A DNA stretch of 64,000 nucleotides from IMG/VR virus record IMGVR_UViG_3300045118_000377, positions 31,491-95,490 of that record. The stretch is one strand, 5' to 3'. Source of the DNA: a virus. The notes beneath the pieces are model-generated. The model ran no database searches and was not told the origin of the DNA. It worked only from the letters and a program-made list of their open reading frames with translations. The translations under genes were made by a program, and so were the position numbers. Below, in pieces: positions 1 through 64,000 of this stretch (the stretch's first letter is position 1; each line of letters opens with the position of its first letter).

Positions 1-2
1 GA

Positions 3-779
3 TCGGGAGCAGGGACATTCTGCCAGGGCAACGACAGTCGGCTCTCTGATGCACGAATACCTACGGCGCACAAGACCAGCCATGAGCCTGGTGGGTCGGA
101 CGCAATGGCAGTTGACGCCGCTGCCGGGACGGGCTCGCTGCGTACTCTCGGGACTTCGGCGACCGCTGCATGCGCTGGGAACGACAGTCGACTCTCAGAT
201 AGCCGTACTCCGACAGCACACGCAGCCTCTCACAAGAGTGGCGGCTCAGACGCGATCAAACTCGATGAGCTGGCTGCTCCGACTGATGTGACGACGCTGG
301 ACGCCTCCGTGTCGGCTCATGGGCTGTTGCCCAAGCTGGGAGGTGGGACCTCCAACTATCTCAGAGCTGATGGGACATGGGCAACCCCGTCAGGTAGTGG
401 TGGGGTGTTTGGTTCTAACCCACAGCAAGCGGCGAGTGATGGAATATCCACAACGACCAGCAGCACTTTCCAAGACAAGACTACCCTCACCACTGGTGCG
501 CTGACCGGGACCTACCGAGTGGCGTTCTCGTGCGAGATCATGATCGGAGCGGCCAACGCCAGATACCAGTGTAGACTGTATAACAGCACGGACGCTACGG
601 AACTATGTTTCGATGAACAGCGCCCGTCAGCGGTGAGTATGTACACGACCGTGTCTGGCTTCGTCTACGTGACATTCGCTGGAGCAGCCAAGACGTTCAA
701 GATCCAGTTTGCAAGTCAGAACAACTTCACTACCGTCACGATTCGTAGGGCTAGGATCGAATTCTGGAGGGTAAGCTAA
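3..779 (+). CDS. Tail fibre protein, 5'-truncated by window edge
   Basis: The frame is open from base 3, so the N-terminus lies outside the window. Two copies of a GNDSRLSD-type fibre repeat are visible at 27-104 and 177-254, with a period of 150 bases (50 residues). Each copy ends in a GGSDA motif, and the second is followed by an ASVSAHGLLPKL segment and a LRADGTW motif. These elements are typical of collagen-like or trimeric tail-fibre shafts of tailed phages. The C-terminal 120 residues look beta-rich and may be the trimer tip. The stop overlaps the next start (TAATG), so the genes are translationally coupled. A role as a host-contact fibre is inferred; the receptor is unknown. Confidence 0.8.
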   Translation, partial: SGAGTFCQGNDSRLSDARIPTAHKTSHEPGGSDAMAVDAAAGTGSLRTLGTSATAACAGNDSRLSDSRTPTAHAASHKSGGSDAIKLDELAAPTDVTTLDASVSAHGLLPKLGGGTSNYLRADGTWATPSGSGGVFGSNPQQAASDGISTTTSSTFQDKTTLTTGALTGTYRVAFSCEIMIGAANARYQCRLYNSTDATELCFDEQRPSAVSMYTTVSGFVYVTFAGAAKTFKIQFASQNNFTTVTIRRARIEFWRVS

Positions 780-1897
780 TGAGCGCAACCAAGTACACCT
801 ACTCAATCCAGAGCGACTTCCCAAACCACATCGTGGCCACGGACAGACTCGCGCAAGAGATCAGAGCAAGCGCCATCATCACGGCTCTCGATGGGATCAA
901 CACGTCCGGTGACGTATGCGACATCTGGTTCAAGGGTTCGCTGTCGCAAGGAGACGAGACGATTCTTGCTGGACTCGTAGCGGCGCACCAAGGTCAGCCC
1001 CTGCCAGAGAATACAACCACACTGATCAGCACAGGCAAAAACACGAGCGACGGCTCCCCGATCTTCGCGTACAAGAAACCGGACGCACCGAAGCTCACGT
1101 TCATCACCAGCAACTGGTGCGACCGTACGACCTGGTACAGCTCGTCGGTCTATGTCGAGGATGAGGTCGCTACCGATTCCGGCGACCATACGACCTACAA
1201 CCTCGCCCACCCGGATGTGATCGACACCTACCACGGCAAGATCAGCTTCGAGGACTTTCTGAAGGACAGTCAGGGGCGCAGCTACCGCGTGGCTGTGAAG
1301 GTCGACGACGTGGCGAAGGTCGAGCGCGACCCGCATGTCGGTAGCGGTGGCGACTTCACCGTGAACTACGCCGACGGCAAGATCGTGTTCCTCTCCGCTC
1401 TCCAGGGAACCGAGGTGGTGAAGGTCACGCACCACTACGCCAACGGCAGCACCTTCGTCGTCGCGCCTATCACAGGCAAGGTGCTCATGATCGAGACGGT
1501 AGAGGTCCAGTGCTCGGACGACCTGGAGATGCTCGACACGTTCGTCTTCCAAGCCTACGGCCTGGTGGACGTCTTCGCGCCCTGGATCATGCTGCCACCC
1601 TACAACATCCCCAGCGGGACCAAGATCCCCCTCGGGAATGCGTTGAAGTACAAGACCATCCAAGACATCGTCAACGACAGCAACCACAGCTACCCCGCGT
1701 ACCCCGCTCTCGGCGGCGCGGGATGGAGAGGGACGCAGAAGCCGTCTTGGATCTTCGCCTGGAACTACGACGTGGGCTCGACGATGCTGCGGTCGAGCTA
1801 CGGAATGGAGATCAGGATCTCGCTCGAGCATGACACTAAGTGTGGCGGGACCTACGCGACAGCAACCCTCTATTGTACCAGCGGGGATGAATCGTGA
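779..1897 (+). CDS. Putative tail structural protein, 372 aa
   Basis: The ATG overlaps the upstream stop and follows a GGAGGG ribosome-binding site. I do not recognise a named family. The protein has no signal peptide or membrane segment. It starts with an N-terminal alpha/beta stretch and continues with beta-rich sequence (an ADGKIVFLSAL strand pair and a VVKVTHHYANG motif), as in many phage baseplate or fibre-associated proteins. Its position between a fibre gene and small lysis-like genes in the late operon supports a structural or fibre-attachment role. That role is inference from context. Confidence 0.65.
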   Translation: MSATKYTYSIQSDFPNHIVATDRLAQEIRASAIITALDGINTSGDVCDIWFKGSLSQGDETILAGLVAAHQGQPLPENTTTLISTGKNTSDGSPIFAYKKPDAPKLTFITSNWCDRTTWYSSSVYVEDEVATDSGDHTTYNLAHPDVIDTYHGKISFEDFLKDSQGRSYRVAVKVDDVAKVERDPHVGSGGDFTVNYADGKIVFLSALQGTEVVKVTHHYANGSTFVVAPITGKVLMIETVEVQCSDDLEMLDTFVFQAYGLVDVFAPWIMLPPYNIPSGTKIPLGNALKYKTIQDIVNDSNHSYPAYPALGGAGWRGTQKPSWIFAWNYDVGSTMLRSSYGMEIRISLEHDTKCGGTYATATLYCTSGDES

Positions 1898-2229
1898 CCG
1901 GACAACTTCCCAAGATCACCATCGCACCGATGTTTGATCTGTGGTCGATCATCCACTTCGGATTCTGGGCGTTCATCTCCAGCTCCGTGGGCGCAACGTG
2001 GGAGCCGCCGCTCTGGGTGCATCTGCTCTACACGCTCATCGGCAGCTACGTGTGGGAGGGGATCGAATTCCCTCTTCAGCGGAAGTACCCAGCGCGGTGG
2101 AGCTACCGGCTGGAGAGCTGGCAGAACAGCTTCATCGGCGATCCGATCTCCAACCTGCTCGGTGCCGCTTTCGGCTGGTTCGTGGTGGCGTACTACAGAG
2201 AGCACTACTGGATCTGGAGGAAGCGGTGA
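1894..2229 (+). CDS. Small membrane protein, 111 aa
   Basis: A GTG start overlaps the end of the preceding gene. Hydrophobic segments lie near residues 16-33, 39-54 and 85-100, separated by a polar, Trp/Arg-rich stretch, which predicts two or three transmembrane helices. The protein ends with a basic WIWRKR tail. It sits directly before a cysteine-peptidase-like gene, so a lysis accessory or holin-like role is possible. The sequence matches no holin class I can name. Confidence 0.6.
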   Translation: MTGQLPKITIAPMFDLWSIIHFGFWAFISSSVGATWEPPLWVHLLYTLIGSYVWEGIEFPLQRKYPARWSYRLESWQNSFIGDPISNLLGAAFGWFVVAYYREHYWIWRKR

Positions 2230-2232
2230 GCC

Positions 2233-2436
2233 GTGACCCAAAGGCGACTCATTGTACGGATCCTCTGGGAGTGCCCGTGGTGCGGGAAGATCTGGACAAA
2301 GAGGCCGTTACCCCGGTCGAAGTGCCCATGCTGTCGTGCAACTGTGGAGGAAAGGGGCTGGGTATCACGATCGGATTCTCTACCACCAACAAGCTCATCT
2401 CGAGAATCATCCGGTGGATCACCAGAGGGAAGGTGA
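2233..2436 (+). CDS. Possible small zinc-ribbon protein, 67 aa
   Basis: A GTG four bases after the upstream stop, preceded by GGAGGAAG, opens a short frame with a CPWC knuckle and a CPCC knuckle about 14 residues apart, as in a compact zinc ribbon. The last 30 residues overlap the next gene and look like low-complexity shadow sequence. An alternative is that this stretch codes, in another frame from a GTG at 2226, for an N-terminal extension of the next protein. The paired knuckles make the zinc-ribbon reading more likely, but the call is tentative. Confidence 0.4.
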   Translation: MTQRRLIVRILWECPWCGKIWTKRPLPRSKCPCCRATVEERGWVSRSDSLPPTSSSRESSGGSPEGR

Positions 2437-2876
2437 GTCACTCCTGGGTCGCCTACGACGACTTCACGCTTGGCTTGCGCATGGTCTTGCAGGCCGAGGC
2501 CTGGGGCTTCGAAGTACGGCCGTGGGCGAGGTGGTGCAGAGAGAACATCTGGGTGGCGGAGTTCCGTTTGATCAACGGGGCTCAGCACTCAGCGCTCCGC
2601 AAGAGAGCGAGGGAGATCGGGGAGAAGTACGACTACAAGTCGGCCATCGTGGCGGGGGTAATCTCCTGGTTCCGCAGGTGGGTGAGGGCGAAGTTCAGCT
2701 TCCGCTCGCACAGAACTCCTGGGAAACTGATGTGCAGTGAAGCAGTGGTGAGGTTCTTGAAGGACGCCGGGTGTCAAGCTGTGAGAAACTTGGACGAGGA
2801 GCTGACGTCTCCCGCGGAACTCTACGACATCGTTCGGTGCTCCACGGAATTCACTGCGGTGAAACGTGAGAGGTGA
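2328..2876 (+). CDS. Permuted NlpC/P60-like (YiiX-type) cysteine hydrolase, 182 aa
   Basis: The protein has the signature of circularly permuted papain-like enzymes: an N-terminal VSHSW motif with the candidate catalytic His38, and a late MCSE motif with Cys136 heading a helix. A YDYKSAIV segment lies between them, as in YiiX-type relatives. Members of this superfamily cleave amide bonds in peptidoglycan, proteins or lipids. In a phage late operon beside membrane proteins, a lysis or cell-wall role is plausible but unproven. The start is uncertain. ATG 2328 has a weak ribosome-binding site, a GTG at 2226 is in frame, and a GGAGG at 2345-2349 lies just before an in-frame CTG. Confidence 0.7.
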   Translation: MLSCNCGGKGLGITIGFSTTNKLISRIIRWITRGKVSHSWVAYDDFTLGLRMVLQAEAWGFEVRPWARWCRENIWVAEFRLINGAQHSALRKRAREIGEKYDYKSAIVAGVISWFRRWVRAKFSFRSHRTPGKLMCSEAVVRFLKDAGCQAVRNLDEELTSPAELYDIVRCSTEFTAVKRER

Positions 2877-2879
2877 CCA

Positions 2880-3206
2880 ATGTCTGGATCGTATGCTGCG
2901 GTACTTCCTTTCCCGGCGCATGCTAGGGAGATGGAGACTCGGCACGAAGCGGTTGACGAAGACATCCCTACCATCGACGATGTGATCTGCTACCTGCGAT
3001 GGAAGCACCCAGAGATGGTAGAGACCCTCGACGACAGGATGAAACACCAGCACGAGATGGTGCTCGAGATCCTCATGAAGAAGGGGGTGTCTCCTCGTGA
3101 TCTGATGCGCATGACTCCCGGTGAAGCGAACGCGCTCGACGACCTGGAGTTGCGCCTCTGCTACCACGTCTTGAGAGACATCGCCTACATCGACTCCTTG
3201 CGGTAG
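2880..3206 (+). CDS. Hypothetical protein, 108 aa
   Basis: The ATG follows a GAGAGGTGA ribosome-binding site three bases after the upstream stop. The product is a soluble, mostly helical, mixed-charge protein without membrane segments or cysteine motifs that suggest a function. It lies between the cysteine-hydrolase gene and a one-helix membrane protein and belongs to the same transcription unit. I do not recognise a family. Confidence 0.6.
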   Translation: MSGSYAAVLPFPAHAREMETRHEAVDEDIPTIDDVICYLRWKHPEMVETLDDRMKHQHEMVLEILMKKGVSPRDLMRMTPGEANALDDLELRLCYHVLRDIAYIDSLR

Positions 3207-3214
3207 AATGGGAC

Positions 3215-3526
3215 ATGGACCCCACTGTAGTCAAAACCCTCATCAACCTAGGCACCTACGGGCCGCTGGGTATCATGGCAGCTGTGGGATTCATGCTGTT
3301 CCTCCTGGAGCGCAAGAAGACCTCTGAGCTGACTTCCAAGCTGCTGGAGTTCGCTCAGGCTAGCGTGAAGGCTGATGCTGAGCATACTAAGGCGATGGAG
3401 GCGCTGGGCAAACTCTATGACATCAGCGTCGATTCCATGGCAGCTTTGAACAACAACACTGCCACTCTTGGGACGATCAAGGATGCCCTTGGTCGGTTGG
3501 AGTCGAAGAATGAGCGCAAAAGATGA
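3215..3526 (+). CDS. Single-pass membrane protein with coiled coil, 103 aa
   Basis: A hydrophobic helix at about residues 15-31 is followed by a basic ERKK stop-transfer and a long helical, heptad-like region to the basic C-terminus. This N-terminal anchor plus coiled coil resembles holin accessory or spanin-type small phage proteins. It clusters with the 111 aa membrane protein and the cysteine hydrolase, which together could be a lysis set. The gene overlaps the next one by 17 bases. A TAGAAT sequence at 3204-3209 lies just upstream, but no matching -35 box is seen. Confidence 0.6.
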   Translation: MDPTVVKTLINLGTYGPLGIMAAVGFMLFLLERKKTSELTSKLLEFAQASVKADAEHTKAMEALGKLYDISVDSMAALNNNTATLGTIKDALGRLESKNERKR

Positions 3527-3890
3527 TCCTACGTCGTTGGGGCTGGTTCTGGTGGAGATGGGGGTGATCACGGAGGACCAGCTGCGGGAAGCGGTCGAGC
3601 GGCAAGAGAACTCGACGCTGGAGCAGCTGCTGGGTGCGGTCTTGGTCCACGAGGGGTTCTGCAAGAAAGAGGACATCGAAGCCGCGATCTCCGCCCAGGA
3701 GAGTATGCGCAGAGGCAAGAAGGTCCAGCACGCGATGGCCGTCGCCGACCTTGCCATCTATCGAAAGAAGACGAACGGGGCGCGTGACCGGGCGATAGCC
3801 AGCGGCGCACGTCTGGTGCGCACGGCCAGTGGTTCTGGCTTCCAGGCGGTCACGCCGGAGCTGCTGGCCAAAGGCACCGGAGATCGGTAG
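3510..3890 (+). CDS. MshEN/GspE-N-like tandem-repeat protein, 126 aa
   Basis: The start chosen is the ATG overlapping the upstream gene, with GGAG nine bases before it. Two consecutive units match the L-G-x-x-L-V-x-x-G-x-I-x-x-x-x-L-x-x-A-x-x-x-Q pattern of MshEN (type II secretion ATPase N-terminal) domains. They span about residues 9-32 and 40-63, exactly 31 residues apart. Known MshEN domains bind cyclic di-GMP and begin each motif with Arg. Here the Arg positions are Ser9 and Leu40, so ligand binding is doubtful. The basic C-terminal half resembles nothing I know. Its place among tail genes suggests a virion component or an adaptor. Confidence 0.6.
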   Translation: MSAKDDPTSLGLVLVEMGVITEDQLREAVERQENSTLEQLLGAVLVHEGFCKKEDIEAAISAQESMRRGKKVQHAMAVADLAIYRKKTNGARDRAIASGARLVRTASGSGFQAVTPELLAKGTGDR

Positions 3891-3899
3891 TATCCTCTC

Positions 3900-4439
3900 A
3901 TGGCCGTACCTGCCACAGTCGGGACGGCGGTCCCTATCGCCATGATCCTGGAAGACGGGAACGAGTCTCAGTTCCCGCAGGCGGAGATCTACAACGGCGG
4001 CTCTTTCCCTCTCTCTGTGTTGAACCTCGTCCACAAGGGCCGTGGCAGGTACGAAGCAAACTGGACACCTCCGATCGCTGGTGTGTTCGCGGCCATCTTC
4101 ATCGTGTACTCTGACTCGGCTCACACGATCGAGAACATCGTCTACACGCGGGAGATCGAGCAGATCTTCGCGACGGCCAGCAACGTGGACGACCTCGCGG
4201 CCAAGATCGCCAGGGTGCTGGGGTTGCTGCATGAGAACTCCTACATCGACAACACGACCTTTGACGCTTTCGGGCAGCTGCTGACCTGCCGCATTCGGCT
4301 GTTCGACTCCAAGGCGCACGTGGAGCTCGCCACCGATGGTGGAACCGAGACCCTCGGTCTGATCGCCACCTACTCTATGGAAGCCGACTACGAGGCGGCT
4401 GGCCGGCTGAAGACCTACCGGTACAAGAGGGTCGGATGA
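3900..4439 (+). CDS. Putative tail-associated protein, 179 aa
   Basis: The ATG lies ten bases after the upstream stop without a strong ribosome-binding site. The first 90 residues look like a beta-sandwich that deals with a polymer or ligand (an EDGNESQFPQAEIYN segment, then a GRYEANWTPP motif). A helical linker and a second beta-rich part follow. The stop overlaps the next start (ATGA). No catalytic motif is visible. A role in the tail or fibre base is inferred from position only. Confidence 0.6.
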   Translation: MAVPATVGTAVPIAMILEDGNESQFPQAEIYNGGSFPLSVLNLVHKGRGRYEANWTPPIAGVFAAIFIVYSDSAHTIENIVYTREIEQIFATASNVDDLAAKIARVLGLLHENSYIDNTTFDAFGQLLTCRIRLFDSKAHVELATDGGTETLGLIATYSMEADYEAAGRLKTYRYKRVG

Positions 4440-4735
4440 GCCTCTGCGCGACAGCTCTCGTGACCAGGGGCTACATCTGTTGCGACATCACGCAGAACCA
4501 GATGGTCTCGTGTGACAAGCCCGAGTTCGTCGGCTTCGTGGAGGTCCGGCCCAAGATCAGGTGGGTGGAGGGACAGCAGCCTCCCAGTACACCCGTGCCC
4601 TCGATGACCAGCGCCCAGGAGCTGCGGCCGCGGATGGTCGGCAAGGCGGACCCAGCGCCTACCACTGTCTCTGGGCCCAAGCAGGTGTCGGCTCAGGAGC
4701 TGAAGCCCAAGATCGTCAAGGCCGAGGAGGAGTAG
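4436..4735 (+). CDS. Small Pro-rich protein with repeated SAQEL motif, 99 aa
   Basis: It is translationally coupled to the upstream gene by an ATGA overlap. The N-terminal 40 residues contain four cysteines. The remainder is Pro/Lys-rich and has two SAQEL-[RK]-P-[RK] repeats about 30 residues apart, each following a proline-containing spacer. This looks like a flexible linker or chaperone-type peptide rather than an enzyme. Family and function are unknown. Confidence 0.55.
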   Translation: MSLCATALVTRGYICCDITQNQMVSCDKPEFVGFVEVRPKIRWVEGQQPPSTPVPSMTSAQELRPRMVGKADPAPTTVSGPKQVSAQELKPKIVKAEEE

Positions 4736-4736
4736 C

Positions 4737-5687
4737 GTGGCCACCATCAAGATCAAGATCTACGTCTCCGAGCTGGCCAACGTCATGACGTTGTACGACA
4801 AGATCTCCGTGCAACGATCGACGACCGCTCCTCCGTCCACTACCGAGGACGACCTCACAGCCAACTCATCGGCACCAGCGACTCTCGTCGGCTCGCTCGA
4901 GGGACCGTACCTCCTCAACGGCAAGACCCTGACGTTCAAGGTCAACGGCACGCAGGTCTCCGTGACCTTCACGTACGCCGACCCGGTCGCGATCACCCAG
5001 GTCGTGGATGCCGTGAACGCGGCGCTCGCGGCCGCGGGCCTGGGTGCGACAGCCGATGCCTACGGCGGCAAGCTGCGGATCAGGACCACTTCCAACGGCA
5101 CGCAGTTCACGTTGGAGATCATTAGCGGTTCTGCTGTCACGGTTCTGGGGTTCACTGCCGGGCAGAAGGCGCACGGCCTCGCCGCTCACATCACGCTGGT
5201 CGTTGGCACGACCCAGTATGAGTTCGACGACGGCAGCGGGCTGGCCTCCTACTACTACCGATCTCGCTTCTTCAACACCGCCAATGGTACCTACAGCGCG
5301 TGGAGCGACTGGATCCAGGGAACGACTGGAGCCGCCATCCCGTCGGCCGATCTCATCATCGGAAAGGTCAAGCTGGCCGATCTGGATGGGAAGGCACTTC
5401 CGAACCGTGTGATCACCATCGGCAACGCCATGGAGCCCAGCAAGGCGGATGGGTACGGGATCTTCGGGGCGGCGATCACGCTGGAGACTGACGGCACGGG
5501 GCAGGCTGAGACAACGCTTGTGAAGGGATCGCTGGTGGATGTAATCTTCAATGGTACTTCCATCGTCCGGCGAATCCGGGTGCCGTCATCGGGGACTGAG
5601 TTCGACCTCCTGGACGACTCGCTGGTAGTGGGAGACGAGTTCGAAATCCAGGTGCCGGACATCCCCTATGCCCCTCGGAGATCGTAA
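4737..5687 (+). CDS. Tail protein with hook-IN-like domain, 316 aa
   Basis: A GTG one base after the upstream stop, preceded by GGAGGAG, starts this gene. Residues of about 55-145 form a module running from L-N-G-K-T-L-T-F to LGFTAGQ; related modules recur in several other structural proteins of this window. It is followed by an FnIII-like stretch (YYYRSRFFN, then a WSDW motif) and a C-terminal carboxypeptidase-regulatory-like beta domain. These are typical building blocks of tail and baseplate decoration proteins. The end overlaps the large ligase-like gene by 20 bases. Confidence 0.65.
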   Translation: MATIKIKIYVSELANVMTLYDKISVQRSTTAPPSTTEDDLTANSSAPATLVGSLEGPYLLNGKTLTFKVNGTQVSVTFTYADPVAITQVVDAVNAALAAAGLGATADAYGGKLRIRTTSNGTQFTLEIISGSAVTVLGFTAGQKAHGLAAHITLVVGTTQYEFDDGSGLASYYYRSRFFNTANGTYSAWSDWIQGTTGAAIPSADLIIGKVKLADLDGKALPNRVITIGNAMEPSKADGYGIFGAAITLETDGTGQAETTLVKGSLVDVIFNGTSIVRRIRVPSSGTEFDLLDDSLVVGDEFEIQVPDIPYAPRRS

Positions 5688-8319
5688 GACAGGGCGGTTG
5701 CTTCCAGCCAAGGGCGAATTCGCTCCAGGCATTCCGAAATCAAGAACGATCAGACCTCTGCCGCCGGTGCCGCGCGGCCAGCCCCAGCAGTGGGAGCTCG
5801 CCACTCAGCTCCACCACGCAGAGAAGGCCGGTCCGCACACCGACCTCCGCCTGGTAGATCCCGAAGGCCACGCCCACAGCTGGGTGCTGCCCGACACCGG
5901 CCTCCCAAAACCGGGTGAAAAATTCTACCTCCCGCAGGTCGAGACCCACACGCGGGAGTACGCCGCGCGCAAGGGCGAGTTCGAGCTGCCGGCTGGCTAT
6001 GGCAAAGGGACCGTGACCGGCTCGGGCCTGCGCCCGGTAGACGTCCATTACAGTGAGCCTGGAAAGCTCCGTTTCAGCCTGTTGGAAGGCAAAAACCCTC
6101 AAGATTACATACTGGTACGGTCACCCAAGGGGTGGGTTATCCACAACTTTTCACCGACAGCGGAAGCGGGTGTGCGTGGATCGAAGGGTTTCGCCATCCC
6201 GCAGGCGAAGCCAGCGTACAAGGAAAAGCCAACAACTTCGGTGGAGTTCGACGACCCGAGGGTGATCCATCAGGCCAAGATCGACGGCGCGCACGTGACC
6301 GTCCACATCCCGAACAAGGACAGCCAGGTCCGGGTGTTCTCCTACCGCCCGACCGAGGCTGGGACCGGGGTCATCGAGCATACCCACAAGTTGCCCTCGT
6401 ACCACACGCTGCGTGCCCCTGGGAGCCTCGCTGGCACCGTTCTCCGCGGTGAGGCATGGGCGGCAGGCCCGGACGGCAAGGCGCTGCCAGCGGAGCGTAT
6501 AGGCGGCCTCCTGAACGCGGGCGTGGCCCGTTCCAGAGAGCTCCAGCAGGAGCATGGCCCCCTACGCCTGTCGGTCTTTGACGTGGTGCGGCACAAGGGC
6601 AAGCTCATGGAGAACGCCCCCTACGCCGAGAAGCTCGAGGTGCTCCGGCAGGTGGCGAAGGAGATGCCCCAGCTCGAGCTCCCGCCCACGGCCGAGACGC
6701 CGGAGGAGAAGCTCAAGCTCTTCACTCGCATCCAGGAAGGGAAGGAGCCGGTCACCCGAGAGGGGATCGTGGCCTGGCATCTGGACCGGCCACTGCCAAC
6801 CAAGATCAAGTTCCGACCTGATGTTGATGCCGAGGTCGTGGGAGTGTTTCCAGGTAAGGGGAAGCACGAAGGACGAGCCGGTGGGCTGGTGGTGAAGCTG
6901 CCGGGGTCCGAGGCTACCACGAGAGTTGGAACTGGCTTCTCCGATCAGATGCGCAAGGAGCTGTGGGAGAGACAGCACGAGATCGTGGGGCGCGTGGCGC
7001 GTGTGGCGACTCAGCAGGTGTTCCCGAGCGGCAAGATGCGGGCACCGGCGTTCAAGGACTTCCACACGGAGAAGGGCAAGATCGCTTCGGGCAGGCACAG
7101 AGTCGAACATCTCACTACGGATGAAGAGAAGCTGGAAGCTGCTAAGTTGCAAGAAGGGATCGGTTTCGGACTTGGCCCGATCAAGCCATTGCATCCCAAG
7201 TGGGAGTATTACGGCATTCGTAGTGACGACAACAAGCTGGTTGCTGTGAGCCGAGTCAACAAAGAGCCGTTGAAGGAGTGGGAAGGTTCAAAGGACTACG
7301 AGCAGATCGCTCGGCACAGGCCGGATGTATCTATCTCGGCCACTACCGTCCACCCGGAACATCGCAGGAAGGGCATGGCAAAAGCTCTCCGAGCTCACGT
7401 CCAGGATCGATACAACACGATCATATCTGGTACCGGGGCAGAGTCAGACCTACCAGCTATGTCTAGGATCTTGGAGCAACAGGGGTTCGAGCCTATTTGG
7501 CACCGTGGGGCGAACACGCAGTACGTGTGGAAGAAGCAGGCAATGCTCGAGGCCCTAAAGGATGAACTGAACAAGGTCGCGGCTCCTGATATCAGCCCCG
7601 CGCAAGAAGTGGTTCCAGACCCTGCTCAAGATCGCCCATCGCTTGTTGGCGGCATCGCTGCGACTGGCGGCGGCACGTTGCTGGCGGCCGATATGAGAAA
7701 GCGGTTGCTTGGCGAGAAAGTAATCTACCACGGCACACATTCGGATGAAGCCGCAAAAGGGATCATGGAGCATGGGCTCCAACCTTCGTACGGTGGCACG
7801 GGGGCAGCGAAGCTGACGCCAAACTATGTAGCGCGTAGCAAAGGAAAGGTGCACGTCACGGGCGTTAAGCCTGTTGCGATGATGTTCCGATCGTTCGACC
7901 CAGAGACCTATCGTCGTGAGGGTTACGATATCGGACACCTCGTGCGCGGGAACTTGCCTGGGGCACCAGGCACGGTGGTCAAAGCGCGCATCCCGATGTC
8001 CCTTTGGGACAAGTTAGAGATCGATCCAGACATGCTGGGACATACCCCGCAGAACGAACTTCAAGAGGCCATGATCAAGGAGATCGGAGCTCGTGGGGCG
8101 CACCCCATCGAGTCGAAGTACATCAGTGGGGGCCGTGGCAGTATCAGTCGAATCCCCGAAAAGATCGTGGAACTCGGGAGGGAGTTGCCTGGCTATGTCA
8201 AGAGACACCCTCTGCGTTTCGGGGTTGGAGCGCTTGGAACAGCCGGGGGTCTCTATCTTGCCGGCAGGGGAATAGGATCTCTGCGTAGAAGATTCTCCAC
8301 GCCTACTGAGGAAGGATAG
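5668..8319 (+). CDS. Polyvalent protein: LigD-type phosphoesterase, ATP-dependent ligase, GNAT, ART-like domain, 883 aa
   Basis: Four enzyme-like domains lie in one chain. Residues 40-160 match the 3'-phosphoesterase of bacterial LigD and keep all candidate metal/catalytic residues (His49/50, His57, Asp59, Arg61, His94, Tyr98). Residues 190-470 match an ATP-dependent polynucleotide ligase: K204-I-D-G (motif I), Glu262, FD at 304-305, EGIVAW at 365-370, K379/K381 (motif V) and an OB-like tail. Residues 510-620 are a GNAT acetyltransferase with an R-R-K-G-M-A acetyl-CoA loop (566-571). Residues 680-830 start with YHGT (687-690), as in ADP-ribosyltransferase folds. A glycine-rich hydrophobic helix (850-870) ends the protein. 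The location among tail genes suggests packaging and injection with the DNA (inference). Confidence 0.8.
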   Translation: MPLGDRKTGRLLPAKGEFAPGIPKSRTIRPLPPVPRGQPQQWELATQLHHAEKAGPHTDLRLVDPEGHAHSWVLPDTGLPKPGEKFYLPQVETHTREYAARKGEFELPAGYGKGTVTGSGLRPVDVHYSEPGKLRFSLLEGKNPQDYILVRSPKGWVIHNFSPTAEAGVRGSKGFAIPQAKPAYKEKPTTSVEFDDPRVIHQAKIDGAHVTVHIPNKDSQVRVFSYRPTEAGTGVIEHTHKLPSYHTLRAPGSLAGTVLRGEAWAAGPDGKALPAERIGGLLNAGVARSRELQQEHGPLRLSVFDVVRHKGKLMENAPYAEKLEVLRQVAKEMPQLELPPTAETPEEKLKLFTRIQEGKEPVTREGIVAWHLDRPLPTKIKFRPDVDAEVVGVFPGKGKHEGRAGGLVVKLPGSEATTRVGTGFSDQMRKELWERQHEIVGRVARVATQQVFPSGKMRAPAFKDFHTEKGKIASGRHRVEHLTTDEEKLEAAKLQEGIGFGLGPIKPLHPKWEYYGIRSDDNKLVAVSRVNKEPLKEWEGSKDYEQIARHRPDVSISATTVHPEHRRKGMAKALRAHVQDRYNTIISGTGAESDLPAMSRILEQQGFEPIWHRGANTQYVWKKQAMLEALKDELNKVAAPDISPAQEVVPDPAQDRPSLVGGIAATGGGTLLAADMRKRLLGEKVIYHGTHSDEAAKGIMEHGLQPSYGGTGAAKLTPNYVARSKGKVHVTGVKPVAMMFRSFDPETYRREGYDIGHLVRGNLPGAPGTVVKARIPMSLWDKLEIDPDMLGHTPQNELQEAMIKEIGARGAHPIESKYISGGRGSISRIPEKIVELGRELPGYVKRHPLRFGVGALGTAGGLYLAGRGIGSLRRRFSTPTEEG

Positions 8320-8323
8320 GCTA

Positions 8324-9253
8324 ATGGCCGTCACTGTCAGAGTGTTCGTGGTCGACGAGCAGATTCCAACCCCGTCCCCGATCGAGAACGTGCTGGTGCG
8401 GGTGTTCGATTCCACAGGTGTGGTCTTCATCACGCAAGATCTGACGGACGCGAACGGCATCGCGGACTTCACGCTTGATGGGGACGACCCGCCGGTCGAC
8501 TACCAGGTCCGGCTCTCGAAGACCGGTGTCGCCTTCGACGGACTGCTGGGAGACGACAGCAAGAGCCCACAGCTCATTTCCGTCTACGATCCTCCCGGCT
8601 CCGCTCCATCTGGTACCAACGACTTCCAGGTCAAGGGGCAGACCTACCATCGGCCGGCCGCGACCAACCCTCGCCTGTGCCGTGCCAGCGGGTTCTTCAA
8701 ACGCGGTGATGGGCAGCCGTATCCTTGGCTTGACCTCATGTTCGTTCCCACGTTCAAGCCCACGATCGTGGATGGTGATGGTGTGATCGCCAGCACAGTC
8801 ACCGGTCGTACGGATGCCGACGGCTACTTCGAGATCGATCTCTACCGAAACGGTATCTACCACGTCACGATGGAGGGGCTGGAAGACGTACCGCGTGAGG
8901 TGGTCGTGCCGGACTTGTCGTCGATCAACATCATCGACCTGCTCTTCCCGGTGGTGGCCAAGGTCGAATTCGACGTCCCGTCCGTCAGCCTGGCCGTCGG
9001 CGAGTTCGCGGAAGTCTTCCCAACGATCACGGCGTCTGACGGGCACGTCCTGGAAGGGGCAGCGGTAGCTGACGTCCTCTACGCCATCGCAGACACGGTC
9101 GTGGCCAGCGTGCAGGCGAAGACCGACAGACTCGTCATCCAGGGAGCAGCGGCGGGCTCGACAGAGCTGAACGTCGAGCGCGCTGACACGTCAATCGTGC
9201 TGATCCCCGACACGGGCATCACCTACACGCCACTCCCTATCACCGTTTCATGA
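8324..9253 (+). CDS. Structural protein with carboxypeptidase-regulatory-like and Big-type Ig domains, 309 aa
   Basis: The gene starts at ATG 8324 after a GAAGGATAGG ribosome-binding site. The first 90 residues resemble a carboxypeptidase-regulatory (CNA-B-like) beta sandwich (VRVFDSTG, then DANGIADFTLDG). A second similar unit follows near residues 120-205 (GRTDADGYFEIDL). The C-terminal 90 residues resemble a bacterial Ig-like (Big_2) domain, with a SVSLAVGE strand. Such domains decorate phage tails and heads and bind host surfaces weakly. The end overlaps the next start by four bases (ATGA). Confidence 0.65.
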   Translation: MAVTVRVFVVDEQIPTPSPIENVLVRVFDSTGVVFITQDLTDANGIADFTLDGDDPPVDYQVRLSKTGVAFDGLLGDDSKSPQLISVYDPPGSAPSGTNDFQVKGQTYHRPAATNPRLCRASGFFKRGDGQPYPWLDLMFVPTFKPTIVDGDGVIASTVTGRTDADGYFEIDLYRNGIYHVTMEGLEDVPREVVVPDLSSINIIDLLFPVVAKVEFDVPSVSLAVGEFAEVFPTITASDGHVLEGAAVADVLYAIADTVVASVQAKTDRLVIQGAAAGSTELNVERADTSIVLIPDTGITYTPLPITVS

Positions 9254-9576
9254 TCGCTGTGGCCCCTATCCTCCTGGACCTCGAGCCGGACGAGGGATTC
9301 CGTCCGTGCACTCAGGATGGAGAAGGGGAGCGTCTGCTGCTGGCGTCTATCATCAGGAGGGCGGCGTTCGACATCGTGCTCTATCGCAACGCCCCGCGCC
9401 TGGTAGATCGCCTGGTTGGTGTCGGTGCGTACATGTGGATGTTCAAATCGGAGCACAATCACTTCACGTCGTTCTTGAACATCTGCGAGCTGTTGAACCA
9501 AGACCCGGAATGGATCCGAGAGGAGACGTTGAAGCTCAAGAAGTCCGACGTCAAGAAGTATGATAGGATCCGTTGA
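9250..9576 (+). CDS. Small conserved-type phage protein, 108 aa
   Basis: Coupled to the upstream gene by ATGA. The C-terminal half carries a helical pattern (SFLNICELLNQDPEWIR) like a small protein that I recall from other myovirus late operons. It may form a helix-turn-helix-like fold. The N-terminus is mixed. No catalytic motif is visible. The following HNH gene is inserted directly after it. Function is unknown. Confidence 0.6.
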   Translation: MIAVAPILLDLEPDEGFRPCTQDGEGERLLLASIIRRAAFDIVLYRNAPRLVDRLVGVGAYMWMFKSEHNHFTSFLNICELLNQDPEWIREETLKLKKSDVKKYDRIR

Positions 9577-9589
9577 GAATCGAGGAAAC

Positions 9590-10036
9590 GTGAAGAAACG
9601 CTGCACACACTGTGAGAAGAAGAAACTGTTGGATCAATATCATAATGATCATAACAGTGCCGATGGCAAGAGGAGTGTGTGCAGGGAGTGTGTTAATGAG
9701 TACCAGAGATCGCATTACGCAGCGGGTACTCCATCTGCTAAGAAAAAGAATGCGTACCGGAGAGAGTGGCGTGTGCGCATGCGCAAAGAAGTATTGCGAC
9801 ATTACGAAAATGCTTGCGCCTGTTGCGGAGAAGATCGATATGAGTTCTTAGCTATCGATCACATTAAGAAGGGGGGAAATAGGCATCGCAAGGAGGTAAA
9901 AACAACACACCTGGACTACTGGCTGTGGATGAACGACTTCCCTCCGGGATTCCGGATCCTCTGCCACAACTGTAATTCGGCTATCGGATTCTACGGATAC
10001 TGCCCCCACGAACGAGAACGTGGATCTCACAACTGA
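9590..10036 (+). CDS. Free-standing HNH homing endonuclease, 148 aa
   Basis: The protein begins with a KKRCTHC zinc knuckle and a CREC partner. It then has the HNH core: CACCGEDRYEFLAIDHI (Cys-Cys pair and Asp-His), followed by ILCHNCN. Such genes are selfish elements that cut intron-less or HEG-less alleles and copy themselves by recombination. The start is uncertain: GTG 9590, with GAGGAAAC just upstream, fits the usual KRC N-terminus, and ATG 9560 is the alternative. The coding sequence is clearly more A+T-rich than its neighbours, consistent with recent insertion between two tail genes. Confidence 0.8.
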   Translation: MKKRCTHCEKKKLLDQYHNDHNSADGKRSVCRECVNEYQRSHYAAGTPSAKKKNAYRREWRVRMRKEVLRHYENACACCGEDRYEFLAIDHIKKGGNRHRKEVKTTHLDYWLWMNDFPPGFRILCHNCNSAIGFYGYCPHERERGSHN

Positions 10037-10047
10037 GTGGTGCGAAG

Positions 10048-12888
10048 ATGGCGAACTTCACGCAAGAAGAGATCGATGCCGCGGTCAAGAAGTTCATCCG
10101 TACGGACGTTCGCACTACCAGGGATCCACTCGGACCAAGGGACGCAGACCAGGTCTTTGCGGAGGTCATAGAGTTCGTCTCCAGCGGGCTGGTCTTCGAC
10201 ACGAACTCCATCTTCTACCTCATCTACCTGGCCAAGAACCGGGTCAATCAGGACCTGAACTCTGCGCTGTCCGTGTTGGAAGACCTGGAGCAGGCCATCA
10301 ATGAGGTAGGACGGTACACCACGAAGGTCACCCGTACGTCGCTGCTGTCGGATGCGGCTTCCGCGCTTCTGGAAGCGGACAGGCTGATCTCGCAGAAGAA
10401 GACCATTGCCTCTCCGCAGTTCGCGCGCTACGAGAACGCGCTTGATCAATTCGTAGAAGCCTCGCTCGCACCCAACATCAGGAACCTCGTGGGGTCCTAC
10501 CCAGAGACCTATGAAGTCGTGCGGCCTCCGCAGGCGGCACAGACTGCCATCAAGTCCGACATCATCTCCTTGCGTAGCTACCACACGACAATCCTCGCGG
10601 AGGCCGAGCAGCTGTCCGTGGCGCTCACCGAGTTCCTGGCCCAGAACCTGCCGATCCTGGCCATCCAGAACTCGGTGAAGAAGGTACAAACGGACCTGAA
10701 GTCGTTGCAGAAGGAGTTCGATGGCAGCACTGAGGCCGAAGCCATCGAGATGACCAGAGATGCGTACCTACGCATCACGGCCGGTAGGTCTGTGATCACC
10801 AATCTCGTTACCATGCGTGACCCGACGACATATCGCATGCGGGGCTCGGACTCGACTGCCGATCGTGCGCAGGCCGCTGTTGGGTCATCCAACACACCGG
10901 GGCAGGTGACGACGAGCAAGAGCGCGCCCTACAAGGTCGTCCCTGGATCAAGCGATCAACTGAGCCTGAAACTTGACGGGACGACTATCGTTCCCATCAC
11001 ACTGGTCCCTCCGGACCCCGCGAAGATCGCTGGATCGAACTCGGACCAGTCCTCATTTCAGATCACGGAATCGACTCGTGCGAAGCTCACAAGTTCGTTG
11101 GTCGATCCCTATATCGTGCCGGCTGGTCCGGGGAATGTGTTCGACGTCTACGTCGATGGTGTGGGATACCGAGTGACCCTGACTTCTGGGAGTCGTACAG
11201 CTGCTGAGGTAGCAGCCGAAGTGATGACGGCGACCAGGATTGACGGGTCACCTGGGGTGTTCTCGGACGTGGCTGAAGCTACCTTTGTTGCCAAGACCCT
11301 TGGCATCCAGCGGAACAGCTACGGCCAAGGGTCGATCGTAATAGGCAGCCAGTCGGTCAACTCAGCCCTTGGCTTCACCGACAACCAGACTGCTTCAGGT
11401 ACGACCGCCAACAACATCCTTCGCCTGATGGTGGACGACGAGCTCGAGGTCTTGGCGACCCTGACTGCGGGCAGCAGGACAGCCGCGCAGGTGGCGTCCG
11501 ACATCACGGCCGCTGCTTCAACGCGCATCTTGGGCGGGACCGTGACGTTGGGCACTGCTGATGGCGTGACGATCTCGTCCAAGAAGTACGGAGCTCAGTC
11601 TAGGATTCAGGTGAAGCCAGACAGCGACGTGCATCGAGCAGCAATGACGGTGCTGGGGTTCATCGAGGGCCAGAGCGCGCACTCAACAGATCTCAGCCTG
11701 GAGAGTCTGTACTCGACCTTGAACGCGGTCTCTGGCATCCAGCCAACTCGGTCCTCCACGCTCCTGGCTTCCGGCGTTGGTGGGGTGGCCACGCTTTCAG
11801 GATCGAACTACATTCTCCAACTGCCGACTGGCTCTATCCCAAGCGGGTTCACGATCAATGACGTGCTCTTCATCAAGGCCGGCGAAAACGCTGGCTACTA
11901 CCACGTGTCGTCCTTCACCAGCAGTCCGGCGGCCATCACCGTGGACAGGCCATTCGCTGCCGTCAGTGGTGACGCGGCGCAGAACCAGAGCTGGGAGCTG
12001 CGCAGAGATCTGATCACCATCGCCACCACTACGACCGACCTGACCTCTTCGTTGGAAGTGCAGAGTGGAACGGCGAACGGCGCGCTGGGCCTGACAACTG
12101 GCATCAATCGAGGTACGACGTCGGGGGTCAAGGTGATGGAGGCAGGCAAGGCGCTGAGCTTCTCTAGGAACAGTGTCGTTGCTGGTGATCTTCTCAACAT
12201 CCCGTCCGCGAGCCAACGCACCATCACGGAGGTGTCGCAGAACGGGTATCAGATCGAAGTCACGCCGGAGGTGTCGAACAACCTGACCGGTCAGCTCTAC
12301 TACATCGAAGGAGCGGCTCCGAAAGCCTACTCGATCTTCATCGCCGGCCTACTAGAGTGGCTGGCCGACATCGGAGCGTCCGTCTTCAAGTCCGACATCC
12401 TGGACCTCGAGCGAAAGCTCAACCCCTTGCTCTACAACATGCACCCCACGACCGGCATGGTGAATGACGCCATGAACTCGGTCCTGTCGCTGAAGGGGTT
12501 CTACACCGACCTTCAGGCTGTGTTCGACGCCTACGTCGTGTTGAGGGTATCTCTTGTGGACAGCATGTTGGACATGCTCTTGCAGAAAGGGATGCGTCGC
12601 GGGCACGATCTCCTACTGCTCGGCCAGTTCGAGGACTTCTTCTCTGTCAATCGTGACACCGCCTCCTACGGCGGGAACATGATGGAGAAGATGCGGAAGG
12701 TGGTGCAGAACGACGTCCCGGCAAGCCGCGGTCTGGACGGCGGGCAAGATGGCTCGCAACTGACAGCATCATTCGAGGACATCGACTACAATCGCGACTA
12801 CTCGGACGGTGACGACGAGAAGGCGATCGCAGAAACCGACGACATCCCCGAGCCGGATGTGGACGATCAGATCTTGAGTGGTGTCTGA
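10048..12888 (+). CDS. Large tail structural protein with repeated hook-IN-like modules, 946 aa
   Basis: The N-terminal 270 residues are helical and acidic. The middle (about 290-560) carries two clear copies and a weaker third of a module with a VD-G-x-x-Y/L strand, a LTSGSRTAA / LTAGSRTAA motif and an LGF-x-x-x-Q end. Residues 560-760 are beta-rich, and the C-terminal 170 are helical and acidic. The length, architecture and position before the gp25-like and J-like genes suggest a baseplate hub or wedge-associated protein. I recognise no specific family. The end overlaps the next gene (TGATG). Confidence 0.65.
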   Translation: MANFTQEEIDAAVKKFIRTDVRTTRDPLGPRDADQVFAEVIEFVSSGLVFDTNSIFYLIYLAKNRVNQDLNSALSVLEDLEQAINEVGRYTTKVTRTSLLSDAASALLEADRLISQKKTIASPQFARYENALDQFVEASLAPNIRNLVGSYPETYEVVRPPQAAQTAIKSDIISLRSYHTTILAEAEQLSVALTEFLAQNLPILAIQNSVKKVQTDLKSLQKEFDGSTEAEAIEMTRDAYLRITAGRSVITNLVTMRDPTTYRMRGSDSTADRAQAAVGSSNTPGQVTTSKSAPYKVVPGSSDQLSLKLDGTTIVPITLVPPDPAKIAGSNSDQSSFQITESTRAKLTSSLVDPYIVPAGPGNVFDVYVDGVGYRVTLTSGSRTAAEVAAEVMTATRIDGSPGVFSDVAEATFVAKTLGIQRNSYGQGSIVIGSQSVNSALGFTDNQTASGTTANNILRLMVDDELEVLATLTAGSRTAAQVASDITAAASTRILGGTVTLGTADGVTISSKKYGAQSRIQVKPDSDVHRAAMTVLGFIEGQSAHSTDLSLESLYSTLNAVSGIQPTRSSTLLASGVGGVATLSGSNYILQLPTGSIPSGFTINDVLFIKAGENAGYYHVSSFTSSPAAITVDRPFAAVSGDAAQNQSWELRRDLITIATTTTDLTSSLEVQSGTANGALGLTTGINRGTTSGVKVMEAGKALSFSRNSVVAGDLLNIPSASQRTITEVSQNGYQIEVTPEVSNNLTGQLYYIEGAAPKAYSIFIAGLLEWLADIGASVFKSDILDLERKLNPLLYNMHPTTGMVNDAMNSVLSLKGFYTDLQAVFDAYVVLRVSLVDSMLDMLLQKGMRRGHDLLLLGQFEDFFSVNRDTASYGGNMMEKMRKVVQNDVPASRGLDGGQDGSQLTASFEDIDYNRDYSDGDDEKAIAETDDIPEPDVDDQILSGV

Positions 12889-13256
12889 TGCCGAAAGCGC
12901 CGCCAAAGCCAAACGCCCCACAGGTCACGAAGACCAAGCTCAGCTTGCAGCTTCGTGAGATCTTGGGCGCTGCGTACGCCTTTGTGCAGGGCCGACAGTT
13001 CACGGAGACCGTTTCAACCGTGACGTTGGAAGTCCTGATGAAGGATCAAATCGACGACATCAAGGGCACGCCGAAGGTACCTGGGAGGTTGAACAAAATC
13101 GCAGAGATCGATAAGATCGTCACGGACACCACGAAAGCCGTGGAGGAAGTGAAGAAGGTGCCCCCAGAAACCTTCGCCGCGGCCGTGAAGGATGCTACGC
13201 AGAGCGAGTCCGCGAACGTCAACACGCCCGAGGACCCGGGAGAGGCTGAGGGATAG
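12888..13256 (+). CDS. Small baseplate-region protein, 122 aa
   Basis: Coupled by TGATG to the large upstream gene. Pro/Lys-rich at the N-terminus, then helical with a heptad-like Lys/Glu pattern, and an acidic Pro-rich tail. No enzymatic motif. It sits immediately before the gp25-like protein, so a small baseplate or chaperone role is likely, by position only. Confidence 0.55.
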   Translation: MPKAPPKPNAPQVTKTKLSLQLREILGAAYAFVQGRQFTETVSTVTLEVLMKDQIDDIKGTPKVPGRLNKIAEIDKIVTDTTKAVEEVKKVPPETFAAAVKDATQSESANVNTPEDPGEAEG

Positions 13257-13257
13257 C

Positions 13258-13911
13258 ATGGCTGACATTCAGGTCACCTATCTTCGAGACATCGTGAACG
13301 TCCTCTCCGTGACGAATGTCGTGGGGTCAGATCCTAGAACTCTGGACGTGCGTGGACCGGACTTCAGCAGCGTCGTCAAGGTCGAGGTCAACGAGATTGA
13401 GGCACCCAGCTACGTGGTCATGAGCAAGACACGTCTGTTGGTCCAGGTGCCCGATTCCATGCAGAACGAGCTGATCAGGTCGGTCAACGTCCTCAGCAGC
13501 AGGATGACGGCCACCGACCGAAGCCAGGTGTACTTCGAGCTCACCGACCGACCCCAGAAGGTCACCGGCATCCAGAAGCTCGTCCAGACCTTCCTGCTCT
13601 TCCTCATGCGGACCCCGGGGTCTGATGCGTGGGCTCCAAACACTGGCGGCGGCGTCCAACGCCTGGTGGGTTCGAACTTCTCGAAGAACGCAACCGGAGG
13701 TATCACGGCGGCGTTCACGCTGGCAGTCAGCAGGGTGCGAACGCAGATCATCTCCAGGCAAGCCAGGGATTCGAGGCTGAACACGGACGAGAAGCTGGCC
13801 GCGGCCAATGTCCTCAGTGCGATCTTCAGCGCGCAGCAGACGGCGCTGCTGGCTCGTGTGGAGCTCATCTCCCAGTCCGGCAAACGTGCTATCGTCGGCG
13901 TCAACTTGTAG
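13258..13911 (+). CDS. Baseplate wedge W/gp25-like protein, 217 aa
   Basis: ATG 13258 is chosen because it lies two bases after the upstream stop; upstream in-frame sequence is low complexity. The C-terminal 120 residues fit gp25/W-type baseplate proteins: LLFLMRTPGSDAWAPNTGGG, a helical region with a DEKLAAA segment, and a final strand pair ending in a basic turn. The N-terminal 90 residues add an extra beta domain. It precedes the J-like baseplate gene, the conserved order W then J in contractile-tailed phages. It would form part of the baseplate wedge joining sheath and tube. Assignment is by motif and order. Confidence 0.6.
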   Translation: MADIQVTYLRDIVNVLSVTNVVGSDPRTLDVRGPDFSSVVKVEVNEIEAPSYVVMSKTRLLVQVPDSMQNELIRSVNVLSSRMTATDRSQVYFELTDRPQKVTGIQKLVQTFLLFLMRTPGSDAWAPNTGGGVQRLVGSNFSKNATGGITAAFTLAVSRVRTQIISRQARDSRLNTDEKLAAANVLSAIFSAQQTALLARVELISQSGKRAIVGVNL

Positions 13912-13920
13912 GAGCGGCCA

Positions 13921-16900
13921 ATGTCCGGTTCCGTCGATCTGAAGACATTCCTCGAGGAGAGGTTCCTCGCGTACGATCCCGACACCGATCTCTCGGAGGG
14001 CTCTCCTGCACAGCTGACGGTCATCGACCCGACCGTCCGCCGATTCCAGCCGGACCCGTTCGAGATGGACCTGCCGACGTTCATCAAGACCCGCCTGCGG
14101 CAGGAGTTCCCGAACCTCCAGGCTGAGGATGGTGACGCTCTGGCTGACTTCCTGGTCAAGCCAATGGAGGCCCTGCTGGACCCGTTCGTCAGAGAGGTCC
14201 AGTTCCTCCGCAACAACCAGAGCCTGGCCTACCCCGAGCTCCTGGCACCGGATGAGGCCGACTCGCTGATGGGCAACCTCTTCGTCCGCCGATCGCGCGG
14301 GAAGAAGTCGGTCGGAAGCGTTCGTGCGTACTTCAGCGCCCCGACGGCCTTGACGATCTCCGTGGGGAACAGTTGCTACACGGCCGATGGGTTGAACTTC
14401 ATTCCCTCGAGCCCGCAGTCGATCTCGGCCGAGGCCATGCTCTTCAACCAATCCGGGAATCTCTTCTACTTCGACATCGCGTTGGAGGCCGAAACTGAGG
14501 GGGACGAATACAACATCGAGGCTGGGTCGATCGTGGGTATCACCAACGTGCCGTCGGCCGTGCGCGTCACCAACCTCCGGAAGTTCTCGGACGGCGAGCC
14601 GGAAGAGACCACGATCGGCTACGTCGAGCGCGGAGAGACCAGTCTGACCGAGAGGTCGATGGTCATCCCGCGCGGAGTGCTGGCCCGGCTCTTCGATGTC
14701 TTCGGAGACATCCAGCACCTCCAGGTGGTCGGGTTCAACGACCCCGAGATGCAGAGAGACATCCTGACGGGCGGCGGTCTTGGTTCGATCGTCCACTACT
14801 CCGCGACCGGATTCACCCAGGACGATGGGAACGGCGACACGTACTCCAACGTGTTCGAGGACAACTCTGCCGATTTCATCACGCTCCTTGGCCCCATAGG
14901 CGATGTGAAGAACTTCACGTTGTCTGTGGCCGGAGTCGACTACAGCATCACGCGGGTCATCAATGCCAACGCCGTCTGGATCACCAATCTGGATGGTACG
15001 GCTTCGACCCTCTCCGACACGCTCTCGAACGTGGCCTACTACATCCGGAAGAACGAGCTGACGCTGTCTTCCATCCCCGGTGGCGTGGTATTCCCGATCG
15101 GTCCCAACGGGGAGATCGTGATCGAGGGCAACGAAGTCCACATCGGCGGGTGTTCGGACTTCTTTCTTCGCGGCCTGACGGCGGAGGACGCAGATCAGGT
15201 GGTCAAAGAGATCAGCGACGAACAGCCGCTGACCGAAGGGAAGGATCTGAGCGTCGTCATCGCCGGGCTGCCGGAGGACATCGTTCGGGTTGGTCTCGCC
15301 AGCACCGACTTCATCACCAAGGGAGTGAAGGTTGGTCACTCTCTCGTGATAGAAGGAGCGGGCGTGGCTGTGGCAGGCAGCTACCAGATCATCAAGGTGG
15401 CACCCAGAGGGACTGGTGTGACGGAGTCCAGGGAGCTGCAGGTTGAGCCGGCCCCGTCGTCTTCGTTCTCGAATCTGTCCTACAAGATCGTGGACGAGCT
15501 GGACATCAACCTGAATGAGCCGAAGAACATGCGTGAGACCGGCTCAGATCTGAAGGCCGTCATGGGCAGTCGCCAGGTCAGCACGGTCTCCGAGGTCGAC
15601 TTCCTGGCGGTCGGCGGGCAGGTCGGCGACACACTACGGGTGACCAGCGATTCTGCCAACGCCGGTGACTACGGCGTGCAGCAGATCACCGGCACTGGCA
15701 ACAAGCTCATGGTCTTGGATGGCGAGTTGCGCCGGACGTCCGACTCCGAGCCTTGGCAGCTGTTCAACAAGCAAGCCGGCATCCAGCTGCCGCTCTTGCG
15801 TATCAAGACCATCGATCTGCTGGATTCGTCGTTGAACCCCACGGGCGAGACCCTTCCCTACGCGGACCCAGTGGACATCCAGTCGTCGGCGTTCTCCAAC
15901 GCCGGTGTCGGTCTGAAGAAGGCTGTGGCGGATGCCAAAGTGGGGATCATCGGAACGGTCGACCTCAGTGGCGGGGCATCGGCGCTCAACGGGAAGCAGA
16001 TTCAGATCTCCGTCAACAACGCACCGGCGATACCCGTCAACTTCTCCGGTGTGACCACGCTGCAGACGGCCGTAGACCAGATCAACGCCATCACCGGACT
16101 CAGCGGTATCGCTCAGGTCTACACCATCGGAGCGGCGCAATACCTGGCGATCAGATCTACTACCCGATGGCTGCAGGTGACGCCCTACGGCTCCGCCAAC
16201 AGCACACTGGGTTTGTCCACGAGCGTGTCTGAGGACAGTCGGCAGGTGACGAGCACGAGCGTGTCGGACTGGACGCAGTTCGGAATCGAGGTGTTCAGCG
16301 ACTCGGTCTACGTCATGTCCGGAGACAACATCGGCTTCTGGTGGCTGGAGTATCTGGCCGCCGATCGTCTCCTCATCGCGCAGGTGGACGACGCCGGTCG
16401 CGTCGTCTTCCCACTGCCTAGCGTCAACACCTCCATTCGCATCGGGAGCCGATCGTTCGGGAAGGTGCGCTGCTACTTCCTCGAGCCAACTTCCTTCGAG
16501 GTCCGCGGCAGCTACCGGAAGGCCGCCAGGCGCACCTCTGTGCATCAGGCGAATGCCGCTCTCGGCACGATCACGGCGGATGAGGAGCAGCGCACGGAGT
16601 TCACGCTCGACGTCAACGGCGACGGTGTGAGCCTCAAGAACTTCTTCCCCGATCCCGAGCTCCACTTCCAACTGCTGCCAGTGACATCGGAAGACGTACC
16701 GAACAACCTCGTGGTGGACCTCGCTGGATTGGGCACCCGCGTCGTGGAGAGCGTGCAGGATGCCGGCTCCATGCCGACTGGTCCGGGCATGTACTCGAGG
16801 GACGCAAAGATCGATTTCCTGCTTCGAGAGGTGCTGCCGGGTGACATCCTGGAGATCACCTACCAGCCTATTCAGGGCACGGTGAACATCTCCGCCAGCT

Positions 16901-18018
16901 CGTTCCCCTACACGCCCACTCCCAACGTCCTGGCCGGCAAGAGCCTGACGTTCTCGTTGGAGAACGGGCCCGACAAGACCATCACCTTCGATGACCAGGT
17001 CGATGGGCCCACGAAGTTGGTGGCCGAGATCAACGCCCAGCTGGGGGCCACCATCGCGTTCGTGGAGGACACTGGTTCTGCTCAGTACCTGCGGTTCGAG
17101 GCCGACTTCCCTGTGATCCTCCGCTCCTCCCATCCGACCACTCTGACGACCCTGGGGCTGACAGCGGGCAATAACGACGCCAAGGCCAAGGGAGAGTACA
17201 AGGTCCTAGACGTCGGGTGGATCTCGGGAGCAACTTCCAACCACTGCCGCATGACGCTCGATACGACGTTCGTGGCTGGTCAGGTGGGACCTTCCCAGCA
17301 CTTCACGATCAAGCGGCCCGGTGTCCAGCGTGTCAGCTCCACGGAGATGGCGGAGAACAAGGAGGGGGCGCTCTACTACGCCGACATCGAGCTGGTCTCG
17401 GACGGGGTGGGTGACGAGTTCAACATCGATCCCGATCTCCAGCTGACCGCGGAGAGGTACAAGTCCGACGGCTACCATCTCTACACCGAGGATGAGAACC
17501 TCAGCTTCTCGACCTCGGAGAAGCTGCACATGGTCGTGGGGCGTCGCATGCTCTCGGTCGGCTCCACCGACACGCCGGCCAACATGCGCCAGCTCAGTCT
17601 GTCGAACATCCAGCTCAACTACGAGCGGTCGCCGCTGGTGGAGCAGGTCCAGAACTTCGCGCAGTCGGAGCTAGACCGCGTGCTGACAGCCAGCATCCTG
17701 GTGCGGCACCTCCAGCCCCACTTCGTCCAGGTCGTGGTGAACTACAGTGGTGGATCGCTGGAAGACGTGGTGGTCTCCGACATCGAAGATCTCATCAACG
17801 GCCTACTGCCGGACGAGGCACTCGAAGCCTCAGCCATCGGCGAGATACCCCGCCGCCGTGGGGCGACCAGTGTGGAGATGCCAATCACTGTCATAGGGAT
17901 CGTCCACTACAAGGATCGAAAGGTGCGGGCCGTGAGGTCCAAGAACTCGATCACTGCCGGCCGTCTCGCTACCTTCATGCCGGACGTGTTGGACGTGACT
18001 CGAGCCGGAACTGCCTAG
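13921..18018 (+). CDS. Baseplate J-like protein, 1365 aa
   Basis: ATG 13921 follows a TAGGAGCGGCCA ribosome-binding site. Residues of about 100-290 match the baseplate J family (Mu gp47/P2 J type), with a conserved GDEYNIEAGSI segment and a helical stretch ending in QHLQVVGFNDPEMQRD. The C-terminal 150 residues resume the J-like fold (helices, then ILVRHLQPHFVQV). Between them is a very large insertion containing at least two hook-IN-like modules (near residues 680-760 and 990-1080). In known phages J binds the hub and wedge and controls sheath contraction. This version is several times longer than the classic proteins. Its stop overlaps that of the next, convergent gene. Confidence 0.75.
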   Translation: MSGSVDLKTFLEERFLAYDPDTDLSEGSPAQLTVIDPTVRRFQPDPFEMDLPTFIKTRLRQEFPNLQAEDGDALADFLVKPMEALLDPFVREVQFLRNNQSLAYPELLAPDEADSLMGNLFVRRSRGKKSVGSVRAYFSAPTALTISVGNSCYTADGLNFIPSSPQSISAEAMLFNQSGNLFYFDIALEAETEGDEYNIEAGSIVGITNVPSAVRVTNLRKFSDGEPEETTIGYVERGETSLTERSMVIPRGVLARLFDVFGDIQHLQVVGFNDPEMQRDILTGGGLGSIVHYSATGFTQDDGNGDTYSNVFEDNSADFITLLGPIGDVKNFTLSVAGVDYSITRVINANAVWITNLDGTASTLSDTLSNVAYYIRKNELTLSSIPGGVVFPIGPNGEIVIEGNEVHIGGCSDFFLRGLTAEDADQVVKEISDEQPLTEGKDLSVVIAGLPEDIVRVGLASTDFITKGVKVGHSLVIEGAGVAVAGSYQIIKVAPRGTGVTESRELQVEPAPSSSFSNLSYKIVDELDINLNEPKNMRETGSDLKAVMGSRQVSTVSEVDFLAVGGQVGDTLRVTSDSANAGDYGVQQITGTGNKLMVLDGELRRTSDSEPWQLFNKQAGIQLPLLRIKTIDLLDSSLNPTGETLPYADPVDIQSSAFSNAGVGLKKAVADAKVGIIGTVDLSGGASALNGKQIQISVNNAPAIPVNFSGVTTLQTAVDQINAITGLSGIAQVYTIGAAQYLAIRSTTRWLQVTPYGSANSTLGLSTSVSEDSRQVTSTSVSDWTQFGIEVFSDSVYVMSGDNIGFWWLEYLAADRLLIAQVDDAGRVVFPLPSVNTSIRIGSRSFGKVRCYFLEPTSFEVRGSYRKAARRTSVHQANAALGTITADEEQRTEFTLDVNGDGVSLKNFFPDPELHFQLLPVTSEDVPNNLVVDLAGLGTRVVESVQDAGSMPTGPGMYSRDAKIDFLLREVLPGDILEITYQPIQGTVNISASSFPYTPTPNVLAGKSLTFSLENGPDKTITFDDQVDGPTKLVAEINAQLGATIAFVEDTGSAQYLRFEADFPVILRSSHPTTLTTLGLTAGNNDAKAKGEYKVLDVGWISGATSNHCRMTLDTTFVAGQVGPSQHFTIKRPGVQRVSSTEMAENKEGALYYADIELVSDGVGDEFNIDPDLQLTAERYKSDGYHLYTEDENLSFSTSEKLHMVVGRRMLSVGSTDTPANMRQLSLSNIQLNYERSPLVEQVQNFAQSELDRVLTASILVRHLQPHFVQVVVNYSGGSLEDVVVSDIEDLINGLLPDEALEASAIGEIPRRRGATSVEMPITVIGIVHYKDRKVRAVRSKNSITAGRLATFMPDVLDVTRAGTA

Positions 18019-18329
18019 TCCTCCGTCTTCAGGATTGGAAGCGCCGGCTCTACCGCCTGAGCCAGGTTTCCCAGCTTGACGATCATGCCGTTGTGGGGAT
18101 TGAACTGGCAGCCACAGGCCAGGCACTCGAGGTAGAACTTCGGGAGTATCTCGCCCTTCTGCCACATCGTGCGGAAGTCTCCGATCTTCCTGCAACTTCC
18201 TCCGCAGCGTGGACAAGTCTGCACGGCGTAAAATCTCTCGCGTTCCGACGCTGCCGGGGTGAGAATGTCCTCGTGCCCTTCGAGCAACTTGGCTGTGATC
18301 TCTGGCGACAATAGGAGAAGGTGTCTCAC
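18015..18329 (-). CDS. Inverted zinc-ribbon protein, 104 aa
   Basis: The only minus-strand gene inside the late operon. It contains a CPRCGG knuckle and a CLACGC knuckle about 27 residues apart, a typical zinc-ribbon pair, followed by a hydrophobic tail. The GTG start at 18329 lies within a few bases of the expected transcription start of a sigma70-like promoter (18337-18365), so the mRNA may be leaderless. Its stop overlaps the stop of the J-like gene on a CTAG palindrome. Independent expression and inverted orientation fit a moron-type gene, perhaps acting on transcription. The function is not known. Confidence 0.6.
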   Translation of the reverse strand: MRHLLLLSPEITAKLLEGHEDILTPAASERERFYAVQTCPRCGGSCRKIGDFRTMWQKGEILPKFYLECLACGCQFNPHNGMIVKLGNLAQAVEPALPILKTED

Positions 18330-18336
18330 GGCAATC

Positions 18337-18365
18337 AGGATAGACCAACAGCGCCGTCTTTTCAA
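18337..18365 (-). promoter_or_regulatory. Sigma70-like promoter for zinc-ribbon gene
   Basis: On the minus strand TTGAAA (18365-18360), a 17-base spacer and TATCCT (18342-18337). Five of six and four of six positions match the bacterial consensus. The GTG start of the zinc-ribbon gene begins about where transcription should start. It is back to back with a plus-strand promoter four bases away. Confidence 0.5.
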
Positions 18366-18369
18366 TGCG

Positions 18370-18399
18370 TTGACGCCAGACAGATCACTGGAGTAGAAT
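18370..18399 (+). promoter_or_regulatory. Sigma70-like promoter for tail genes
   Basis: TTGACG (18370-18375), an 18-base spacer and TAGAAT (18394-18399), followed by a strong ribosome-binding site, AAGAGGTGATCC, and the ATG at 18434. It restarts transcription of the tail array after the inverted gene. A similar TAGAAT -10 box is found at 33664. Confidence 0.55.
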
Positions 18400-18433
18400 C
18401 CTTGGGAATCCAGACCTTGAAGAGGTGATCCAA

Positions 18434-20461
18434 ATGAATCTTCGAGCTCACGGAGTGCTGGGCATCGAGGGTCGCATTCGTATCGTGAAACACGACGTTC
18501 GAGGCCTTCAGGGCAGTGGGCCCGGCGGAGCCGTGGAGTACGAAGACCTCTGGGAGCATCTGCCTGACGGCACACGGAGGAGTCGCTACCCAGAGAGGGT
18601 CACAGAGGACCGAGAGATCCGCAACAAGTTCACTCGTCGTGGACTTGGGTATCTCATGTACTGCGCCTTCTGGTCCAATTCTGGATCTGCGCAGTCAAAG
18701 CAGCCGTCCGAGATCCTCGCCAACTGGAGCACGAACCCGTTCTTGGCGTTCATGCTGTTCGGCGATGATGGTGCGGTTCCCAGCCGACGCGGTGATGCGA
18801 AGGTCCTGTGGGCCGAGAGCGATGGGTCGTCGGACGACAAGATCCCAGGCAACCCACCAGGGTCCGGCACCGTAGCCTATGGGCGGCGTGGGATCTTGCT
18901 GTCGGCGACGACCGGCATCTTCAAGCGCGTCCAGCTCCGTTATCCGAACGCCTCTCCGGACTACGAATACAACGAGATGACGTTCTTCGCCCAGGCCAAC
19001 AGCCCCGCGGTCGAGACCACGGATGTCGGCCTGGACAACTTCGTGGCGAAGAGCATCGGCCTCTCCGCCGACGTCGCCTGCGGCTACAACGAAGCCAACC
19101 CCTTCATCGGCACGCGCGCCGTCATCGGGCAGCTGCCCTCGATCTTCGGGGCGCTGACCACAGGAGCCAAGGCCGGCAACCTCTCCGATCGCGTGTACAA
19201 GCACGAGAACTTCACCTACGGTGATGGGAGCGCGCTCGGTCTAGGATCGGCGACCGCGCTGCACAAGTTCGTGCTAGGCGAGACCATCGCGAATGGGCTT
19301 CCGGGCTACATCGCCTCGTCCGAGATCGCCGATGTCAACCTCTGGAGTTCTCCGGCTCCGGAGAACATCACGTTCAACAACACAGACAAGACGATCTTGC
19401 TCGGCACTGGAACCCCGTTCGTGGCCGCTACGCACACGCGCAAGACCATCACGACCGACGCGGCTCTGAACCCAGGCCCCTTCACGATCAAGAGGGTCAT
19501 CAACAACAACAAGGTGGAGGTGTTCGAAGCCGTCGTGGCCGAGGGTCCGGTGAGCAAGACACTCAACATCCTCACGCGCACTACGGGAGACAAGGCGTTC
19601 GACGGGCGGGTCGACAACGAGATGTGGGTGAGCAAGAACGCGGAGGACGGCGATACACCAGGGGCAATCATTCAGGGCGAGAAGTACGTCTCCAACGATG
19701 TGGCAGGTCCGCACTACATCGGCAGGATCTGGGCGAAGGACGACGCGAGGACCATCAGGGGGGTCAGGATCGTCTTCCCGAAGGGCAGCATTCGGGACTT
19801 CTGCCCGAAGTTCTTCACGATCCAGACTCTGAATGCGCTACATGAGTTCGGCGGAGATCCTCAGCCCTTCCACGCCAACGACTGGACGACGAAGTTGGAC
19901 TATTCTGCGTCCGATCAGTCGAACAACATCTTCAACAACGGCGAGTACGGCTACGAGTACACGTTCACGACAGCAGTCCCCACGTGTGGGATCAAGATCT
20001 CTGGCATCGTGCCAGTAGACACCGCCCGAAAAGTGGAGATCGCCGAACTCTACGTCTTCGAGGACATGCCGTCGAAGACGATCGATTCCACCAACAACAA
20101 GCTCCGGCTGTCGGTGGATGGAGGGTCCAGCTACAAGACGTTCACGATCCCCAACGTCGCCGCGACAACCAGCACGCAGACCCTGGCCGACGCCATCAAT
20201 CAGGCTCTCTACGGTTGGGGGTTGGAGGCCTACCGATCGGCATTCGGCTTCGTCGTCGTACGTGGAACGGTCGCCGGCAACTACAGCCAAGTCCACTTGG
20301 ACACGGTCGCCAACGCGATCAACTCGCTGCTGGGGATACCAACGGCGGGTCTGCCGAAGGGGTACACGGGTGTCACCCAGCCGTTCACAAAGGCGGCGGC
20401 CGACGCCGTGACCTTCATCTACACCCAGCGCATGGGTGGCAACTTCCCGAAGCCGGCGTAA
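18434..20461 (+). CDS. Tail/fibre protein with discoidin-like and hook-IN-like parts, 675 aa
   Basis: ATG 18434 is preferred over GTG 18425 because the latter lies inside a nearly ideal ribosome-binding site (AAGAGGTGATCC). The N-terminal 250 residues are unfamiliar, with a GLGYLMYCAFW segment. Residues of about 380-545 look like a galactose-binding (F5/8 type C) beta sandwich, and the last 120 contain one hook-IN-like module (RLSVDGGSSYKTF, then LADAINQAL). It has its own promoter. A peripheral, host-surface or baseplate-decorating role is inferred. Confidence 0.6.
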   Translation: MNLRAHGVLGIEGRIRIVKHDVRGLQGSGPGGAVEYEDLWEHLPDGTRRSRYPERVTEDREIRNKFTRRGLGYLMYCAFWSNSGSAQSKQPSEILANWSTNPFLAFMLFGDDGAVPSRRGDAKVLWAESDGSSDDKIPGNPPGSGTVAYGRRGILLSATTGIFKRVQLRYPNASPDYEYNEMTFFAQANSPAVETTDVGLDNFVAKSIGLSADVACGYNEANPFIGTRAVIGQLPSIFGALTTGAKAGNLSDRVYKHENFTYGDGSALGLGSATALHKFVLGETIANGLPGYIASSEIADVNLWSSPAPENITFNNTDKTILLGTGTPFVAATHTRKTITTDAALNPGPFTIKRVINNNKVEVFEAVVAEGPVSKTLNILTRTTGDKAFDGRVDNEMWVSKNAEDGDTPGAIIQGEKYVSNDVAGPHYIGRIWAKDDARTIRGVRIVFPKGSIRDFCPKFFTIQTLNALHEFGGDPQPFHANDWTTKLDYSASDQSNNIFNNGEYGYEYTFTTAVPTCGIKISGIVPVDTARKVEIAELYVFEDMPSKTIDSTNNKLRLSVDGGSSYKTFTIPNVAATTSTQTLADAINQALYGWGLEAYRSAFGFVVVRGTVAGNYSQVHLDTVANAINSLLGIPTAGLPKGYTGVTQPFTKAAADAVTFIYTQRMGGNFPKPA

Positions 20462-20471
20462 GGAGCTGATC

Positions 20472-21137
20472 ATGCAAGGACGTTTCGATCTTCAGATGCT
20501 CCACACCCCAGGCCTGACACAGGATCTTCTGGATGCCGTGCGCAGGGAGGGGGGAGACGCGGCTGTCATGGAGTACCTCCAGCGGTTCCCTGTGGATGGC
20601 CAATGGGCCATGGACAACCTCATCTTCAAGACCGCGCCCAGCTATTTCTACTACCAGGCGCTCAGCAACCCCGGCCATTACTTCACTACTGGCTACGGCT
20701 GGAACGCGCCGACGCTCTTCGCATGGATCGCGCTGACGCAGACCTCGACCGAGCCCTCCTATACGGGAGAGGTCTACACTCTCGACTTTGGGTGGGACAG
20801 CACGCCCGATATGGTTGGTGGGACCAGTTCGCACAAGGTCTTCATCAACAACTGCATCATCAGTCCGGACTTCAAAAGCGATCCGAATGGCCGCGAGGCC
20901 ATCTACGCCAAGCTCAAGTGGCTGTACCTGCCGGGCGAAGCCACACACTCAAGTATCAGGAGCGTGACCTACTACTCCTCCTGCCGTCTGGATTACACGA
21001 CCAGCAACTTCTCGGTTGGTCATGGTCGTACGGGGAGAGTCAGGATCAAGGACAGTGGCGGCAACCCGGTCACGATCAACAAGGCCAGCAACAAGAGCCT
21101 TTTGGTCGAGTACACGTTCACGATGCCGTCGCTCTAG
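20472..21137 (+). CDS. Putative tail structural protein, 221 aa
   Basis: ATG 20472 follows TAAGGAGCTGATC. The protein starts with a short helical part and continues as a beta-rich domain with many aromatic residues (APSYFYYQAL, GHYFTTGYGWN), ending in a strand-rich EYTFTMPSL tail. This looks like a receptor-binding or collar-type beta domain but matches no named family. It sits in a run of tail genes with well-formed ribosome-binding sites. Confidence 0.6.
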   Translation: MQGRFDLQMLHTPGLTQDLLDAVRREGGDAAVMEYLQRFPVDGQWAMDNLIFKTAPSYFYYQALSNPGHYFTTGYGWNAPTLFAWIALTQTSTEPSYTGEVYTLDFGWDSTPDMVGGTSSHKVFINNCIISPDFKSDPNGREAIYAKLKWLYLPGEATHSSIRSVTYYSSCRLDYTTSNFSVGHGRTGRVRIKDSGGNPVTINKASNKSLLVEYTFTMPSL

Positions 21138-21145
21138 GAGGCAGC

Positions 21146-21394
21146 ATGTGGTACTTCACGAAGAAGGCCGACAGCGACCAGCGCCCTGTCCTCGAGATGG
21201 CAGAGTCCGAATCCGAGGCCAATGCCGCGCGGCAAGCACTGTCTGAGGCGGACCCACTGGCTGTCTTGGGTAGCGTGTTCGAGGAGACGCACGACTACCA
21301 GTTCAGCTTTCCACGGATCTGCGGCGTGGTGTCACTCAGCGATGGGTCGGAAGAGCTGGTCTGGACCGATGGAGTCCGTACCCCCAAGACGTAG
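21146..21394 (+). CDS. Small hypothetical protein, 82 aa
   Basis: ATG 21146 follows a strong TAGGAGGCAGC site. A short acidic protein with a helical first half and a beta hairpin at the end (VVSLSDGSEELVWTDG). It could be a fibre-assembly or connector peptide. No family recognised. Confidence 0.55.
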   Translation: MWYFTKKADSDQRPVLEMAESESEANAARQALSEADPLAVLGSVFEETHDYQFSFPRICGVVSLSDGSEELVWTDGVRTPKT

Positions 21395-21403
21395 GAGCTC
21401 AAC

Positions 21404-22516
21404 GTGTCGATTCCCAGTGCCAGGGCTGGAGCCGAGCAGGCGTGGGCACACACGTCCTTGCCGAAGACCGTGACGCTCGAGGGCGATGCTGTCAGCGACC
21501 TTCCGATCCGTCAGTGGAAGTGGACCATGCTGTACGTCCCGCCAGGAAGCGTGGCGGCGACGGGTGTGAACGGCAACTTCTCCAACGGCGTGTCGACCTC
21601 CCAGAACCCGTCCTTCGTCTGTGACGTCGACGGCTGCTACGTCCTGCAGCTCGAGGCCCGCAACGAGGAAGGTTGGAGCATCCCTCTTTCTGACAAGGAG
21701 CTGTGCCAGACTGCGATCTACATCCTGACGGATAAGCTGGGCATCCGACTGCCGGGGGCGTTCCTCTGGCGATACGACGGCGACCTCAATCAGTCCCTGT
21801 TGGACCTGGAGGCCGCCATCGGGACCAGCAGTGTGGACTCTACGGCTCTGCACAAGGCCGTGGCAGGTGAGCTCGCCGCCATGACGGAGAAGAACCCGTC
21901 TATCGGGAACGACCTGCTGCTCCTCGAAGATAGCGCCGCGGGGTACGCCAAGAAGAAGATCAAGGTCAGCAGCCTGACCGGCATCGTGGACACCACGGCG
22001 CTGCACAAGGTGACCGAGGGCGAGATCAACGCCATGACTGCGAAGGCCTCTCCGGTCGCCGCAGATCTTGTGGTCATCGAGGACTCGGCTGCGTCCTGGG
22101 CGAAGAAGAAGGTCACAGTCGGCAACCTGCCGCAGAGGTGGTCTACCTACAAGCAAGACACTGAGTACTCGCACGCCGGAATCACATTCGACCCCAAGTT
22201 CACCTTCAGGGTCGTTCGTGACTCTAACAAGGCACCAACATCCTGGAGGATCGTTGTTAGCATGCGCGCCACCAACTCGTATGGTGGTCGCGCGGAAGTC
22301 CGGGTGCGTGCAACCGGTTCTGGTGGGACCGATTTGGTGACGATCACTTCCCTCACGGGAAACACCGAACGGGTCTACTCCGGTGTCATCACGATCAACC
22401 CAACCAATGAGCCACAGGACGAAGTCATCACCGTAGAAGTGGCTCTGAGGATCGACACCAGCGGGGACACCGCCTACATGAAGTTCTTCGAATTCTTCTC
22501 CATTGCCGGGGGCTAG
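21404..22516 (+). CDS. Tail fibre protein with EDSA-KKK repeats, 370 aa
   Basis: A GTG start follows TAGGAGCTCAAC. After an N-terminal beta sandwich (residues 15-95), two copies of a fibre repeat are visible near residues 145-195 and 197-245. Each contains a TALHK unit, a MT-x-K segment and an EDSAA-x-x-x-KKK-[IV] unit. The C-terminal 120 residues form a separate beta sandwich with a TGNTERVYSG turn. This architecture is typical of a side tail fibre tip. It precedes a glycosyltransferase gene. Confidence 0.7.
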   Translation: MSIPSARAGAEQAWAHTSLPKTVTLEGDAVSDLPIRQWKWTMLYVPPGSVAATGVNGNFSNGVSTSQNPSFVCDVDGCYVLQLEARNEEGWSIPLSDKELCQTAIYILTDKLGIRLPGAFLWRYDGDLNQSLLDLEAAIGTSSVDSTALHKAVAGELAAMTEKNPSIGNDLLLLEDSAAGYAKKKIKVSSLTGIVDTTALHKVTEGEINAMTAKASPVAADLVVIEDSAASWAKKKVTVGNLPQRWSTYKQDTEYSHAGITFDPKFTFRVVRDSNKAPTSWRIVVSMRATNSYGGRAEVRVRATGSGGTDLVTITSLTGNTERVYSGVITINPTNEPQDEVITVEVALRIDTSGDTAYMKFFEFFSIAGG

Positions 22517-22518
22517 CT

Positions 22519-23376
22519 GTGAATGTGGCGACCCTCTGCGATAGGAGATACTGCGTAGAGGGAGTCGTCTGCGCGCAATCGGCCTCCACTCAGGGAGCAG
22601 ACCTCGTCTTCATCCTTTGTTTGGATCGCGAGACCCGGGACGTCGCGGGACGCCTACTGGATTCCAAGGGGCCGGTGATCATTCCAGTTCGGGACTTGGA
22701 GGACTACTACCCGGTCCTACGTGAGCTGCGCTCCCAGCGGGATTGGAAGAGCTACGTCGCCGCGCTGAAGCCGTTCTACCTTGGCTACCTCCTGGAGTTC
22801 TTCGGGATCGAGGTCGTGGCCATGGTCGACTCCGACATGTTCTTCTGGGGACCAGTGGCAGAGATCGACCGGGTCATGGGAGACGCTGGCATCCTGGTGA
22901 TCGACAGAGAGCTCGACCCGCCGCCGAGGTGCGGCTGGTTCAACGACGGCTTTGTGGTCGCCCGTCCTTCCGGTCTGCCATTCGTGCGCTGGTGGCAAGA
23001 GCGCTGCACGGAGTGGTGCCAGTGGATGACCGATGGGGGAGGAGATCGATTCGGGGCCGAGGGGTACTTGAACGTCCTCCATGACCAACCAGGTATCTTC
23101 CCGTTCGCAAAGTGGGTTCAGCATTCGGGGATCAACCTAGCTCCGTGGAACGCCAGGTGGCACCGTCTGAACGATGGCGACCAGGGCTTCACCGTTGACG
23201 ACGAGTTCCCCCTGATCTGCTACCACTACCGGGACTTCCAGGACTTCAGACAGACGTTCTGGGAGGAGGCACCGATCGCAAAAGAGTACTTGGACGCCCT
23301 GTACCGGCCCTACTACGATCGACTGAGAGAAGTCGCTGCACTGATCGAGGAAGCCGGGCTCAAGCCGGTCGACTAG
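22519..23376 (+). CDS. GT-A-fold glycosyltransferase, 285 aa
   Basis: The GTG start lies two bases after the upstream stop. The enzyme has a nucleotide-sugar binding fold: a D-S-D (DxD) motif at 104-106 for metal and UDP-sugar, a GWFNDGFVVARP acceptor-site segment, a GAEGYLNVL helix and a conserved INLAPWN loop. It resembles GT8-like or LPS-type transferases. In a late tail operon between fibre and tail genes, it could decorate tail proteins or alter the host surface. Substrate and acceptor are not visible from sequence. Confidence 0.7.
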   Translation: MNVATLCDRRYCVEGVVCAQSASTQGADLVFILCLDRETRDVAGRLLDSKGPVIIPVRDLEDYYPVLRELRSQRDWKSYVAALKPFYLGYLLEFFGIEVVAMVDSDMFFWGPVAEIDRVMGDAGILVIDRELDPPPRCGWFNDGFVVARPSGLPFVRWWQERCTEWCQWMTDGGGDRFGAEGYLNVLHDQPGIFPFAKWVQHSGINLAPWNARWHRLNDGDQGFTVDDEFPLICYHYRDFQDFRQTFWEEAPIAKEYLDALYRPYYDRLREVAALIEEAGLKPVD

Positions 23377-23386
23377 GAGGTCGTTG

Positions 23387-25687
23387 ATGTCCGCCGGGTT
23401 CCTTCAGCGCTTCTACTCCGCCTTCCCCGGCGGAACCATGCAACAGCTTCTCGGGAACGGGACCATCACCGAGGCTGGAGGAGTTCTAACAGTCACCACG
23501 CCCGCGAGCGTGGATTGCGATTGGTGGGGATCGTCTCCGGCCAATGCGCCTATCGCCTATCAGTCAGTTCATGACCGCATAACTGCCTTCGATGGCGTGT
23601 TGAAATTCGAGGCGCGGTGCTATCAGTTCTCAGCGCTGGCCAATACCGAGATGTGGGCTGTGGTCTGGGTGGATCGGTCGACGGCCTACCTGCTTTGTTA
23701 TGGTAACGGCAGCCTGTACGTCAATAGATTCTACGGCGGGTCTAACTCGACGGTGACTTCTAGCACGGCCGTTGCCAGCCCTACCACCAGTCCTCACACA
23801 TACAGGATCTACTGGAACCCCACGTCTCGGCCTCTCTTCATTCAAGAGTCCGATGGTACCAATTTTGTGATCAATGCCAACGAGATCCAATTCTGGTATC
23901 GCATCGGTGATGGCGGCACCTGGACTCAGAAGTACGCACGCTCTATGGAGTTCACGAACGCACTCCGGTTCGGAGTGGGCTGCAAGAACTGGAGCACGTT
24001 CCCCGCGAATTCTAGCCTGTGGAGCTATGCAGGCATCTATCAGTGGGATGCCACAGCCCAGAAGTTCGTCCCGTCCAAGAAGGACGTGCAGCTGACGAAC
24101 ACGCAAGCTGATCCTCTGGAGGTCCTGGCGCTAGAGGATCGAGCCGTCCGGCTCACTGAGAGTGGCTACCCTGCCTTCGACTCGCCGGACGGGCTTGGCG
24201 GCCCGGTCGTTTTGGAAGGAGAGCAGTCGCAGTCGCGCGTCGCGTTCGAGGACAGCGCGCAGATCTTGGACGCCGGAGGCCAGCGCCTAGGATTCATGCC
24301 GGACGTTATGGGTGGCGGGCTTTCCCTCGACGACGTGCTGGCTCTCGAGGACGCGGTCACCTACTACCTGTCGCCCGACGCCGAGTTCAGCACCATCACG
24401 CAAGACACCGACCTCCACTACCACTTCACCCAGCCCAAGCCCTACATCGCTGTCCCCTACGACACCACGGGAGAGGCGTGGGCGAATCCGACCACGACCG
24501 GATTCACGGGCTACGCGCGCAACGGCTACCGATACACCAACGGTGTACAAGACGCAGGCCCGGTTTCAGCTCCTTGGAGGACCGAAGCATCCGGATCCAA
24601 CCGCAGTTCAAGAGGGGATTTCCCGGTCAGAGCGCTGATCGTAGCCACGCGATTGGAGCTTGTGATCTTCGACATGGACTCGTTCAACGGCACGCCGTCC
24701 ACCCTCCGCATGTGGATGCGTTTCTTGTTGGGCAACAGCAGCTCCGACTTCTACGCGCTAGGTCGTGGGCTTGACACCATTCGATCGGTGAGCATGGCCA
24801 ACGGCTTGCTGGCAGTCGGTACGCAGGACACTGGATGGGAACCGGGTCGTCTGCACACGATCGACTTCCGCGCGAACACGCCGGCCACGACATTCAGCCT
24901 CGTGGGGAACGACGGCCAGTGGATAGGACAGGGTACCAAGACCATCGTCGATCGGAACACGAACACCATCTGGTTGTCATCGGGCAGCTACCGGATCACT
25001 CTGTCTCAGCTCCACAGCCTCTCGATGCTGGTTGAAGGCACCTCGACGCACATCGCGATCTCCGGCGAAGACCCGACTCCCAACGTCGTCTCGTTCTCTG
25101 GCAACACCGTGAGCGCCGTGGCTGTGGCAGCGGGCGCGGACATCGGCTCTTCCAACGCCGGGGACACGAGGCAGGTGTACTTTGACGACGTCGGATGGCT
25201 GTGGTTCTCGATCGGCAGCCGACTCTACCGCAACTGCCACGACTGGAGGCACGGGTACATCTGGCCTGATAAGAGCGATCTCCGTCAAGGGACGGTCGAT
25301 ATCGGGTACACGATCACGAAGATCGTGGCGGCCAAGAACAACGTCTACTGTGCGACGGAGAAGGGCGTCTTCAGCGTGTCCAAGGGATCGCTGTCCAACT
25401 ACCTCGCCTACACCATTGTCGGCGGTGGGGGTGGTGGACGTTTGAACGCGCCGCCTGCCGGGGAGATCTTGGTGGGCACAGCGCCTGTCATCAGCGCGCT
25501 CAGGTCTTACACCTTGCTCCAGGGCATCACCGTCGTTCCGTACCTGGTGGTTGGGACCTTGTACTCTGGGGGCGGTGACGGGGGGTTCACCCTCATCCGA
25601 ATGTTCGATGACGTCGTGATCAAATCGCTGATCGTACCCAACCTCATTGAGCCCGGCACGTACATCGCGACCGTGATGATGGCCTGA
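23387..25687 (+). CDS. Tail protein with LamG-like and propeller-like parts, first of two paralogues, 766 aa
   Basis: ATG 23387 is six bases after AGGAGG; TTG 23384 is an alternative. The N-terminal 220 residues look like a concanavalin/LamG-type beta sandwich. A linker then carries degenerate L-A-[LF]-E-D units (VLALED, VAFED, VLALED). The C-terminal 400 residues are a repetitive beta region resembling a propeller (strands alternating with SVSMANGLLAVGTQ-like turns). It shares this plan with the next gene, so the two arose by tandem duplication. A role as a host-recognition tail protein is likely. Confidence 0.6.
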   Translation: MSAGFLQRFYSAFPGGTMQQLLGNGTITEAGGVLTVTTPASVDCDWWGSSPANAPIAYQSVHDRITAFDGVLKFEARCYQFSALANTEMWAVVWVDRSTAYLLCYGNGSLYVNRFYGGSNSTVTSSTAVASPTTSPHTYRIYWNPTSRPLFIQESDGTNFVINANEIQFWYRIGDGGTWTQKYARSMEFTNALRFGVGCKNWSTFPANSSLWSYAGIYQWDATAQKFVPSKKDVQLTNTQADPLEVLALEDRAVRLTESGYPAFDSPDGLGGPVVLEGEQSQSRVAFEDSAQILDAGGQRLGFMPDVMGGGLSLDDVLALEDAVTYYLSPDAEFSTITQDTDLHYHFTQPKPYIAVPYDTTGEAWANPTTTGFTGYARNGYRYTNGVQDAGPVSAPWRTEASGSNRSSRGDFPVRALIVATRLELVIFDMDSFNGTPSTLRMWMRFLLGNSSSDFYALGRGLDTIRSVSMANGLLAVGTQDTGWEPGRLHTIDFRANTPATTFSLVGNDGQWIGQGTKTIVDRNTNTIWLSSGSYRITLSQLHSLSMLVEGTSTHIAISGEDPTPNVVSFSGNTVSAVAVAAGADIGSSNAGDTRQVYFDDVGWLWFSIGSRLYRNCHDWRHGYIWPDKSDLRQGTVDIGYTITKIVAAKNNVYCATEKGVFSVSKGSLSNYLAYTIVGGGGGGRLNAPPAGEILVGTAPVISALRSYTLLQGITVVPYLVVGTLYSGGGDGGFTLIRMFDDVVIKSLIVPNLIEPGTYIATVMMA

Positions 25688-25689
25688 CC

Positions 25690-28539
25690 ATGGCACTGAT
25701 CACCACATACCAAGATCTGTTCCCCAGCTCCACGATCATGAAGCAGTACGCCGGCAATGGCACTGTGAGTGTGCCTGGTGCCGGTGACGCGCGCCTAGTC
25801 GCACCGAACGGCGCGAACTGCAACTATGATCAGAACAACCAGTCCGCCCCGTGCCTCTACGAGAACATCTCCCAGCTGCGTCAGCTCGCCTCGCCAGCGA
25901 TGATGCTGCTAGTTGAGACCAAGCTCAGCAGCCTTACGGGAACGACGACCCAGCGTTTCGCGGACTTGTTCTTCGGCACTGCTCCGCAGTCGATTTCTGG
26001 CGTGTCGAACTACTCCTACCAGCTTGGATTCTACAAGGGTGAGGGCAAGATCATCTGCGACTACTACTACCCCGGTGGTGCCGCACGTCTCTTCACCTCT
26101 GGGGCGGTTTCAGATCCATCCAGTAACCACATCTATCGGATCTACTGGAACACCGGCAAGATCGCGTACGTTCCTGAGACCGGCACGGTAGTCCTGCCAG
26201 ACTATTTGGCGTTCATCTACTCCGTGGACAACGGCACGACGTGGGTGGCGCTCGGCACGCGGGCGAGAGACTTCGATCTCAACACGGCGTTCGCCGGTAT
26301 CGTGCTGAGAAAGTGGGAGACGTCTGCTGTCAACGCGCAAGCGGACTTCAGCTACTTCGTGGCCAAGCAGCTCAACCCCGCTGACGTGGTGATGGCACCA
26401 GATCTTAGCGGGGCCAAGGAGACCAGGCTTGCTCTCGAGGACGCGGCCTCCACGTTGGGTGAGGGAGGTCCAGAGCGCTTCGATGTGCTGGGTACCAAGG
26501 ACGCGGTCGTGCTGCCGTCGACCGACGTCGTTGGCCTGGAAGATGGTCTGGTTCTTCCATCGGTCGGTGGGCCGAAGCCGCGCTACGACTTCCCTCAGAT
26601 CAACGAGGACCCGTCCTTCAGCGACGTCATCGGGTTGGAAGACGGGTTCTTTGTCCAGATCGACGAGACCGACTACATCAAGGGCAAGTACGACGCTGAC
26701 GGCAAGGAGCTTCTCGCGGGCGCAAACGCCAGGCACGTCTTCTACTACGATGCGACCCTCGATCCCTGGCACACGCACGGAGCGGGGCACTACGGAGCGG
26801 GGCGAGACGGCAAGCTCTACTACGACGGGGTAGAGTGCGGCCCAGGGGACTTCGGGACCGTCGCTGGTGGGTTTCGGCGCACGGCCTGGGCCTTCCCCGA
26901 TGGCTTCTTGGACAGAGATCTGATCGCAAAAGCTGCGCAGATAACGATGCCAGCAGATGGCACCCTGCGCTTCACTGTGAACACGAACGGCACGGACATC
27001 GCTAGTTCCTTGCGCTGGTTCTTCACCGGCGACTTCGACGTCCAGGTCGACTACAACATTGTGTCGAATGGCTCCGGGCCGACAGACGGCGGCATAGTGA
27101 TCCAGGCGGTCATGGACTGGAACAACTACACCTACGCCCGACGCAGAATGTTCGGCAGCGGCAACCCAAATTGGGACAAGGACGTTCGGAATAACGGCAG
27201 TTGGGGCAGCTACGCCTCGGTTGGTGGGGCCACTGCTTCTGGGAAGTTGAGGATCACCCGTGTTGGGAGCACGGTCACGTCCTACTACTGGACCGGATCG
27301 GCGTGGGCGGCGATTGGTAGCGGCTCTGCGATGACCTACAACCGACCGATGCTCATCGATCTCGGGTTCTGGTTCAATAGCACACCCACCGGGACAGTGT
27401 TCGAGTTCAGCAACTTTACGATCAATAGCGGCACAACCACGAACCTGATCGGGTGGGCCAGGGAGGCGGCGGGCACCTACCGTGGGTCTCTGGCGGAGTT
27501 TCCGCAGCATGCTCTGATCGCTTGTACGGAGCCGAACATTGACATCATTGACGCTGACACCAACAAGCTCTGGGCGAGCTTCCGTGGTGCAGCCAACAAC
27601 ATGGTGTGGGGTCCGGCTAGCTGGGGGTATGTGCGTCAGGCGGTGATGAAGGACGGCGTGCTGATGGTCGCCCTCCCATCGAGCGGAGGGTATGGGCTCT
27701 GGATCGATTTCACCACAGACTGGGCTCGTTCAGCGCAGGAAGGCGGCGGAGGCGCGTTCTACAACCCAGAGTTGTCCACCAACATGTGGCCTATTTGGTC
27801 GCCGAGTGGAAGCGTCGCAGTCCGGAATAGTGGCAGGAACTATCAGGGGCCGTACGCCAACTGGGTGCTCCAGAGCTATTACGTTTACTGGTGCGATCTC
27901 CTGCATGACTCCGGTTATCAGTACCGCCTGTTCGCCACAGCGGCCGGTATCACTCTCCAGCGCTGGCAGCGCTGGAAGTTCCAAGGCGCTAACGACGCTC
28001 ACCTCGACACTCCCTACAAAGGCGTGTCCATGCAGACTGGGACCATGCGCTGGGCACAGTTCCAGCCGTCAACCCGTGACCTGCTGTACCACGATCGGTC
28101 GTCCCTCTACATCACCCACTTCGCCGCGTGGAATGCGATCATTTCAGGTGGTGGCGGCACGTGGGTGGAAAATCACACCTACACCCTCTCTGGGACGATT
28201 GACGAGGGCGACCGCGCACTGGCCCAGGACGCGATGGTGGTGGACGGGAACTACCTCTACTACGCCCGCAAGGAGGGTGTGTACAGGATGGATCTGACCA
28301 CCGGCACATCGGTGCTCCTGTACGGCATCGTCGGTTCTGGAGCAACGCACGAGATCCTTCCCACATCCCGCGCGGTGATCTCCGTGGCCTACGGTGTCGA
28401 CAACTCCGTTCCCATCCTCCTGGTGGGCATGACCTACCCCGACCTCAGTGTGGCTGTGAATCTGAACACCAACGTGCTCTACTGGAAGGGTCGTCTGGAT
28501 GACAGCCACACACCCTACTCCATGGCGGTGGGAGCATGA
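25690..28539 (+). CDS. Tail protein, second paralogue with LamG-like and propeller-like parts, 949 aa
   Basis: The start lies two bases after the upstream stop. The opening (YQDLFPSSTIMKQYAGNGTVSV) aligns with the start of the preceding protein, and the LamG-like domain, the L-[AE]-D linker units (LALED, VVGLED, VIGLED) and the C-terminal propeller-like part recur. It is longer by an inserted second LamG-like domain near residues 430-580 (TNGTDIASSLRWFF, then DVQVDYN). The end overlaps the next gene by four bases (ATGA). Confidence 0.6.
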   Translation: MALITTYQDLFPSSTIMKQYAGNGTVSVPGAGDARLVAPNGANCNYDQNNQSAPCLYENISQLRQLASPAMMLLVETKLSSLTGTTTQRFADLFFGTAPQSISGVSNYSYQLGFYKGEGKIICDYYYPGGAARLFTSGAVSDPSSNHIYRIYWNTGKIAYVPETGTVVLPDYLAFIYSVDNGTTWVALGTRARDFDLNTAFAGIVLRKWETSAVNAQADFSYFVAKQLNPADVVMAPDLSGAKETRLALEDAASTLGEGGPERFDVLGTKDAVVLPSTDVVGLEDGLVLPSVGGPKPRYDFPQINEDPSFSDVIGLEDGFFVQIDETDYIKGKYDADGKELLAGANARHVFYYDATLDPWHTHGAGHYGAGRDGKLYYDGVECGPGDFGTVAGGFRRTAWAFPDGFLDRDLIAKAAQITMPADGTLRFTVNTNGTDIASSLRWFFTGDFDVQVDYNIVSNGSGPTDGGIVIQAVMDWNNYTYARRRMFGSGNPNWDKDVRNNGSWGSYASVGGATASGKLRITRVGSTVTSYYWTGSAWAAIGSGSAMTYNRPMLIDLGFWFNSTPTGTVFEFSNFTINSGTTTNLIGWAREAAGTYRGSLAEFPQHALIACTEPNIDIIDADTNKLWASFRGAANNMVWGPASWGYVRQAVMKDGVLMVALPSSGGYGLWIDFTTDWARSAQEGGGGAFYNPELSTNMWPIWSPSGSVAVRNSGRNYQGPYANWVLQSYYVYWCDLLHDSGYQYRLFATAAGITLQRWQRWKFQGANDAHLDTPYKGVSMQTGTMRWAQFQPSTRDLLYHDRSSLYITHFAAWNAIISGGGGTWVENHTYTLSGTIDEGDRALAQDAMVVDGNYLYYARKEGVYRMDLTTGTSVLLYGIVGSGATHEILPTSRAVISVAYGVDNSVPILLVGMTYPDLSVAVNLNTNVLYWKGRLDDSHTPYSMAVGA

Positions 28540-30050
28540 GTCGCACGCTGTTCACGGGCATCGGGTGGGCGGTCGAGAAGCAGACGATCGCTGCCGGCAC
28601 CACGCTCACAGGCCCGGTCCTCGTGAGCGCTGTCAGCACGTCCCCCAACAGCGTCCGCCTGACCTTCGACCGCGCGTTGCAGCTCGAGTACCGAATGCAC
28701 GTGCCGCCCGGCGGCTACCGGGCCAAGACCTTGGACATCTCCAGCTACAGGATCGCGAAAGTGGTTGGCGGTGCGCCGCTGACCATAGTTCGCACGGTCT
28801 GGGTGGACAGCACGCATGTCGATCTCCTCACCGAGAACCAGGAGGCGGTGAGCTATCGAGTGACGACCGTTGCCGGCGGCGTCATGGACTTCTGGGGCAA
28901 CCTGATCACCGAGCAGACGGCCGACTTCACGGGCTTGTTGAAGTCCGACTACACCACGCCCTCGACTCTGCGCGCGTTCACCTCCGGTTACCCCGGCATG
29001 CAGGAGGACACTCCAAGCGAGATCTACCCAGATCTCGAAGCTCCGTACCTGCAGAACCTCAACCCTGGCAGCGGCACCATCGACAAGGACCCTGCAGGCA
29101 ACATCTACCTCGAGATCAGAGACGACGACGAAGGGGTCAACCTTTCGACGGTCAACATCTGGATCGATGGCACGCTTGCCTACAACGGCAGCACGTTCCT
29201 GGCTCCGTACAACGGGCCAGGGTCAGCGGTTGTGCTTGTTGGACCGGCGTACCAGTTCACGATCGATCCAACGTTCACCTTCCCCGAGTTCCACGTCGTA
29301 CTGGTGCACGTCCATGCCAGAGATCTGGCAGCGATACCCAACGAGCTCGATGGCGCGTACTCGTTCAGAACGTGGGACCACACGGCCCCGTTCGTGGACG
29401 CTCATTCGCCGACCGGCACAGGAATCAGCCAGAACACGCTCGTCACGTTCTCCGTGGATGAGACTTCCGGGTCTGGGGTCGATCTTTCCAGCATGAACGT
29501 GCTCATCGATGGGGCCGCCGCCATCATCGGTGGTGTGCTCCGTCCTGGTTTCGATGGGCCCTTCAGCGCCATCGTGGCCCACGGCCTGGGGTACAACGTC
29601 ACGATCCAGAAGACGACTCCATACCCGTCGTACGACTATGCCACGATCAACGTCTATGCCGAGGACAATGAGGGCAACGGCATGACGTACATCTGGAACT
29701 TCCGGGTGGAGGACTACCTTGGCCCGCTGGTGGAGCCGCTCTACCCATTGGCTGACGATGTCGATGTTCCGGCCAACAGCAACATCTCGCTCAAGATCTC
29801 GGATCTTGAATCCGTGATAGCGAATTCGATCAGGGTCAACATCGATACCGGGATGGGGTTCGAGCCGGTCTTCGACTGGACTCGAAGCCCCAAGTTCTAT
29901 CCCGGCTGGGATGGTCCGGGTTCGACCTTCAGCGTTGGAGGGGGCGAGTACACCATAGTGATAGATCCCGTGACCGATTTCACGGTAGCCTCTCTTGTAC
30001 AGGTTGAGGTGCTTGCCACCGACCCGACTGGCAACCCTGCGAGACTCTGA
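28536..30050 (+). CDS. Tail protein with Ig-like repeats, 504 aa
   Basis: Coupled to the upstream paralogue by ATGA. After an N-terminal domain with a SPNSVRLTFDRAL strand (bacterial Ig-like or DUF4082-like pattern), three repeats of about 110 residues follow. Each begins with an APYLQN / APFVDAHSP / GPLVEPLYP strand and contains an NIWIDG, NVLIDG or RVNIDTG unit. The repeats fit beta-sandwich modules that spread a fibre away from the tail. No enzyme motif is visible. Confidence 0.6.
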   Translation: MSRTLFTGIGWAVEKQTIAAGTTLTGPVLVSAVSTSPNSVRLTFDRALQLEYRMHVPPGGYRAKTLDISSYRIAKVVGGAPLTIVRTVWVDSTHVDLLTENQEAVSYRVTTVAGGVMDFWGNLITEQTADFTGLLKSDYTTPSTLRAFTSGYPGMQEDTPSEIYPDLEAPYLQNLNPGSGTIDKDPAGNIYLEIRDDDEGVNLSTVNIWIDGTLAYNGSTFLAPYNGPGSAVVLVGPAYQFTIDPTFTFPEFHVVLVHVHARDLAAIPNELDGAYSFRTWDHTAPFVDAHSPTGTGISQNTLVTFSVDETSGSGVDLSSMNVLIDGAAAIIGGVLRPGFDGPFSAIVAHGLGYNVTIQKTTPYPSYDYATINVYAEDNEGNGMTYIWNFRVEDYLGPLVEPLYPLADDVDVPANSNISLKISDLESVIANSIRVNIDTGMGFEPVFDWTRSPKFYPGWDGPGSTFSVGGGEYTIVIDPVTDFTVASLVQVEVLATDPTGNPARL

Positions 30051-33000
30051 TGGCGATCTACTCCTTCGTAACCACGCTCGTCACTCCGGTCAGCGATGAA
30101 TTCGACTGCATGGACTTCAACCCGGGGTCCATCAGCCAGATCTTGTTGTTCTCCGAAGCCGAGATCAGCCGTGGGACGCCTTGGATCACGATCGACAGCG
30201 GAGAGCTGGCCATCCTGAGTGATGACGGCATCGCCAGCATCTTTCGGTACGAACTACCCATCGGACAGCAGTTCACGTTCGAGTTCCAGTTCCGGCCGGT
30301 CGCGCTTCCTACGAACCTGGACGCGCTGGACAAGAGCAGGTTCTTCGTCGCGGCGTTCGACAACCAGGACAACGCCGGAGGTCTCCTGATCTCCCAGAGC
30401 GGCCTGGCCATCGTCTCCCAGTTCGGCAACGCCGTGATGCCGATCGCCGGCAGTCAGCACATCATCGAGGAGGGGACCAGCCCCTACACCGTCCGGATGG
30501 TGGTCGACGGCGTGACCAACATCATGGATCTCTACATCACGAAGACCTCGGAGCTGACCACCCTCGGGCACCAGCTGCGGTACACGAGCGCCGCGCCAGT
30601 GAGCCCGAGCTCGGTCATCAGCTCCGTGCGCATAGAGATCGTGGGCCAGGGAGCCCACCCGGTGCATGGGCACTTCCGCTCGCTTCGGTGTGCCTGCAAT
30701 GCTCTGCGCATCCCAAACCGTCGACCGATCGCTGATACCGGCCGTGACCAGACGGCTGTGATGGGGTCCGTCATCCGCCTGGACGGGACCGAGAGCTACG
30801 ATCCCGAAGGCTCGCAGCTGACCTACAAGTGGTCACTGATCGGCACGCCCGATCAATCGGACTACGTGCAGAGGGACTCTGGCGGCTTCACGACGGACGA
30901 TGGGGACACCGATGGGTTCACCGACGTTTTCCAGCAGGCCGGAGATCCGTGGAGCGCCGCGAACTCCCCAAGCCTTCAGCCGGGAGACGTCCTGATCGTT
31001 GATGACACCCAGTACGTGGTGTCGTCCTACGGGTGGGCGTACAACACCAGCACCAGCAAATGGGATCGAAGCGTCGGGTTCGACCCCAGTCGGTTGGTGG
31101 TCACGACCGAGACCATTCCCGATGACCTGGTTGCTGTCAGCTGGTCGCTGTTCTTCCAGAGCACGTTCTTCGACAACCGCACGCTCCCACAGCCGGCGTT
31201 CGTACCGGACGTCCATGGGCTCTACACCCTGCAGTTGGTGGTGAACGACGGGTCGTTGGACAGCCTACCGGCCGAGGGCCTGGTGAACATCACCGACAGC
31301 AACGTCCCGTTCGGGGTCGTGCCGGACGTGAACTTCATCTGGGACTACCTCTCTGACGCCTGGAACCTGTACGACGATCGAGACCCAGTCACTGTCATGT
31401 GGTCGGGTTTTGCTCAGGCCGCGGCGAACTTGCTACTGACGGCCTGGCAGCACGACTACGGCAAGAGCCTGGTGGATGTCCAACGCACGTTCCAGCGCCG
31501 CTGGTTGAACTACAGCTTCTTGCTCGATGAGCCGCCGACAGAGCGCGCCGACGTCAAGCTCCACATCCTCCGAGGAGTAATCTCGTCCAAAGTAGAGGAC
31601 TCGATCACGTTCACCAGTCCCGTCTACCTCAAGATCTCAAGAAACGGCGGAGACCTGGTGCGTGTCGATCTCACGGGCACGATGACGAAGGAAGAGATCG
31701 TGGACGCCATCAACGTGGCGTTCGGCGATCAGGCGGTTGAGAACCCCATCGCGTCGCTGGCCCATAACGTCGATGGCATCCTCTATGGTGGGCCCTACGG
31801 TGCCCAATACGGCATCCTCAGCTACATCGACTCCTGGTGGCTGGTGCTGGGGAACTCTGAGCTCATCGTGGTGAGCAAGGACGGGACGGCGAACTCCTAC
31901 TTCGGTTGGGGCTCGACCTACGATACGCAGAACGAGCTCACGGGACCGAGTTGCACGACCGCGCCTCCCCGCGGATTCTCCGTGCCCGGCACCCCGGTGC
32001 TGAGCTTCATGGATGAGGGCGTGCTGCACGGGGACCTCCTGGTCCTGGGCGAGGTCGGGGAGAAGGGGACAGGCTACCAGGTCAGCAAGGCCGTTCGACA
32101 TCAGGCGCTCACCACGATCTCCGACATCAAGAACTGGACGGGGAACTGGTGGGTGCCATCGACCGTGACCTCAACGTACACGGACTTCACCAGGCAGTTG
32201 GTGGAGACCGGTGACATCGCGCGGTTCGATGTCCGTGTGCCTGGAGCCCCGGACTCGGTCGAGATCCTGTGTGAAGTCCGGGGAGTTGACGGCAAGGTGC
32301 TGGGATTCGACGCCCGCCCGTTGCTCGAGGCCACGGCCGGAAACGTAGAAGACTACGAGATCACTTTCATGGGCGTGAGGCGCGTGTCCAACATCCCGGT
32401 CGACGCGCTCGTGGTGAGGATCCCGCGACTGCAAGAGATCATTCTGGACCCGACCGTGTGGTGGGACCAGAACTCTGACTACGTGCTGGAGGTCGATGCC
32501 AACGGCGTGAACGGCATTCGGTTCAAGGACGTCTTCAGCTTCTCCTCTCCGCCGCCAGACACCGTCTGGGCGGAGGTGACGTTCCTCGACAACCGTCCCA
32601 CGATCGAGAACAACTTCGGGAAGGCGGTCAACTTCAAGGTCGAAGACCTGACCACGCGCACTGACGATCTCGACTACCTGTCTGCCGTCCGCGGGCTGTG
32701 GTATGCCTACTTCAACGGCCCGTCGCTGTGGAACGTGCGGATCGGAGTCCAGATCCTTCTCGGCCTGCCGTTCGCGGAGGTCGACGGCATCATCACCGAC
32801 ATCAACCACACCTTCAACGCCGCCCAGGCGCGGATGGTGGTTCAGGACAAGGCCGACCCCGCTGTCTACCGCACGTACTTCATCCCACGAGATGTGGTCT
32901 GGGAGGGGGACGGGGAGACCATGATCGGGACGAACCCCGACACGGGAGAGGACTACAAGGTCGGAGACACGGTCCTGCAATTCAACCCGTTGTCGAAGGG

Positions 33001-33640
33001 CGTGGAGATCCACGACTGGATCAAGACGCCCGAGTGGTGGAAGGGGTACTGCGGACAGGGAGAGTTCCTGGAGGTGCGCAAGTTCTTCACGTTCCTGATG
33101 ATCGCGGACATCGACGTGTTCAACATCGCGAATCTGGTGTTCGCGATGGACTTGGTGAAGACGCTCAAGCCCCACTACACGTTCCCGATGTTCGTGGTCC
33201 TGAAGCGCCTGCCGCCGGACTACATCGAGGTCACGGACGACATCGCCTTCCGTGGGATCTTGCACCTGTTCGACGATCCTGCATCGCAGGGAGCGCGCGG
33301 GACCGGCGGCAGCTTCCGACACGACGACACCGACGAGTCCGGCAACCACAACTGGGCATACGACGGCGGGGCCGTTGGCGTGTCGAAGCCCGCGTACCTC
33401 TACGACGTGCGACGTCTGTTCCCAGAGATGTACAAGATCGGAATCATGCGAACGCTGTTCGCGGGAGGGTATCTCCCGTTCGATTGGATCTGGGCCTACG
33501 ACGATGGCGGTGGGGCCGATCCCATCCCATTGTCCGGCCCCGACAGCAGCCCTCCACCACCGTACGGCCCGGCTGTCGGAGTCATCCAGTGGGATTCAAC
33601 GTACCCCGCAGGCAAGTACACGAGGGCGAAAGTTCTCTAG
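30050..33640 (+). CDS. Very large tail protein with PKD-like domain, 1196 aa
   Basis: The start overlaps the upstream stop (TGATG). Residues 20-215 resemble a LamG-type beta sandwich. A PKD/REJ-like domain begins near residue 222 (NRRPIADTGRDQ, then LDGTESYDPEGS) and includes a long insertion. From residue 420 on the protein changes character: a helical part, a hook-IN-like module (about 525-630) and a C-terminal 550 residues with mixed folds (LRGLWYAYFNGPS-like stretch), which may anchor it to the baseplate. It ends in a Pro-rich tail. Probably a structural baseplate/fibre connector. Confidence 0.6.
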   Translation: MAIYSFVTTLVTPVSDEFDCMDFNPGSISQILLFSEAEISRGTPWITIDSGELAILSDDGIASIFRYELPIGQQFTFEFQFRPVALPTNLDALDKSRFFVAAFDNQDNAGGLLISQSGLAIVSQFGNAVMPIAGSQHIIEEGTSPYTVRMVVDGVTNIMDLYITKTSELTTLGHQLRYTSAAPVSPSSVISSVRIEIVGQGAHPVHGHFRSLRCACNALRIPNRRPIADTGRDQTAVMGSVIRLDGTESYDPEGSQLTYKWSLIGTPDQSDYVQRDSGGFTTDDGDTDGFTDVFQQAGDPWSAANSPSLQPGDVLIVDDTQYVVSSYGWAYNTSTSKWDRSVGFDPSRLVVTTETIPDDLVAVSWSLFFQSTFFDNRTLPQPAFVPDVHGLYTLQLVVNDGSLDSLPAEGLVNITDSNVPFGVVPDVNFIWDYLSDAWNLYDDRDPVTVMWSGFAQAAANLLLTAWQHDYGKSLVDVQRTFQRRWLNYSFLLDEPPTERADVKLHILRGVISSKVEDSITFTSPVYLKISRNGGDLVRVDLTGTMTKEEIVDAINVAFGDQAVENPIASLAHNVDGILYGGPYGAQYGILSYIDSWWLVLGNSELIVVSKDGTANSYFGWGSTYDTQNELTGPSCTTAPPRGFSVPGTPVLSFMDEGVLHGDLLVLGEVGEKGTGYQVSKAVRHQALTTISDIKNWTGNWWVPSTVTSTYTDFTRQLVETGDIARFDVRVPGAPDSVEILCEVRGVDGKVLGFDARPLLEATAGNVEDYEITFMGVRRVSNIPVDALVVRIPRLQEIILDPTVWWDQNSDYVLEVDANGVNGIRFKDVFSFSSPPPDTVWAEVTFLDNRPTIENNFGKAVNFKVEDLTTRTDDLDYLSAVRGLWYAYFNGPSLWNVRIGVQILLGLPFAEVDGIITDINHTFNAAQARMVVQDKADPAVYRTYFIPRDVVWEGDGETMIGTNPDTGEDYKVGDTVLQFNPLSKGVEIHDWIKTPEWWKGYCGQGEFLEVRKFFTFLMIADIDVFNIANLVFAMDLVKTLKPHYTFPMFVVLKRLPPDYIEVTDDIAFRGILHLFDDPASQGARGTGGSFRHDDTDESGNHNWAYDGGAVGVSKPAYLYDVRRLFPEMYKIGIMRTLFAGGYLPFDWIWAYDDGGGADPIPLSGPDSSPPPPYGPAVGVIQWDSTYPAGKYTRAKVL

Positions 33641-33669
33641 TTGATTCGGACAGCTAGAGATCTTAGAAT
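33641..33669 (+). promoter_or_regulatory. Sigma70-like promoter before tailspike genes
   Basis: TTGATT (33641-33646), a 17-base spacer and TAGAAT (33664-33669), just after the stop of the 1196 aa gene. The ATG at 33687 and a GGTCGGAG site follow. The -10 box equals that at 18394, so both may belong to a late promoter family. Confidence 0.5.
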
Positions 33670-33686
33670 CGTGGTCGGAGAACGAT

Positions 33687-34391
33687 ATGGAACTCATTGA
33701 TCGCCCGTTGGTCGGCAAAGGGGGGCTGCTGATTCCAGCCAACATCTCGATCGTTGTTCGGGAGCGCGGCAAGCGCATCCCACAGCACTGTCGAGAAGAT
33801 CACAACATCTGGGTGGACCTCGGGCGTGAGTACCTGGCTCGTGTCATCGCCCCCAAGGCCGGGTTCGCCGACCACTACGCGGAACCACCTCGCGAGTTCG
33901 TCCAGTTCATGGGTGTCGGCATCGGCGGCGAGAGCCAGTACCATCCGATGGCCTACACCACGCCGTTGTCCACCGACTATCCACCAGCGACCGGCTCTTC
34001 GCCGGGTGGGTGGGGAAACAAGCAGTCGGACGAGGACCTGACCGTCACGACGCTCGAGCGGCCGGTCAAGATCAACCCGACTTCTCCCATCTGGTTGGAC
34101 AACGTCGTCACTCCCGTCACCTTCCTCAACAGCAACAGGACCGTCCGGTTCGATCACCTCTTCGATGAGACCGTGATCAACAGCGTCGGGCCCTACACGG
34201 TCGTGCCGTTGTCGGAGATCGGTTTGTTCTTGTGTACCAGGGACAAGAACGCAAGCAACGTCTACGATCTCTCGAATCCGCCGTCGATGGTTGGGGCGGG
34301 CAGGCAGACGTTGCTGGCCTACAACACGTTCGAGGCGATTCCGAAGACCGTCAGCTTCTCTCTTGAGGTCCGCTGGGAACTCAGGTTCTAG
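33687..34391 (+). CDS. Putative tail structural protein, 234 aa
   Basis: ATG 33687 follows GGTCGGAGAACGAT. The protein is beta-rich with a conserved-looking FMGVGIGGESQYHPM segment and a C-terminal VSFSLEVRWELRF strand. I recognise no family. It lies between the PKD protein and the tailspike, with its own promoter, so it may be the tailspike adaptor. That is inference. Confidence 0.6.
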   Translation: MELIDRPLVGKGGLLIPANISIVVRERGKRIPQHCREDHNIWVDLGREYLARVIAPKAGFADHYAEPPREFVQFMGVGIGGESQYHPMAYTTPLSTDYPPATGSSPGGWGNKQSDEDLTVTTLERPVKINPTSPIWLDNVVTPVTFLNSNRTVRFDHLFDETVINSVGPYTVVPLSEIGLFLCTRDKNASNVYDLSNPPSMVGAGRQTLLAYNTFEAIPKTVSFSLEVRWELRF

Positions 34392-34400
34392 GAGATCACG

Positions 34401-37400
34401 ATGTCCAATCTTCCGCATGGTCTTGGTAGCAGCGTCGCTGGCCAGCTCTTCTACCCCGGCCCGCCAAACGTCACCGCCTACGACGTAGCAGGAGCTCACG
34501 GCAGTCGCGCGGTCGAGTTCGGCGAGGATGGGACGTCGGCAGCTACCAACCGCCTGGGCTACGCACTGGCAAAGAACGACGAGTACCAGCAGGCCCGTCT
34601 GGAAGCGCCGATGGCCAGGCCGACCTCTGTCAGCTGGACGCCCTCCGGCGGAAGTGGGAGCAGCTACACTTTCAGCGGCGTCAACCTCTTCGTGGGCGAT
34701 GCCACCTATCTGCCCGAGACTCAAGATGTGAGAGACAGCCTGATCTGCGTTCTGGACTCCAACTACAACGAGCTGCTGGACACCTACGGCAACCGTGTGT
34801 GCGTGAAGTCGATCAAGAACGCGGGTGAGACCTCTACCATCGTCGGTGATCAACCTGGCAGCGGCGGTGACGGCAACGGATTCTACAGCGGAGGCGCTGT
34901 CATCCGTTTCAAGAGCGTCAACCCCGTGAATGGCAGCGAGTACCTGCCCACGGTCGACATCCCCGACGGCACGAACGTCATCCTCGTCTTCGGGATAGCA
35001 GGCACGCTCGACACGCTGGCCACCGTCGGCAGCGAGTACATGATGCGAGATGCTCTCGTCCGGGGCACGATCCGCTCTGCTACCCACATCCCGGCAGCTG
35101 CCTTCCTGCGTGATGGCAGTCGTCCGATGCTCGGCAATATCAACATGGGCATCTATGAGGTGATCAACTGTGCTGGTATCAGGGGATCTGGTGGATCGCC
35201 TTTCAATATCAGGAACACCGACGGTGTTGGAAATCGCATCGTTTTCAGTGACGTGAATGTCTCGTCCGTCTCGTTGTCCATCACGGACGACACCGGTCCA
35301 TACACTCCAGGCGGTTTCCATGCCTCAGTTCTTGGTGTGCTGAACTCCAGTGCCCGGCTGAATGAGAAACTGCACGGTAATCGTGTGATCAGCAAAGGTG
35401 GGGTCCTGGATTGGCAGACTGGGTACCTGAACGTCCCGGATATGGTCGTGGCTTTGAATGGTGAGGCCGTGGATGTCGCGGCCCAGCGTTTCCCGCTCGT
35501 CGGGACCGTGTCCTCAAACGTCACTCGCTATCTGGTCTTGGATAGCACCGGAACCTTGGATGAGCGCGTTTCCGTCTCAGCCACTGACGCAATCATAGCC
35601 TACTACCGTTGGAACGGTGCCACGTGGGATACAAAGGTCGACTCCAGGTGGACGTTCAACGGCACGACTGCCTCGTTCGAAGTCACTGTTGGCCCTTCGA
35701 CCTATCACGGGGCAGATTTTACAAGCTTGCAGGAAGCGTGCGATTTCGTGGCGTCCATCGCGAGCGACAAGCCCGAGGGCCGATGGACTATCAGGATCTG
35801 TGGAGAAGTGGAGCTCACTGATACCCTCGATCTCTCTGCTTATTCCACCTTGGTTCATCTGACTATTGCCGGGGACAATCCACGGGCCTCAGTCGTCAAG
35901 ACCAACTCGACGTTCGCGGCGGCAAAACATCTGATCAAGATCAACGGTACAGGACCCAGTGGTGACGCTAACCGTGTGGACTTCAAGGACCTAACGTTCA
36001 AATGGGCCAATACCTCAACCAATCAGGCCGCAGGATATGGCGCAGTCTACAATCCGGGGCTGAATACCGTAATTCAGAACTGCTTGTTCTTGGGCAATAG
36101 CACTTATGGTTTTCAGAACGCCATTTACTATCCCGCTTCCAGCACTCCAACCCCCGAAGGCCTGCTCATCAAAGGCTGCTACTTCAGCTTGATCAAGCGC
36201 TCGATTGTAGATGCTAACGGTCTGGCGTCGCGCGTGATGGTAGAGGATTGCCTGGCCGAGAACTGCAGCTCAACCCAGTTTGCGTTCCTTCTCACCACCA
36301 GTGGCAACAAGGTTGTTCGAACGATCGTGAGAGGTGATGTCACCAACTACTTCTACGCTGGTGTGAGGATCGGTCATCTGGGTGAGGTGAGGGGGTGCAG
36401 GTTCTACAACGCTGGCGGGACCTCGGTCACGGTTAACAATCCCAATACTGGGACGGTAAAGGTCGACATCGAGGGCAACTTCTTCCAGCTCGTTGGCGGC
36501 AGCGCGTTGCTGGTGTCCAACACCACGGGCCAGAATTGCCACATAGGTTTTCGGAACAACACGGTCTCGGCCGGTGACTACGGGGTCTATATCAACAACG
36601 GCAGTCTCAATACCGGCATGATCTCGATCACTGGCAACCGTTTCGACGGACAGGCTAGCAAAGCGATCTACGGTGTTGACTACGCGCGTGAGATCCACAT
36701 TCAGGGCAACCACTTCCTCAACCAGCAGGGCGACCTCATTCACTTGGTGGACAACTATTCTGCTTGGATCGAGGACAATCGCTTCGCTGGCTTCGGCGCG
36801 CTGGCAACGAACTTCGGAATCAAGCTCGACGGGACATCCCCGTGCAAGGCTACGGTCACCAACAATCTCTTCACGGCAGTCAGCGAGTCAGGCCCCATCG
36901 AGACGGCATTGATCGTCAACGGGACGGCGAAGGTGAAGGTGGACGGCAATCGGTTCTTGGTCGAGGGCGCGTATGTCCTCAACTACTTCATCCAGACTGA
37001 TGCAGAAGATCTCCAGATCCTGGACAACTACTTTGATGGCAACAACAAGCCCACGCGGTTCATCTTGGCCAACAGATCGACTCTTGGGCACGGGCTGGTA
37101 GTCAGGGGCAATCAATTCCTAAACGCCAAGACTCAGACGATCACGGCAGCCGTGTATGGTTATGCCGGCTCCATTATCGAGGGCAACACGTTCAGGGACG
37201 GGGACAACACTGCCTTGCTCTTGAATTCTGCCGGTACCGGCCCGGTCTCGGGCTCGATCGTGCGCGGAAACGCATTCATCAACATCACCGGTTACCGTGG
37301 GGTTGGGTCGAACGCCTATGTCACGGACATCGGCAGTGACACGCTATCTTCTGGCATCTTGATCGATGGCAACAACTTCCAGGACTGTGGTACCACACAG

Positions 37401-38060
37401 GATGTCTACGGTTTTGGGATCTTTGCCCGTGGTAACGGTACCATCCGCGGGAATTCCTTCACCAATTTCAAGGGCTATGCCGCAGATCCATCTACTAGCA
37501 CGGCGATCTGTATCTCAGTCAGTACCAACGGCAAGTATCTGGTGGAAGGCAACAAGTTCTTTCAGGAAGTCAATTCCGTCATGGCCAGGCAGATGTATGT
37601 GATCAATATCGAGGAGACTGGCTGTACGGTGCAGGGGAATCATTGCGTTTTGACAGGCACATTGGCGGGCTGGACCAATGGCGTCTTCCGATTCATTCGC
37701 TCCATCGGTAAGATCTACACCACCGTCATGCACAATGTCGTTCTGCACCAGGTGGGTAGCATGGCTGGGACCGGGGTCGATCTCAAGGCTATCGAGGTCA
37801 CTGGTGCATACTGCATGGTGTGTTTGAACAACACGCAGAGATATAACGTCGTTGCCAATGGTGATGGTTCGGTGGTGATGGGGAACTTGGTCCTAGACGC
37901 CAATCTGGATCCATCGGGCAGTCATTCGATCGTGTCTGGGAACTCTATTCCGAACGGTACATTCACCCTCAATAGCACGGCGCACCCAGTGCAAGGTACA
38001 CAATATCAGAGCAGCTCCAAATATCCGGGGCTCGATGCCAACCATTACAGTGGAGAGTAG
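34401..38060 (+). CDS. Right-handed beta-helix tailspike, 1219 aa
   Basis: ATG 34401 follows TAGGAGATCACG. The N-terminal 300 residues look like an attachment and neck region, with an AAAFLRDGSRPMLGNINMG segment typical of fibre stems. From about residue 430 to 1190 the protein consists of parallel beta-helix (PbH1) turns recognisable from repeated G-N-x-F and I-x-G-N-x-F/C units (e.g. ITGNRF, IQGNHF, VRGNQF, IEGNTF, IDGNNF). Such tailspikes usually bind and cleave or deacetylate host surface polysaccharides. No catalytic residues can be placed by eye. It is the last large gene of the tail array. Confidence 0.75.
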   Translation: MSNLPHGLGSSVAGQLFYPGPPNVTAYDVAGAHGSRAVEFGEDGTSAATNRLGYALAKNDEYQQARLEAPMARPTSVSWTPSGGSGSSYTFSGVNLFVGDATYLPETQDVRDSLICVLDSNYNELLDTYGNRVCVKSIKNAGETSTIVGDQPGSGGDGNGFYSGGAVIRFKSVNPVNGSEYLPTVDIPDGTNVILVFGIAGTLDTLATVGSEYMMRDALVRGTIRSATHIPAAAFLRDGSRPMLGNINMGIYEVINCAGIRGSGGSPFNIRNTDGVGNRIVFSDVNVSSVSLSITDDTGPYTPGGFHASVLGVLNSSARLNEKLHGNRVISKGGVLDWQTGYLNVPDMVVALNGEAVDVAAQRFPLVGTVSSNVTRYLVLDSTGTLDERVSVSATDAIIAYYRWNGATWDTKVDSRWTFNGTTASFEVTVGPSTYHGADFTSLQEACDFVASIASDKPEGRWTIRICGEVELTDTLDLSAYSTLVHLTIAGDNPRASVVKTNSTFAAAKHLIKINGTGPSGDANRVDFKDLTFKWANTSTNQAAGYGAVYNPGLNTVIQNCLFLGNSTYGFQNAIYYPASSTPTPEGLLIKGCYFSLIKRSIVDANGLASRVMVEDCLAENCSSTQFAFLLTTSGNKVVRTIVRGDVTNYFYAGVRIGHLGEVRGCRFYNAGGTSVTVNNPNTGTVKVDIEGNFFQLVGGSALLVSNTTGQNCHIGFRNNTVSAGDYGVYINNGSLNTGMISITGNRFDGQASKAIYGVDYAREIHIQGNHFLNQQGDLIHLVDNYSAWIEDNRFAGFGALATNFGIKLDGTSPCKATVTNNLFTAVSESGPIETALIVNGTAKVKVDGNRFLVEGAYVLNYFIQTDAEDLQILDNYFDGNNKPTRFILANRSTLGHGLVVRGNQFLNAKTQTITAAVYGYAGSIIEGNTFRDGDNTALLLNSAGTGPVSGSIVRGNAFINITGYRGVGSNAYVTDIGSDTLSSGILIDGNNFQDCGTTQDVYGFGIFARGNGTIRGNSFTNFKGYAADPSTSTAICISVSTNGKYLVEGNKFFQEVNSVMARQMYVINIEETGCTVQGNHCVLTGTLAGWTNGVFRFIRSIGKIYTTVMHNVVLHQVGSMAGTGVDLKAIEVTGAYCMVCLNNTQRYNVVANGDGSVVMGNLVLDANLDPSGSHSIVSGNSIPNGTFTLNSTAHPVQGTQYQSSSKYPGLDANHYSGE

Positions 38061-38063
38061 CAG

Positions 38064-38432
38064 ATGGAACAGTTGGACAAGCTCACGGACGTGTTCTTCA
38101 ACTGGCAGGTACTACTGATCTCCTTCGTGTCGTTCGCGGTCGTGAGCGTCATCAGACAGATCGGCACGAAGAAGGACAAGGACAAGAACGTCGTTGGCGG
38201 TTGGGCTGAGAACAAGTACTTCAAGATCATCCTGCCGATATTGCCCTACGGTATCACCCTCGGCCTGGTCTTCATTCCAGGCGTGCCGTTGCCGGAGACC
38301 GTGGTGAAAGCCGCGCCTAAGTTGCTGGCGGTCAAGATCCTCTACGGTATCTACGCCGGATGGCTGTCCGACAAGAGCTATCAGGTGGTGAAGAAGGTGC
38401 TCGAGAAGTTCGGGGTGATCTCGGAGGGCTGA
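38064..38432 (+). CDS. Membrane protein, holin candidate, 122 aa
   Basis: Starts three bases after the tailspike stop behind GGAGAGTAGCAG. Hydrophobic segments near residues 14-30 and 54-72, plus a weaker one near 85-100, are separated by a Lys-rich loop (GTKKDKDKN), and the C-terminus is basic and helical. This fits a small holin or pinholin-like protein. Two genes further on lies another one-helix membrane protein, giving a possible lysis set. No sequence-specific holin family is recognised. Confidence 0.55.
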   Translation: MEQLDKLTDVFFNWQVLLISFVSFAVVSVIRQIGTKKDKDKNVVGGWAENKYFKIILPILPYGITLGLVFIPGVPLPETVVKAAPKLLAVKILYGIYAGWLSDKSYQVVKKVLEKFGVISEG

Positions 38433-38477
38433 GATGCTCGATCGTGGTATGCTCGACGCTTTCTGGGATGAGATGCA

Positions 38478-38801
38478 ATGACCAGGGTGTGGGAGTGGCT
38501 CAAGATCTACTGGAAGTGGCTCATCCTGCCGTTGTGGGCGGCTTCCATCGTCCTGGTCTGGCTGTTCACCCGCGGCGGGGTGTTGAAGAAACCACCCGTG
38601 AGCGGTACGACAGACCAGGCGGCCAACAACGCGGTCAACGGTGTCATCAACGCGTCCGAGAACAAGGACCAGGCCATCGCCAAGCTCGAGACCCAGTACC
38701 AGGACAAGCTCAACAAGATGTCCGAGGCACAGCGGGCCGAGTGGGAGCAACAGAAGGCCAAGCCCATCGAAGAGGTTGCCTCGTGGATCGATCGGTTCTG
38801 A
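38478..38801 (+). CDS. Single-pass membrane protein, possible i-spanin-like, 107 aa
   Basis: ATG 38478 follows GGATGAGATGCA. A Trp-rich N-terminus leads into one transmembrane helix (about residues 14-30), then a Gly/Pro linker and a long charged helix (ENKDQAIAKLETQYQDKLNKM). This N-in/C-out topology with an external coiled coil is that of Rz-type inner spanins. No partner o-spanin is evident nearby, though a lipoprotein gene lies at 44009-44422. The end overlaps the next start. Confidence 0.5.
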   Translation: MTRVWEWLKIYWKWLILPLWAASIVLVWLFTRGGVLKKPPVSGTTDQAANNAVNGVINASENKDQAIAKLETQYQDKLNKMSEAQRAEWEQQKAKPIEEVASWIDRF

Positions 38802-39274
38802 TCAAGGAAGCGACCTACCGCGCCTTCATCGACGAGCTGGAGAAGATAGCCAGCTCGATGTCGGACGAGGAGTGGGAGAAGCTTGCGCGCATCTTCGAGC
38901 GCATGGGCCTCGGCATGAAGCGCAAGGTTGTGCCGGCGCTCAAGCGCGGCTACGAGAGCGCGCAGGTCGGGGCCGGTCAGTTCATGAGCGGCCACCACGG
39001 TCACCTCTTGGGTGAGGCCGCGCAAGAAGGTCTCCAGCACGGCGGCATGTGGCACTCCATTGACCCCTCCCACGCCCTGACTGGAGGAGCCGAAGGAGCC
39101 GCAGCGATGCTGGCCCCGGCCGCGGCCGCCGCCGCCGTGAAGGGCATCAGGAAGGCCGCGCCTATCGTGAAAGAGAAGGCGACGCGAGTGGGTGGCTATC
39201 TGAGGAGTGCGTTCGGCGGCGGTGGCCCTCCCAGCGTTCCGCCCGTCTTCGCCCCGTCGTTCGTCGGACCATGA
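38783..39274 (+). CDS. Small polyvalent-set protein with DELEKIA motif and Ala/Gly-rich helix, 163 aa
   Basis: The GTG start inside the end of the upstream gene is chosen from an AGAGG ribosome-binding site and because coding begins there. Residues 14-23 read AFIDELEKIA, a motif shared with two other large proteins here. A helical part (EEWEKLARIFERMG) and a His/Gly-rich stretch follow. An Ala-rich hydrophobic segment (AAAMLAPAAAAAAVKGI) and a Pro/Gly tail end the protein. The 3' end overlaps the start of the 947 aa polyvalent gene. Its function is unknown; a virion-associated or membrane-inserting role is inferred. Confidence 0.6.
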   Translation: MDRSVLIKEATYRAFIDELEKIASSMSDEEWEKLARIFERMGLGMKRKVVPALKRGYESAQVGAGQFMSGHHGHLLGEAAQEGLQHGGMWHSIDPSHALTGGAEGAAAMLAPAAAAAAVKGIRKAAPIVKEKATRVGGYLRSAFGGGGPPSVPPVFAPSFVGP

Positions 39275-42114
39275 GCCGCCTGCTGCCCAAGATCGCCCAG
39301 GAGCACAAGCTCCAGGGGCACACCGAGGTCCAGGGCATACCCATAGCGATCGAGAACCGCAAGGGATCTGTCCGTGAGGGGACGACTGAGGACGGTCATC
39401 ACTGGCGCACGAAGATGAAGTTCCCCTACGGCTACATCGAGGGGACCAAGGGCGCAGACGACGAGCCAGTGGACGCCTATGTCGGGCCGGACAAGGACGC
39501 GCCCTACGCCTACGTCGTCCACCAGCACAAGCCGGATGGGACGGGCTTCGATGAAGACAAGGTCATGCTCGGGTTCGACAGCAAGGAGGACGCGCGCAAG
39601 GCCTACCTCGAGCACTACGACTCCGACAAGTTCCTCGGCCCCATCTCCCAGGTCACGATGGAGCGTCTGCAGGAACTTGTGGACAGCGGCAAGAAGCTGG
39701 AGAAGATCAGCCATCCGCATGTCCGCATGGAGAAGCCCGGAAGGTGCGGGGCGGCCGCGTTGAGGATCGCTCTTCGCGTTCACGGCATGGACATGCCGGA
39801 GGGCACGGCCGCGAAGTTGGTGAACACTGACAAGGAGGGGGCTGACCCGGAGTCTCTGGCCTCGGTCGCTGAAGCTGCTGGTCTGGATGCTGAGATCGTG
39901 GACGGCATGAAGTTCCACGAGCTCGCATGGCACACCGCAAAGGGCAGGCCGGTGGTCGTGGCATTCCAAGCGTGGCGCGGGGACACCAAGCGCCCAGCGT
40001 GGGAGGACAACTGGGACGACGGTCACTACGCCGTAGTGCTGGGCGTGGAGAACGACAAGGTTCGGATCAGTGACAGCTCGGATAGCGACAACAGCTACCT
40101 GCTAGATCGCGCGGAATTCGAGCGCCGATGGCATGACGTGGACAAGGACGGCACAGTCCGAGATCATCTTGGGATCGTGATCTCTCCGAAAATGGAGAAG
40201 CGTGCCTACAACAGGGGCGTGCATTTTCATCTGATGAACAAGACCATCCAGAAGGCGTTTGGGGACGACCTGACTCCAGAGGCCAGGCGTGTGATGTTGG
40301 ATCAGGCTCGAGAGTCAGATGTAGGGCTTCGACACCCGTGGAATCCATGGAATGCGATCCAGCACGCATTCCCCACGCTCTCGAAAGAGGAGCTTCGAGA
40401 AGAGACGCAGGGCAAGCACGAAGAGGCGATCGGATCTCTTGCCAGGGCAATCGGGGACAGGCATCTCTCCGACGTCCGCAGGTCTGTCATGGCCACGGGC
40501 GCACTGAAGGACCTGGCCCAGGCACAGCATGCCCGTATCGATGTCCACTCTCACCACGACAAGCCGCTGGAGATCGCCGAAGCCAAGGGCGGCCCAGAGC
40601 GTGTGCAGGAGTTCGTCAAGCTGCGCAGTGCGCTCCGCGATCGGCTAGGTCCGTACGGTGGGTTCGTGTCCTCTGGTATCGAGCATCTCAGATCTGGGTT
40701 CGATCTGAGGCTGAAGATGCCGGTCCTGCGCAGCGAGCTCGACAAGTTCAATCCAGAGAAGTGGGAATCGGACAAGAGCACGTTGCGCACAGCCGATGAG
40801 TACGGGCGGGAGATCAAGCACGATCTTCTGAGAACGCTGAAGTCCGAACACGACCTGAAGCCGCGCGAGGCAAAGAACGCGGTCCACGAGTTCCTGCGGT
40901 CGTTCTCGCCCGGGGTCGTTGACGAGGCTGCTGCTGAGGTGAAGGACACCGCCAAGTTCCTGGCGAGCACTGCCGGCAGGTTGTGGCGCGGTGGTGAGAA
41001 GACGTCAGCCGTCGAGCCGAAAGGGATCAAGTTCCTCTACATGGATACAGGCGGTGGCCATCGCGCACAGGCGCAGGCAATGGTGGAGGCCGCACAACAG
41101 CGTGGTATTCCGGCCGAGGCCATCCATTGGGGAGAGTTCGCGAAAGGCACGTCGCTCAAGAGCTACGAGAAGGCGTACACGGACTACCTTCAGGACAAGA
41201 AGGGCCTGCCTGCGTTAGGGTTGGCGCACATCAGGTTCCACATGATGGGGACCGACAAGGAGAAGCTTCGCAACTGGGTCGACCAGAACAGAGACCAGGC
41301 GATCGTCGTGACTCACGAGCATCTTCAACGTCACTTCAAGGGCATCGAGCATCCAGTTCATGTCCTGCACTCAGATCCCGTGAAGTGGCCAATGGCTTCC
41401 AAGGTGGACAAGCCTGATCGTATCCACATCGGCCTCCCAGAAGTTCTGAAAGAGCTCGGTGTGAAGAACAAAGTGCCGATCAGCAACGTCCCTGTAGGAA
41501 AGGGCGTGCTCCAACCCAAGGGCAAGTCGGGCTTGATCGACCCTGAGAAGTTCAACGTCACGGTGAGTGGTGGCGGTCTTGGCGCTGAGGTCGCTCCGCT
41601 CACAAAGCAGGTGTTGAAGTCAGATCTGCCGGAAGACGCAGTTGTTCATGCAGTTGCCGGCAAGAACAAGGGCGCGTTGAAGGAGCTACGAAGCATCGCC
41701 AAGAAGGATCCTCGTCTTCAGGTCCATGGCTTTGCACCGTTGCCTACGATGATGCGGGAGGCAGATCTGAACGTCGTTCGTACGCACGGCACGACCTTCG
41801 CGGAGACCGTGGCGTCGGGCAAGCCCGCGGTCTACTACGGGCCGAAAGCGCCGCTGGTGGGCAAACTGCATCCGGTCACCGATTTCCAGGCAGATCTGAC
41901 AAGAAGAACTGCGTTGTATGCGGGAGAACAGGTGGGGCATCCTGTTGCTATCGGTCTGGAGAACGTACCCGATGCCGTGGAAGAGGCGGTAGAGAACGCT
42001 CCGAAGTTCAGGCGACTGGCTGTCGAGGCCAAGAAACAGATGGGTAACCCCGCGGACCAGGCTGTGAAGCAGATCATGAAGCCACGTAGGGGATACCTGC
42101 GCCCGAAGGAGTAG
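39271..42114 (+). CDS. Polyvalent protein: InPase domain, C39-like peptidase, MGDG-synthase/MurG-like glycosyltransferase, 947 aa
   Basis: Residues 8-140 match the InPase domain of phage polyvalent proteins (HKLQGHTEVQGIPIAIEN, YGYIEGTKGADDEPVDAYVGP, DEDKVMLGF). Residues 145-300 form a papain-like C39-type peptidase with Cys159 heading a helix (GRCGAAALRIAL), His252 in GHYAVVLGV and Asp268. A helical middle (300-570) has no clear assignment. Residues 580-940 are a GT-B glycosyltransferase of the MGDG-synthase/MurG type: a GGGH loop at 594-597, a VSGGGLGAE loop and a THGTTFAETVASGKP motif with Glu845. The set suggests an injected multi-enzyme effector; the natural substrates are unknown. Confidence 0.8.
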   Translation: MSRLLPKIAQEHKLQGHTEVQGIPIAIENRKGSVREGTTEDGHHWRTKMKFPYGYIEGTKGADDEPVDAYVGPDKDAPYAYVVHQHKPDGTGFDEDKVMLGFDSKEDARKAYLEHYDSDKFLGPISQVTMERLQELVDSGKKLEKISHPHVRMEKPGRCGAAALRIALRVHGMDMPEGTAAKLVNTDKEGADPESLASVAEAAGLDAEIVDGMKFHELAWHTAKGRPVVVAFQAWRGDTKRPAWEDNWDDGHYAVVLGVENDKVRISDSSDSDNSYLLDRAEFERRWHDVDKDGTVRDHLGIVISPKMEKRAYNRGVHFHLMNKTIQKAFGDDLTPEARRVMLDQARESDVGLRHPWNPWNAIQHAFPTLSKEELREETQGKHEEAIGSLARAIGDRHLSDVRRSVMATGALKDLAQAQHARIDVHSHHDKPLEIAEAKGGPERVQEFVKLRSALRDRLGPYGGFVSSGIEHLRSGFDLRLKMPVLRSELDKFNPEKWESDKSTLRTADEYGREIKHDLLRTLKSEHDLKPREAKNAVHEFLRSFSPGVVDEAAAEVKDTAKFLASTAGRLWRGGEKTSAVEPKGIKFLYMDTGGGHRAQAQAMVEAAQQRGIPAEAIHWGEFAKGTSLKSYEKAYTDYLQDKKGLPALGLAHIRFHMMGTDKEKLRNWVDQNRDQAIVVTHEHLQRHFKGIEHPVHVLHSDPVKWPMASKVDKPDRIHIGLPEVLKELGVKNKVPISNVPVGKGVLQPKGKSGLIDPEKFNVTVSGGGLGAEVAPLTKQVLKSDLPEDAVVHAVAGKNKGALKELRSIAKKDPRLQVHGFAPLPTMMREADLNVVRTHGTTFAETVASGKPAVYYGPKAPLVGKLHPVTDFQADLTRRTALYAGEQVGHPVAIGLENVPDAVEEAVENAPKFRRLAVEAKKQMGNPADQAVKQIMKPRRGYLRPKE

Positions 42115-42117
42115 GTG

Positions 42118-43362
42118 ATGCCTTTCAAGAGCGAGGCACAACGCCGTCTGTTCTGGGCCAAGGTCGGCCGCGGGGAGATCAGTCGGGATACGGCCAAGGA
42201 ATGGGAGGACGCCACGCCTGGGGGGAAGCTACCGGAGCGCGTCAAGCAGTCCAAGGAGAAAGAGGGAACCATGCTGAAGACAGCTCGCATCTTTGGTGCC
42301 AGCACACCAGAGGATGTCATTGCGACCACCACGATCCCCTATCGCCATCGCGCGGCCGCCTACAAAGAGTACCTGCAGCAGAAGAGCGAAGAAGATCCAA
42401 CGCCGTGGGGACACGCTCTCTTGGGTGGTGGGGCCATCGGTGCGGGGCTCGGCGGCCTGGTTGGGGCGAGTGGAGGTCTTCGAGGAGCTGGTCTCGGCGC
42501 GCTCATTGGGGGACTCGGCGGGGCCGGTCTCGGCGCGCTTGCTAGGGCGCACGACGTCGGTAACATCGAGCGTGCCCAGAACGTGCTGCGGGGAGGCGAC
42601 ATCGACGCCGACCTGGCTTCACAGATCGGTCACGTGGAGAGCAGACGGCGGCTGGACGATTACCTCACTCGCGAGCGCCGGCACCGCGAGATGGTCGGCA
42701 CGATCGGCGGCCTGAAAACCGCGGCGCTGTCCGAGGGCGGCAAGGTCGAGATGGAACACGCCGACACCATCCGACGTCTCATGGCCAACTCCGGTGCGTC
42801 CGTGGAGGAGGCAGCGAACATGATCGCGAACGATCACGAGAAGGAGCTGGGTAGGGACTACTACCCGGCGCTCAAGGGCATGGAGGCCGCGCTCGAGCAG
42901 ACGAAGAAGGCTGCCTTCTGGGACGAGATGGGCAAGATCGCGGCGAGCGGGAAGGGCGTGCTCAAGAAGCTGCTGAAGGCCACCAAGCCATCCGCGATTG
43001 AGGGCGAGCTTGGCAAAGGCACGGTCCCGGAAGAGCTGAGGACTGGCGCGCTCGACAAGCTCAAGAAGCTCATTTCCAAGCCCGTTGGGCCCGAAGCCAT
43101 GCACGGCGAGCACAGGCTGGTGTCCATCCCGGAGATCTTGCAGAAGACCGGCTCGGCTGAGGAGCTGACGACGGGTGAACGCATCAGGAAGGTCGGCCCG
43201 CTGCTGGGAGGCCTCGCAGGTGCCGGCCTCGGCCTGCACTCGGGGCTGCGAAGCGGGAACGTCTTGGCCAAGACACTGGGCGGGGCCGCCGCCGGCACAA
43301 CTGCAGGCTGGGTGCCGGACATCATCGCCAGCGGCGTCGAGGGCATCAGGGGCCGCGCATGA
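42118..43362 (+). CDS. Glycine-zipper effector-like protein, 414 aa
   Basis: ATG 42118, with AAGGAG upstream, is preferred over GTG 42115. The protein opens with PFKSEAQRRLFWAK, a short module frequent at the start of phage proteins. It has two glycine-zipper hydrophobic regions (about residues 100-142 and 360-400), suited for membrane insertion. Between them are an EHADTIRRLM to DYYPALKGME helical segment reminiscent of DUF5661, and the motif AFWDEMGKIA (about residues 266-275). It directly follows the 947 aa polyvalent gene and overlaps the next by four bases. A pore-forming or DNA-ejection role is plausible but unproven. Confidence 0.6.
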   Translation: MPFKSEAQRRLFWAKVGRGEISRDTAKEWEDATPGGKLPERVKQSKEKEGTMLKTARIFGASTPEDVIATTTIPYRHRAAAYKEYLQQKSEEDPTPWGHALLGGGAIGAGLGGLVGASGGLRGAGLGALIGGLGGAGLGALARAHDVGNIERAQNVLRGGDIDADLASQIGHVESRRRLDDYLTRERRHREMVGTIGGLKTAALSEGGKVEMEHADTIRRLMANSGASVEEAANMIANDHEKELGRDYYPALKGMEAALEQTKKAAFWDEMGKIAASGKGVLKKLLKATKPSAIEGELGKGTVPEELRTGALDKLKKLISKPVGPEAMHGEHRLVSIPEILQKTGSAEELTTGERIRKVGPLLGGLAGAGLGLHSGLRSGNVLAKTLGGAAAGTTAGWVPDIIASGVEGIRGRA

Positions 43363-43949
43363 GGTTCTTCATCCTCATCCTATCTTTCCTTACATGCTCC
43401 TACGTGATGGCGGCCCCGCCGGCAGTCCCGGCCGCTCGCAGGGAGGCCCCTGTCGCCGCCCCGGCTGCCCCGGGAACCCCGTGCGTGGAGGCGACCTACG
43501 CCGACCCCAAGCGGGAGCCCAACTACGCCTGCAGAGGCCCCTGGGAGGACGTGCTGGTGCCTGACGTCCAGTTCCGGCCCTCCATCGGCCTGGCCAAGGG
43601 CAAGCCCGTCAGCCTGCCGGCGCTCGAGTACGACGCGGTCCTCATGGACCGGGCCAAGGTCATCGAGCTGGGCCTACGCATCGAGGCCCTACGGAGACTC
43701 CGATGGATGGACCTCCATCGAAGTTCGGACCTGCTCACGATCGAGCAGAAGTACCTGCGGGACACGGCTGCGGAGAAGGACAAGCTCGCGCAGAGCCAGG
43801 TGGAGTCGTACAAGAACCAGCTCGTGCAAACGCAGGCGGAGCTCGCAAAGGAGCGGCGCTGGTACCGCAGCTGGACCTTCGGTCTGGTTGTGGGCGTGGT
43901 TCTAACCGCCGCGACCGCCGCGGGCGTGGCGATCGCTGTCCGCAAGTAG
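43359..43949 (+). CDS. Exported coiled-coil protein with C-terminal membrane anchor, 196 aa
   Basis: Coupled by ATGA to the glycine-zipper gene. A signal peptide is clear (basic RFF start, hydrophobic ILILSFLTCSYVM, then AAPP). An Ala/Pro-rich linker, a globular part with two cysteines and a long coiled coil (about residues 105-168) follow. One hydrophobic helix lies near the C-terminus (174-194) before a basic RK end. The topology fits a periplasmic or envelope protein with spanin-like reach, possibly used in lysis or DNA ejection. No family assigned. Confidence 0.55.
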   Translation: MRFFILILSFLTCSYVMAAPPAVPAARREAPVAAPAAPGTPCVEATYADPKREPNYACRGPWEDVLVPDVQFRPSIGLAKGKPVSLPALEYDAVLMDRAKVIELGLRIEALRRLRWMDLHRSSDLLTIEQKYLRDTAAEKDKLAQSQVESYKNQLVQTQAELAKERRWYRSWTFGLVVGVVLTAATAAGVAIAVRK

Positions 43950-43960
43950 ATCGTAGCTAA

Positions 43961-43989
43961 GCAAAGCCAGCACCGACCGCTGGCTTTGC
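43961..43989. terminator. Bidirectional hairpin between convergent operons
   Basis: A perfect 11-base-pair stem (GCAAAGCCAGC, 43961-43971; GCTGGCTTTGC, 43979-43989) with a seven-base loop stands alone between the stop of the last plus-strand gene and the stop of the first minus-strand gene. There is no U-run on either side, so termination may be weak or protein-assisted. Its position at the meeting point of the two operons supports a transcription barrier. Confidence 0.65.
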
Positions 43990-44008
43990 CCCGCCCCCGT
44001 CCTACTTG

Positions 44009-44422
44009 TCATTTCAGTTTGACCGTGAACACCTCGCCCACGAACGTGTCTTCAAATAGCTCGTGGATAGCGAAGTCCACCTCGATCGTCGCGCGCTTGG
44101 GAAGAGACAGAAGGAACTTCTTCTTGTCGGGCGACCATACCCCATCGCTGGTCGCCGAGTCGTAGAAGAAGATCTTGCGGCTGGACTCGGGAAGCCAACA
44201 CGTGAGCATGGGGTCTCCGCGCTTGTTGGTCGTGAAGCCCATGTGCTCGCAGACTAGCTGTGCGCGTTTCCCGAGAGCGGCCTTGCCGTCGGCCATGATC
44301 TCGGTGTAACTGCGGTAGTCGACCGAGCACAGGTCCCTGTGCCAGTAGTACGGCAGGCAGGTGGGTTTCGGTTCGTTCTTGCACCCAGTCAGCAGCATGG
44401 CCAGACACAGAACTCGGATCAT
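44009..44422 (-). CDS. Small lipoprotein, 137 aa
   Basis: A lipoprotein signal with lipobox L-T-G-C (cysteine near residue 14) follows a short hydrophobic stretch. The mature part is about 120 residues, with four more cysteines that could form disulphides, and is beta-rich at the end. It is the last gene of the minus-strand block and has its own hairpin/promoter-leader unit upstream. Envelope-anchored phage lipoproteins often block superinfection or act as o-spanins. Neither role can be chosen from sequence. Confidence 0.6.
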   Translation of the reverse strand: MIRVLCLAMLLTGCKNEPKPTCLPYYWHRDLCSVDYRSYTEIMADGKAALGKRAQLVCEHMGFTTNKRGDPMLTCWLPESSRKIFFYDSATSDGVWSPDKKKFLLSLPKRATIEVDFAIHELFEDTFVGEVFTVKLK

Positions 44423-44424
44423 CT

Positions 44425-44490
44425 GATCCTCCTTTCCTTACTGATCTTATACCACGATCCAAGCTAAGAAGAGACCGCTACTGGCTCTCT
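44425..44490 (-). promoter_or_regulatory. Intergenic unit A: hairpin plus TATAAGATC leader
   Basis: Reading the minus strand: an imperfect hairpin (44490-44470, arms AGAGAGCC and GGTCTCT with one bulged base), then TTAGCTT, then TATAAGATC (44451-44443) and an AAGGAAAGGAGG leader running into the lipoprotein start. The -10-like TATAAG has no good -35. It is the most diverged of three similar units. Confidence 0.4.
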
Positions 44491-44537
44491 CCATCGCCGA
44501 TTCTTTACCCTGGTTGGCGTCCCAGCCGTTGGAGTAC

Positions 44538-45065
44538 CTACCCGCCGAGCTTGCCGACGAGCGCCGACGCGATCTCGAGCGCGACCTTGTCGGCCGCGTC
44601 CTGCCTGCCAGCGTAGCGCAGGTCGATCTCGAGCTGCCTCAGCTGCGTGAGACGCCTCGACTCGTCCTCGAGCGCGTTGTCACGGGCCGAGGACGCGGCG
44701 ACCGCACGCACGATCATGCCACCGATCGCCTTGAACGCCTCGGTGTCGAGCCCGAAGACGCCGAGCACCTTCTTGAGGAAGGCGATCTTGTTGTCGGCGA
44801 TCTTCGCGTTGCGCTCCTCGCGCTCGTCGTCCGAGGTCATCTCGTCGAGCAGCTTGCGGGCGCTCTTGAGCTCGTCCTCGGTATCGGCCTTTTCCTCGTT
44901 GGCGTCGCGAACCTCGTTCTCGAGCCGCCGAGTCTCGGCGTTCAGCCGCTCGACCTCCTCACGGAGGTACTCGAGCGTGTAGTTGGAGCCCTCATCCAGG
45001 GCGGACTCCGCAGCCCTCTTCGCCGCCTTCTTGGGGCGAAGCGTCTCTTCCGAGTTGAAGTTCAT
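44538..45065 (-). CDS. Coiled-coil protein, 175 aa
   Basis: A strongly charged, helical protein: heptad-like Glu/Lys/Arg repeats from about residue 28 to 95 (EYLREEVERLNAETRRLENE), a hydrophobic central part (FLKKVLGVFGL) and another coiled coil to the end. The basic-acidic start suggests a soluble oligomer. It has a separate hairpin and leader unit, so expression is probably independent. It could be a scaffold, a host-takeover protein or a nucleoid-associated factor; sequence does not decide. Confidence 0.55.
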   Translation of the reverse strand: MNFNSEETLRPKKAAKRAAESALDEGSNYTLEYLREEVERLNAETRRLENEVRDANEEKADTEDELKSARKLLDEMTSDDEREERNAKIADNKIAFLKKVLGVFGLDTEAFKAIGGMIVRAVAASSARDNALEDESRRLTQLRQLEIDLRYAGRQDAADKVALEIASALVGKLGG

Positions 45066-45151
45066 ATAGCTCCTTTCTCGGTTATGATCTTATACCCCCA
45101 TCTGCGATCTGATTTTCAAGCTAACAGGAGACGGCTGGTATCGCCGTCTCC
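45066..45151 (-). promoter_or_regulatory. Intergenic unit B: perfect hairpin plus TATAAGATCATAACC leader
   Basis: On the minus strand a perfect 9-bp hairpin (arms 45127-45135 and 45143-45151) precedes TTAGCTTGAAA, then TATAAG (45094-45089) and the ATCATAACCGAGAAAGGAG leader. TTGAAA lies 19 bases before TATAAG, which could serve as a weak -35. It separates the 56 aa gene from the 175 aa gene and probably acts as terminator plus promoter. Confidence 0.5.
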
Positions 45152-45183
45152 CATGCCCTTATCCCTGGTTGCCGTCGAGGATT

Positions 45184-45354
45184 CTAGGAGGGCCTGTTGA
45201 TGTGGTAGCAGCCGTCCGGCGTGGGGTGTCCCTTGACCCGGTTCTGCGCGGCGACCAGCCTCTTGGCCGCCGGAGAGAGGTCTTCGAACCGTCTGTGTCC
45301 GTTTCGGTACTGCATGATCTGCAGCACCACTTTGAACAGCTCAGTTCGTTCCAA
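45184..45354 (-). CDS. Very small protein, 56 aa
   Basis: A TTG start seven bases after AAAGGAG (45354) opens a frame that begins MERTELFKVVLQ and ends at TAG 45184-45186. The product is basic and partly helical (ELFKVVLQIMQYRNGHRRF), with a Pro/Gly-rich end. It sits between two hairpin/leader units, as a separate small transcription unit. Too short for a family assignment; similar small genes are often host-takeover factors. Confidence 0.5.
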   Translation of the reverse strand: MERTELFKVVLQIMQYRNGHRRFEDLSPAAKRLVAAQNRVKGHPTPDGCYHINRPS

Positions 45355-45361
45355 GGTACGT

Positions 45362-45390
45362 CTCCTTTCTCGGTTATGATCCTTATCCCA
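45362..45390 (-). promoter_or_regulatory. Intergenic unit C: GATAAGGATCATAACC leader
   Basis: The minus strand reads GATAAG (45387-45382), GATCATAACCGAGAAAGGAG, then the TTG start at 45354. The block ATAACCGAGAAAGGAG is identical to that of unit B. No convincing -35 is seen 17 bases upstream. Confidence 0.4.
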
Positions 45391-45414
45391 AGATCAGAGA
45401 CGTTCTTGCTAATG

Positions 45415-45439
45415 GAAAAGGCCCCGGGAGCCGGGGCCT
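45415..45439 (-). terminator. Rho-independent terminator
   Basis: On the minus strand AGGCCCCGG, loop CTC, CCGGGGCCT, then a run of four T. A perfect 9-bp G+C-rich stem with the usual U-tract, located two bases after the stop of the 65-codon frame at 45441. It closes the large minus-strand operon before the small single-gene units. Confidence 0.75.
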
Positions 45440-45440
45440 G

Positions 45441-45638
45441 TCAAACGAAGCGAGCGTCGTTCAGTAGGCGGGTGCGGGCTTGCTCGATGTTCTGGGCACC
45501 TTGAAGGCTGACGCCCAGCTTGTCGGCCATGCCCGCGAGCTCGGAGAGGTCAAGCCGCAGGAATTCTGCCTGCGGGATCGTGGCCCACTTCTCGTTCTCG
45601 GGACCGACCGTGCCGGGCCGTATGCCCGGCTGTGTCAG
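45441..45638 (-). CDS. Possible 65 aa protein with non-standard start
   Basis: The frame between the stop of the Lys/Glu-rich gene and the terminator has protein-like composition (WATIPQAEFLRLDLSELAGMADKLGV). It lacks an ATG, GTG or TTG near its beginning. The only candidate is a CTG at 45638 overlapping the upstream stop (CTGA), which would allow coupled translation. A shorter ATG start would give only about 31 residues. It may also be the downstream part of a frameshifted product. Confidence 0.4.
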   Translation of the reverse strand: MTQPGIRPGTVGPENEKWATIPQAEFLRLDLSELAGMADKLGVSLQGAQNIEQARTRLLNDARFV

Positions 45639-46204
45639 GAACCCTGGATGTCGCCCTCGATCTTCTCCATCTCGTCGGCCACCGTGCGGTCGTCATCGGC
45701 GCTCTCGCCCGTGATGATCTCCTCCGCCTCCATGCGCTTGGCGAAGTACTTGAACCCGCCGGTGAGCACGTAGACGTCCGCGCGCAGCTCGTTGAGCTGC
45801 TCGGTCGAGGACTTCGTCAGGGCGTCGAGCACCTCGCCGATGGCGTCGAGCTTCTTCTCCAGCGTCTTGAGCTGGTCGGCGACGTCACCATCGTCGCGGG
45901 AGGACGACTTTCCCTCGCCGCGGCCACGGGGACGCTCGTCCTCCTTCTCGTCCTCCTTCTCGTCCTCCTTCTCGTCCTTCTCCTCCTTCTTCCCTCTTGC
46001 GGGCACGCCGCGTCCCTTCTTCGGCTCCTCCTTCTCCTCCTTCTTGCCCTTGCCGTCCTCTTCCTGGTTCTCCAAGATCCACTCGATCAGCTGCTCCTGG
46101 GTCAGCTCCGCCACCTTCTCCGCGTCGTAGCCCATCGCCCTCGCGGTCTTGCGGAGCAGGAAGCGCTTCATCCCCTGGAGCTCGGACTTCTTGTAGATCG
46201 CCAT
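45635..46204 (-). CDS. Lys/Glu-rich protein with tandem KEDE repeats, 189 aa
   Basis: ATG 46204 follows GAAAGGAGATCTTGA. The N-terminal 45 residues look like a small helical (SAP/Rho-N-like) unit: KKSELQGMKRFLLRKTARAMG, then EQLIEWILENQ. Residues 47-105 are a highly charged linker with KEDE repeats and an RGRGEG patch. The C-terminal 80 are helical (a coiled coil, then EEIITGESADDD). A nucleic-acid-binding head with a flexible linker is the best guess. Function unknown. Confidence 0.6.
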   Translation of the reverse strand: MAIYKKSELQGMKRFLLRKTARAMGYDAEKVAELTQEQLIEWILENQEEDGKGKKEEKEEPKKGRGVPARGKKEEKDEKEDEKEDEKEDERPRGRGEGKSSSRDDGDVADQLKTLEKKLDAIGEVLDALTKSSTEQLNELRADVYVLTGGFKYFAKRMEAEEIITGESADDDRTVADEMEKIEGDIQGS

Positions 46205-46421
46205 TCAAGATCTCCTTTCGAGGTCTGCCTCTGCGGACAACTTCAACTTGTCTGATCATGGCCTCGAGCGCCGAGACGTCCGCGATTTCCAGCGCCCGGT
46301 TTCTGGCATTCACGATGTGTGGTGGTGCCGGTTCCCAATCAGCGCAGTATCTGCCCTCCTTGAGCATCTCCAGGCTGGTGTTGACACACCGGCCCAGTAG
46401 TTTGCACGTGAAGCACCTCAT
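45885..46421 (-). CDS. Small Cys-containing protein, N-terminal part convincing, 178 aa open frame
   Basis: The start overlaps the upstream stop (ATGA) and has GGAGAGGGG before it. Residues 1-72 look real: RCFTC near the start, a YCADWEP cysteine unit and a helical segment. From about residue 73 on the frame lies opposite the Lys/Glu-rich gene in another frame and shows Arg/Gly-rich shadow composition. Either the gene truly ends near 46204 with a lost stop (frameshift), or it is a long overlap. Treat the C-terminal half as doubtful. Confidence 0.5.
   Translation of the reverse strand: MRCFTCKLLGRCVNTSLEMLKEGRYCADWEPAPPHIVNARNRALEIADVSALEAMIRQVEVVRRGRPRKEILNGDLQEVRAPGDEALPAPQDREGDGLRRGEGGGADPGAADRVDLGEPGRGRQGQEGGEGGAEEGTRRARKREEGGEGREGGREGGREGGRASPWPRRGKVVLPRRW
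45935..45970 (-). repeat. 12-bp tandem repeat inside Lys/Glu-rich gene
   Basis: Three exact copies of the plus-strand unit CTCGTCCTCCTT, followed by a degenerate fourth, encode the KEDE linker on the minus strand. It is coding low complexity that can expand or contract by slippage. Confidence 0.8.
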
Positions 46422-46894
46422 CCCCTCTCCTGGAATTGGTGCTCGTTGTCGATGAAGCACTCCATCACGCAGGCGTCGCTGCAGTCTTCACAGGCGATCC
46501 CGCAACGGATCTGGGAGTAGATGTACCTCCAGTTCTGCTGTTGCCAGAAGGCGATCTTGTCCCGTAGCATGTTCACGGGTGAGTCCTTCAGATCGGTGGT
46601 GGACAACAACCCCATGATGATGTCGATGAGCTGCCGCCGTGACAGCGTTCTGCACAGCACACGACAGAGCTCGTTCTCGCTCCTGATGTCTTTTCCCCGG
46701 TTGTAGTAGCACAGGCGCAGCAGCTCCGTGTGGCTGATGTCCTCCCAGGGGATTCTGGTGATCTTGAACGTCCGAGGGTCGGTCTTCTTGCGACGCTTCT
46801 TGGGCTTCACCTCCTCGACGTGGTGATAGTGCCGATCATCGTGCATCGGCTCCGGTGGCTCCATGCCCTCGAACATCTCGATGTCGTAGGTCAT
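46418..46894 (-). CDS. Cys-rich helical protein, 158 aa
   Basis: The start overlaps the upstream stop (ATGA). An N-terminal acidic/His part and a basic KPKKRRKK patch precede a helical domain. The C-terminus has five cysteines (CGIACEDCSDACVMEC) that could bind zinc or an Fe-S cluster. It lies between the RusA gene and a small Cys protein. Unknown family; DNA or metal binding is suggested by composition only. Confidence 0.6.
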   Translation of the reverse strand: MTYDIEMFEGMEPPEPMHDDRHYHHVEEVKPKKRRKKTDPRTFKITRIPWEDISHTELLRLCYYNRGKDIRSENELCRVLCRTLSRRQLIDIIMGLLSTTDLKDSPVNMLRDKIAFWQQQNWRYIYSQIRCGIACEDCSDACVMECFIDNEHQFQERG

Positions 46895-47340
46895 AGACCC
46901 ACCGCCAGGCAGAGAGTGACCTCCACCCTCGGGTTCTGGGGGTCGCAGTCCTTCGCCAGCGTGTGGATGAACGTGCAGCTGTCATCCACCCCGACCGCGT
47001 CCTTGATGGCGTCCTCCAGGAGCTTGATGCGGTTCGAGAGGTCCATCCGCTTCCACCGGTTCTCAGCCTTCCTTTCACCCGCGTGCTTGCCTTTGACGAA
47101 CCTCTCGCTCCACCCCTTGTTCTCGATCTCCTCGAAGTAGAAGTGGAGCGTGAGGTCGTACTTCTCATTGGGATCAAGCGGCTTGGCAAACTGCAACCGG
47201 TTCTGGTTGATGATCTCGATGACGGCCTTCTTCTTCCAGCTCTTGGCCTCACCCGTCATGCCGCGGCCGCCACCGTGGATGTTGAAGTAGATGTGGTTGC
47301 TCGATGGCGGCATCGTCAGCGTTGCTTGGATCGGCTTCAT
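46891..47340 (-). CDS. rusA: RusA-like Holliday junction resolvase, 149 aa
   Basis: The protein matches RusA-type endodeoxyribonucleases: a P-P-S-S-N-H-I-Y start, a GGGRGMT-x-x-A-K-x-W segment, and a metal-binding part with MDLSNRIKLLEDAIKDAVG and a DD pair. RusA homodimers cut four-way junctions symmetrically. In phage they resolve recombination intermediates and branched replication products before packaging. It is coupled on both sides by ATGA overlaps, within a recombination operon. Length is close to the usual 120-140 residues. Confidence 0.8.
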   Translation of the reverse strand: MKPIQATLTMPPSSNHIYFNIHGGGRGMTGEAKSWKKKAVIEIINQNRLQFAKPLDPNEKYDLTLHFYFEEIENKGWSERFVKGKHAGERKAENRWKRMDLSNRIKLLEDAIKDAVGVDDSCTFIHTLAKDCDPQNPRVEVTLCLAVGL

Positions 47341-47993
47341 TCCTTGGTTCTCCCCGGAGGTAGCCGACCTGGTCTCGTTGGCGGCAGAGCTAGACGTCGG
47401 GGCCTAGCTTCCTGATCTTCGATCTGCTTCGACATGCGTCTCATGCCTTCGATGTGGGCATGCCTGGCACCCTTCTTGATCTCCTGATCTCGCAGGGTGA
47501 TCATGCGTGAAAGGTGTGTCCAGTTGCCTTCCCAGGCGTCGACTACGGTCTTCATCAGTTTGCACAGGCACTCCATCTCAAGCATCCGTGCCCGAGACAG
47601 GACGTACCGACGATCGGTGATCTTGCGAGACTCCTTGTCGGCGGACGTCCCGTCCTTCGTGAGCCTCACCTTGCTGGAGATGAACTCATGCTGCTCCTTG
47701 GCCTCTTTGAGCCGGATTTCCGTATCGGCCAGCTGTCCGTTGATGTACCCGCAGTACAAGATCACGACCGTAGACAGCTCTCCGATGTCTTGCTCGCTCA
47801 TCTCCATGATGGAGATCGGAACTTCTGGGACTCCCGCATCATTCAGGAACTTGGACTTCCCCTGGATCTTGGGCGGCAGTTGCAGACCACGGCGGACCAT
47901 CTCACTGTAGGCGCTGTCGGCCACCTTGTAGGCATCCTCGCCCTCAGTCATGTCCATCTGCATGCCGCCACCAGTTTTCTCGCGTCGCGACAT
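47337..47993 (-). CDS. Hypothetical helical protein, 218 aa
   Basis: ATG 47993 lies five bases after a GAGG; GTG 47999 is an alternative. The product has a helical middle with coiled-coil character and an Arg/Pro-rich C-terminal tail (LALPPTRPGRLPPGRT). Two cysteines (ECLCK) are central. It sits between the RusA and Cas4-like genes and may be a recombination accessory protein. No family recognised. Confidence 0.55.
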   Translation of the reverse strand: MSRREKTGGGMQMDMTEGEDAYKVADSAYSEMVRRGLQLPPKIQGKSKFLNDAGVPEVPISIMEMSEQDIGELSTVVILYCGYINGQLADTEIRLKEAKEQHEFISSKVRLTKDGTSADKESRKITDRRYVLSRARMLEMECLCKLMKTVVDAWEGNWTHLSRMITLRDQEIKKGARHAHIEGMRRMSKQIEDQEARPRRLALPPTRPGRLPPGRTKE

Positions 47994-48000
47994 GATCACC

Positions 48001-48837
48001 TCACAGTCGGTAACGCGGACCTCGCCCGCGCTGCACCCTCGTCTCGCTCATCTTCGGGGGCTTGCAGACGTGAGCGTACCGGCAGGTCCGGCAGTGGAAG
48101 CCAGGCTCCTGTGGGGGCTCCTGGTCGTTGAGCGCGCACTCGCGCACGTACTTGAGCTTCCGAACGATCGCGTCCCACAGCGGACGGTGGAACTTCACCG
48201 CGTACTCCGCCATGGCGCTGGTGTTCTTGTCGTAGTAGAGGATCACGCAGACGGGCACGTCCAGGCAGCCCATGTAGAAGGTGGACTGGACCGTGTGCTC
48301 TTCCTTGGCCCGAGACATGGACTTGAACTCGTCGGTGTTGATCGACTTGATCTCCACCAGGAAGCGGATGTTGTCCTCCGTCACGATCTCGTACAGGCCG
48401 TCGGTCGTCGACAGGATGTCCAGCAGGTCCGCGGCCTTTGAAGTCTGGGGGTCGATGGGCTTCTCGTCCTCGAACTTCTCGGTACCGTCGGAGCGCTTGC
48501 AGATCTGGGTCATGTAGTCCTGGAGCTGCAAGTGGATCATGGTCCCGGTGTCGAAGATGCGCCGGAGTCGCGGCTCGATGTGCTCGTGCGCCTCGATCCC
48601 GATGTAGCGGTAGTACATCTTGCGGCCGCAGCCCATGACGTACTGCCCGCAGAGGGAGAGCCCACCAGTGGACCCCACATCCGAGGCGCTGAAGCAGCCG
48701 GTCTCCTTCTTGTGCTGGTCCATGTTCAGATCTTCGAGGTAGGCCTCGATCCGAGGTATCAGCTGCACGTGACGGAGCGCCTGTCGGAGCTCCGGCTCGC
48801 GCATGGATTCGAGATCAGCGATTGTCGTCAGGCGCAT
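48001..48837 (-). CDS. Cas4/RecB-like PD-(D/E)XK nuclease, 278 aa
   Basis: The protein shows the Cas4-family plan: an N-terminal cysteine pair (LCGQYVMGCGRKMYYR), the nuclease core with an upstream Asp (STTDGLYEI) and EIKS (E-x-K, around residue 165), then a C-terminal HCRTCRYAHVC cysteine group. Four of these cysteines usually hold a [4Fe-4S] cluster. Such enzymes are ssDNA exonucleases used by phages in recombination. No CRISPR genes or repeats are nearby, so this is a phage recombination nuclease. It overlaps the next gene by 23 bases. Confidence 0.75.
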   Translation of the reverse strand: MRLTTIADLESMREPELRQALRHVQLIPRIEAYLEDLNMDQHKKETGCFSASDVGSTGGLSLCGQYVMGCGRKMYYRYIGIEAHEHIEPRLRRIFDTGTMIHLQLQDYMTQICKRSDGTEKFEDEKPIDPQTSKAADLLDILSTTDGLYEIVTEDNIRFLVEIKSINTDEFKSMSRAKEEHTVQSTFYMGCLDVPVCVILYYDKNTSAMAEYAVKFHRPLWDAIVRKLKYVRECALNDQEPPQEPGFHCRTCRYAHVCKPPKMSETRVQRGRGPRYRL

Positions 48838-49372
48838 TTGCCAGCTCCTTGAATAGTGAGTAGGGGATGACGGCGAATGCCTCCCTGGCTTTGTTGAACT
48901 CCACGATGAGCGCCGGCTTCTCGCTCGCCTCCGTCGCCAGCCCCACGATCTTCGCCAGATCGATGAGCTTGAGCTTGAAGGCGTGGAGGCTGTCGGTGAA
49001 CTTGTGCTCCAGCCTCCATCGCCCCATCAGCCGGACATCGCCCTTGTACCCTCGCATCCTCGTACCACCAGATCCGGGCTGGGGCCTCCCCCCGAGGTCG
49101 TCGGCCAGTACCTTCTCCAACCTCCGCGAGGTCTTGATTCGTTCCTTGGCCTCCCGACTTCGCTCGGGGTCGGGCCCCAGCTCGAGATTCAGGTCGATCT
49201 CTACACCGTCCTCGATGCAGACTTCGCAGAGGTGGGACTGTCGCAGAACGCGGCCGCTGTCACCCGTGCGCTGCATGAAGTTGATGCAGACGGTACTCGT
49301 GACATGACGGCAGCGATCGCAATGATTGCCGTAGCCCTCATCGACGACCTGGATGTAGAACGGGGCCTTCAC
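48815..49372 (-). CDS. Zinc-knuckle plus Holliday-junction-resolvase-like nuclease, 185 aa
   Basis: The N-terminal 60 residues hold Cys pairs (C18/C21 and C49/C52) in a zinc-ribbon arrangement. The second half matches a PD-(D/E)XK fold of the archaeal Hjc/phage resolvase type: a PGSGG turn, K-G-D112-V, R-L-E122-H-K124, a helix, then ALIVEFN and AVIPYSLF. The catalytic set Asp, Glu, Lys is complete. With RusA and the Cas4-like enzyme, it is the third junction- or end-processing nuclease of this operon. The exact substrate is unknown. Confidence 0.65.
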   Translation of the reverse strand: MKAPFYIQVVDEGYGNHCDRCRHVTSTVCINFMQRTGDSGRVLRQSHLCEVCIEDGVEIDLNLELGPDPERSREAKERIKTSRRLEKVLADDLGGRPQPGSGGTRMRGYKGDVRLMGRWRLEHKFTDSLHAFKLKLIDLAKIVGLATEASEKPALIVEFNKAREAFAVIPYSLFKELANAPDDNR

Positions 49373-50760
49373 GTCAACCTCACGTGAGCCAACCCCGCGT
49401 GGACGTTGAGCAGCTCCTTCAGGGTCTTCACGAGATCGGGCTCGCTCTCGATGAGGTTGATCATCTTCTCCTCACCATGCACCGGGTCCATCTCGATCTC
49501 CGGCACAACGTAGCGAGCGCCCTCCCTCTTTTCGATGACCTTGTGCCGAATGCACTGGGCCAGCAGATCGCTGGCGGTGTCGACCTCCAGCGGGTCGAAG
49601 TACAGCTGGAAGCTGCCGGTCGCGCCTTCGTGCGTCCCGGCCTTGCCCTTGGTGATCTCCCAGTTGACCTCCTTTCCGACCTTGACCTCCTTGACCTTGA
49701 TGTTCTGGCCAGGGTGCAAGCTGAGCCGGATGAGGTTGACGTGCTGGAGCGCGTAGGCTCCCTTGCTGTCGTACTTCCGTCCGTAGACCTTGCCGCCGCC
49801 CAGGTCGAGCTTGGCGCGAGACTGGCGGATGGCGATGACCGTGGTCTCGTTGACCTCGACCTCTGGTTCGAGACCCTTCCAACCGCAGTCCGGGCACTCG
49901 TACTTGTAGTTGATCTTGTTGCTGTCGGTGACCTTCTTCGACAGCGGCGCACGAGCACAGCCGGGACAGCGATAGACGGGGTTGAGGGCGTCCAAGATCT
50001 TCTTCGACCACTTGGTCTGCAGCATCGCGGGCGAAGCGACCTGGGGCGTTTCGTCCAGGCTCGCCACGTCCTCAGCTCCGGTCAGCATCATGTCCCAGCT
50101 GTCGATGCCGATGACCTGGTAGATGTTGTGTTCGACCGCGTAGACGATGCCATCGAGCACGTTCTCAGCCGGTCCCTCGAAGATGTGGAACTCGCCGACC
50201 CCGGGGCACCGCATCGCCTCCTCGACCTCCTTCTTGGTCAGCGGATCTTCTCCGCGCAGCTTCCGGGCGCGCTGGGTGACGTCGATGTCGTACTGGCTCA
50301 TCGCCACCTTCACCCCGCACATCTGGGCGAAGTGCTTGTCCACGAAGTTCTCGAAGCAGGCCATGGCCAGGCAAGAACGCTCGCCGTAGTGCCGCTGGAC
50401 CTCGGCGAAGTAGCGGTAGAGCAGGTAGTTCTTCCCCGTGCTCTCCGGCCCATCGATCTGGCAGACCCCACCAGCCGGCAGACCGCCACCGGTCGCGAGA
50501 TCGATGGAGGGGATGCCGTTGGGTCGGCGCAGGTCGAACGCGCTCCATGCCTCGCTGGCGGGTCTGATGATCGGCCCGTTGTTGCCGAACCTCATGTTGA
50601 TGGCGAGCGCTACCTGCTTGGGGTCTGGCTTCGGGAACCGTTCCCAGTCGCCCTTGGCGTTCTCCCTCGCCTCGGCTTTGGCCTTACGGCCCTTGGAGGC
50701 CGGCTTCTCCTCGCCGTCCACGGACTTCGCCGTGATCCTGCTAGGTGCTTTCCTACTCAA
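49369..50760 (-). CDS. RecA/UvsX-like recombinase from internal TTG start, 463 aa
   Basis: A TTG start follows AAAGGAGG with a suitable spacer. The RecA core is clear: a GPESTGKN P-loop (G104-N111), an IGIDSW Walker B (Asp220), a zinc ribbon with C265/C268 and C289/C292 inserted in the core, then an IRQSR and ALQHVNLIRLSLHPG segment as in the DNA-binding loop and following strand. The residue after the P-loop lysine is Asn rather than Thr or Ser. The protein would form presynaptic filaments for strand exchange in phage recombination. The C-terminal 110 residues are acidic. Confidence 0.75.
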   Translation of the reverse strand: MSRKAPSRITAKSVDGEEKPASKGRKAKAEARENAKGDWERFPKPDPKQVALAINMRFGNNGPIIRPASEAWSAFDLRRPNGIPSIDLATGGGLPAGGVCQIDGPESTGKNYLLYRYFAEVQRHYGERSCLAMACFENFVDKHFAQMCGVKVAMSQYDIDVTQRARKLRGEDPLTKKEVEEAMRCPGVGEFHIFEGPAENVLDGIVYAVEHNIYQVIGIDSWDMMLTGAEDVASLDETPQVASPAMLQTKWSKKILDALNPVYRCPGCARAPLSKKVTDSNKINYKYECPDCGWKGLEPEVEVNETTVIAIRQSRAKLDLGGGKVYGRKYDSKGAYALQHVNLIRLSLHPGQNIKVKEVKVGKEVNWEITKGKAGTHEGATGSFQLYFDPLEVDTASDLLAQCIRHKVIEKREGARYVVPEIEMDPVHGEEKMINLIESEPDLVKTLKELLNVHAGLAHVRLT

Positions 50761-51228
50761 GTGCCCTCCTTTCTGTATGTATTCGACTGCCCTATTCAAA
50801 AGGCCAACATCATCTCTGAATACGCCCAATCCATAGTTGCAGCTCGAGCACAAAAGACCACGAACCATGCCCGTACTATGATCATGATCCACGTACAATC
50901 TACCACCGCGTTCCTTACTTGTCGGAGGAGACTCGCAGATCGCACAAGAGCCATCTTGCTCCTCTAGGAGTAGATCGTAGTCTTGTGACGTCATGCCGTA
51001 CTTGCTCCGCAAGGAGTATTCTTTGAAGTACTCCCTGATATGGTCTCTTGTCTCTCTCCTGTACTGCCTACGTCGCTCTTTGTTCGTGTTCTTTTTGTGT
51101 TTCTCCCTCGCCACCTGTGGATCACGATCGTATAGACGCTTCGCCCTTTCACGGGCATTCCTTCTGCATCGCTCACACAGCTTGTAGCGATCGTTGGGCT
51201 TTGGCCTTTTGCAGAAAGTGCAGTTCAT
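49369..51228 (-). CDS. HNH endonuclease fused in frame to RecA-like recombinase, 619 aa
   Basis: One frame runs from ATG 51228 (overlapping the upstream stop, ATGA) to 49369. The first 156 residues are a complete endonuclease VII-type HNH protein: CTFC and CERC knuckles, then CAICESPP, YVDHDHSTGMVRGLLC, SSCNYGLG. Its reading frame has no stop and continues through AGAAAGGAGGG, the ribosome-binding site, and the TTG start of a RecA-like protein. Either a fusion is made, or RecA is translated separately from the internal start, or both. The endonuclease end matches the end of the other HNH gene at 63331, so insertion up to the RecA ribosome-binding site is likely. Confidence 0.65.
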   Translation of the reverse strand: MNCTFCKRPKPNDRYKLCERCRRNARERAKRLYDRDPQVAREKHKKNTNKERRRQYRRETRDHIREYFKEYSLRSKYGMTSQDYDLLLEEQDGSCAICESPPTSKERGGRLYVDHDHSTGMVRGLLCSSCNYGLGVFRDDVGLLNRAVEYIQKGGHLSRKAPSRITAKSVDGEEKPASKGRKAKAEARENAKGDWERFPKPDPKQVALAINMRFGNNGPIIRPASEAWSAFDLRRPNGIPSIDLATGGGLPAGGVCQIDGPESTGKNYLLYRYFAEVQRHYGERSCLAMACFENFVDKHFAQMCGVKVAMSQYDIDVTQRARKLRGEDPLTKKEVEEAMRCPGVGEFHIFEGPAENVLDGIVYAVEHNIYQVIGIDSWDMMLTGAEDVASLDETPQVASPAMLQTKWSKKILDALNPVYRCPGCARAPLSKKVTDSNKINYKYECPDCGWKGLEPEVEVNETTVIAIRQSRAKLDLGGGKVYGRKYDSKGAYALQHVNLIRLSLHPGQNIKVKEVKVGKEVNWEITKGKAGTHEGATGSFQLYFDPLEVDTASDLLAQCIRHKVIEKREGARYVVPEIEMDPVHGEEKMINLIESEPDLVKTLKELLNVHAGLAHVRLT

Positions 51229-51539
51229 TTCTTGTCCGGCTCGGACTCCTTCTCGTACGGCTCGGTCCCCTTCTCCGGGTCCAGCGGCACGTTGACGTTG
51301 GGATCGGGCTTGGGCTGTCCGCCCTTGCTGCCTACCTTCTCCTTCTCGACCTTCGCGGGGTCGATCTCGACTCCGTACTTTTCCATGGGTTCCTCCTCTG
51401 ATCTTCGCAGGGGTAGGTACTCCCGGAAGATCCTCTCGTTCGCCTCCCTCAAGACCTTCAGGTACATGAGAGGCTTGATCAGACTTTGGATCAGGGGGAT
51501 ACCCCAACCCTCAGTGCGCTTCGGTCCAGCTTTCTCCAT
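51225..51539 (-). CDS. Hypothetical protein, 104 aa
   Basis: The start lies within the 3' end of the DNA polymerase gene (28-base overlap), and the stop overlaps the HNH start. The product has a helical, positively charged first half (LIQSLIKPLMYLKVLREANERI) and an acidic, Pro/Lys-rich, disordered second half. No known family. Coupling to the polymerase gene suggests a replication accessory role, by position only. Confidence 0.55.
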   Translation of the reverse strand: MEKAGPKRTEGWGIPLIQSLIKPLMYLKVLREANERIFREYLPLRRSEEEPMEKYGVEIDPAKVEKEKVGSKGGQPKPDPNVNVPLDPEKGTEPYEKESEPDKK

Positions 51540-53565
51540 GGCCGATGTCCACTCCTAGTGGGATGCTGAGCTCCCGGAACGGGAAGCCCTTGATGATGTC
51601 TGGAAGCGGCTCGAACGGGTGTTCCATCAGCTCACGGATTCGGGGTATGGCCTCCTCCAGACACTCCGGAGGAACCTCCATCATGATCTCGTCGTGGATC
51701 TGAAGGATCTGCCGGACACCCATGTCACGCAGCTGCTCGGCCTCCATGCTGTCCCACTCGCCGATCCCCTCCAGTCGCAGCTGTGCAAGACGAGCCACGT
51801 CCGCTGCCCCACCCTGGATGCGGGAGTTCACGTCCTGGCGAAGCGCGCGAGCAGCTAACGGCCCCGGGCGCTCAGGAACCCACTTCTTATCTCGAGGATT
51901 CCAGTATCCTTCTTTCCAGTCGTGATCTGCGTCTACCAGCCTCCGCACCCGGCCCAGGTAGGTGTAGACCTCGAGATTGCGCCGGCAGAAGTCGTGCGTG
52001 TCATCGAGGAACGCCCGCACCCGCGGGTATGGAGCGAAGTACTTCTCGATCTTCTCTTCGGCCTCCTCCACGGTGCACCCGAGATCCTCGGCTAACGCGC
52101 GCTTGCCCTTGCTGTAGTTGAGACCGAAGCCGATGGCCTTGGAGTCACGACGGTGCCCCAGCAGCATCCTCACCCATTCCGGCCACTCGGTCTTGGGCAC
52201 CTCCGCCTTCTCGAGCTTGCCGCCTTCTTTCTTGGCCTTGACGATCTCCTCGTAAGGCACGCCGTACATCAGGGAGGCGGTTCCCATGTGGATGTCCCAT
52301 CCACGGCGGATCACGTCTCGCATGTTCTCGTCGCCCGAGAGGTCTGCCATGATCCTCATCTCGAGCTGCATGTAGTCGGCGCAGACGAGCTCGAACCCCT
52401 GGCCGGGCATGAAGGCACCACGCAGGTCGTATGGGTCCTCGTCCGGACGCTTGATGTTCTGGAGGTTGGGGTCGGTAGAGGTGAGACGGCCGGTGACGGC
52501 GACGTGCTGGTTGAGCGTTGGATGGATGCGGCCGCGGTGGTCGGCCCTCTTGATCATGCCTTCGACGTACGTGCCCCTGGTCTTGCCGAGATCGCGATGC
52601 TCCAGAAGCAGCCGGCTGAGCTCGCACCCGTTCTTCTTCCAGACGGTCAGCACATCCTCATTCAGCTGGGGCTTCCGGTTCCCGCTCTCCCCGCCCTTCG
52701 TCCAGGTCACGGGCCCGTACCCCAGGTCGCCGAAGAACAGCTCCTGAAGCTGCTTGGGGCTGGCAAGATTGACGTCCTTGCCTGCGAGCTTGTTGAACTG
52801 TCTCTCGATCTTCTCCATGTCCCTCGTGATGGGACCTTCGAGGTCTCGGAGATAGCCTCGGTCGATCATGACGCCGCGGCGCTCGCAGTTGTAGAGCACC
52901 TTCGTGTACGGCACCTCCACCTTCTTGAACACGTCCCACAGGCTGAAGCGCTCATAGACCGTGGGGGAGCGCTCGAGCTTGTCCTTGAGGTAGCGGTGGA
53001 CCGCCAGGCTCGCCCAGGCATCGCAGGAAGCGTAGTCGATGGCCGCCTGTGGGTTCTCCTTCATGATCCTGATGAGCGTGTCCTGGTAGGTCTCCTTCCT
53101 GGCCTTCTTGAAGACGGACTTGAACTCCTCCATGTTGAGGTGGAGGTAGCGGGCGGCCACATCCTTCAACCCGTGGCGCTTGTTCTCATCGTATAACCAA
53201 TCCATCACCAACGTGCAGTGGATAGGTCCAGCGAGCAGCGGCACGCCGGAGTTGGCGAGGATGTTGTTGTCGTAGTTGGCGTTGGTCATCACCCAGGTGA
53301 TGTTCGGGTCGTCCCCGATCTCTCTGCTGAAGACCTCCAGCATCGTGCTGTCGAGGCAATACCGATCACCCAGCTCTGGGTGCTTCTCGGGATCTGGTCC
53401 TAGGTCCGTGCACAGAGACCAGAAGAGGACCACGTCCCTCGATCGATCCAAGCCCGTGGTCTCGGTATCCAGCGCACAGATCTTCTTGTCCCTGATCTTT
53501 CTGCAGATCTGAACCACCCGTTGCGGACTGTCCACCCACTCAGGGATTGGTAGCTTTCGCCACAT
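51511..53565 (-). CDS. Family A DNA polymerase with 3'-5' exonuclease, 684 aa
   Basis: Exonuclease residues are present: D33-x-E35 (ALDTETTGLD), D99 (NANYDNN), Y178-x3-D182. The polymerase has motif A ADYMQLEMR (D397), motif B HRRDSKAIGFGLNYSKG (K476, F480, Y484) and motif C QIHDE (D625). In motif A the usual Ser of DYSQ is Met. The 5' nuclease domain of E. coli Pol I is absent. It is the replicative polymerase of the phage, coupled to primase, SSB and helicase genes. The length is typical for phage family A enzymes. The stop lies inside the next gene. Confidence 0.9.
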   Translation of the reverse strand: MWRKLPIPEWVDSPQRVVQICRKIRDKKICALDTETTGLDRSRDVVLFWSLCTDLGPDPEKHPELGDRYCLDSTMLEVFSREIGDDPNITWVMTNANYDNNILANSGVPLLAGPIHCTLVMDWLYDENKRHGLKDVAARYLHLNMEEFKSVFKKARKETYQDTLIRIMKENPQAAIDYASCDAWASLAVHRYLKDKLERSPTVYERFSLWDVFKKVEVPYTKVLYNCERRGVMIDRGYLRDLEGPITRDMEKIERQFNKLAGKDVNLASPKQLQELFFGDLGYGPVTWTKGGESGNRKPQLNEDVLTVWKKNGCELSRLLLEHRDLGKTRGTYVEGMIKRADHRGRIHPTLNQHVAVTGRLTSTDPNLQNIKRPDEDPYDLRGAFMPGQGFELVCADYMQLEMRIMADLSGDENMRDVIRRGWDIHMGTASLMYGVPYEEIVKAKKEGGKLEKAEVPKTEWPEWVRMLLGHRRDSKAIGFGLNYSKGKRALAEDLGCTVEEAEEKIEKYFAPYPRVRAFLDDTHDFCRRNLEVYTYLGRVRRLVDADHDWKEGYWNPRDKKWVPERPGPLAARALRQDVNSRIQGGAADVARLAQLRLEGIGEWDSMEAEQLRDMGVRQILQIHDEIMMEVPPECLEEAIPRIRELMEHPFEPLPDIIKGFPFRELSIPLGVDIGHGESWTEAH

Positions 53566-53623
53566 AGGTCATCCTTGGTAGTGGGAGGGAGGGGCCGCAA
53601 CCCCTCCCTCCCGGGTGGTCGTT

Positions 53624-54760
53624 CTAGTACGGGATGTCCCCGTCCTCGGCGTCGTTCCTGGACTCGTCGCGCTCGCGGTCGTAGTCCTGAACGTGACGGC
53701 GGGTCTCGTCGTCGCCGAAGGGGTTCTTCACCCGCAGGTGCTTGGCCTGGTACTTGTGGTCGTCGCCCATGAAGACGCGGTGGAGGATGTCGCGCTGCGG
53801 GATGAGGTCCTTCACGCGCTCATCGATCTTGCCGGGGACGTGCCTACCGATGATCAGCTGCGACTTCGTGCCGTCGCCCTCACGCCGAACCTCGAGATCG
53901 ACGTCCCAGAGGCGCAGGGGGTCGGGGTCGTTGCAGCTGTCGCAGTCGTAGTTGGGGTTGAGGAAGTCGATCGTGTCGCACTTCTTGCACTCGTGCGGCT
54001 GGCTGGTCTTCTCCCTGACCTTCTTCGGGGTCCACAGATCGGGGTCGCCGTCGACGTCGATGACGTCGGCGTCGCAGCCCGCACAGGACCACAGGGGGAT
54101 GATGATCTTCCCGCCGCAGGTGCACTCCTTCTCGAGGTCGTTGGTTTTGGCGGTGAGGGCGGTCATGTGGTTGCCGCCGATGCTCCAGTGCATGAGCTTG
54201 CCGAAGACCTTGTCGTAGCCGGCCTTGCGGATCTTGGGGTCCTCGTCCTCGGCCTCGGAGCAGAGGACGCGGTTCATGATCGGATCGCCCTTCTTGTGGA
54301 ACTTGCTGTCCTGCTGGTAGACGAGCTCCTTGCCGTCCTTGTCCTCGGCCGGGATCAGGTAGAACCAGTCGAGGTGGACCAGGAGGAAGCCGTAGAGCGG
54401 GCGGAAGCTGACGTCCTTGGCACCGTGCTCCCGCTCGTAGCACGCGACGCAGTTGCCCGTGCCCTTGAGCTTGTCGTCCACGACCTTGTAGTGCTTGTTG
54501 CAGAGGAAGGTCTTCTTGCAGCGGTCGGCGTAGTGCTCGATGTACTCGAAGTACGGCGCGCGGCCGCCCTCGAACGTGGGGTAGTTGCCGGGGATCAGCC
54601 GGATGAGGGCGGGCTCTCCCTGCGGCGGCTTGAACCTGGCGTTGAACCGGAACCCGATCATCGGGCGTCCAGAGCTCCGGCTCTTGTTGTCGGCCAGCTT
54701 CTTGTTCATGCGCCGGCCGAAGTTCCTATCGAGGTCAGTTCTTCCCGGATCGTCGGACAT
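53624..54760 (-). CDS. Zinc-rich single-stranded DNA-binding protein, 378 aa
   Basis: The protein has a basic N-terminus (NKKLADNKSRSSGRP), an OB-like core (LIRLIPGNYP, YIEHYADRCKK), and at least five CxxC or similar zinc knuckles (e.g. CTCGG, CAGC, CKKC, CDSC). It ends in an acidic tail closing with D-G-D-I-P-Y. That tip resembles the D-D-D-I-P-F end of bacterial SSB, which recruits partners. Phage T4 gp32 also uses a zinc site and an acidic tail. Its position beside polymerase and primase supports an SSB role. Assignment by features, not by direct family match. Confidence 0.6.
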   Translation of the reverse strand: MSDDPGRTDLDRNFGRRMNKKLADNKSRSSGRPMIGFRFNARFKPPQGEPALIRLIPGNYPTFEGGRAPYFEYIEHYADRCKKTFLCNKHYKVVDDKLKGTGNCVACYEREHGAKDVSFRPLYGFLLVHLDWFYLIPAEDKDGKELVYQQDSKFHKKGDPIMNRVLCSEAEDEDPKIRKAGYDKVFGKLMHWSIGGNHMTALTAKTNDLEKECTCGGKIIIPLWSCAGCDADVIDVDGDPDLWTPKKVREKTSQPHECKKCDTIDFLNPNYDCDSCNDPDPLRLWDVDLEVRREGDGTKSQLIIGRHVPGKIDERVKDLIPQRDILHRVFMGDDHKYQAKHLRVKNPFGDDETRRHVQDYDRERDESRNDAEDGDIPY

Positions 54761-55739
54761 AGCGTTCTCTCCACCTGTTGAAGGTCTCTGGATTCTCGAT
54801 CACGTTTGTGATCTCCTCTTGTGGAAGGTTGTCGGGCTGTGTCCCTTCATCACAGTCTTTCGGGTACCGACAGACCGCCACGGGGTTGGACTTCCTCAGT
54901 CGCTCTCCTGCCTCAAGCACTCCTTTCTGTGCGTCGGGCGTGTTGTCCAAGAACAGGACCAGCTCACACGCCGTTCGCTGAAGCAGCCGTTGCTGGACGG
55001 CTGACAAGTACGTCCCCATCAAGGCCACCGTGTTCCAGGCACCGTTCTGGATCATCCAGAGGCAGGCCTTGAAACCCTCCACGACATAGATGCGCTCGAT
55101 GTCTCCATGGAAGGCCGGAGAGTACACCTGGTGCATGTTCCAGAGGAACTGGCTCTTGTTGAAGTCGTACCCTCGGTAGCGGTCGCTGAACCGCATGAGG
55201 TCCGGCTCCTTGTAGAAGAGGTAGCGCGGTCGATCCCCAACCACGGTCCTGCCTGAGATGCCGTACAGCACTCCCAGGTGGTTGCGGATGGGGAACGTGA
55301 TCCTCTGGTAGTCCTTGTCGAATCCGATGTCGTGCTTGGCGAGCAGCTTCTTCTCGAACCCGGCATCCAGTAGCGACGTCGGGCAGAAGTCGAAGATCCC
55401 CAAGATGCTCTCGTTGAGCGGCATGAGCCCCTTGAACAGCTGACGGGGCATCTCCTTCTTGCGTGGTGTGTCGGTGAGCGAGTCCTTTACCGCGTCCAGT
55501 ATGGCTGCCCGCTTCCTCGGCGGCGCTCCGATCTCCTTCAGGAACGTGAGTAGGTTCCCGCTCGCGCGGCAGGAGTGGCAGATGAAGAGGCCGTTCTCCA
55601 GGCTCATGTAGAAGGCCCCCTCACTGCGCTCTTGATGGAACGGACACGCCCCCTGGATGTTCTTGTGATCAGACGTCTCCTTCCACCATTTGAGGTAGGT
55701 CTCCGCGAGGTCGCTCACGACGCTTCGGATGTCGATCAC
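54735..55739 (-). CDS. DnaG-type primase, 334 aa
   Basis: The GTG start at 55739 overlaps the helicase stop (GTGA). The CHC2 zinc motif is complete (CPFH at 32-35, CHSC at 54-57), followed by a RASG helix. A primase-like linker precedes a Toprim domain with VVEGFKA (Glu221) and LFLDNTPD (Asp265, Asp269). It makes RNA primers at the fork and is expressed directly after the DnaB-type helicase. The 3' end overlaps the SSB gene by 26 bases. No helicase-interaction domain is visible at the C-terminus. Confidence 0.8.
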   Translation of the reverse strand: MIDIRSVVSDLAETYLKWWKETSDHKNIQGACPFHQERSEGAFYMSLENGLFICHSCRASGNLLTFLKEIGAPPRKRAAILDAVKDSLTDTPRKKEMPRQLFKGLMPLNESILGIFDFCPTSLLDAGFEKKLLAKHDIGFDKDYQRITFPIRNHLGVLYGISGRTVVGDRPRYLFYKEPDLMRFSDRYRGYDFNKSQFLWNMHQVYSPAFHGDIERIYVVEGFKACLWMIQNGAWNTVALMGTYLSAVQQRLLQRTACELVLFLDNTPDAQKGVLEAGERLRKSNPVAVCRYPKDCDEGTQPDNLPQEEITNVIENPETFNRWRERYVRRSGKN

Positions 55740-57196
55740 CGCCGTCTCCCACCAGGTCGATCCTGGATGTCGGAGGTGTACTTCTTGTCCTTGATGCGGC
55801 CCATCTCCCGCTCCTCCTCTAGCGCGGCTTGCTCCTCCTCGGCTTTGAACAGTGCCCGAATCTGCTTGGAGCTTTCGAAGATCCGATTGAGGATGATGTA
55901 CTTCGCGAGGTCGACGTCCAGCAGGAAACCCGGCAACTTGATCTCTCTCGCCCCTGCTATGACCACAGCTAGCTGCACGAGGTTGTCCTTCTCGATCTTG
56001 ATGATGCGCGCAGCGAGGTCGCATTCCTGCCCAAAGGCGTCGCTGTAGGCGAGCTCGGCAAGATTGCCACCACGACTCTCCTCGCCCTTGCGGTTGGCCT
56101 GGGTCGTGATGACGACCGGGATCTTGTACTGCTGAGCTGACTTCTTCAGACTGCGCACGACGGTGATCATGTCGCGCACCCAGTCCTTCTCTTCGGTCTG
56201 CATGCGGTAGGCAGCGTCCAGGAACACGATGTCGGGCTCGAACTCTTCGATCTTGGCCCTGAAGGCTGCGATCTCCTGCTCGGTCTTGCCGCCCCAACCG
56301 GTAGTGATGAGAAGCGAGCTGTTCTGTCCGGACTTGGCCAGATCTCTCTCGTTGTCCTCCAACTCGTCCACGAGCTCGAAGAATGCTCGCTCCTGCGGCT
56401 CCGATAGCTGACCATTCCTGAACGCCAGGTAGTCCACCCCCAGCATTCTGGCAACCGCGCGAGTGCGGATCTGAGCCGGTGCCATCTCCTTGCTGAAACA
56501 CAGGCACCGGCAGTGCTGGTGGACGTAGCACTCGACAAGCATGTCCACCAGCAGCCAGGTCTTCATCGACTTCGGACGGCCGTAGATGATGATCAGCTCG
56601 CCCTTTTGCATGCCGCGGGTCTGTTCGTTCAGTGGGTGGTCTTGACGCCCGGTCTTCTTCGTGATCTTGGGACGACCCTTCTCATCGTGCCGTCCCCAGC
56701 CCATGGGATAGGGGATGCCGAGGTAGCCGCCCTCGTTCTTGGCCAGCTCGTACTCGCGCTTGACCTCCTCCATGGTCGAGGCCAGCGCGATGTCATCGGA
56801 GACGGACGCTGTGATCTGCAGACCCTTGATCTCCTTGTGCAGGCGATCGAGAGCGTCTTGCGGGTCCTTGTCGATGAGGTCCGGTAGATCTTCTTGGAGG
56901 CGCGTGAGCTGCCTCCGCATGTAGTCCTCCCTGACCTCGATGCAGAGGCTCTTGAGCGACATGCGCTTGGACGGGGAGGGAAAGTCCCACGAGGGGAACT
57001 TTCTGTTCATGCTGTCCCAGTCAGGAACGGTGTTGCGCGTGTCCCGGCTCTGGTACTTGTTCAGGATGAACTTGAATGCCTCGCGTGCTTCCACGTTGCC
57101 GAAGATGTCGACCGTGATGTTCTCAGAGAGCGGGGTCTTCATGTCCCCCGTCTCCACGATCATCGATATCAGCTGGAGTTCGGGGTTCGCTGGCAT
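55736..57196 (-). CDS. DnaB-type replicative helicase, 486 aa
   Basis: An N-terminal DnaB-like helical domain (residues 1-130) leads to the RecA-fold motor. The P-loop reads G206-R-P-K-S-M-K212-T, with Met in place of the usual Gly before Lys. Walker B is IVFLD (Asp327). An ITTQANRKG segment follows as in the DnaB arginine/glutamine region. The C-terminal tail is acidic and long. It would form the hexameric helicase of the phage replisome; primase and the Sm-like gene are its operon neighbours. Confidence 0.8.
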   Translation of the reverse strand: MPANPELQLISMIVETGDMKTPLSENITVDIFGNVEAREAFKFILNKYQSRDTRNTVPDWDSMNRKFPSWDFPSPSKRMSLKSLCIEVREDYMRRQLTRLQEDLPDLIDKDPQDALDRLHKEIKGLQITASVSDDIALASTMEEVKREYELAKNEGGYLGIPYPMGWGRHDEKGRPKITKKTGRQDHPLNEQTRGMQKGELIIIYGRPKSMKTWLLVDMLVECYVHQHCRCLCFSKEMAPAQIRTRAVARMLGVDYLAFRNGQLSEPQERAFFELVDELEDNERDLAKSGQNSSLLITTGWGGKTEQEIAAFRAKIEEFEPDIVFLDAAYRMQTEEKDWVRDMITVVRSLKKSAQQYKIPVVITTQANRKGEESRGGNLAELAYSDAFGQECDLAARIIKIEKDNLVQLAVVIAGAREIKLPGFLLDVDLAKYIILNRIFESSKQIRALFKAEEEQAALEEEREMGRIKDKKYTSDIQDRPGGRRR

Positions 57197-57556
57197 CTAT
57201 GCCTCCCGGATGTGGACAATGTGCCCCTTGTTGTAGAGGAACTCCTTCGGTATGTTGCGGTTGCCGTGGCTATCCTCTACCAGCACCTCGACCCCGATGT
57301 GGTAGCGGTCGGCCCAAAGCAACTTCCCGGACAGGCCACCTCTTGACTGCTGGGGATCGGTGCTGAAGATGATCTCCTTGCCGAGGAGCTTCACGATCTT
57401 CGAGTGCCAGTTGTCCTGTGCGAACAGCACGTCCTTGAGACTGGCCACGGTCGACCTCAGCTCCTTCACGGTCTGCTGAAGGGTTTTGAAGTCCGTCCAC
57501 AGCTGCGTCAAAGACGACGGTTGCGTGGGTTTGGTGTCCTTCCCCATGAGTCCCAC
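57197..57556 (-). CDS. Sm/Hfq-like protein with N-terminal coiled coil, 119 aa
   Basis: The GTG start directly follows the upstream stop; ATG 57547 is an alternative. A short helical coiled coil (residues 16-50) is followed by a small beta-barrel pattern: LLGKEIIF, GKLLWADRYHIGVEVLVED, KEFLYNKGHIVHIRE. This strand order and the final I-V-H-I resemble Sm2 of Hfq/LSm proteins. It may bind RNA or act as a small adaptor in the replisome. Evidence is structural pattern only. Confidence 0.45.
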   Translation of the reverse strand: MGLMGKDTKPTQPSSLTQLWTDFKTLQQTVKELRSTVASLKDVLFAQDNWHSKIVKLLGKEIIFSTDPQQSRGGLSGKLLWADRYHIGVEVLVEDSHGNRNIPKEFLYNKGHIVHIREA

Positions 57557-58669
57557 TTACGCGGCCTGCGCGAGATAGGTCCCGGCGTACTCCTCGAGGG
57601 CAGCCCGGCGCTCCATGTCCCGCACGTTCTGGGCGGCGCGCGTGATGGCCTGCCACACGCCGTAGCGGGTGGGGATCGGCTCGGCCTTGAACGCCTCCTT
57701 GACCTCCTCCTGGAAGGTCTTCGTGGCCTCCATCTTGGTGAGGAACTTCACGATCTCGTCGTTGACAGCCTCCTCGCCGCCGAGCGTCTGCTCCTGGAGG
57801 ACGGTCATGCGCTTGCGGTTGTTCTCGTACTGGGAGGGGAGGGAACGGAAGGTGTCGTCGAGCAGGCTGTCGATCCCCATCTCGTCGATGGAGCGGTGGA
57901 CGCGGTAGAGCATCCGGCCGCCCTTGACCGTCACGATCGCGCCGTTGAGGCAGACCAGACGGAAGGTGAAGCCGTCGATGATCAGGGCCGTGTAGCCGAC
58001 CTCCGAGTTCCGCATGTGGAAGCCCTGGTAGACCCAGTCGCCATCGGGCAGCTTGCCCTCACGCTCGGCCAGGTCGTAGATGGCCTTGGTCTCGGGGCGC
58101 TTGCGATCGAGCGGACCCATGTTGATGGGCTCGCCGACGACCGTGAAGTGACTGGCGCGGTCGTTGTAGAAGTCGGTCCCGAGGTGGTTGCGCATGAAGC
58201 CGAGCTCGTCCACCTGGTTGCGGAAGCGCTTCGCCAGGCGGTCGAACACGCGGACGTTGTCGATGGGGGAGTAGGTCGGGGAGAGGAAGCCGCGAAGGTA
58301 GCCATCAGCTCCCTTCACACCGGGGTCACCGGGCTTGAAGCGCCGGGCGCGGATGAGACGGGCCTCCTTCGTGCGGGAGAACCGCCTCTGCAGCTCCTCC
58401 TGCATCTCGGCCGGCTGGACGATCTTGGGGTCGAACCACTTGTCCCACTTCACGCCCAGCATGCTGCCGAGCTGGCCGCGGGACCAGTCGGTCATGTTGA
58501 GCACGCCGACGTTGGGCACCTCGATGTTGAGACCCGGCATGATGCGAAGCTTGTCCAGCTCCACCACCTGGTCCCTGAAGTTCAGGTCGTGCAGCTTGTG
58601 GACCTCGTCGCACACGCTGTCAAACTTGATCACCTTCTTCCGATCCATCAGCAAGCCCATGGGGTTCAC
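57557..58669 (-). CDS. DUF932-like phage protein, 370 aa
   Basis: A GTG start after AAAGGAGCACCAC. The protein carries the DUF932 pattern: an YLRGFLSPTYSPIDNVRVFDRL segment in parts, a beta-rich middle with SEVGYTAL, and an IIDGFTFRLVCLNG block. DUF932 proteins occur in phages and plasmids, usually near replication or recombination genes; their activity is unknown. The C-terminal 100 residues are helical. It overlaps the upstream gene by 50 bases. Confidence 0.65.
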   Translation of the reverse strand: MNPMGLLMDRKKVIKFDSVCDEVHKLHDLNFRDQVVELDKLRIMPGLNIEVPNVGVLNMTDWSRGQLGSMLGVKWDKWFDPKIVQPAEMQEELQRRFSRTKEARLIRARRFKPGDPGVKGADGYLRGFLSPTYSPIDNVRVFDRLAKRFRNQVDELGFMRNHLGTDFYNDRASHFTVVGEPINMGPLDRKRPETKAIYDLAEREGKLPDGDWVYQGFHMRNSEVGYTALIIDGFTFRLVCLNGAIVTVKGGRMLYRVHRSIDEMGIDSLLDDTFRSLPSQYENNRKRMTVLQEQTLGGEEAVNDEIVKFLTKMEATKTFQEEVKEAFKAEPIPTRYGVWQAITRAAQNVRDMERRAALEEYAGTYLAQAA

Positions 58670-58934
58670 GTGGTGCTCCTTTCTCTTCTGCCGTGGGTGA
58701 GTCGGGAAACAGGATGGCGAGCGCGTCGGACTCCAACGACTCGATCAGCCTGTCCATAAGATCTCGGGTCAGCCGACTCTCGAACCCGAGCTCTGGCGCG
58801 ATGGTCCCGTAGGGACGCCCGGTCTTCCGGTTGACGTACCCGAACCGGGCGGTACGGACTCCCTTCACCTTGTCGATCACCAGCTCGATGAGGACAAGGC
58901 TGTCGAAGATCGGTTTTCCGATAGCGGTCTGCAT
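58620..58934 (-). CDS. Hypothetical protein, 104 aa
   Basis: ATG 58934 overlaps the upstream stop (TGATG) with GGAG upstream; GTG 58937 is an alternative. An alpha/beta protein with a VIDKVKGVRTARFGYVN strand pair, a helical second half and an acidic tail. No family recognised. It is part of the overlapping replication operon. Confidence 0.5.
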   Translation of the reverse strand: MQTAIGKPIFDSLVLIELVIDKVKGVRTARFGYVNRKTGRPYGTIAPELGFESRLTRDLMDRLIESLESDALAILFPDSPTAEEKGAPREPHGLADGSEEGDQV

Positions 58935-59284
58935 CACTTCTTCTCCAACCAGTCGACGAACCGGTCAAGGTCGCCCTGGATTGCCTTGTGGTCCTTCCAC
59001 GCGAACTCGTGCGCCATGCTGGCCGCGTAGTTGTTGGCTCGCTGCATCACGTTCTCGTTGCGTGCGCAGGGGATCGTGACCGTGCAGGTGGTCTCGACAG
59101 ACATGCCGGACTCCCTGTTGCTCTCCCACCTCTTGATGCCGTGAGTCACTTGAACCTGCGCCGGGCCGTCCTCGATGTCCGTGGTGATGTCCCTTGTGCG
59201 GGCCTCCTCGTTGACCTTCTTGCCGTCCTTGCTGGCGATCGTGTGCGTATGAGCTGTCGCTCCGCGTTTTGGGATCTGCCTCAT
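58934..59284 (-). CDS. Hypothetical protein, 116 aa
   Basis: The start overlaps the upstream stop (TGATG). The N-terminus is His/Thr-rich. A beta-rich middle (GPAQVQVTHGIKRW, SVETTCTVTIPCARNE) is followed by a helical end (QRANNYAASMAHEFAWKDHK). No catalytic motif. Unknown; probably a single-strand-binding or modifying accessory by position. Confidence 0.5.
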   Translation of the reverse strand: MRQIPKRGATAHTHTIASKDGKKVNEEARTRDITTDIEDGPAQVQVTHGIKRWESNRESGMSVETTCTVTIPCARNENVMQRANNYAASMAHEFAWKDHKAIQGDLDRFVDWLEKK

Positions 59285-59769
59285 CAGAAGTTCATCTCCT
59301 TGGGCGAGCCGGGCATGAGCGAGATCGTGGGCTCGTCCTCATGGAAGGCCTGCCGCGCGATGTCGGCGTCGATCTCCCCCTGCCTGAGCAGCTGCTCGAG
59401 CTTGGAGACGTCGACCTCGTAGACGGTCTTGGCCGTGAGGAACAGCTCCTGCTTGTCGCGCGGCACGCTGTTGGCCAGGATGTGGCCGTCCCACCACTCC
59501 CGGCGTCTCTTCATGGCCCCGAACTCCCCGACCACGAGTCGGTTCTGCTCGGAGTCCCTCAGCTGCGACTTCAGGGCGTGGACGGCCTCCCTGATGCAGG
59601 CGTTGTAGTCGTCGATGAGCCGGCGGAGCTCCTGGACGTAGTCGTCGTTCTCGTCCATGAACTCTCGAAGAGCGGTCTTGGCGAGGCCGAACTTCGCGAC
59701 GGCCCTCTGCGTGGGGCTCTCCTCCGCTACGTCTCGTCTCGCTCTTCTTGGTGCTGCTCTTCCTGGCAT
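59284..59769 (-). CDS. Hypothetical helical protein, 161 aa
   Basis: ATG 59769 follows GGAGGAACAGCT and is preferred to a longer in-frame start. It is mostly helical, with a basic N-terminus (PGRAAPRRARR), a central EFMDENDDYVQELRRLIDDY segment and an MKRRREWWDGH part. The coding region overlaps the end of the uracil-DNA glycosylase gene by 43 bases. No family assigned. Confidence 0.5.
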   Translation of the reverse strand: MPGRAAPRRARRDVAEESPTQRAVAKFGLAKTALREFMDENDDYVQELRRLIDDYNACIREAVHALKSQLRDSEQNRLVVGEFGAMKRRREWWDGHILANSVPRDKQELFLTAKTVYEVDVSKLEQLLRQGEIDADIARQAFHEDEPTISLMPGSPKEMNF

Positions 59770-60506
59770 AGCTGTTCCTCCTTCTCCTCCAGGGTCTCGG
59801 TGTTGATGAACAGTCCCAGCCGGTCGAACCCGCGGTCGAGTGGCTTCTCCCCGTAGTAGATGTAGCGAAGTTGATCCACGTAGTAGATCGCTCGCCGCCA
59901 ATCAACGAGGGCCTGATGCCAAACCCCACCGTAGGTCTTGTCTCCGCTGCGCGCCAGGAAGGCTGGGTGGTACATGGTCATGACGGGGTAACGGATCGGA
60001 ACGACGAGGCCAGGAAGCTCACAGTCTGTGATCTTCCCGTGCTCCTTGTACATCTGGATGCCTCGCTGCTTCGAGAGCTCCGCCACGGCCGGTTTTCCTA
60101 GCGCGACGATCAGCATTGGATCCACGATGTAGAGCGTAGAGAGCCACAGTTCCTGGCAAGAAGCGCGCTCAATGGGCGCTGGGTCTCTGTTGTCGATCTT
60201 CTTCCTCTTCGTCACCGGGTCCAAGACCTCGGCCGTTGGTCGGCACGCCACGATGTTCAGAAGGAAGAGATCGCCTCGGCTGTACTTGTTCTTCGCCAAG
60301 AACTCATCGAGGATGTCACCGCTAGGACCCCAGAAGGGGTTGCCGGTCTTGTCCTCTTCCTCTCCCGGGCCGATGCCGATCACCAGGATGTCAGCGTCAG
60401 GGTTGCCTTGGCCGAAGACGATGTTGCGGCGCTTCTCGTGAAGTGGACAGCGCTTGCATCCGATCCAACGCTTGAACAGCTCCTTCAGCCTTGCTTCCTT
60501 GTCCAT
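59727..60506 (-). CDS. Fe-S uracil-DNA glycosylase (family 4/5 type), 259 aa
   Basis: The protein matches family 4/5 uracil-DNA glycosylases: an N-terminal GCKRCPLHEKRRNIVFGQG, a catalytic-site GIGPGEEED motif, and MYHPAFL near residue 180. Four cysteines (17, 20, 88, 117) are placed as in the [4Fe-4S] enzymes. Family 4 uses a GEAPG-type motif; the G-I-G-P-G variant resembles family 5. It removes uracil from DNA, protecting the phage genome from deamination or host dUTP. The C-terminal 60 residues are acidic. Start overlaps the upstream helicase stop (TGATG). Confidence 0.75.
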   Translation of the reverse strand: MDKEARLKELFKRWIGCKRCPLHEKRRNIVFGQGNPDADILVIGIGPGEEEDKTGNPFWGPSGDILDEFLAKNKYSRGDLFLLNIVACRPTAEVLDPVTKRKKIDNRDPAPIERASCQELWLSTLYIVDPMLIVALGKPAVAELSKQRGIQMYKEHGKITDCELPGLVVPIRYPVMTMYHPAFLARSGDKTYGGVWHQALVDWRRAIYYVDQLRYIYYGEKPLDRGFDRLGLFINTETLEEKEEQLCQEEQHQEERDET

Positions 60507-62752
60507 CAGACACCCCTCGGCTTGAGTGTCGTGTAGTCGTAGGGTCCTCCTTCATCGGTTGGCCATCGACGCATCTGCAGGCGCAGCTTGTTGCACATCT
60601 TGTGGAACTGCTTGATGTAGAGGTCGTCGAAGATCACAACGAGGGGCTGCTTCATTCCCTCTCGGAAACGGTAGCCCTGGATGCGCCCCATACCCTGCTG
60701 GAGCGCATTCTTCCCGCCGTCCGGGTGGTTGCTGCCGAATGGGGTCAGCCAGAAGAGGGTGTCGAGAGAGTCCTCATCGATGGCCTCCATCACCAGCTGG
60801 TGGGTGCCGAAGATGATCTGCTTCTCTCGCAGCGCCCTCCACCGCTCTGCCACCTTCTGGTCGCCCGTGCAGATGCCGCAATCGACGTCCAGATTCTGGA
60901 ACATGGCGTGCAGGAGCTTGAGCTGATCTTTCGAGTGGCTGAGGGCCAGTACCTTCCTGCCAGCCCTGACAGCGTCCAGAAGATCGAGCGCGATGTACTC
61001 GTTGCGGTCGGGCATAGCCCCAACGTAGACGCGCAGCTTGCTGACGTTGGTGTTGCCACTCTTGTCGGTGATGATCTTGACGTAGTCGTCCTCCGGGATG
61101 AAGAACGGCGTCTGCCTGAACCTGATGGTCGGCTTCACAGTCTGCATCAGGTCTTTGTAGAACGGATCGCCGACATGGTAGTTGTAGATCACCTCCGTCC
61201 CATCCTCACGGTGGACGGTCGCACTGAGCCCGTAGCGCTGGCCCGGGAACATCGTGGACGTGATGCAGAAGTAGGGCGCGCTCAGGTGGTGTACCTCATC
61301 CCAGATGACGATCCCGAAGTGCCTCCGCATGGCCGGCGTCACGGCGTCAGGATATCGGGCGAGCGTGTGCAGCATCGCAATCGTGATCGGACGCTCCCAG
61401 TCCCAATCTTCCGGGTCTCCCTGGATCCTGCCTACGCCACCATCGAACTCGAGGAACCGTTGGATGGCCTTCTCCCACTGGTCCAGGATCGTGGTCTGGT
61501 TGACGATGATGAGCGCGTTCAGACCGCGCTTCGCGATGTGGTGCAGGGCCAAAGTTGTTTTTCCCTTACCACAGTTATGGATCACGATCCCATTTGCCAC
61601 GAAGTTGTGGTGAGGTGCTGCGCACACTACATCGTAGACCTTCTCAAACTTCCCGCATTCGATCTTGACAAGTTTTACGGGTGTGGGAACTCCGTAGCCA
61701 AAAGCCTTGTAGCCAGGACGGTGCCGACCAAGGTGGTCTGCTTTGGGACAGACTTCGAGATTGGTTGGATCGTTGTTGTGTATGTCCTCGTCCATGTGGT
61801 GGACATGGAACTTGGACGGGTCTATGAACCGTAGTCCTTCCACATTCCCGTCCATGCAACGTTTGCGGAACTCTTCCAGCGACATGTCATTCAATTCCGC
61901 TTCCGCGGTTGCTCTATGTACCTCGATCACGTAGCAGACGAACTGCTTATGGTATCTCTGTGGACGGGCGTAGGGGTGGCTTTCCCCGATCACGAAGCGC
62001 TTGTACGCACGCTTCTTCTTCCGTACAGAAACCTCACGTTCTCCATCAATGATGATCGAGTCGTTGACAAACAAGTACTGGGTCTGTACCCATCCGCGGG
62101 TCGTGAGGACTTCGTTATCCCTGGTCAACCGGAGAGTCTTGCCATCCTCCAACGTGATCTTAGTGGTGAGCTTCTTGCCGCGGTAGAGGATCTCGAGGAC
62201 TTGTTGAAGACCTATTCTCCCTTCCTGGTTCGAACGGATGAGGGTCGGGATGCTATGGTCCCAGTTGTTCCTGGAGTGGGGGTCCAGACCGTGCGAGCGT
62301 TCGTAGGCTTTCTCGATCGTGGTCTTGAATCCTTTACCTCCTCGATTGAGACACAGCTCGGTGTCACCCGCCACACAGGCGAGGTTGAGGATGCCGTGGT
62401 CGACCGCGGACATGGCCTTGAACGCCTTCCTCTGCGTGTCCTCTTTGGGCTCGAGCTGGTCGAGCACGACGCGGCTTCTGAATGACGTGCGCGGGAAGTC
62501 CTGTGGTGTGAGGTCCACGATCGGGAAGGTCAGCTTCGCGTAGTCTTCGTTCTTGATGTACTCTCGGGGCACGGCAAGATGGCTCCCAGCGTCTTCCCAG
62601 AGCTGCAGGAACTCTTGACCGGCCTCCCCGGCAACAGTGAACTCCAGGGAGGCCTTGACCGCGTGGGAGTTGATGTACTTCTTTGGGAGCCAGAGCTGGG
62701 TGCCGAGATACGCCTTGTCCGGGTCCTTCACGACGAACGCCAGGTCAGGCAT
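60506..62752 (-). CDS. SF2 helicase precursor interrupted by an HNH intein, 748 aa
   Basis: ATG 62752 follows CAGGAG; earlier in-frame ATGs have weaker sites. Extein parts (480 aa joined) form an SF2 helicase of the UvsW or type III restriction class: motif I (A-C-G-K-G-K-T after splicing), DEVHH (motif II), SAT (motif III), and QGMGR (motif VI). The N-terminal 125 residues lie before the intein. Such enzymes unwind branched DNA and restart stalled forks. The intein sits inside motif I, so splicing is needed for ATP binding. Together with RecA and RusA it serves recombination-dependent replication. Confidence 0.8.
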   Translation of the reverse strand: MPDLAFVVKDPDKAYLGTQLWLPKKYINSHAVKASLEFTVAGEAGQEFLQLWEDAGSHLAVPREYIKNEDYAKLTFPIVDLTPQDFPRTSFRSRVVLDQLEPKEDTQRKAFKAMSAVDHGILNLACVAGDTELCLNRGGKGFKTTIEKAYERSHGLDPHSRNNWDHSIPTLIRSNQEGRIGLQQVLEILYRGKKLTTKITLEDGKTLRLTRDNEVLTTRGWVQTQYLFVNDSIIIDGEREVSVRKKKRAYKRFVIGESHPYARPQRYHKQFVCYVIEVHRATAEAELNDMSLEEFRKRCMDGNVEGLRFIDPSKFHVHHMDEDIHNNDPTNLEVCPKADHLGRHRPGYKAFGYGVPTPVKLVKIECGKFEKVYDVVCAAPHHNFVANGIVIHNCGKGKTTLALHHIAKRGLNALIIVNQTTILDQWEKAIQRFLEFDGGVGRIQGDPEDWDWERPITIAMLHTLARYPDAVTPAMRRHFGIVIWDEVHHLSAPYFCITSTMFPGQRYGLSATVHREDGTEVIYNYHVGDPFYKDLMQTVKPTIRFRQTPFFIPEDDYVKIITDKSGNTNVSKLRVYVGAMPDRNEYIALDLLDAVRAGRKVLALSHSKDQLKLLHAMFQNLDVDCGICTGDQKVAERWRALREKQIIFGTHQLVMEAIDEDSLDTLFWLTPFGSNHPDGGKNALQQGMGRIQGYRFREGMKQPLVVIFDDLYIKQFHKMCNKLRLQMRRWPTDEGGPYDYTTLKPRGV
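61574..62377 (-). mobile_element. Intein with HNH homing endonuclease domain, 268 aa
   Basis: Begins with C-V-A-G-D-T (block A) and ends V-V-C-A-A-P-H-H-N-F-V-A-N-G-I-V-I-H-N, the block F/G pattern, before a Cys +1 nucleophile. Block B reads L-T-R-D-N-E-V-L-T-T-R-G-W: the usual His is Asn. A central HVHHMDEDIHNNDPTNLEV motif is an HNH nuclease core. The host gene stays in frame on both sides. It is inserted in the helicase P-loop. Confidence 0.9.
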
Positions 62753-62838
62753 GACGGCTCCTGCCGAGATCATATCGGCCGCTGGGGACAGGTGAACATA
62801 CATACACTGTACATCCGTTCCGTGTCCAGTGAAATCGA

Positions 62839-63186
62839 CTAGAACCTGAAACGACAGAAGAACTGGTAGCCCTCGTAGAGCGCGCCGCGGCAGGCACCGG
62901 TCGCGCAGTCCTTGCAGAACCGCGTGAACGGCGTCTCTCCCTCCCTGACCTCGCCGGCCTTGCCTGCTTTGAGCACCTCCACCTTCTCCTCATCACGATC
63001 TCTGTCTCTAACAGAGATCCTCGACCCTCCGTAACGCTTGTCTCGGATGGTGTCCGAGCATTCGTCGTAGTCGGCGCAGCGCTGACATTCGGGATCGGTT
63101 GACCTGTAGTAGGCCTCTCGACCGAAGCAGTCTTTGTGCTCCTCCGCGTGTCTTCTTGGAAAACGATCCTGGTATCTCAAAGGCAT
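62839..63186 (-). CDS. Cys-rich protein, possible Fe-S or zinc protein, 115 aa
   Basis: ATG 63186 follows AGGAGGATCC. It is the first gene of the minus operon after the divergent promoters. Its cysteines form a C-x2-C-x5-C group (ECQRCADYDEC) with an earlier Cys, and a C-x2-C-x4-C group near the end (FCKDCATGACRG). The middle is basic and charged (SVRDRDRDEEKVEVLKAGK). This may be a zinc- or Fe-S-binding regulator or replication starter. No family recognised. Confidence 0.55.
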   Translation of the reverse strand: MPLRYQDRFPRRHAEEHKDCFGREAYYRSTDPECQRCADYDECSDTIRDKRYGGSRISVRDRDRDEEKVEVLKAGKAGEVREGETPFTRFCKDCATGACRGALYEGYQFFCRFRF

Positions 63187-63226
63187 GGATCCTCCTGGGC
63201 AGCTAGTTTCGTGCCTAGACAAGAGG

Positions 63227-63256
63227 CTTATAGCGACAAATCCCCACTCTTTGCAA
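63227..63256 (-). promoter_or_regulatory. Sigma70-like promoter driving the minus-strand operon
   Basis: Minus strand: TTGCAA (63256-63251), an 18-base spacer and TATAAG (63232-63227), with the first gene start 40 bases downstream. It is the clearest promoter for the replication operon and lies back to back with a plus-strand promoter. Confidence 0.55.
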
Positions 63257-63271
63257 TCTGTACTGGTTCAC

Positions 63272-63301
63272 TTGACACAGACGTGCTCCTGCCATTACTA
63301 T
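63272..63301 (+). promoter_or_regulatory. Sigma70-like promoter before HNH gene
   Basis: TTGACA (63272-63277), an 18-base spacer and TACTAT (63296-63301), 29 bases before the HNH start. The -35 equals the consensus. It probably also drives genes beyond the window edge. The region between the two -35 boxes (63257-63271) is a natural site for shared control. Confidence 0.55.
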
Positions 63302-63330
63302 CGGATATCACATAGTTTTATGGTGTAACA

Positions 63331-63903
63331 ATGGAGATCAATACATCAACTCGAAAGATACCATCCAAGGTGTGTACGAAGTGCGGGGTGAGGAAGGCTC
63401 TCACACGTTTCTATCACAGCAAGATCAGTCAGGACGGCCGCGAGAAAGTGTGCAAAAAGTGTCGTGATGGGCAGCCTAAGAAATTGAAGCCCGAATCATT
63501 GCAGAAGATCAAACAGTACAAACGCGCGTACTATCAGGCGCACAAGGAGGAGTACAAAACTAGATCTAGAGACGGATACCGCGCCAGGAAGAAACGGGAT
63601 GTGGATCGCAAAGAGAGGAGGCGGCAGTCTCTTTTCAAGTACCGCCTGAAGAAGTATGGGCTCACGTTACAGCAGTTCGATGCACTGCAGCTGCAACAGG
63701 CTGGATGTTGTGCGGTGTGTGGTTCTACTCTAGACCACACTTGCCACGTGGATCATGATCATTCCACTGGTCGTGTTAGGGGTCTTCTCTGCTGCCATTG
63801 TAACCACGGCTTGGGAGAGTTCAGGGACGACGTAGATTTGTTGCGGAAAGCGATTCAGTATGTACAGGATGGCTCCTTGACACAGGGCAATACACGTAGG
63901 TAA
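63331..63903 (+). CDS. Endonuclease VII-type HNH homing endonuclease, 190 aa
   Basis: The N-terminal CTKCG and CKKC knuckles precede a long basic helical linker and the catalytic part: CAVCGSTLDHTCHVDHDHSTGRVRGLLCCHCNHGLGEF. The C-terminal helix LLRKAIQYV and a short tail match the endonuclease fused to RecA at 50761-51228, so both belong to the same selfish family. The gene is more A+T-rich than its neighbours. It sits behind a good promoter at the divergent junction. Confidence 0.85.
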   Translation: MEINTSTRKIPSKVCTKCGVRKALTRFYHSKISQDGREKVCKKCRDGQPKKLKPESLQKIKQYKRAYYQAHKEEYKTRSRDGYRARKKRDVDRKERRRQSLFKYRLKKYGLTLQQFDALQLQQAGCCAVCGSTLDHTCHVDHDHSTGRVRGLLCCHCNHGLGEFRDDVDLLRKAIQYVQDGSLTQGNTRR

Positions 63904-63922
63904 CATCGATCCTGACTTCAGC

Positions 63923-64000
63923 ATGGGGAAACCAATGATCAATCAGTCGCTTGACTTCTACGACGACCTTGAGGGTCACACGCTCAAGGCCAAGGTCAGT
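63923..64000 (+). CDS. Start of a gene truncated by the window edge
   Basis: ATG 63923 opens a frame that runs to the last base (26 codons, MGKPMINQSLDFYDDLEGHTLKAK... in part). ATG 63935 with GGGGAAA upstream is an alternative. Too short for any assignment. It lies 19 bases after the HNH stop. Confidence 0.5.
   Translation, partial: MGKPMINQSLDFYDDLEGHTLKAKVS

Follow-up and report, generated by a model that had tools for sequence, protein, structure and literature searches.

The open reading frame at 5668-8319 of the window (the whole 64-kb stretch of DNA analysed, taken from an uncultured viral record of 95,490 bases that may be incomplete) encodes, in this order, a LigD-type 3'-phosphoesterase (PE) and an ATP-dependent DNA ligase (LIG). 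The assignment is firm, given the catalytic residues in 31 relatives, the match of the family profile to LigD PE structures and the model of the PE-LIG part. More than 30 further phage records contain relatives of the protein, with the repair half kept and the rest swapped: PE-LIG is the constant part, and the partner domains vary. With moderate confidence, we interpret the product as a polyvalent phage protein whose LigD-like end-healing and end-sealing core, probably packaged, mends the incoming genome and whose tail would modify host proteins early.

The PE-LIG core and its putative GNAT-ART tail

Pfam LigD_N matches the window protein weakly (E 1e-3 for the whole protein, 7.6e-5 for the PE as an excised piece); several relatives exceed the Pfam cut-off for the LigD PE, and a profile made from the family alignment retrieves the solved LigD PE domains 3p4h (E 3.8e-20) and 3n9b (2.2e-10), with DNA ligases also matched. 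The residues H49, H57, D59, R61, H94 and Y98, comprising an H-H-D metal triad together with R, H and Y, are invariant in all 31 aligned relatives; the metal triad in the P. aeruginosa LigD PE consists of His42, His48 and Asp50 (PMC8656161). A preceding sequence-only reading had named the same six residues and left the first histidine as His49 or His50, of which H50 varies among the 31 aligned relatives and is rejected as a catalytic residue. That reading had also made the assignment dependent on profile matches to LigD PE and to a nucleotidyltransferase; both were found, the former in 3p4h and the latter in PHROG_114 (ATP-dependent DNA ligase), which covers residues 184-470 with an E value of 9e-27.

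The ligase is further identified by Pfam DNA_ligase_OB_2 (34.5 bits, above cut-off) and by DNA_ligase_A_M, which is just below the cut-off in hmmscan (25 bits) and above it in the genome search (28.5). Conservation of K204, D206, E365 and K381 (31/31 each), of E262 (30/31) and of K379 (29/31), together with the DNA ligase matches, bears out the ligase motifs, K204-I-D-G included, that had been picked out by inspection. Two positions at which canonical ligases usually have arginine are histidines in the window protein (H209 of motif I and H466, close to motif VI), and for this reason the ligase activity may be unusual. Residues 25-436 are collinear with the PE-LIG part of the three-domain LigD PRK09632 in NCBIfam, with E 3.6e-17 and a score well short of the curated threshold. 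AlphaFold2 modelled residues 1-480 with a pLDDT of 87.4, and Foldseek relates the PE-LIG model to DNA ligases (E 1.5e-14) and to the mycobacterial LigD ligase 6nhx (2.7e-10).

Assignments in the tail, for which the model is poor (pLDDT 46), are less secure. A GNAT domain is likely: the acetyl-CoA loop R/Q-x-x-G-x-G/A of GNATs is present, as the R-R-K-G-M-A stretch already pointed out from the sequence, the excised piece matches Pfam GNAT with E 1.2e-3 (19.5 bits against a cut-off of 20.7), and BLASTP relates it (7e-6) to the GNAT of the relative L044, in which, as in L071, a clear GNAT adjoins PE-LIG. The ART-like domain, proposed earlier from its YHGT motif, is likely but unproven. The YHGT strand is present, and the top ten matches of a four-sequence profile all belong to the ART superfamily (KptA, PARP10, exotoxin), the best of them a weak one to KptA (E 0.012); Pfam gave no match to the region, and the similarity is limited to the YHGT...GI..G stretch common to the whole superfamily. 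In L072, the ligase is followed by a homologue of the window's ART-like tail. Within the same gene, GC content is 0.56-0.59 in the GNAT-ART tail and 0.63-0.65 in PE-LIG, as would fit an acquired part. The ATG of the gene overlaps the end of the upstream gene by 20 bases, and no clear Shine-Dalgarno sequence precedes it.

Table 1. Features of the PE-LIG protein and of its genomic surroundings (window positions).
Feature	Positions	Strand	Basis
883-aa polyvalent protein: PE, ATP ligase, GNAT, ART-like, hydrophobic tail	5668..8319	+	Pfam, PHROG, synteny in four relatives
EFAPGIP motif, residues 17-23	5716..5736	+	N-terminal signature of phage PE family, POL-PE proteins included
LigD-type 3'-phosphoesterase domain, about residues 40-160	5785..6147	+	Pfam, NCBIfam, profile search, conservation; model pLDDT about 90
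ATP ligase nucleotidyltransferase domain, about 190-380; motif I K204-I-D-G, E262, D305, E365-G366, K379/K381	6235..6807	+	Pfam, PHROG, model, conservation
Ligase OB-fold domain, about 385-470; 'RAPAFKDFHTEK' segment at end in motif VI position	6820..7077	+	Pfam, conservation
Probable GNAT acetyltransferase domain, about 510-622; R-R-K-G-M-A acetyl-CoA loop	7195..7533	+	Pfam, BLASTP
ALKDELNKVA, variant of F-x-D-E-L-x-K-I-A	7552..7581	+	Motif common to six virion-block proteins
ART-like domain, about 684-830; Y-H-G-T at 687-690	7717..8157	+	Four-member profile; weak, motif level
LPGYVKRHPLRFG... then hydrophobic segment	8185..8271	+	C-terminal end common to phage ART-like proteins
Baseplate J-like protein (context)	13921..18018	+	Pfam Baseplate_J 23.4 bits, above cut-off; 19 related loci
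Second polyvalent protein: InPase (145 bits), C39 peptidase, GT28-like glycosyltransferase in one chain	39271..42114	+	

A constant core with exchanged partners

Searches of viral contigs that used the whole window protein or its PE as a single query gave no confirmed relatives; entry to the family was gained from the neighbouring baseplate gene, which led to related phages and from there to PE-LIG homologues. Alignment-based scans of viral contigs then yielded 14 and subsequently 35 PE-LIG loci, so that the fusion of PE and ligase in one chain, initially read from a single protein, now extends to a family. Two scans of a cellular genome collection with the family alignments confirmed no relative, these being short-pattern scans which divergent members could escape. 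In a phage collection, the window protein matched separate ordinary ligases only, and L045 and L038 matched nothing. Plasmids gave matches to ordinary cellular LigD-type proteins at 24-26% identity and no close relatives. Weak matches (L012, L008, L021 and L023) were rejected as family members, being due to chance or to an ordinary ligase.

Partners across the family include GNAT, ART, P-loop kinase, SNF2 helicase, Nudix, InPase, C39 peptidase, glycosyltransferase and DnaJ. The exchange is seen in L032, L033, L034 and L046, where the PE-LIG gene lies upstream of a homologue of window gene 8324-9253 (in L033 and L034 also downstream of homologues of window gene 4737-5687) and where the tails at the shared slot differ. 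The tail is a P-loop kinase in L032 and L046, which could supply 5'-end healing; in L033 it consists of a glycosyltransferase, which shares 58% identity with the one encoded by the window gene at 39271, and a further hydrolase-like region, and in L034 it begins VYHFTS. At other loci the fusion partners of PE-LIG are SNF2 with Nudix (L036), an ART-like domain with SNF2 (L068), InPase with SNF2 (L051), SNF2 (L065), P-loop with GNAT (L044), GNAT (L071), a C39-like domain (L035) and DnaJ (L067), and L045 has no partner. InPase and SNF2, fused to PE-LIG in L051, L065, L068 and L036, are hallmarks of polyvalent proteins, and GNAT-bearing members (window, L071, L044) are found at three distinct places in the PE tree. 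The earlier suggestion of a polyvalent protein is thus upheld, with effector domains shuffled among the relatives.

The PE can also have a polymerase as its partner. L038-L043 have a LigD-type primase-polymerase fused to PE and no ligase (POL-PE; PF21686 at 46.4 bits in L038, cut-off 27.4), individual fusions being located at 7170-8786 of L038 and also in L042 and L043. The POL-PE gene of L038 is situated between RNA polymerase-type genes that match the PE-LIG flanks of L049 and L071, with 47-49% identity in the flanks and 55-56% in the PE. In the PE tree, POL-PE is placed within the phage PE-LIG family beside the L049/L071 lineage (support 91/82, not a starred fork). From this nested position, the exchange of ligase and polymerase as PE partner probably took place among phages.

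Genomic setting, proposed function and rival explanations

The window gene belongs to a virion block, and the genes for primase, helicase and polymerase lie far away. Its placement inside a tail operon, as first read, agrees with the Baseplate_J-like gene 5.6 kb downstream and a tail-protein gene upstream. Virion genes adjoin PE-LIG in most loci inspected, the immediate neighbours in L054 and L057 being not clearly virion genes. An HNH endonuclease gene is found in the tail block (9560-10033), and a DNA helicase frame on the minus strand (60506-62752) contains an internal HNH-endonuclease-like stretch suggesting an intein or homing insertion. A sigma-70-like factor gene is present in the virion block just upstream of the window (L003 9986-10807); homologues adjoin the PE-LIG fusions of L036, L044, L053 and L068.

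Variants of a short motif, F-x-D-E-L-x-K-I-A, occur in 6 of 48 virion-block proteins and in 0 of 54 others of the window phage (shuffled mean for the block, 0.15), and a related pattern has 11 occurrences in 33 PE-LIG proteins (shuffled mean, 0.12), the counts being biased in the motif's favour by a regular expression partly fitted to the observed cases. The sites are at 24228-25979 of the record (upstream of the window) and at 7552-7581, about 38825 and 42916 of the window. The motif is hypothesized as a possible virion-targeting tag or cleavage signal, and it provides a direct test case for such a tag. No literature on it was found among open-licence PMC articles searched with exact strings. 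The internal proteins of phage T4, which are diverse and have only the capsid targeting sequence in common (PMC3012670), offer an analogy of early-acting, diverse proteins marked by one short common sequence; in distinction from the T4 sequence, the role of the window-phage motif is putative and it is internal as often as terminal.

Packaging and delivery in the virion, as well as the timing, the substrate and the activity of the tail, are what we infer; the gene context, the interchangeable effector partners and the common short motif are the grounds for proposing that the virion carries the protein and that it repairs incoming DNA. The protein would be packaged in the virion and enter with the phage genome. 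By stripping 3'-phosphates or 3' ribonucleotides, the PE would expose a ligatable 3'-OH, after which the ATP ligase would join 5'-phosphate/3'-OH ends or nicks. Genome ends or nicks would so be sealed, for circularisation or after damage by host nucleases, before phage gene expression; modification of host proteins by the GNAT and ART-like tail would fall in the same early phase.

The main rivals, a replicative role and RNA repair, are both ranked lower. The protein might be the phage's ordinary ligase, serving Okazaki fragments or packaging repair and located in the late region by chance with an incidental tail; the window record indeed contains no other ATP ligase and no NAD ligase, a weak point given that the record may be incomplete. 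We consider this unlikely, however, since in at least nine relatives the record carries a further ATP ligase, encoded separately and about 450-510 aa long, which argues for a special role of the PE-LIG protein. NAD ligase was found in 0 of 29 records. Moreover, the gene's position in the virion block, remote from the replication genes, speaks against it, and a replicative ligase is not expected to be fused to a PE and to swapped effectors. Repair of tRNAs, or of other RNA, after cleavage by host defence nucleases appears at least as improbable. PE would clean the 3' ends, the ligase would join, the kinase found in relatives would phosphorylate the 5' ends and a KptA-like ART would remove a 2'-phosphate; activity of LigD-type PE on 3' ribonucleotides (PMC8656161), the P-loop kinase of relatives, RNA 2'-phosphotransferases as the best ART profile matches and a weak Pfam RNA_ligase match are in keeping with it. 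Yet the ligase has its matches among DNA ligase families and structures and has an OB fold, the ART similarity does not extend beyond the superfamily-wide stretch, and the window protein does not combine kinase and ART beside PE-LIG.

True non-homologous end joining (NHEJ) of double-strand breaks by the phage, as done by LigD with Ku, is to us quite improbable, the least so favoured of the readings. PE-LIG and POL-PE are pieces of LigD swapped at one locus between RNA polymerase genes, as such a system might involve; but Ku was found in 0 of 32 records (host Ku could serve), and PF21686 (LigD polymerase) was confined to the POL-PE clade, with none in the window record or in any PE-LIG record tested.

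Relation to known systems and significance

Like bacterial LigD (PRK09632, TIGR02777 and TIGR02779 in NCBIfam), the phage protein has PE and LIG in one chain, with the PE first and the same PE catalytic residues. It differs in scoring far below the curated NCBIfam cut-offs (22.9 of 144, 30.5 of 227.75 and 61.9 of 989 bits), in a PE metal loop two residues longer, in the lack of Ku, and in its effector tails and virion-gene context. The window protein has no LigD primase-polymerase domain or partner, which is absent also from some PE-LIG-type architectures. Mycobacteriophages Omega and Corndog use LigD-type end joining during infection: according to Pitcher et al. 2006, as cited in PMC7719229, they bring Ku and borrow the host LigD, whereas the family described here brings LigD-like pieces, with no Ku found. 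A survey of about 3,000 actinobacteriophages did not find NHEJ components (PMC7719229).

Polyvalent proteins are described by Iyer et al. 2017 (PMC5512222) as injected early effectors of phages and conjugative elements. Like them, the window protein is a chain of several effector domains encoded close to late genes, with a probable GNAT beside an ART-like domain; InPase and SNF2 partners recur in its relatives. Injected proteins with ART and GNAT are also noted in PMC7824862. The claim of an unusual combination accordingly holds in part: GNAT beside ART was already on record (PMC5512222), whereas for a LigD-type PE-ligase in polyvalent proteins no report was found in open-licence PMC. The text of PMC5512222 names no DNA ligase or LigD PE domain in such proteins, the whole word 'ligase' occurring 0 times and 'ligases', in the passage concerned, designating RNA ligases only.

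A large RNA polymerase related to that of L062 is present in 28 of 29 records tested, with none in the window record, which is perhaps incomplete. In L062 (1333-7809) it is a single chain of 2,159 aa matching beta-type PHROGs, and the PE-LIG gene follows directly. A broader and rather doubtful proposal is that large phages with their own RNA polymerase have a virion-delivered, Ku-independent LigD-like toolkit, comprising PE with ligase or polymerase at one locus and exchangeable effectors, which may be a reservoir for cellular LigD, or the reverse. The exchange between POL-PE and PE-LIG bears on the origin of modular NHEJ ligases. If our preferred reading is true, the functions known for phage polyvalent proteins would come to include DNA end healing and sealing, compact enzymes of LigD type would become available with new partners, and there would be a hint as to how some large phages protect or circularise their incoming genomes.
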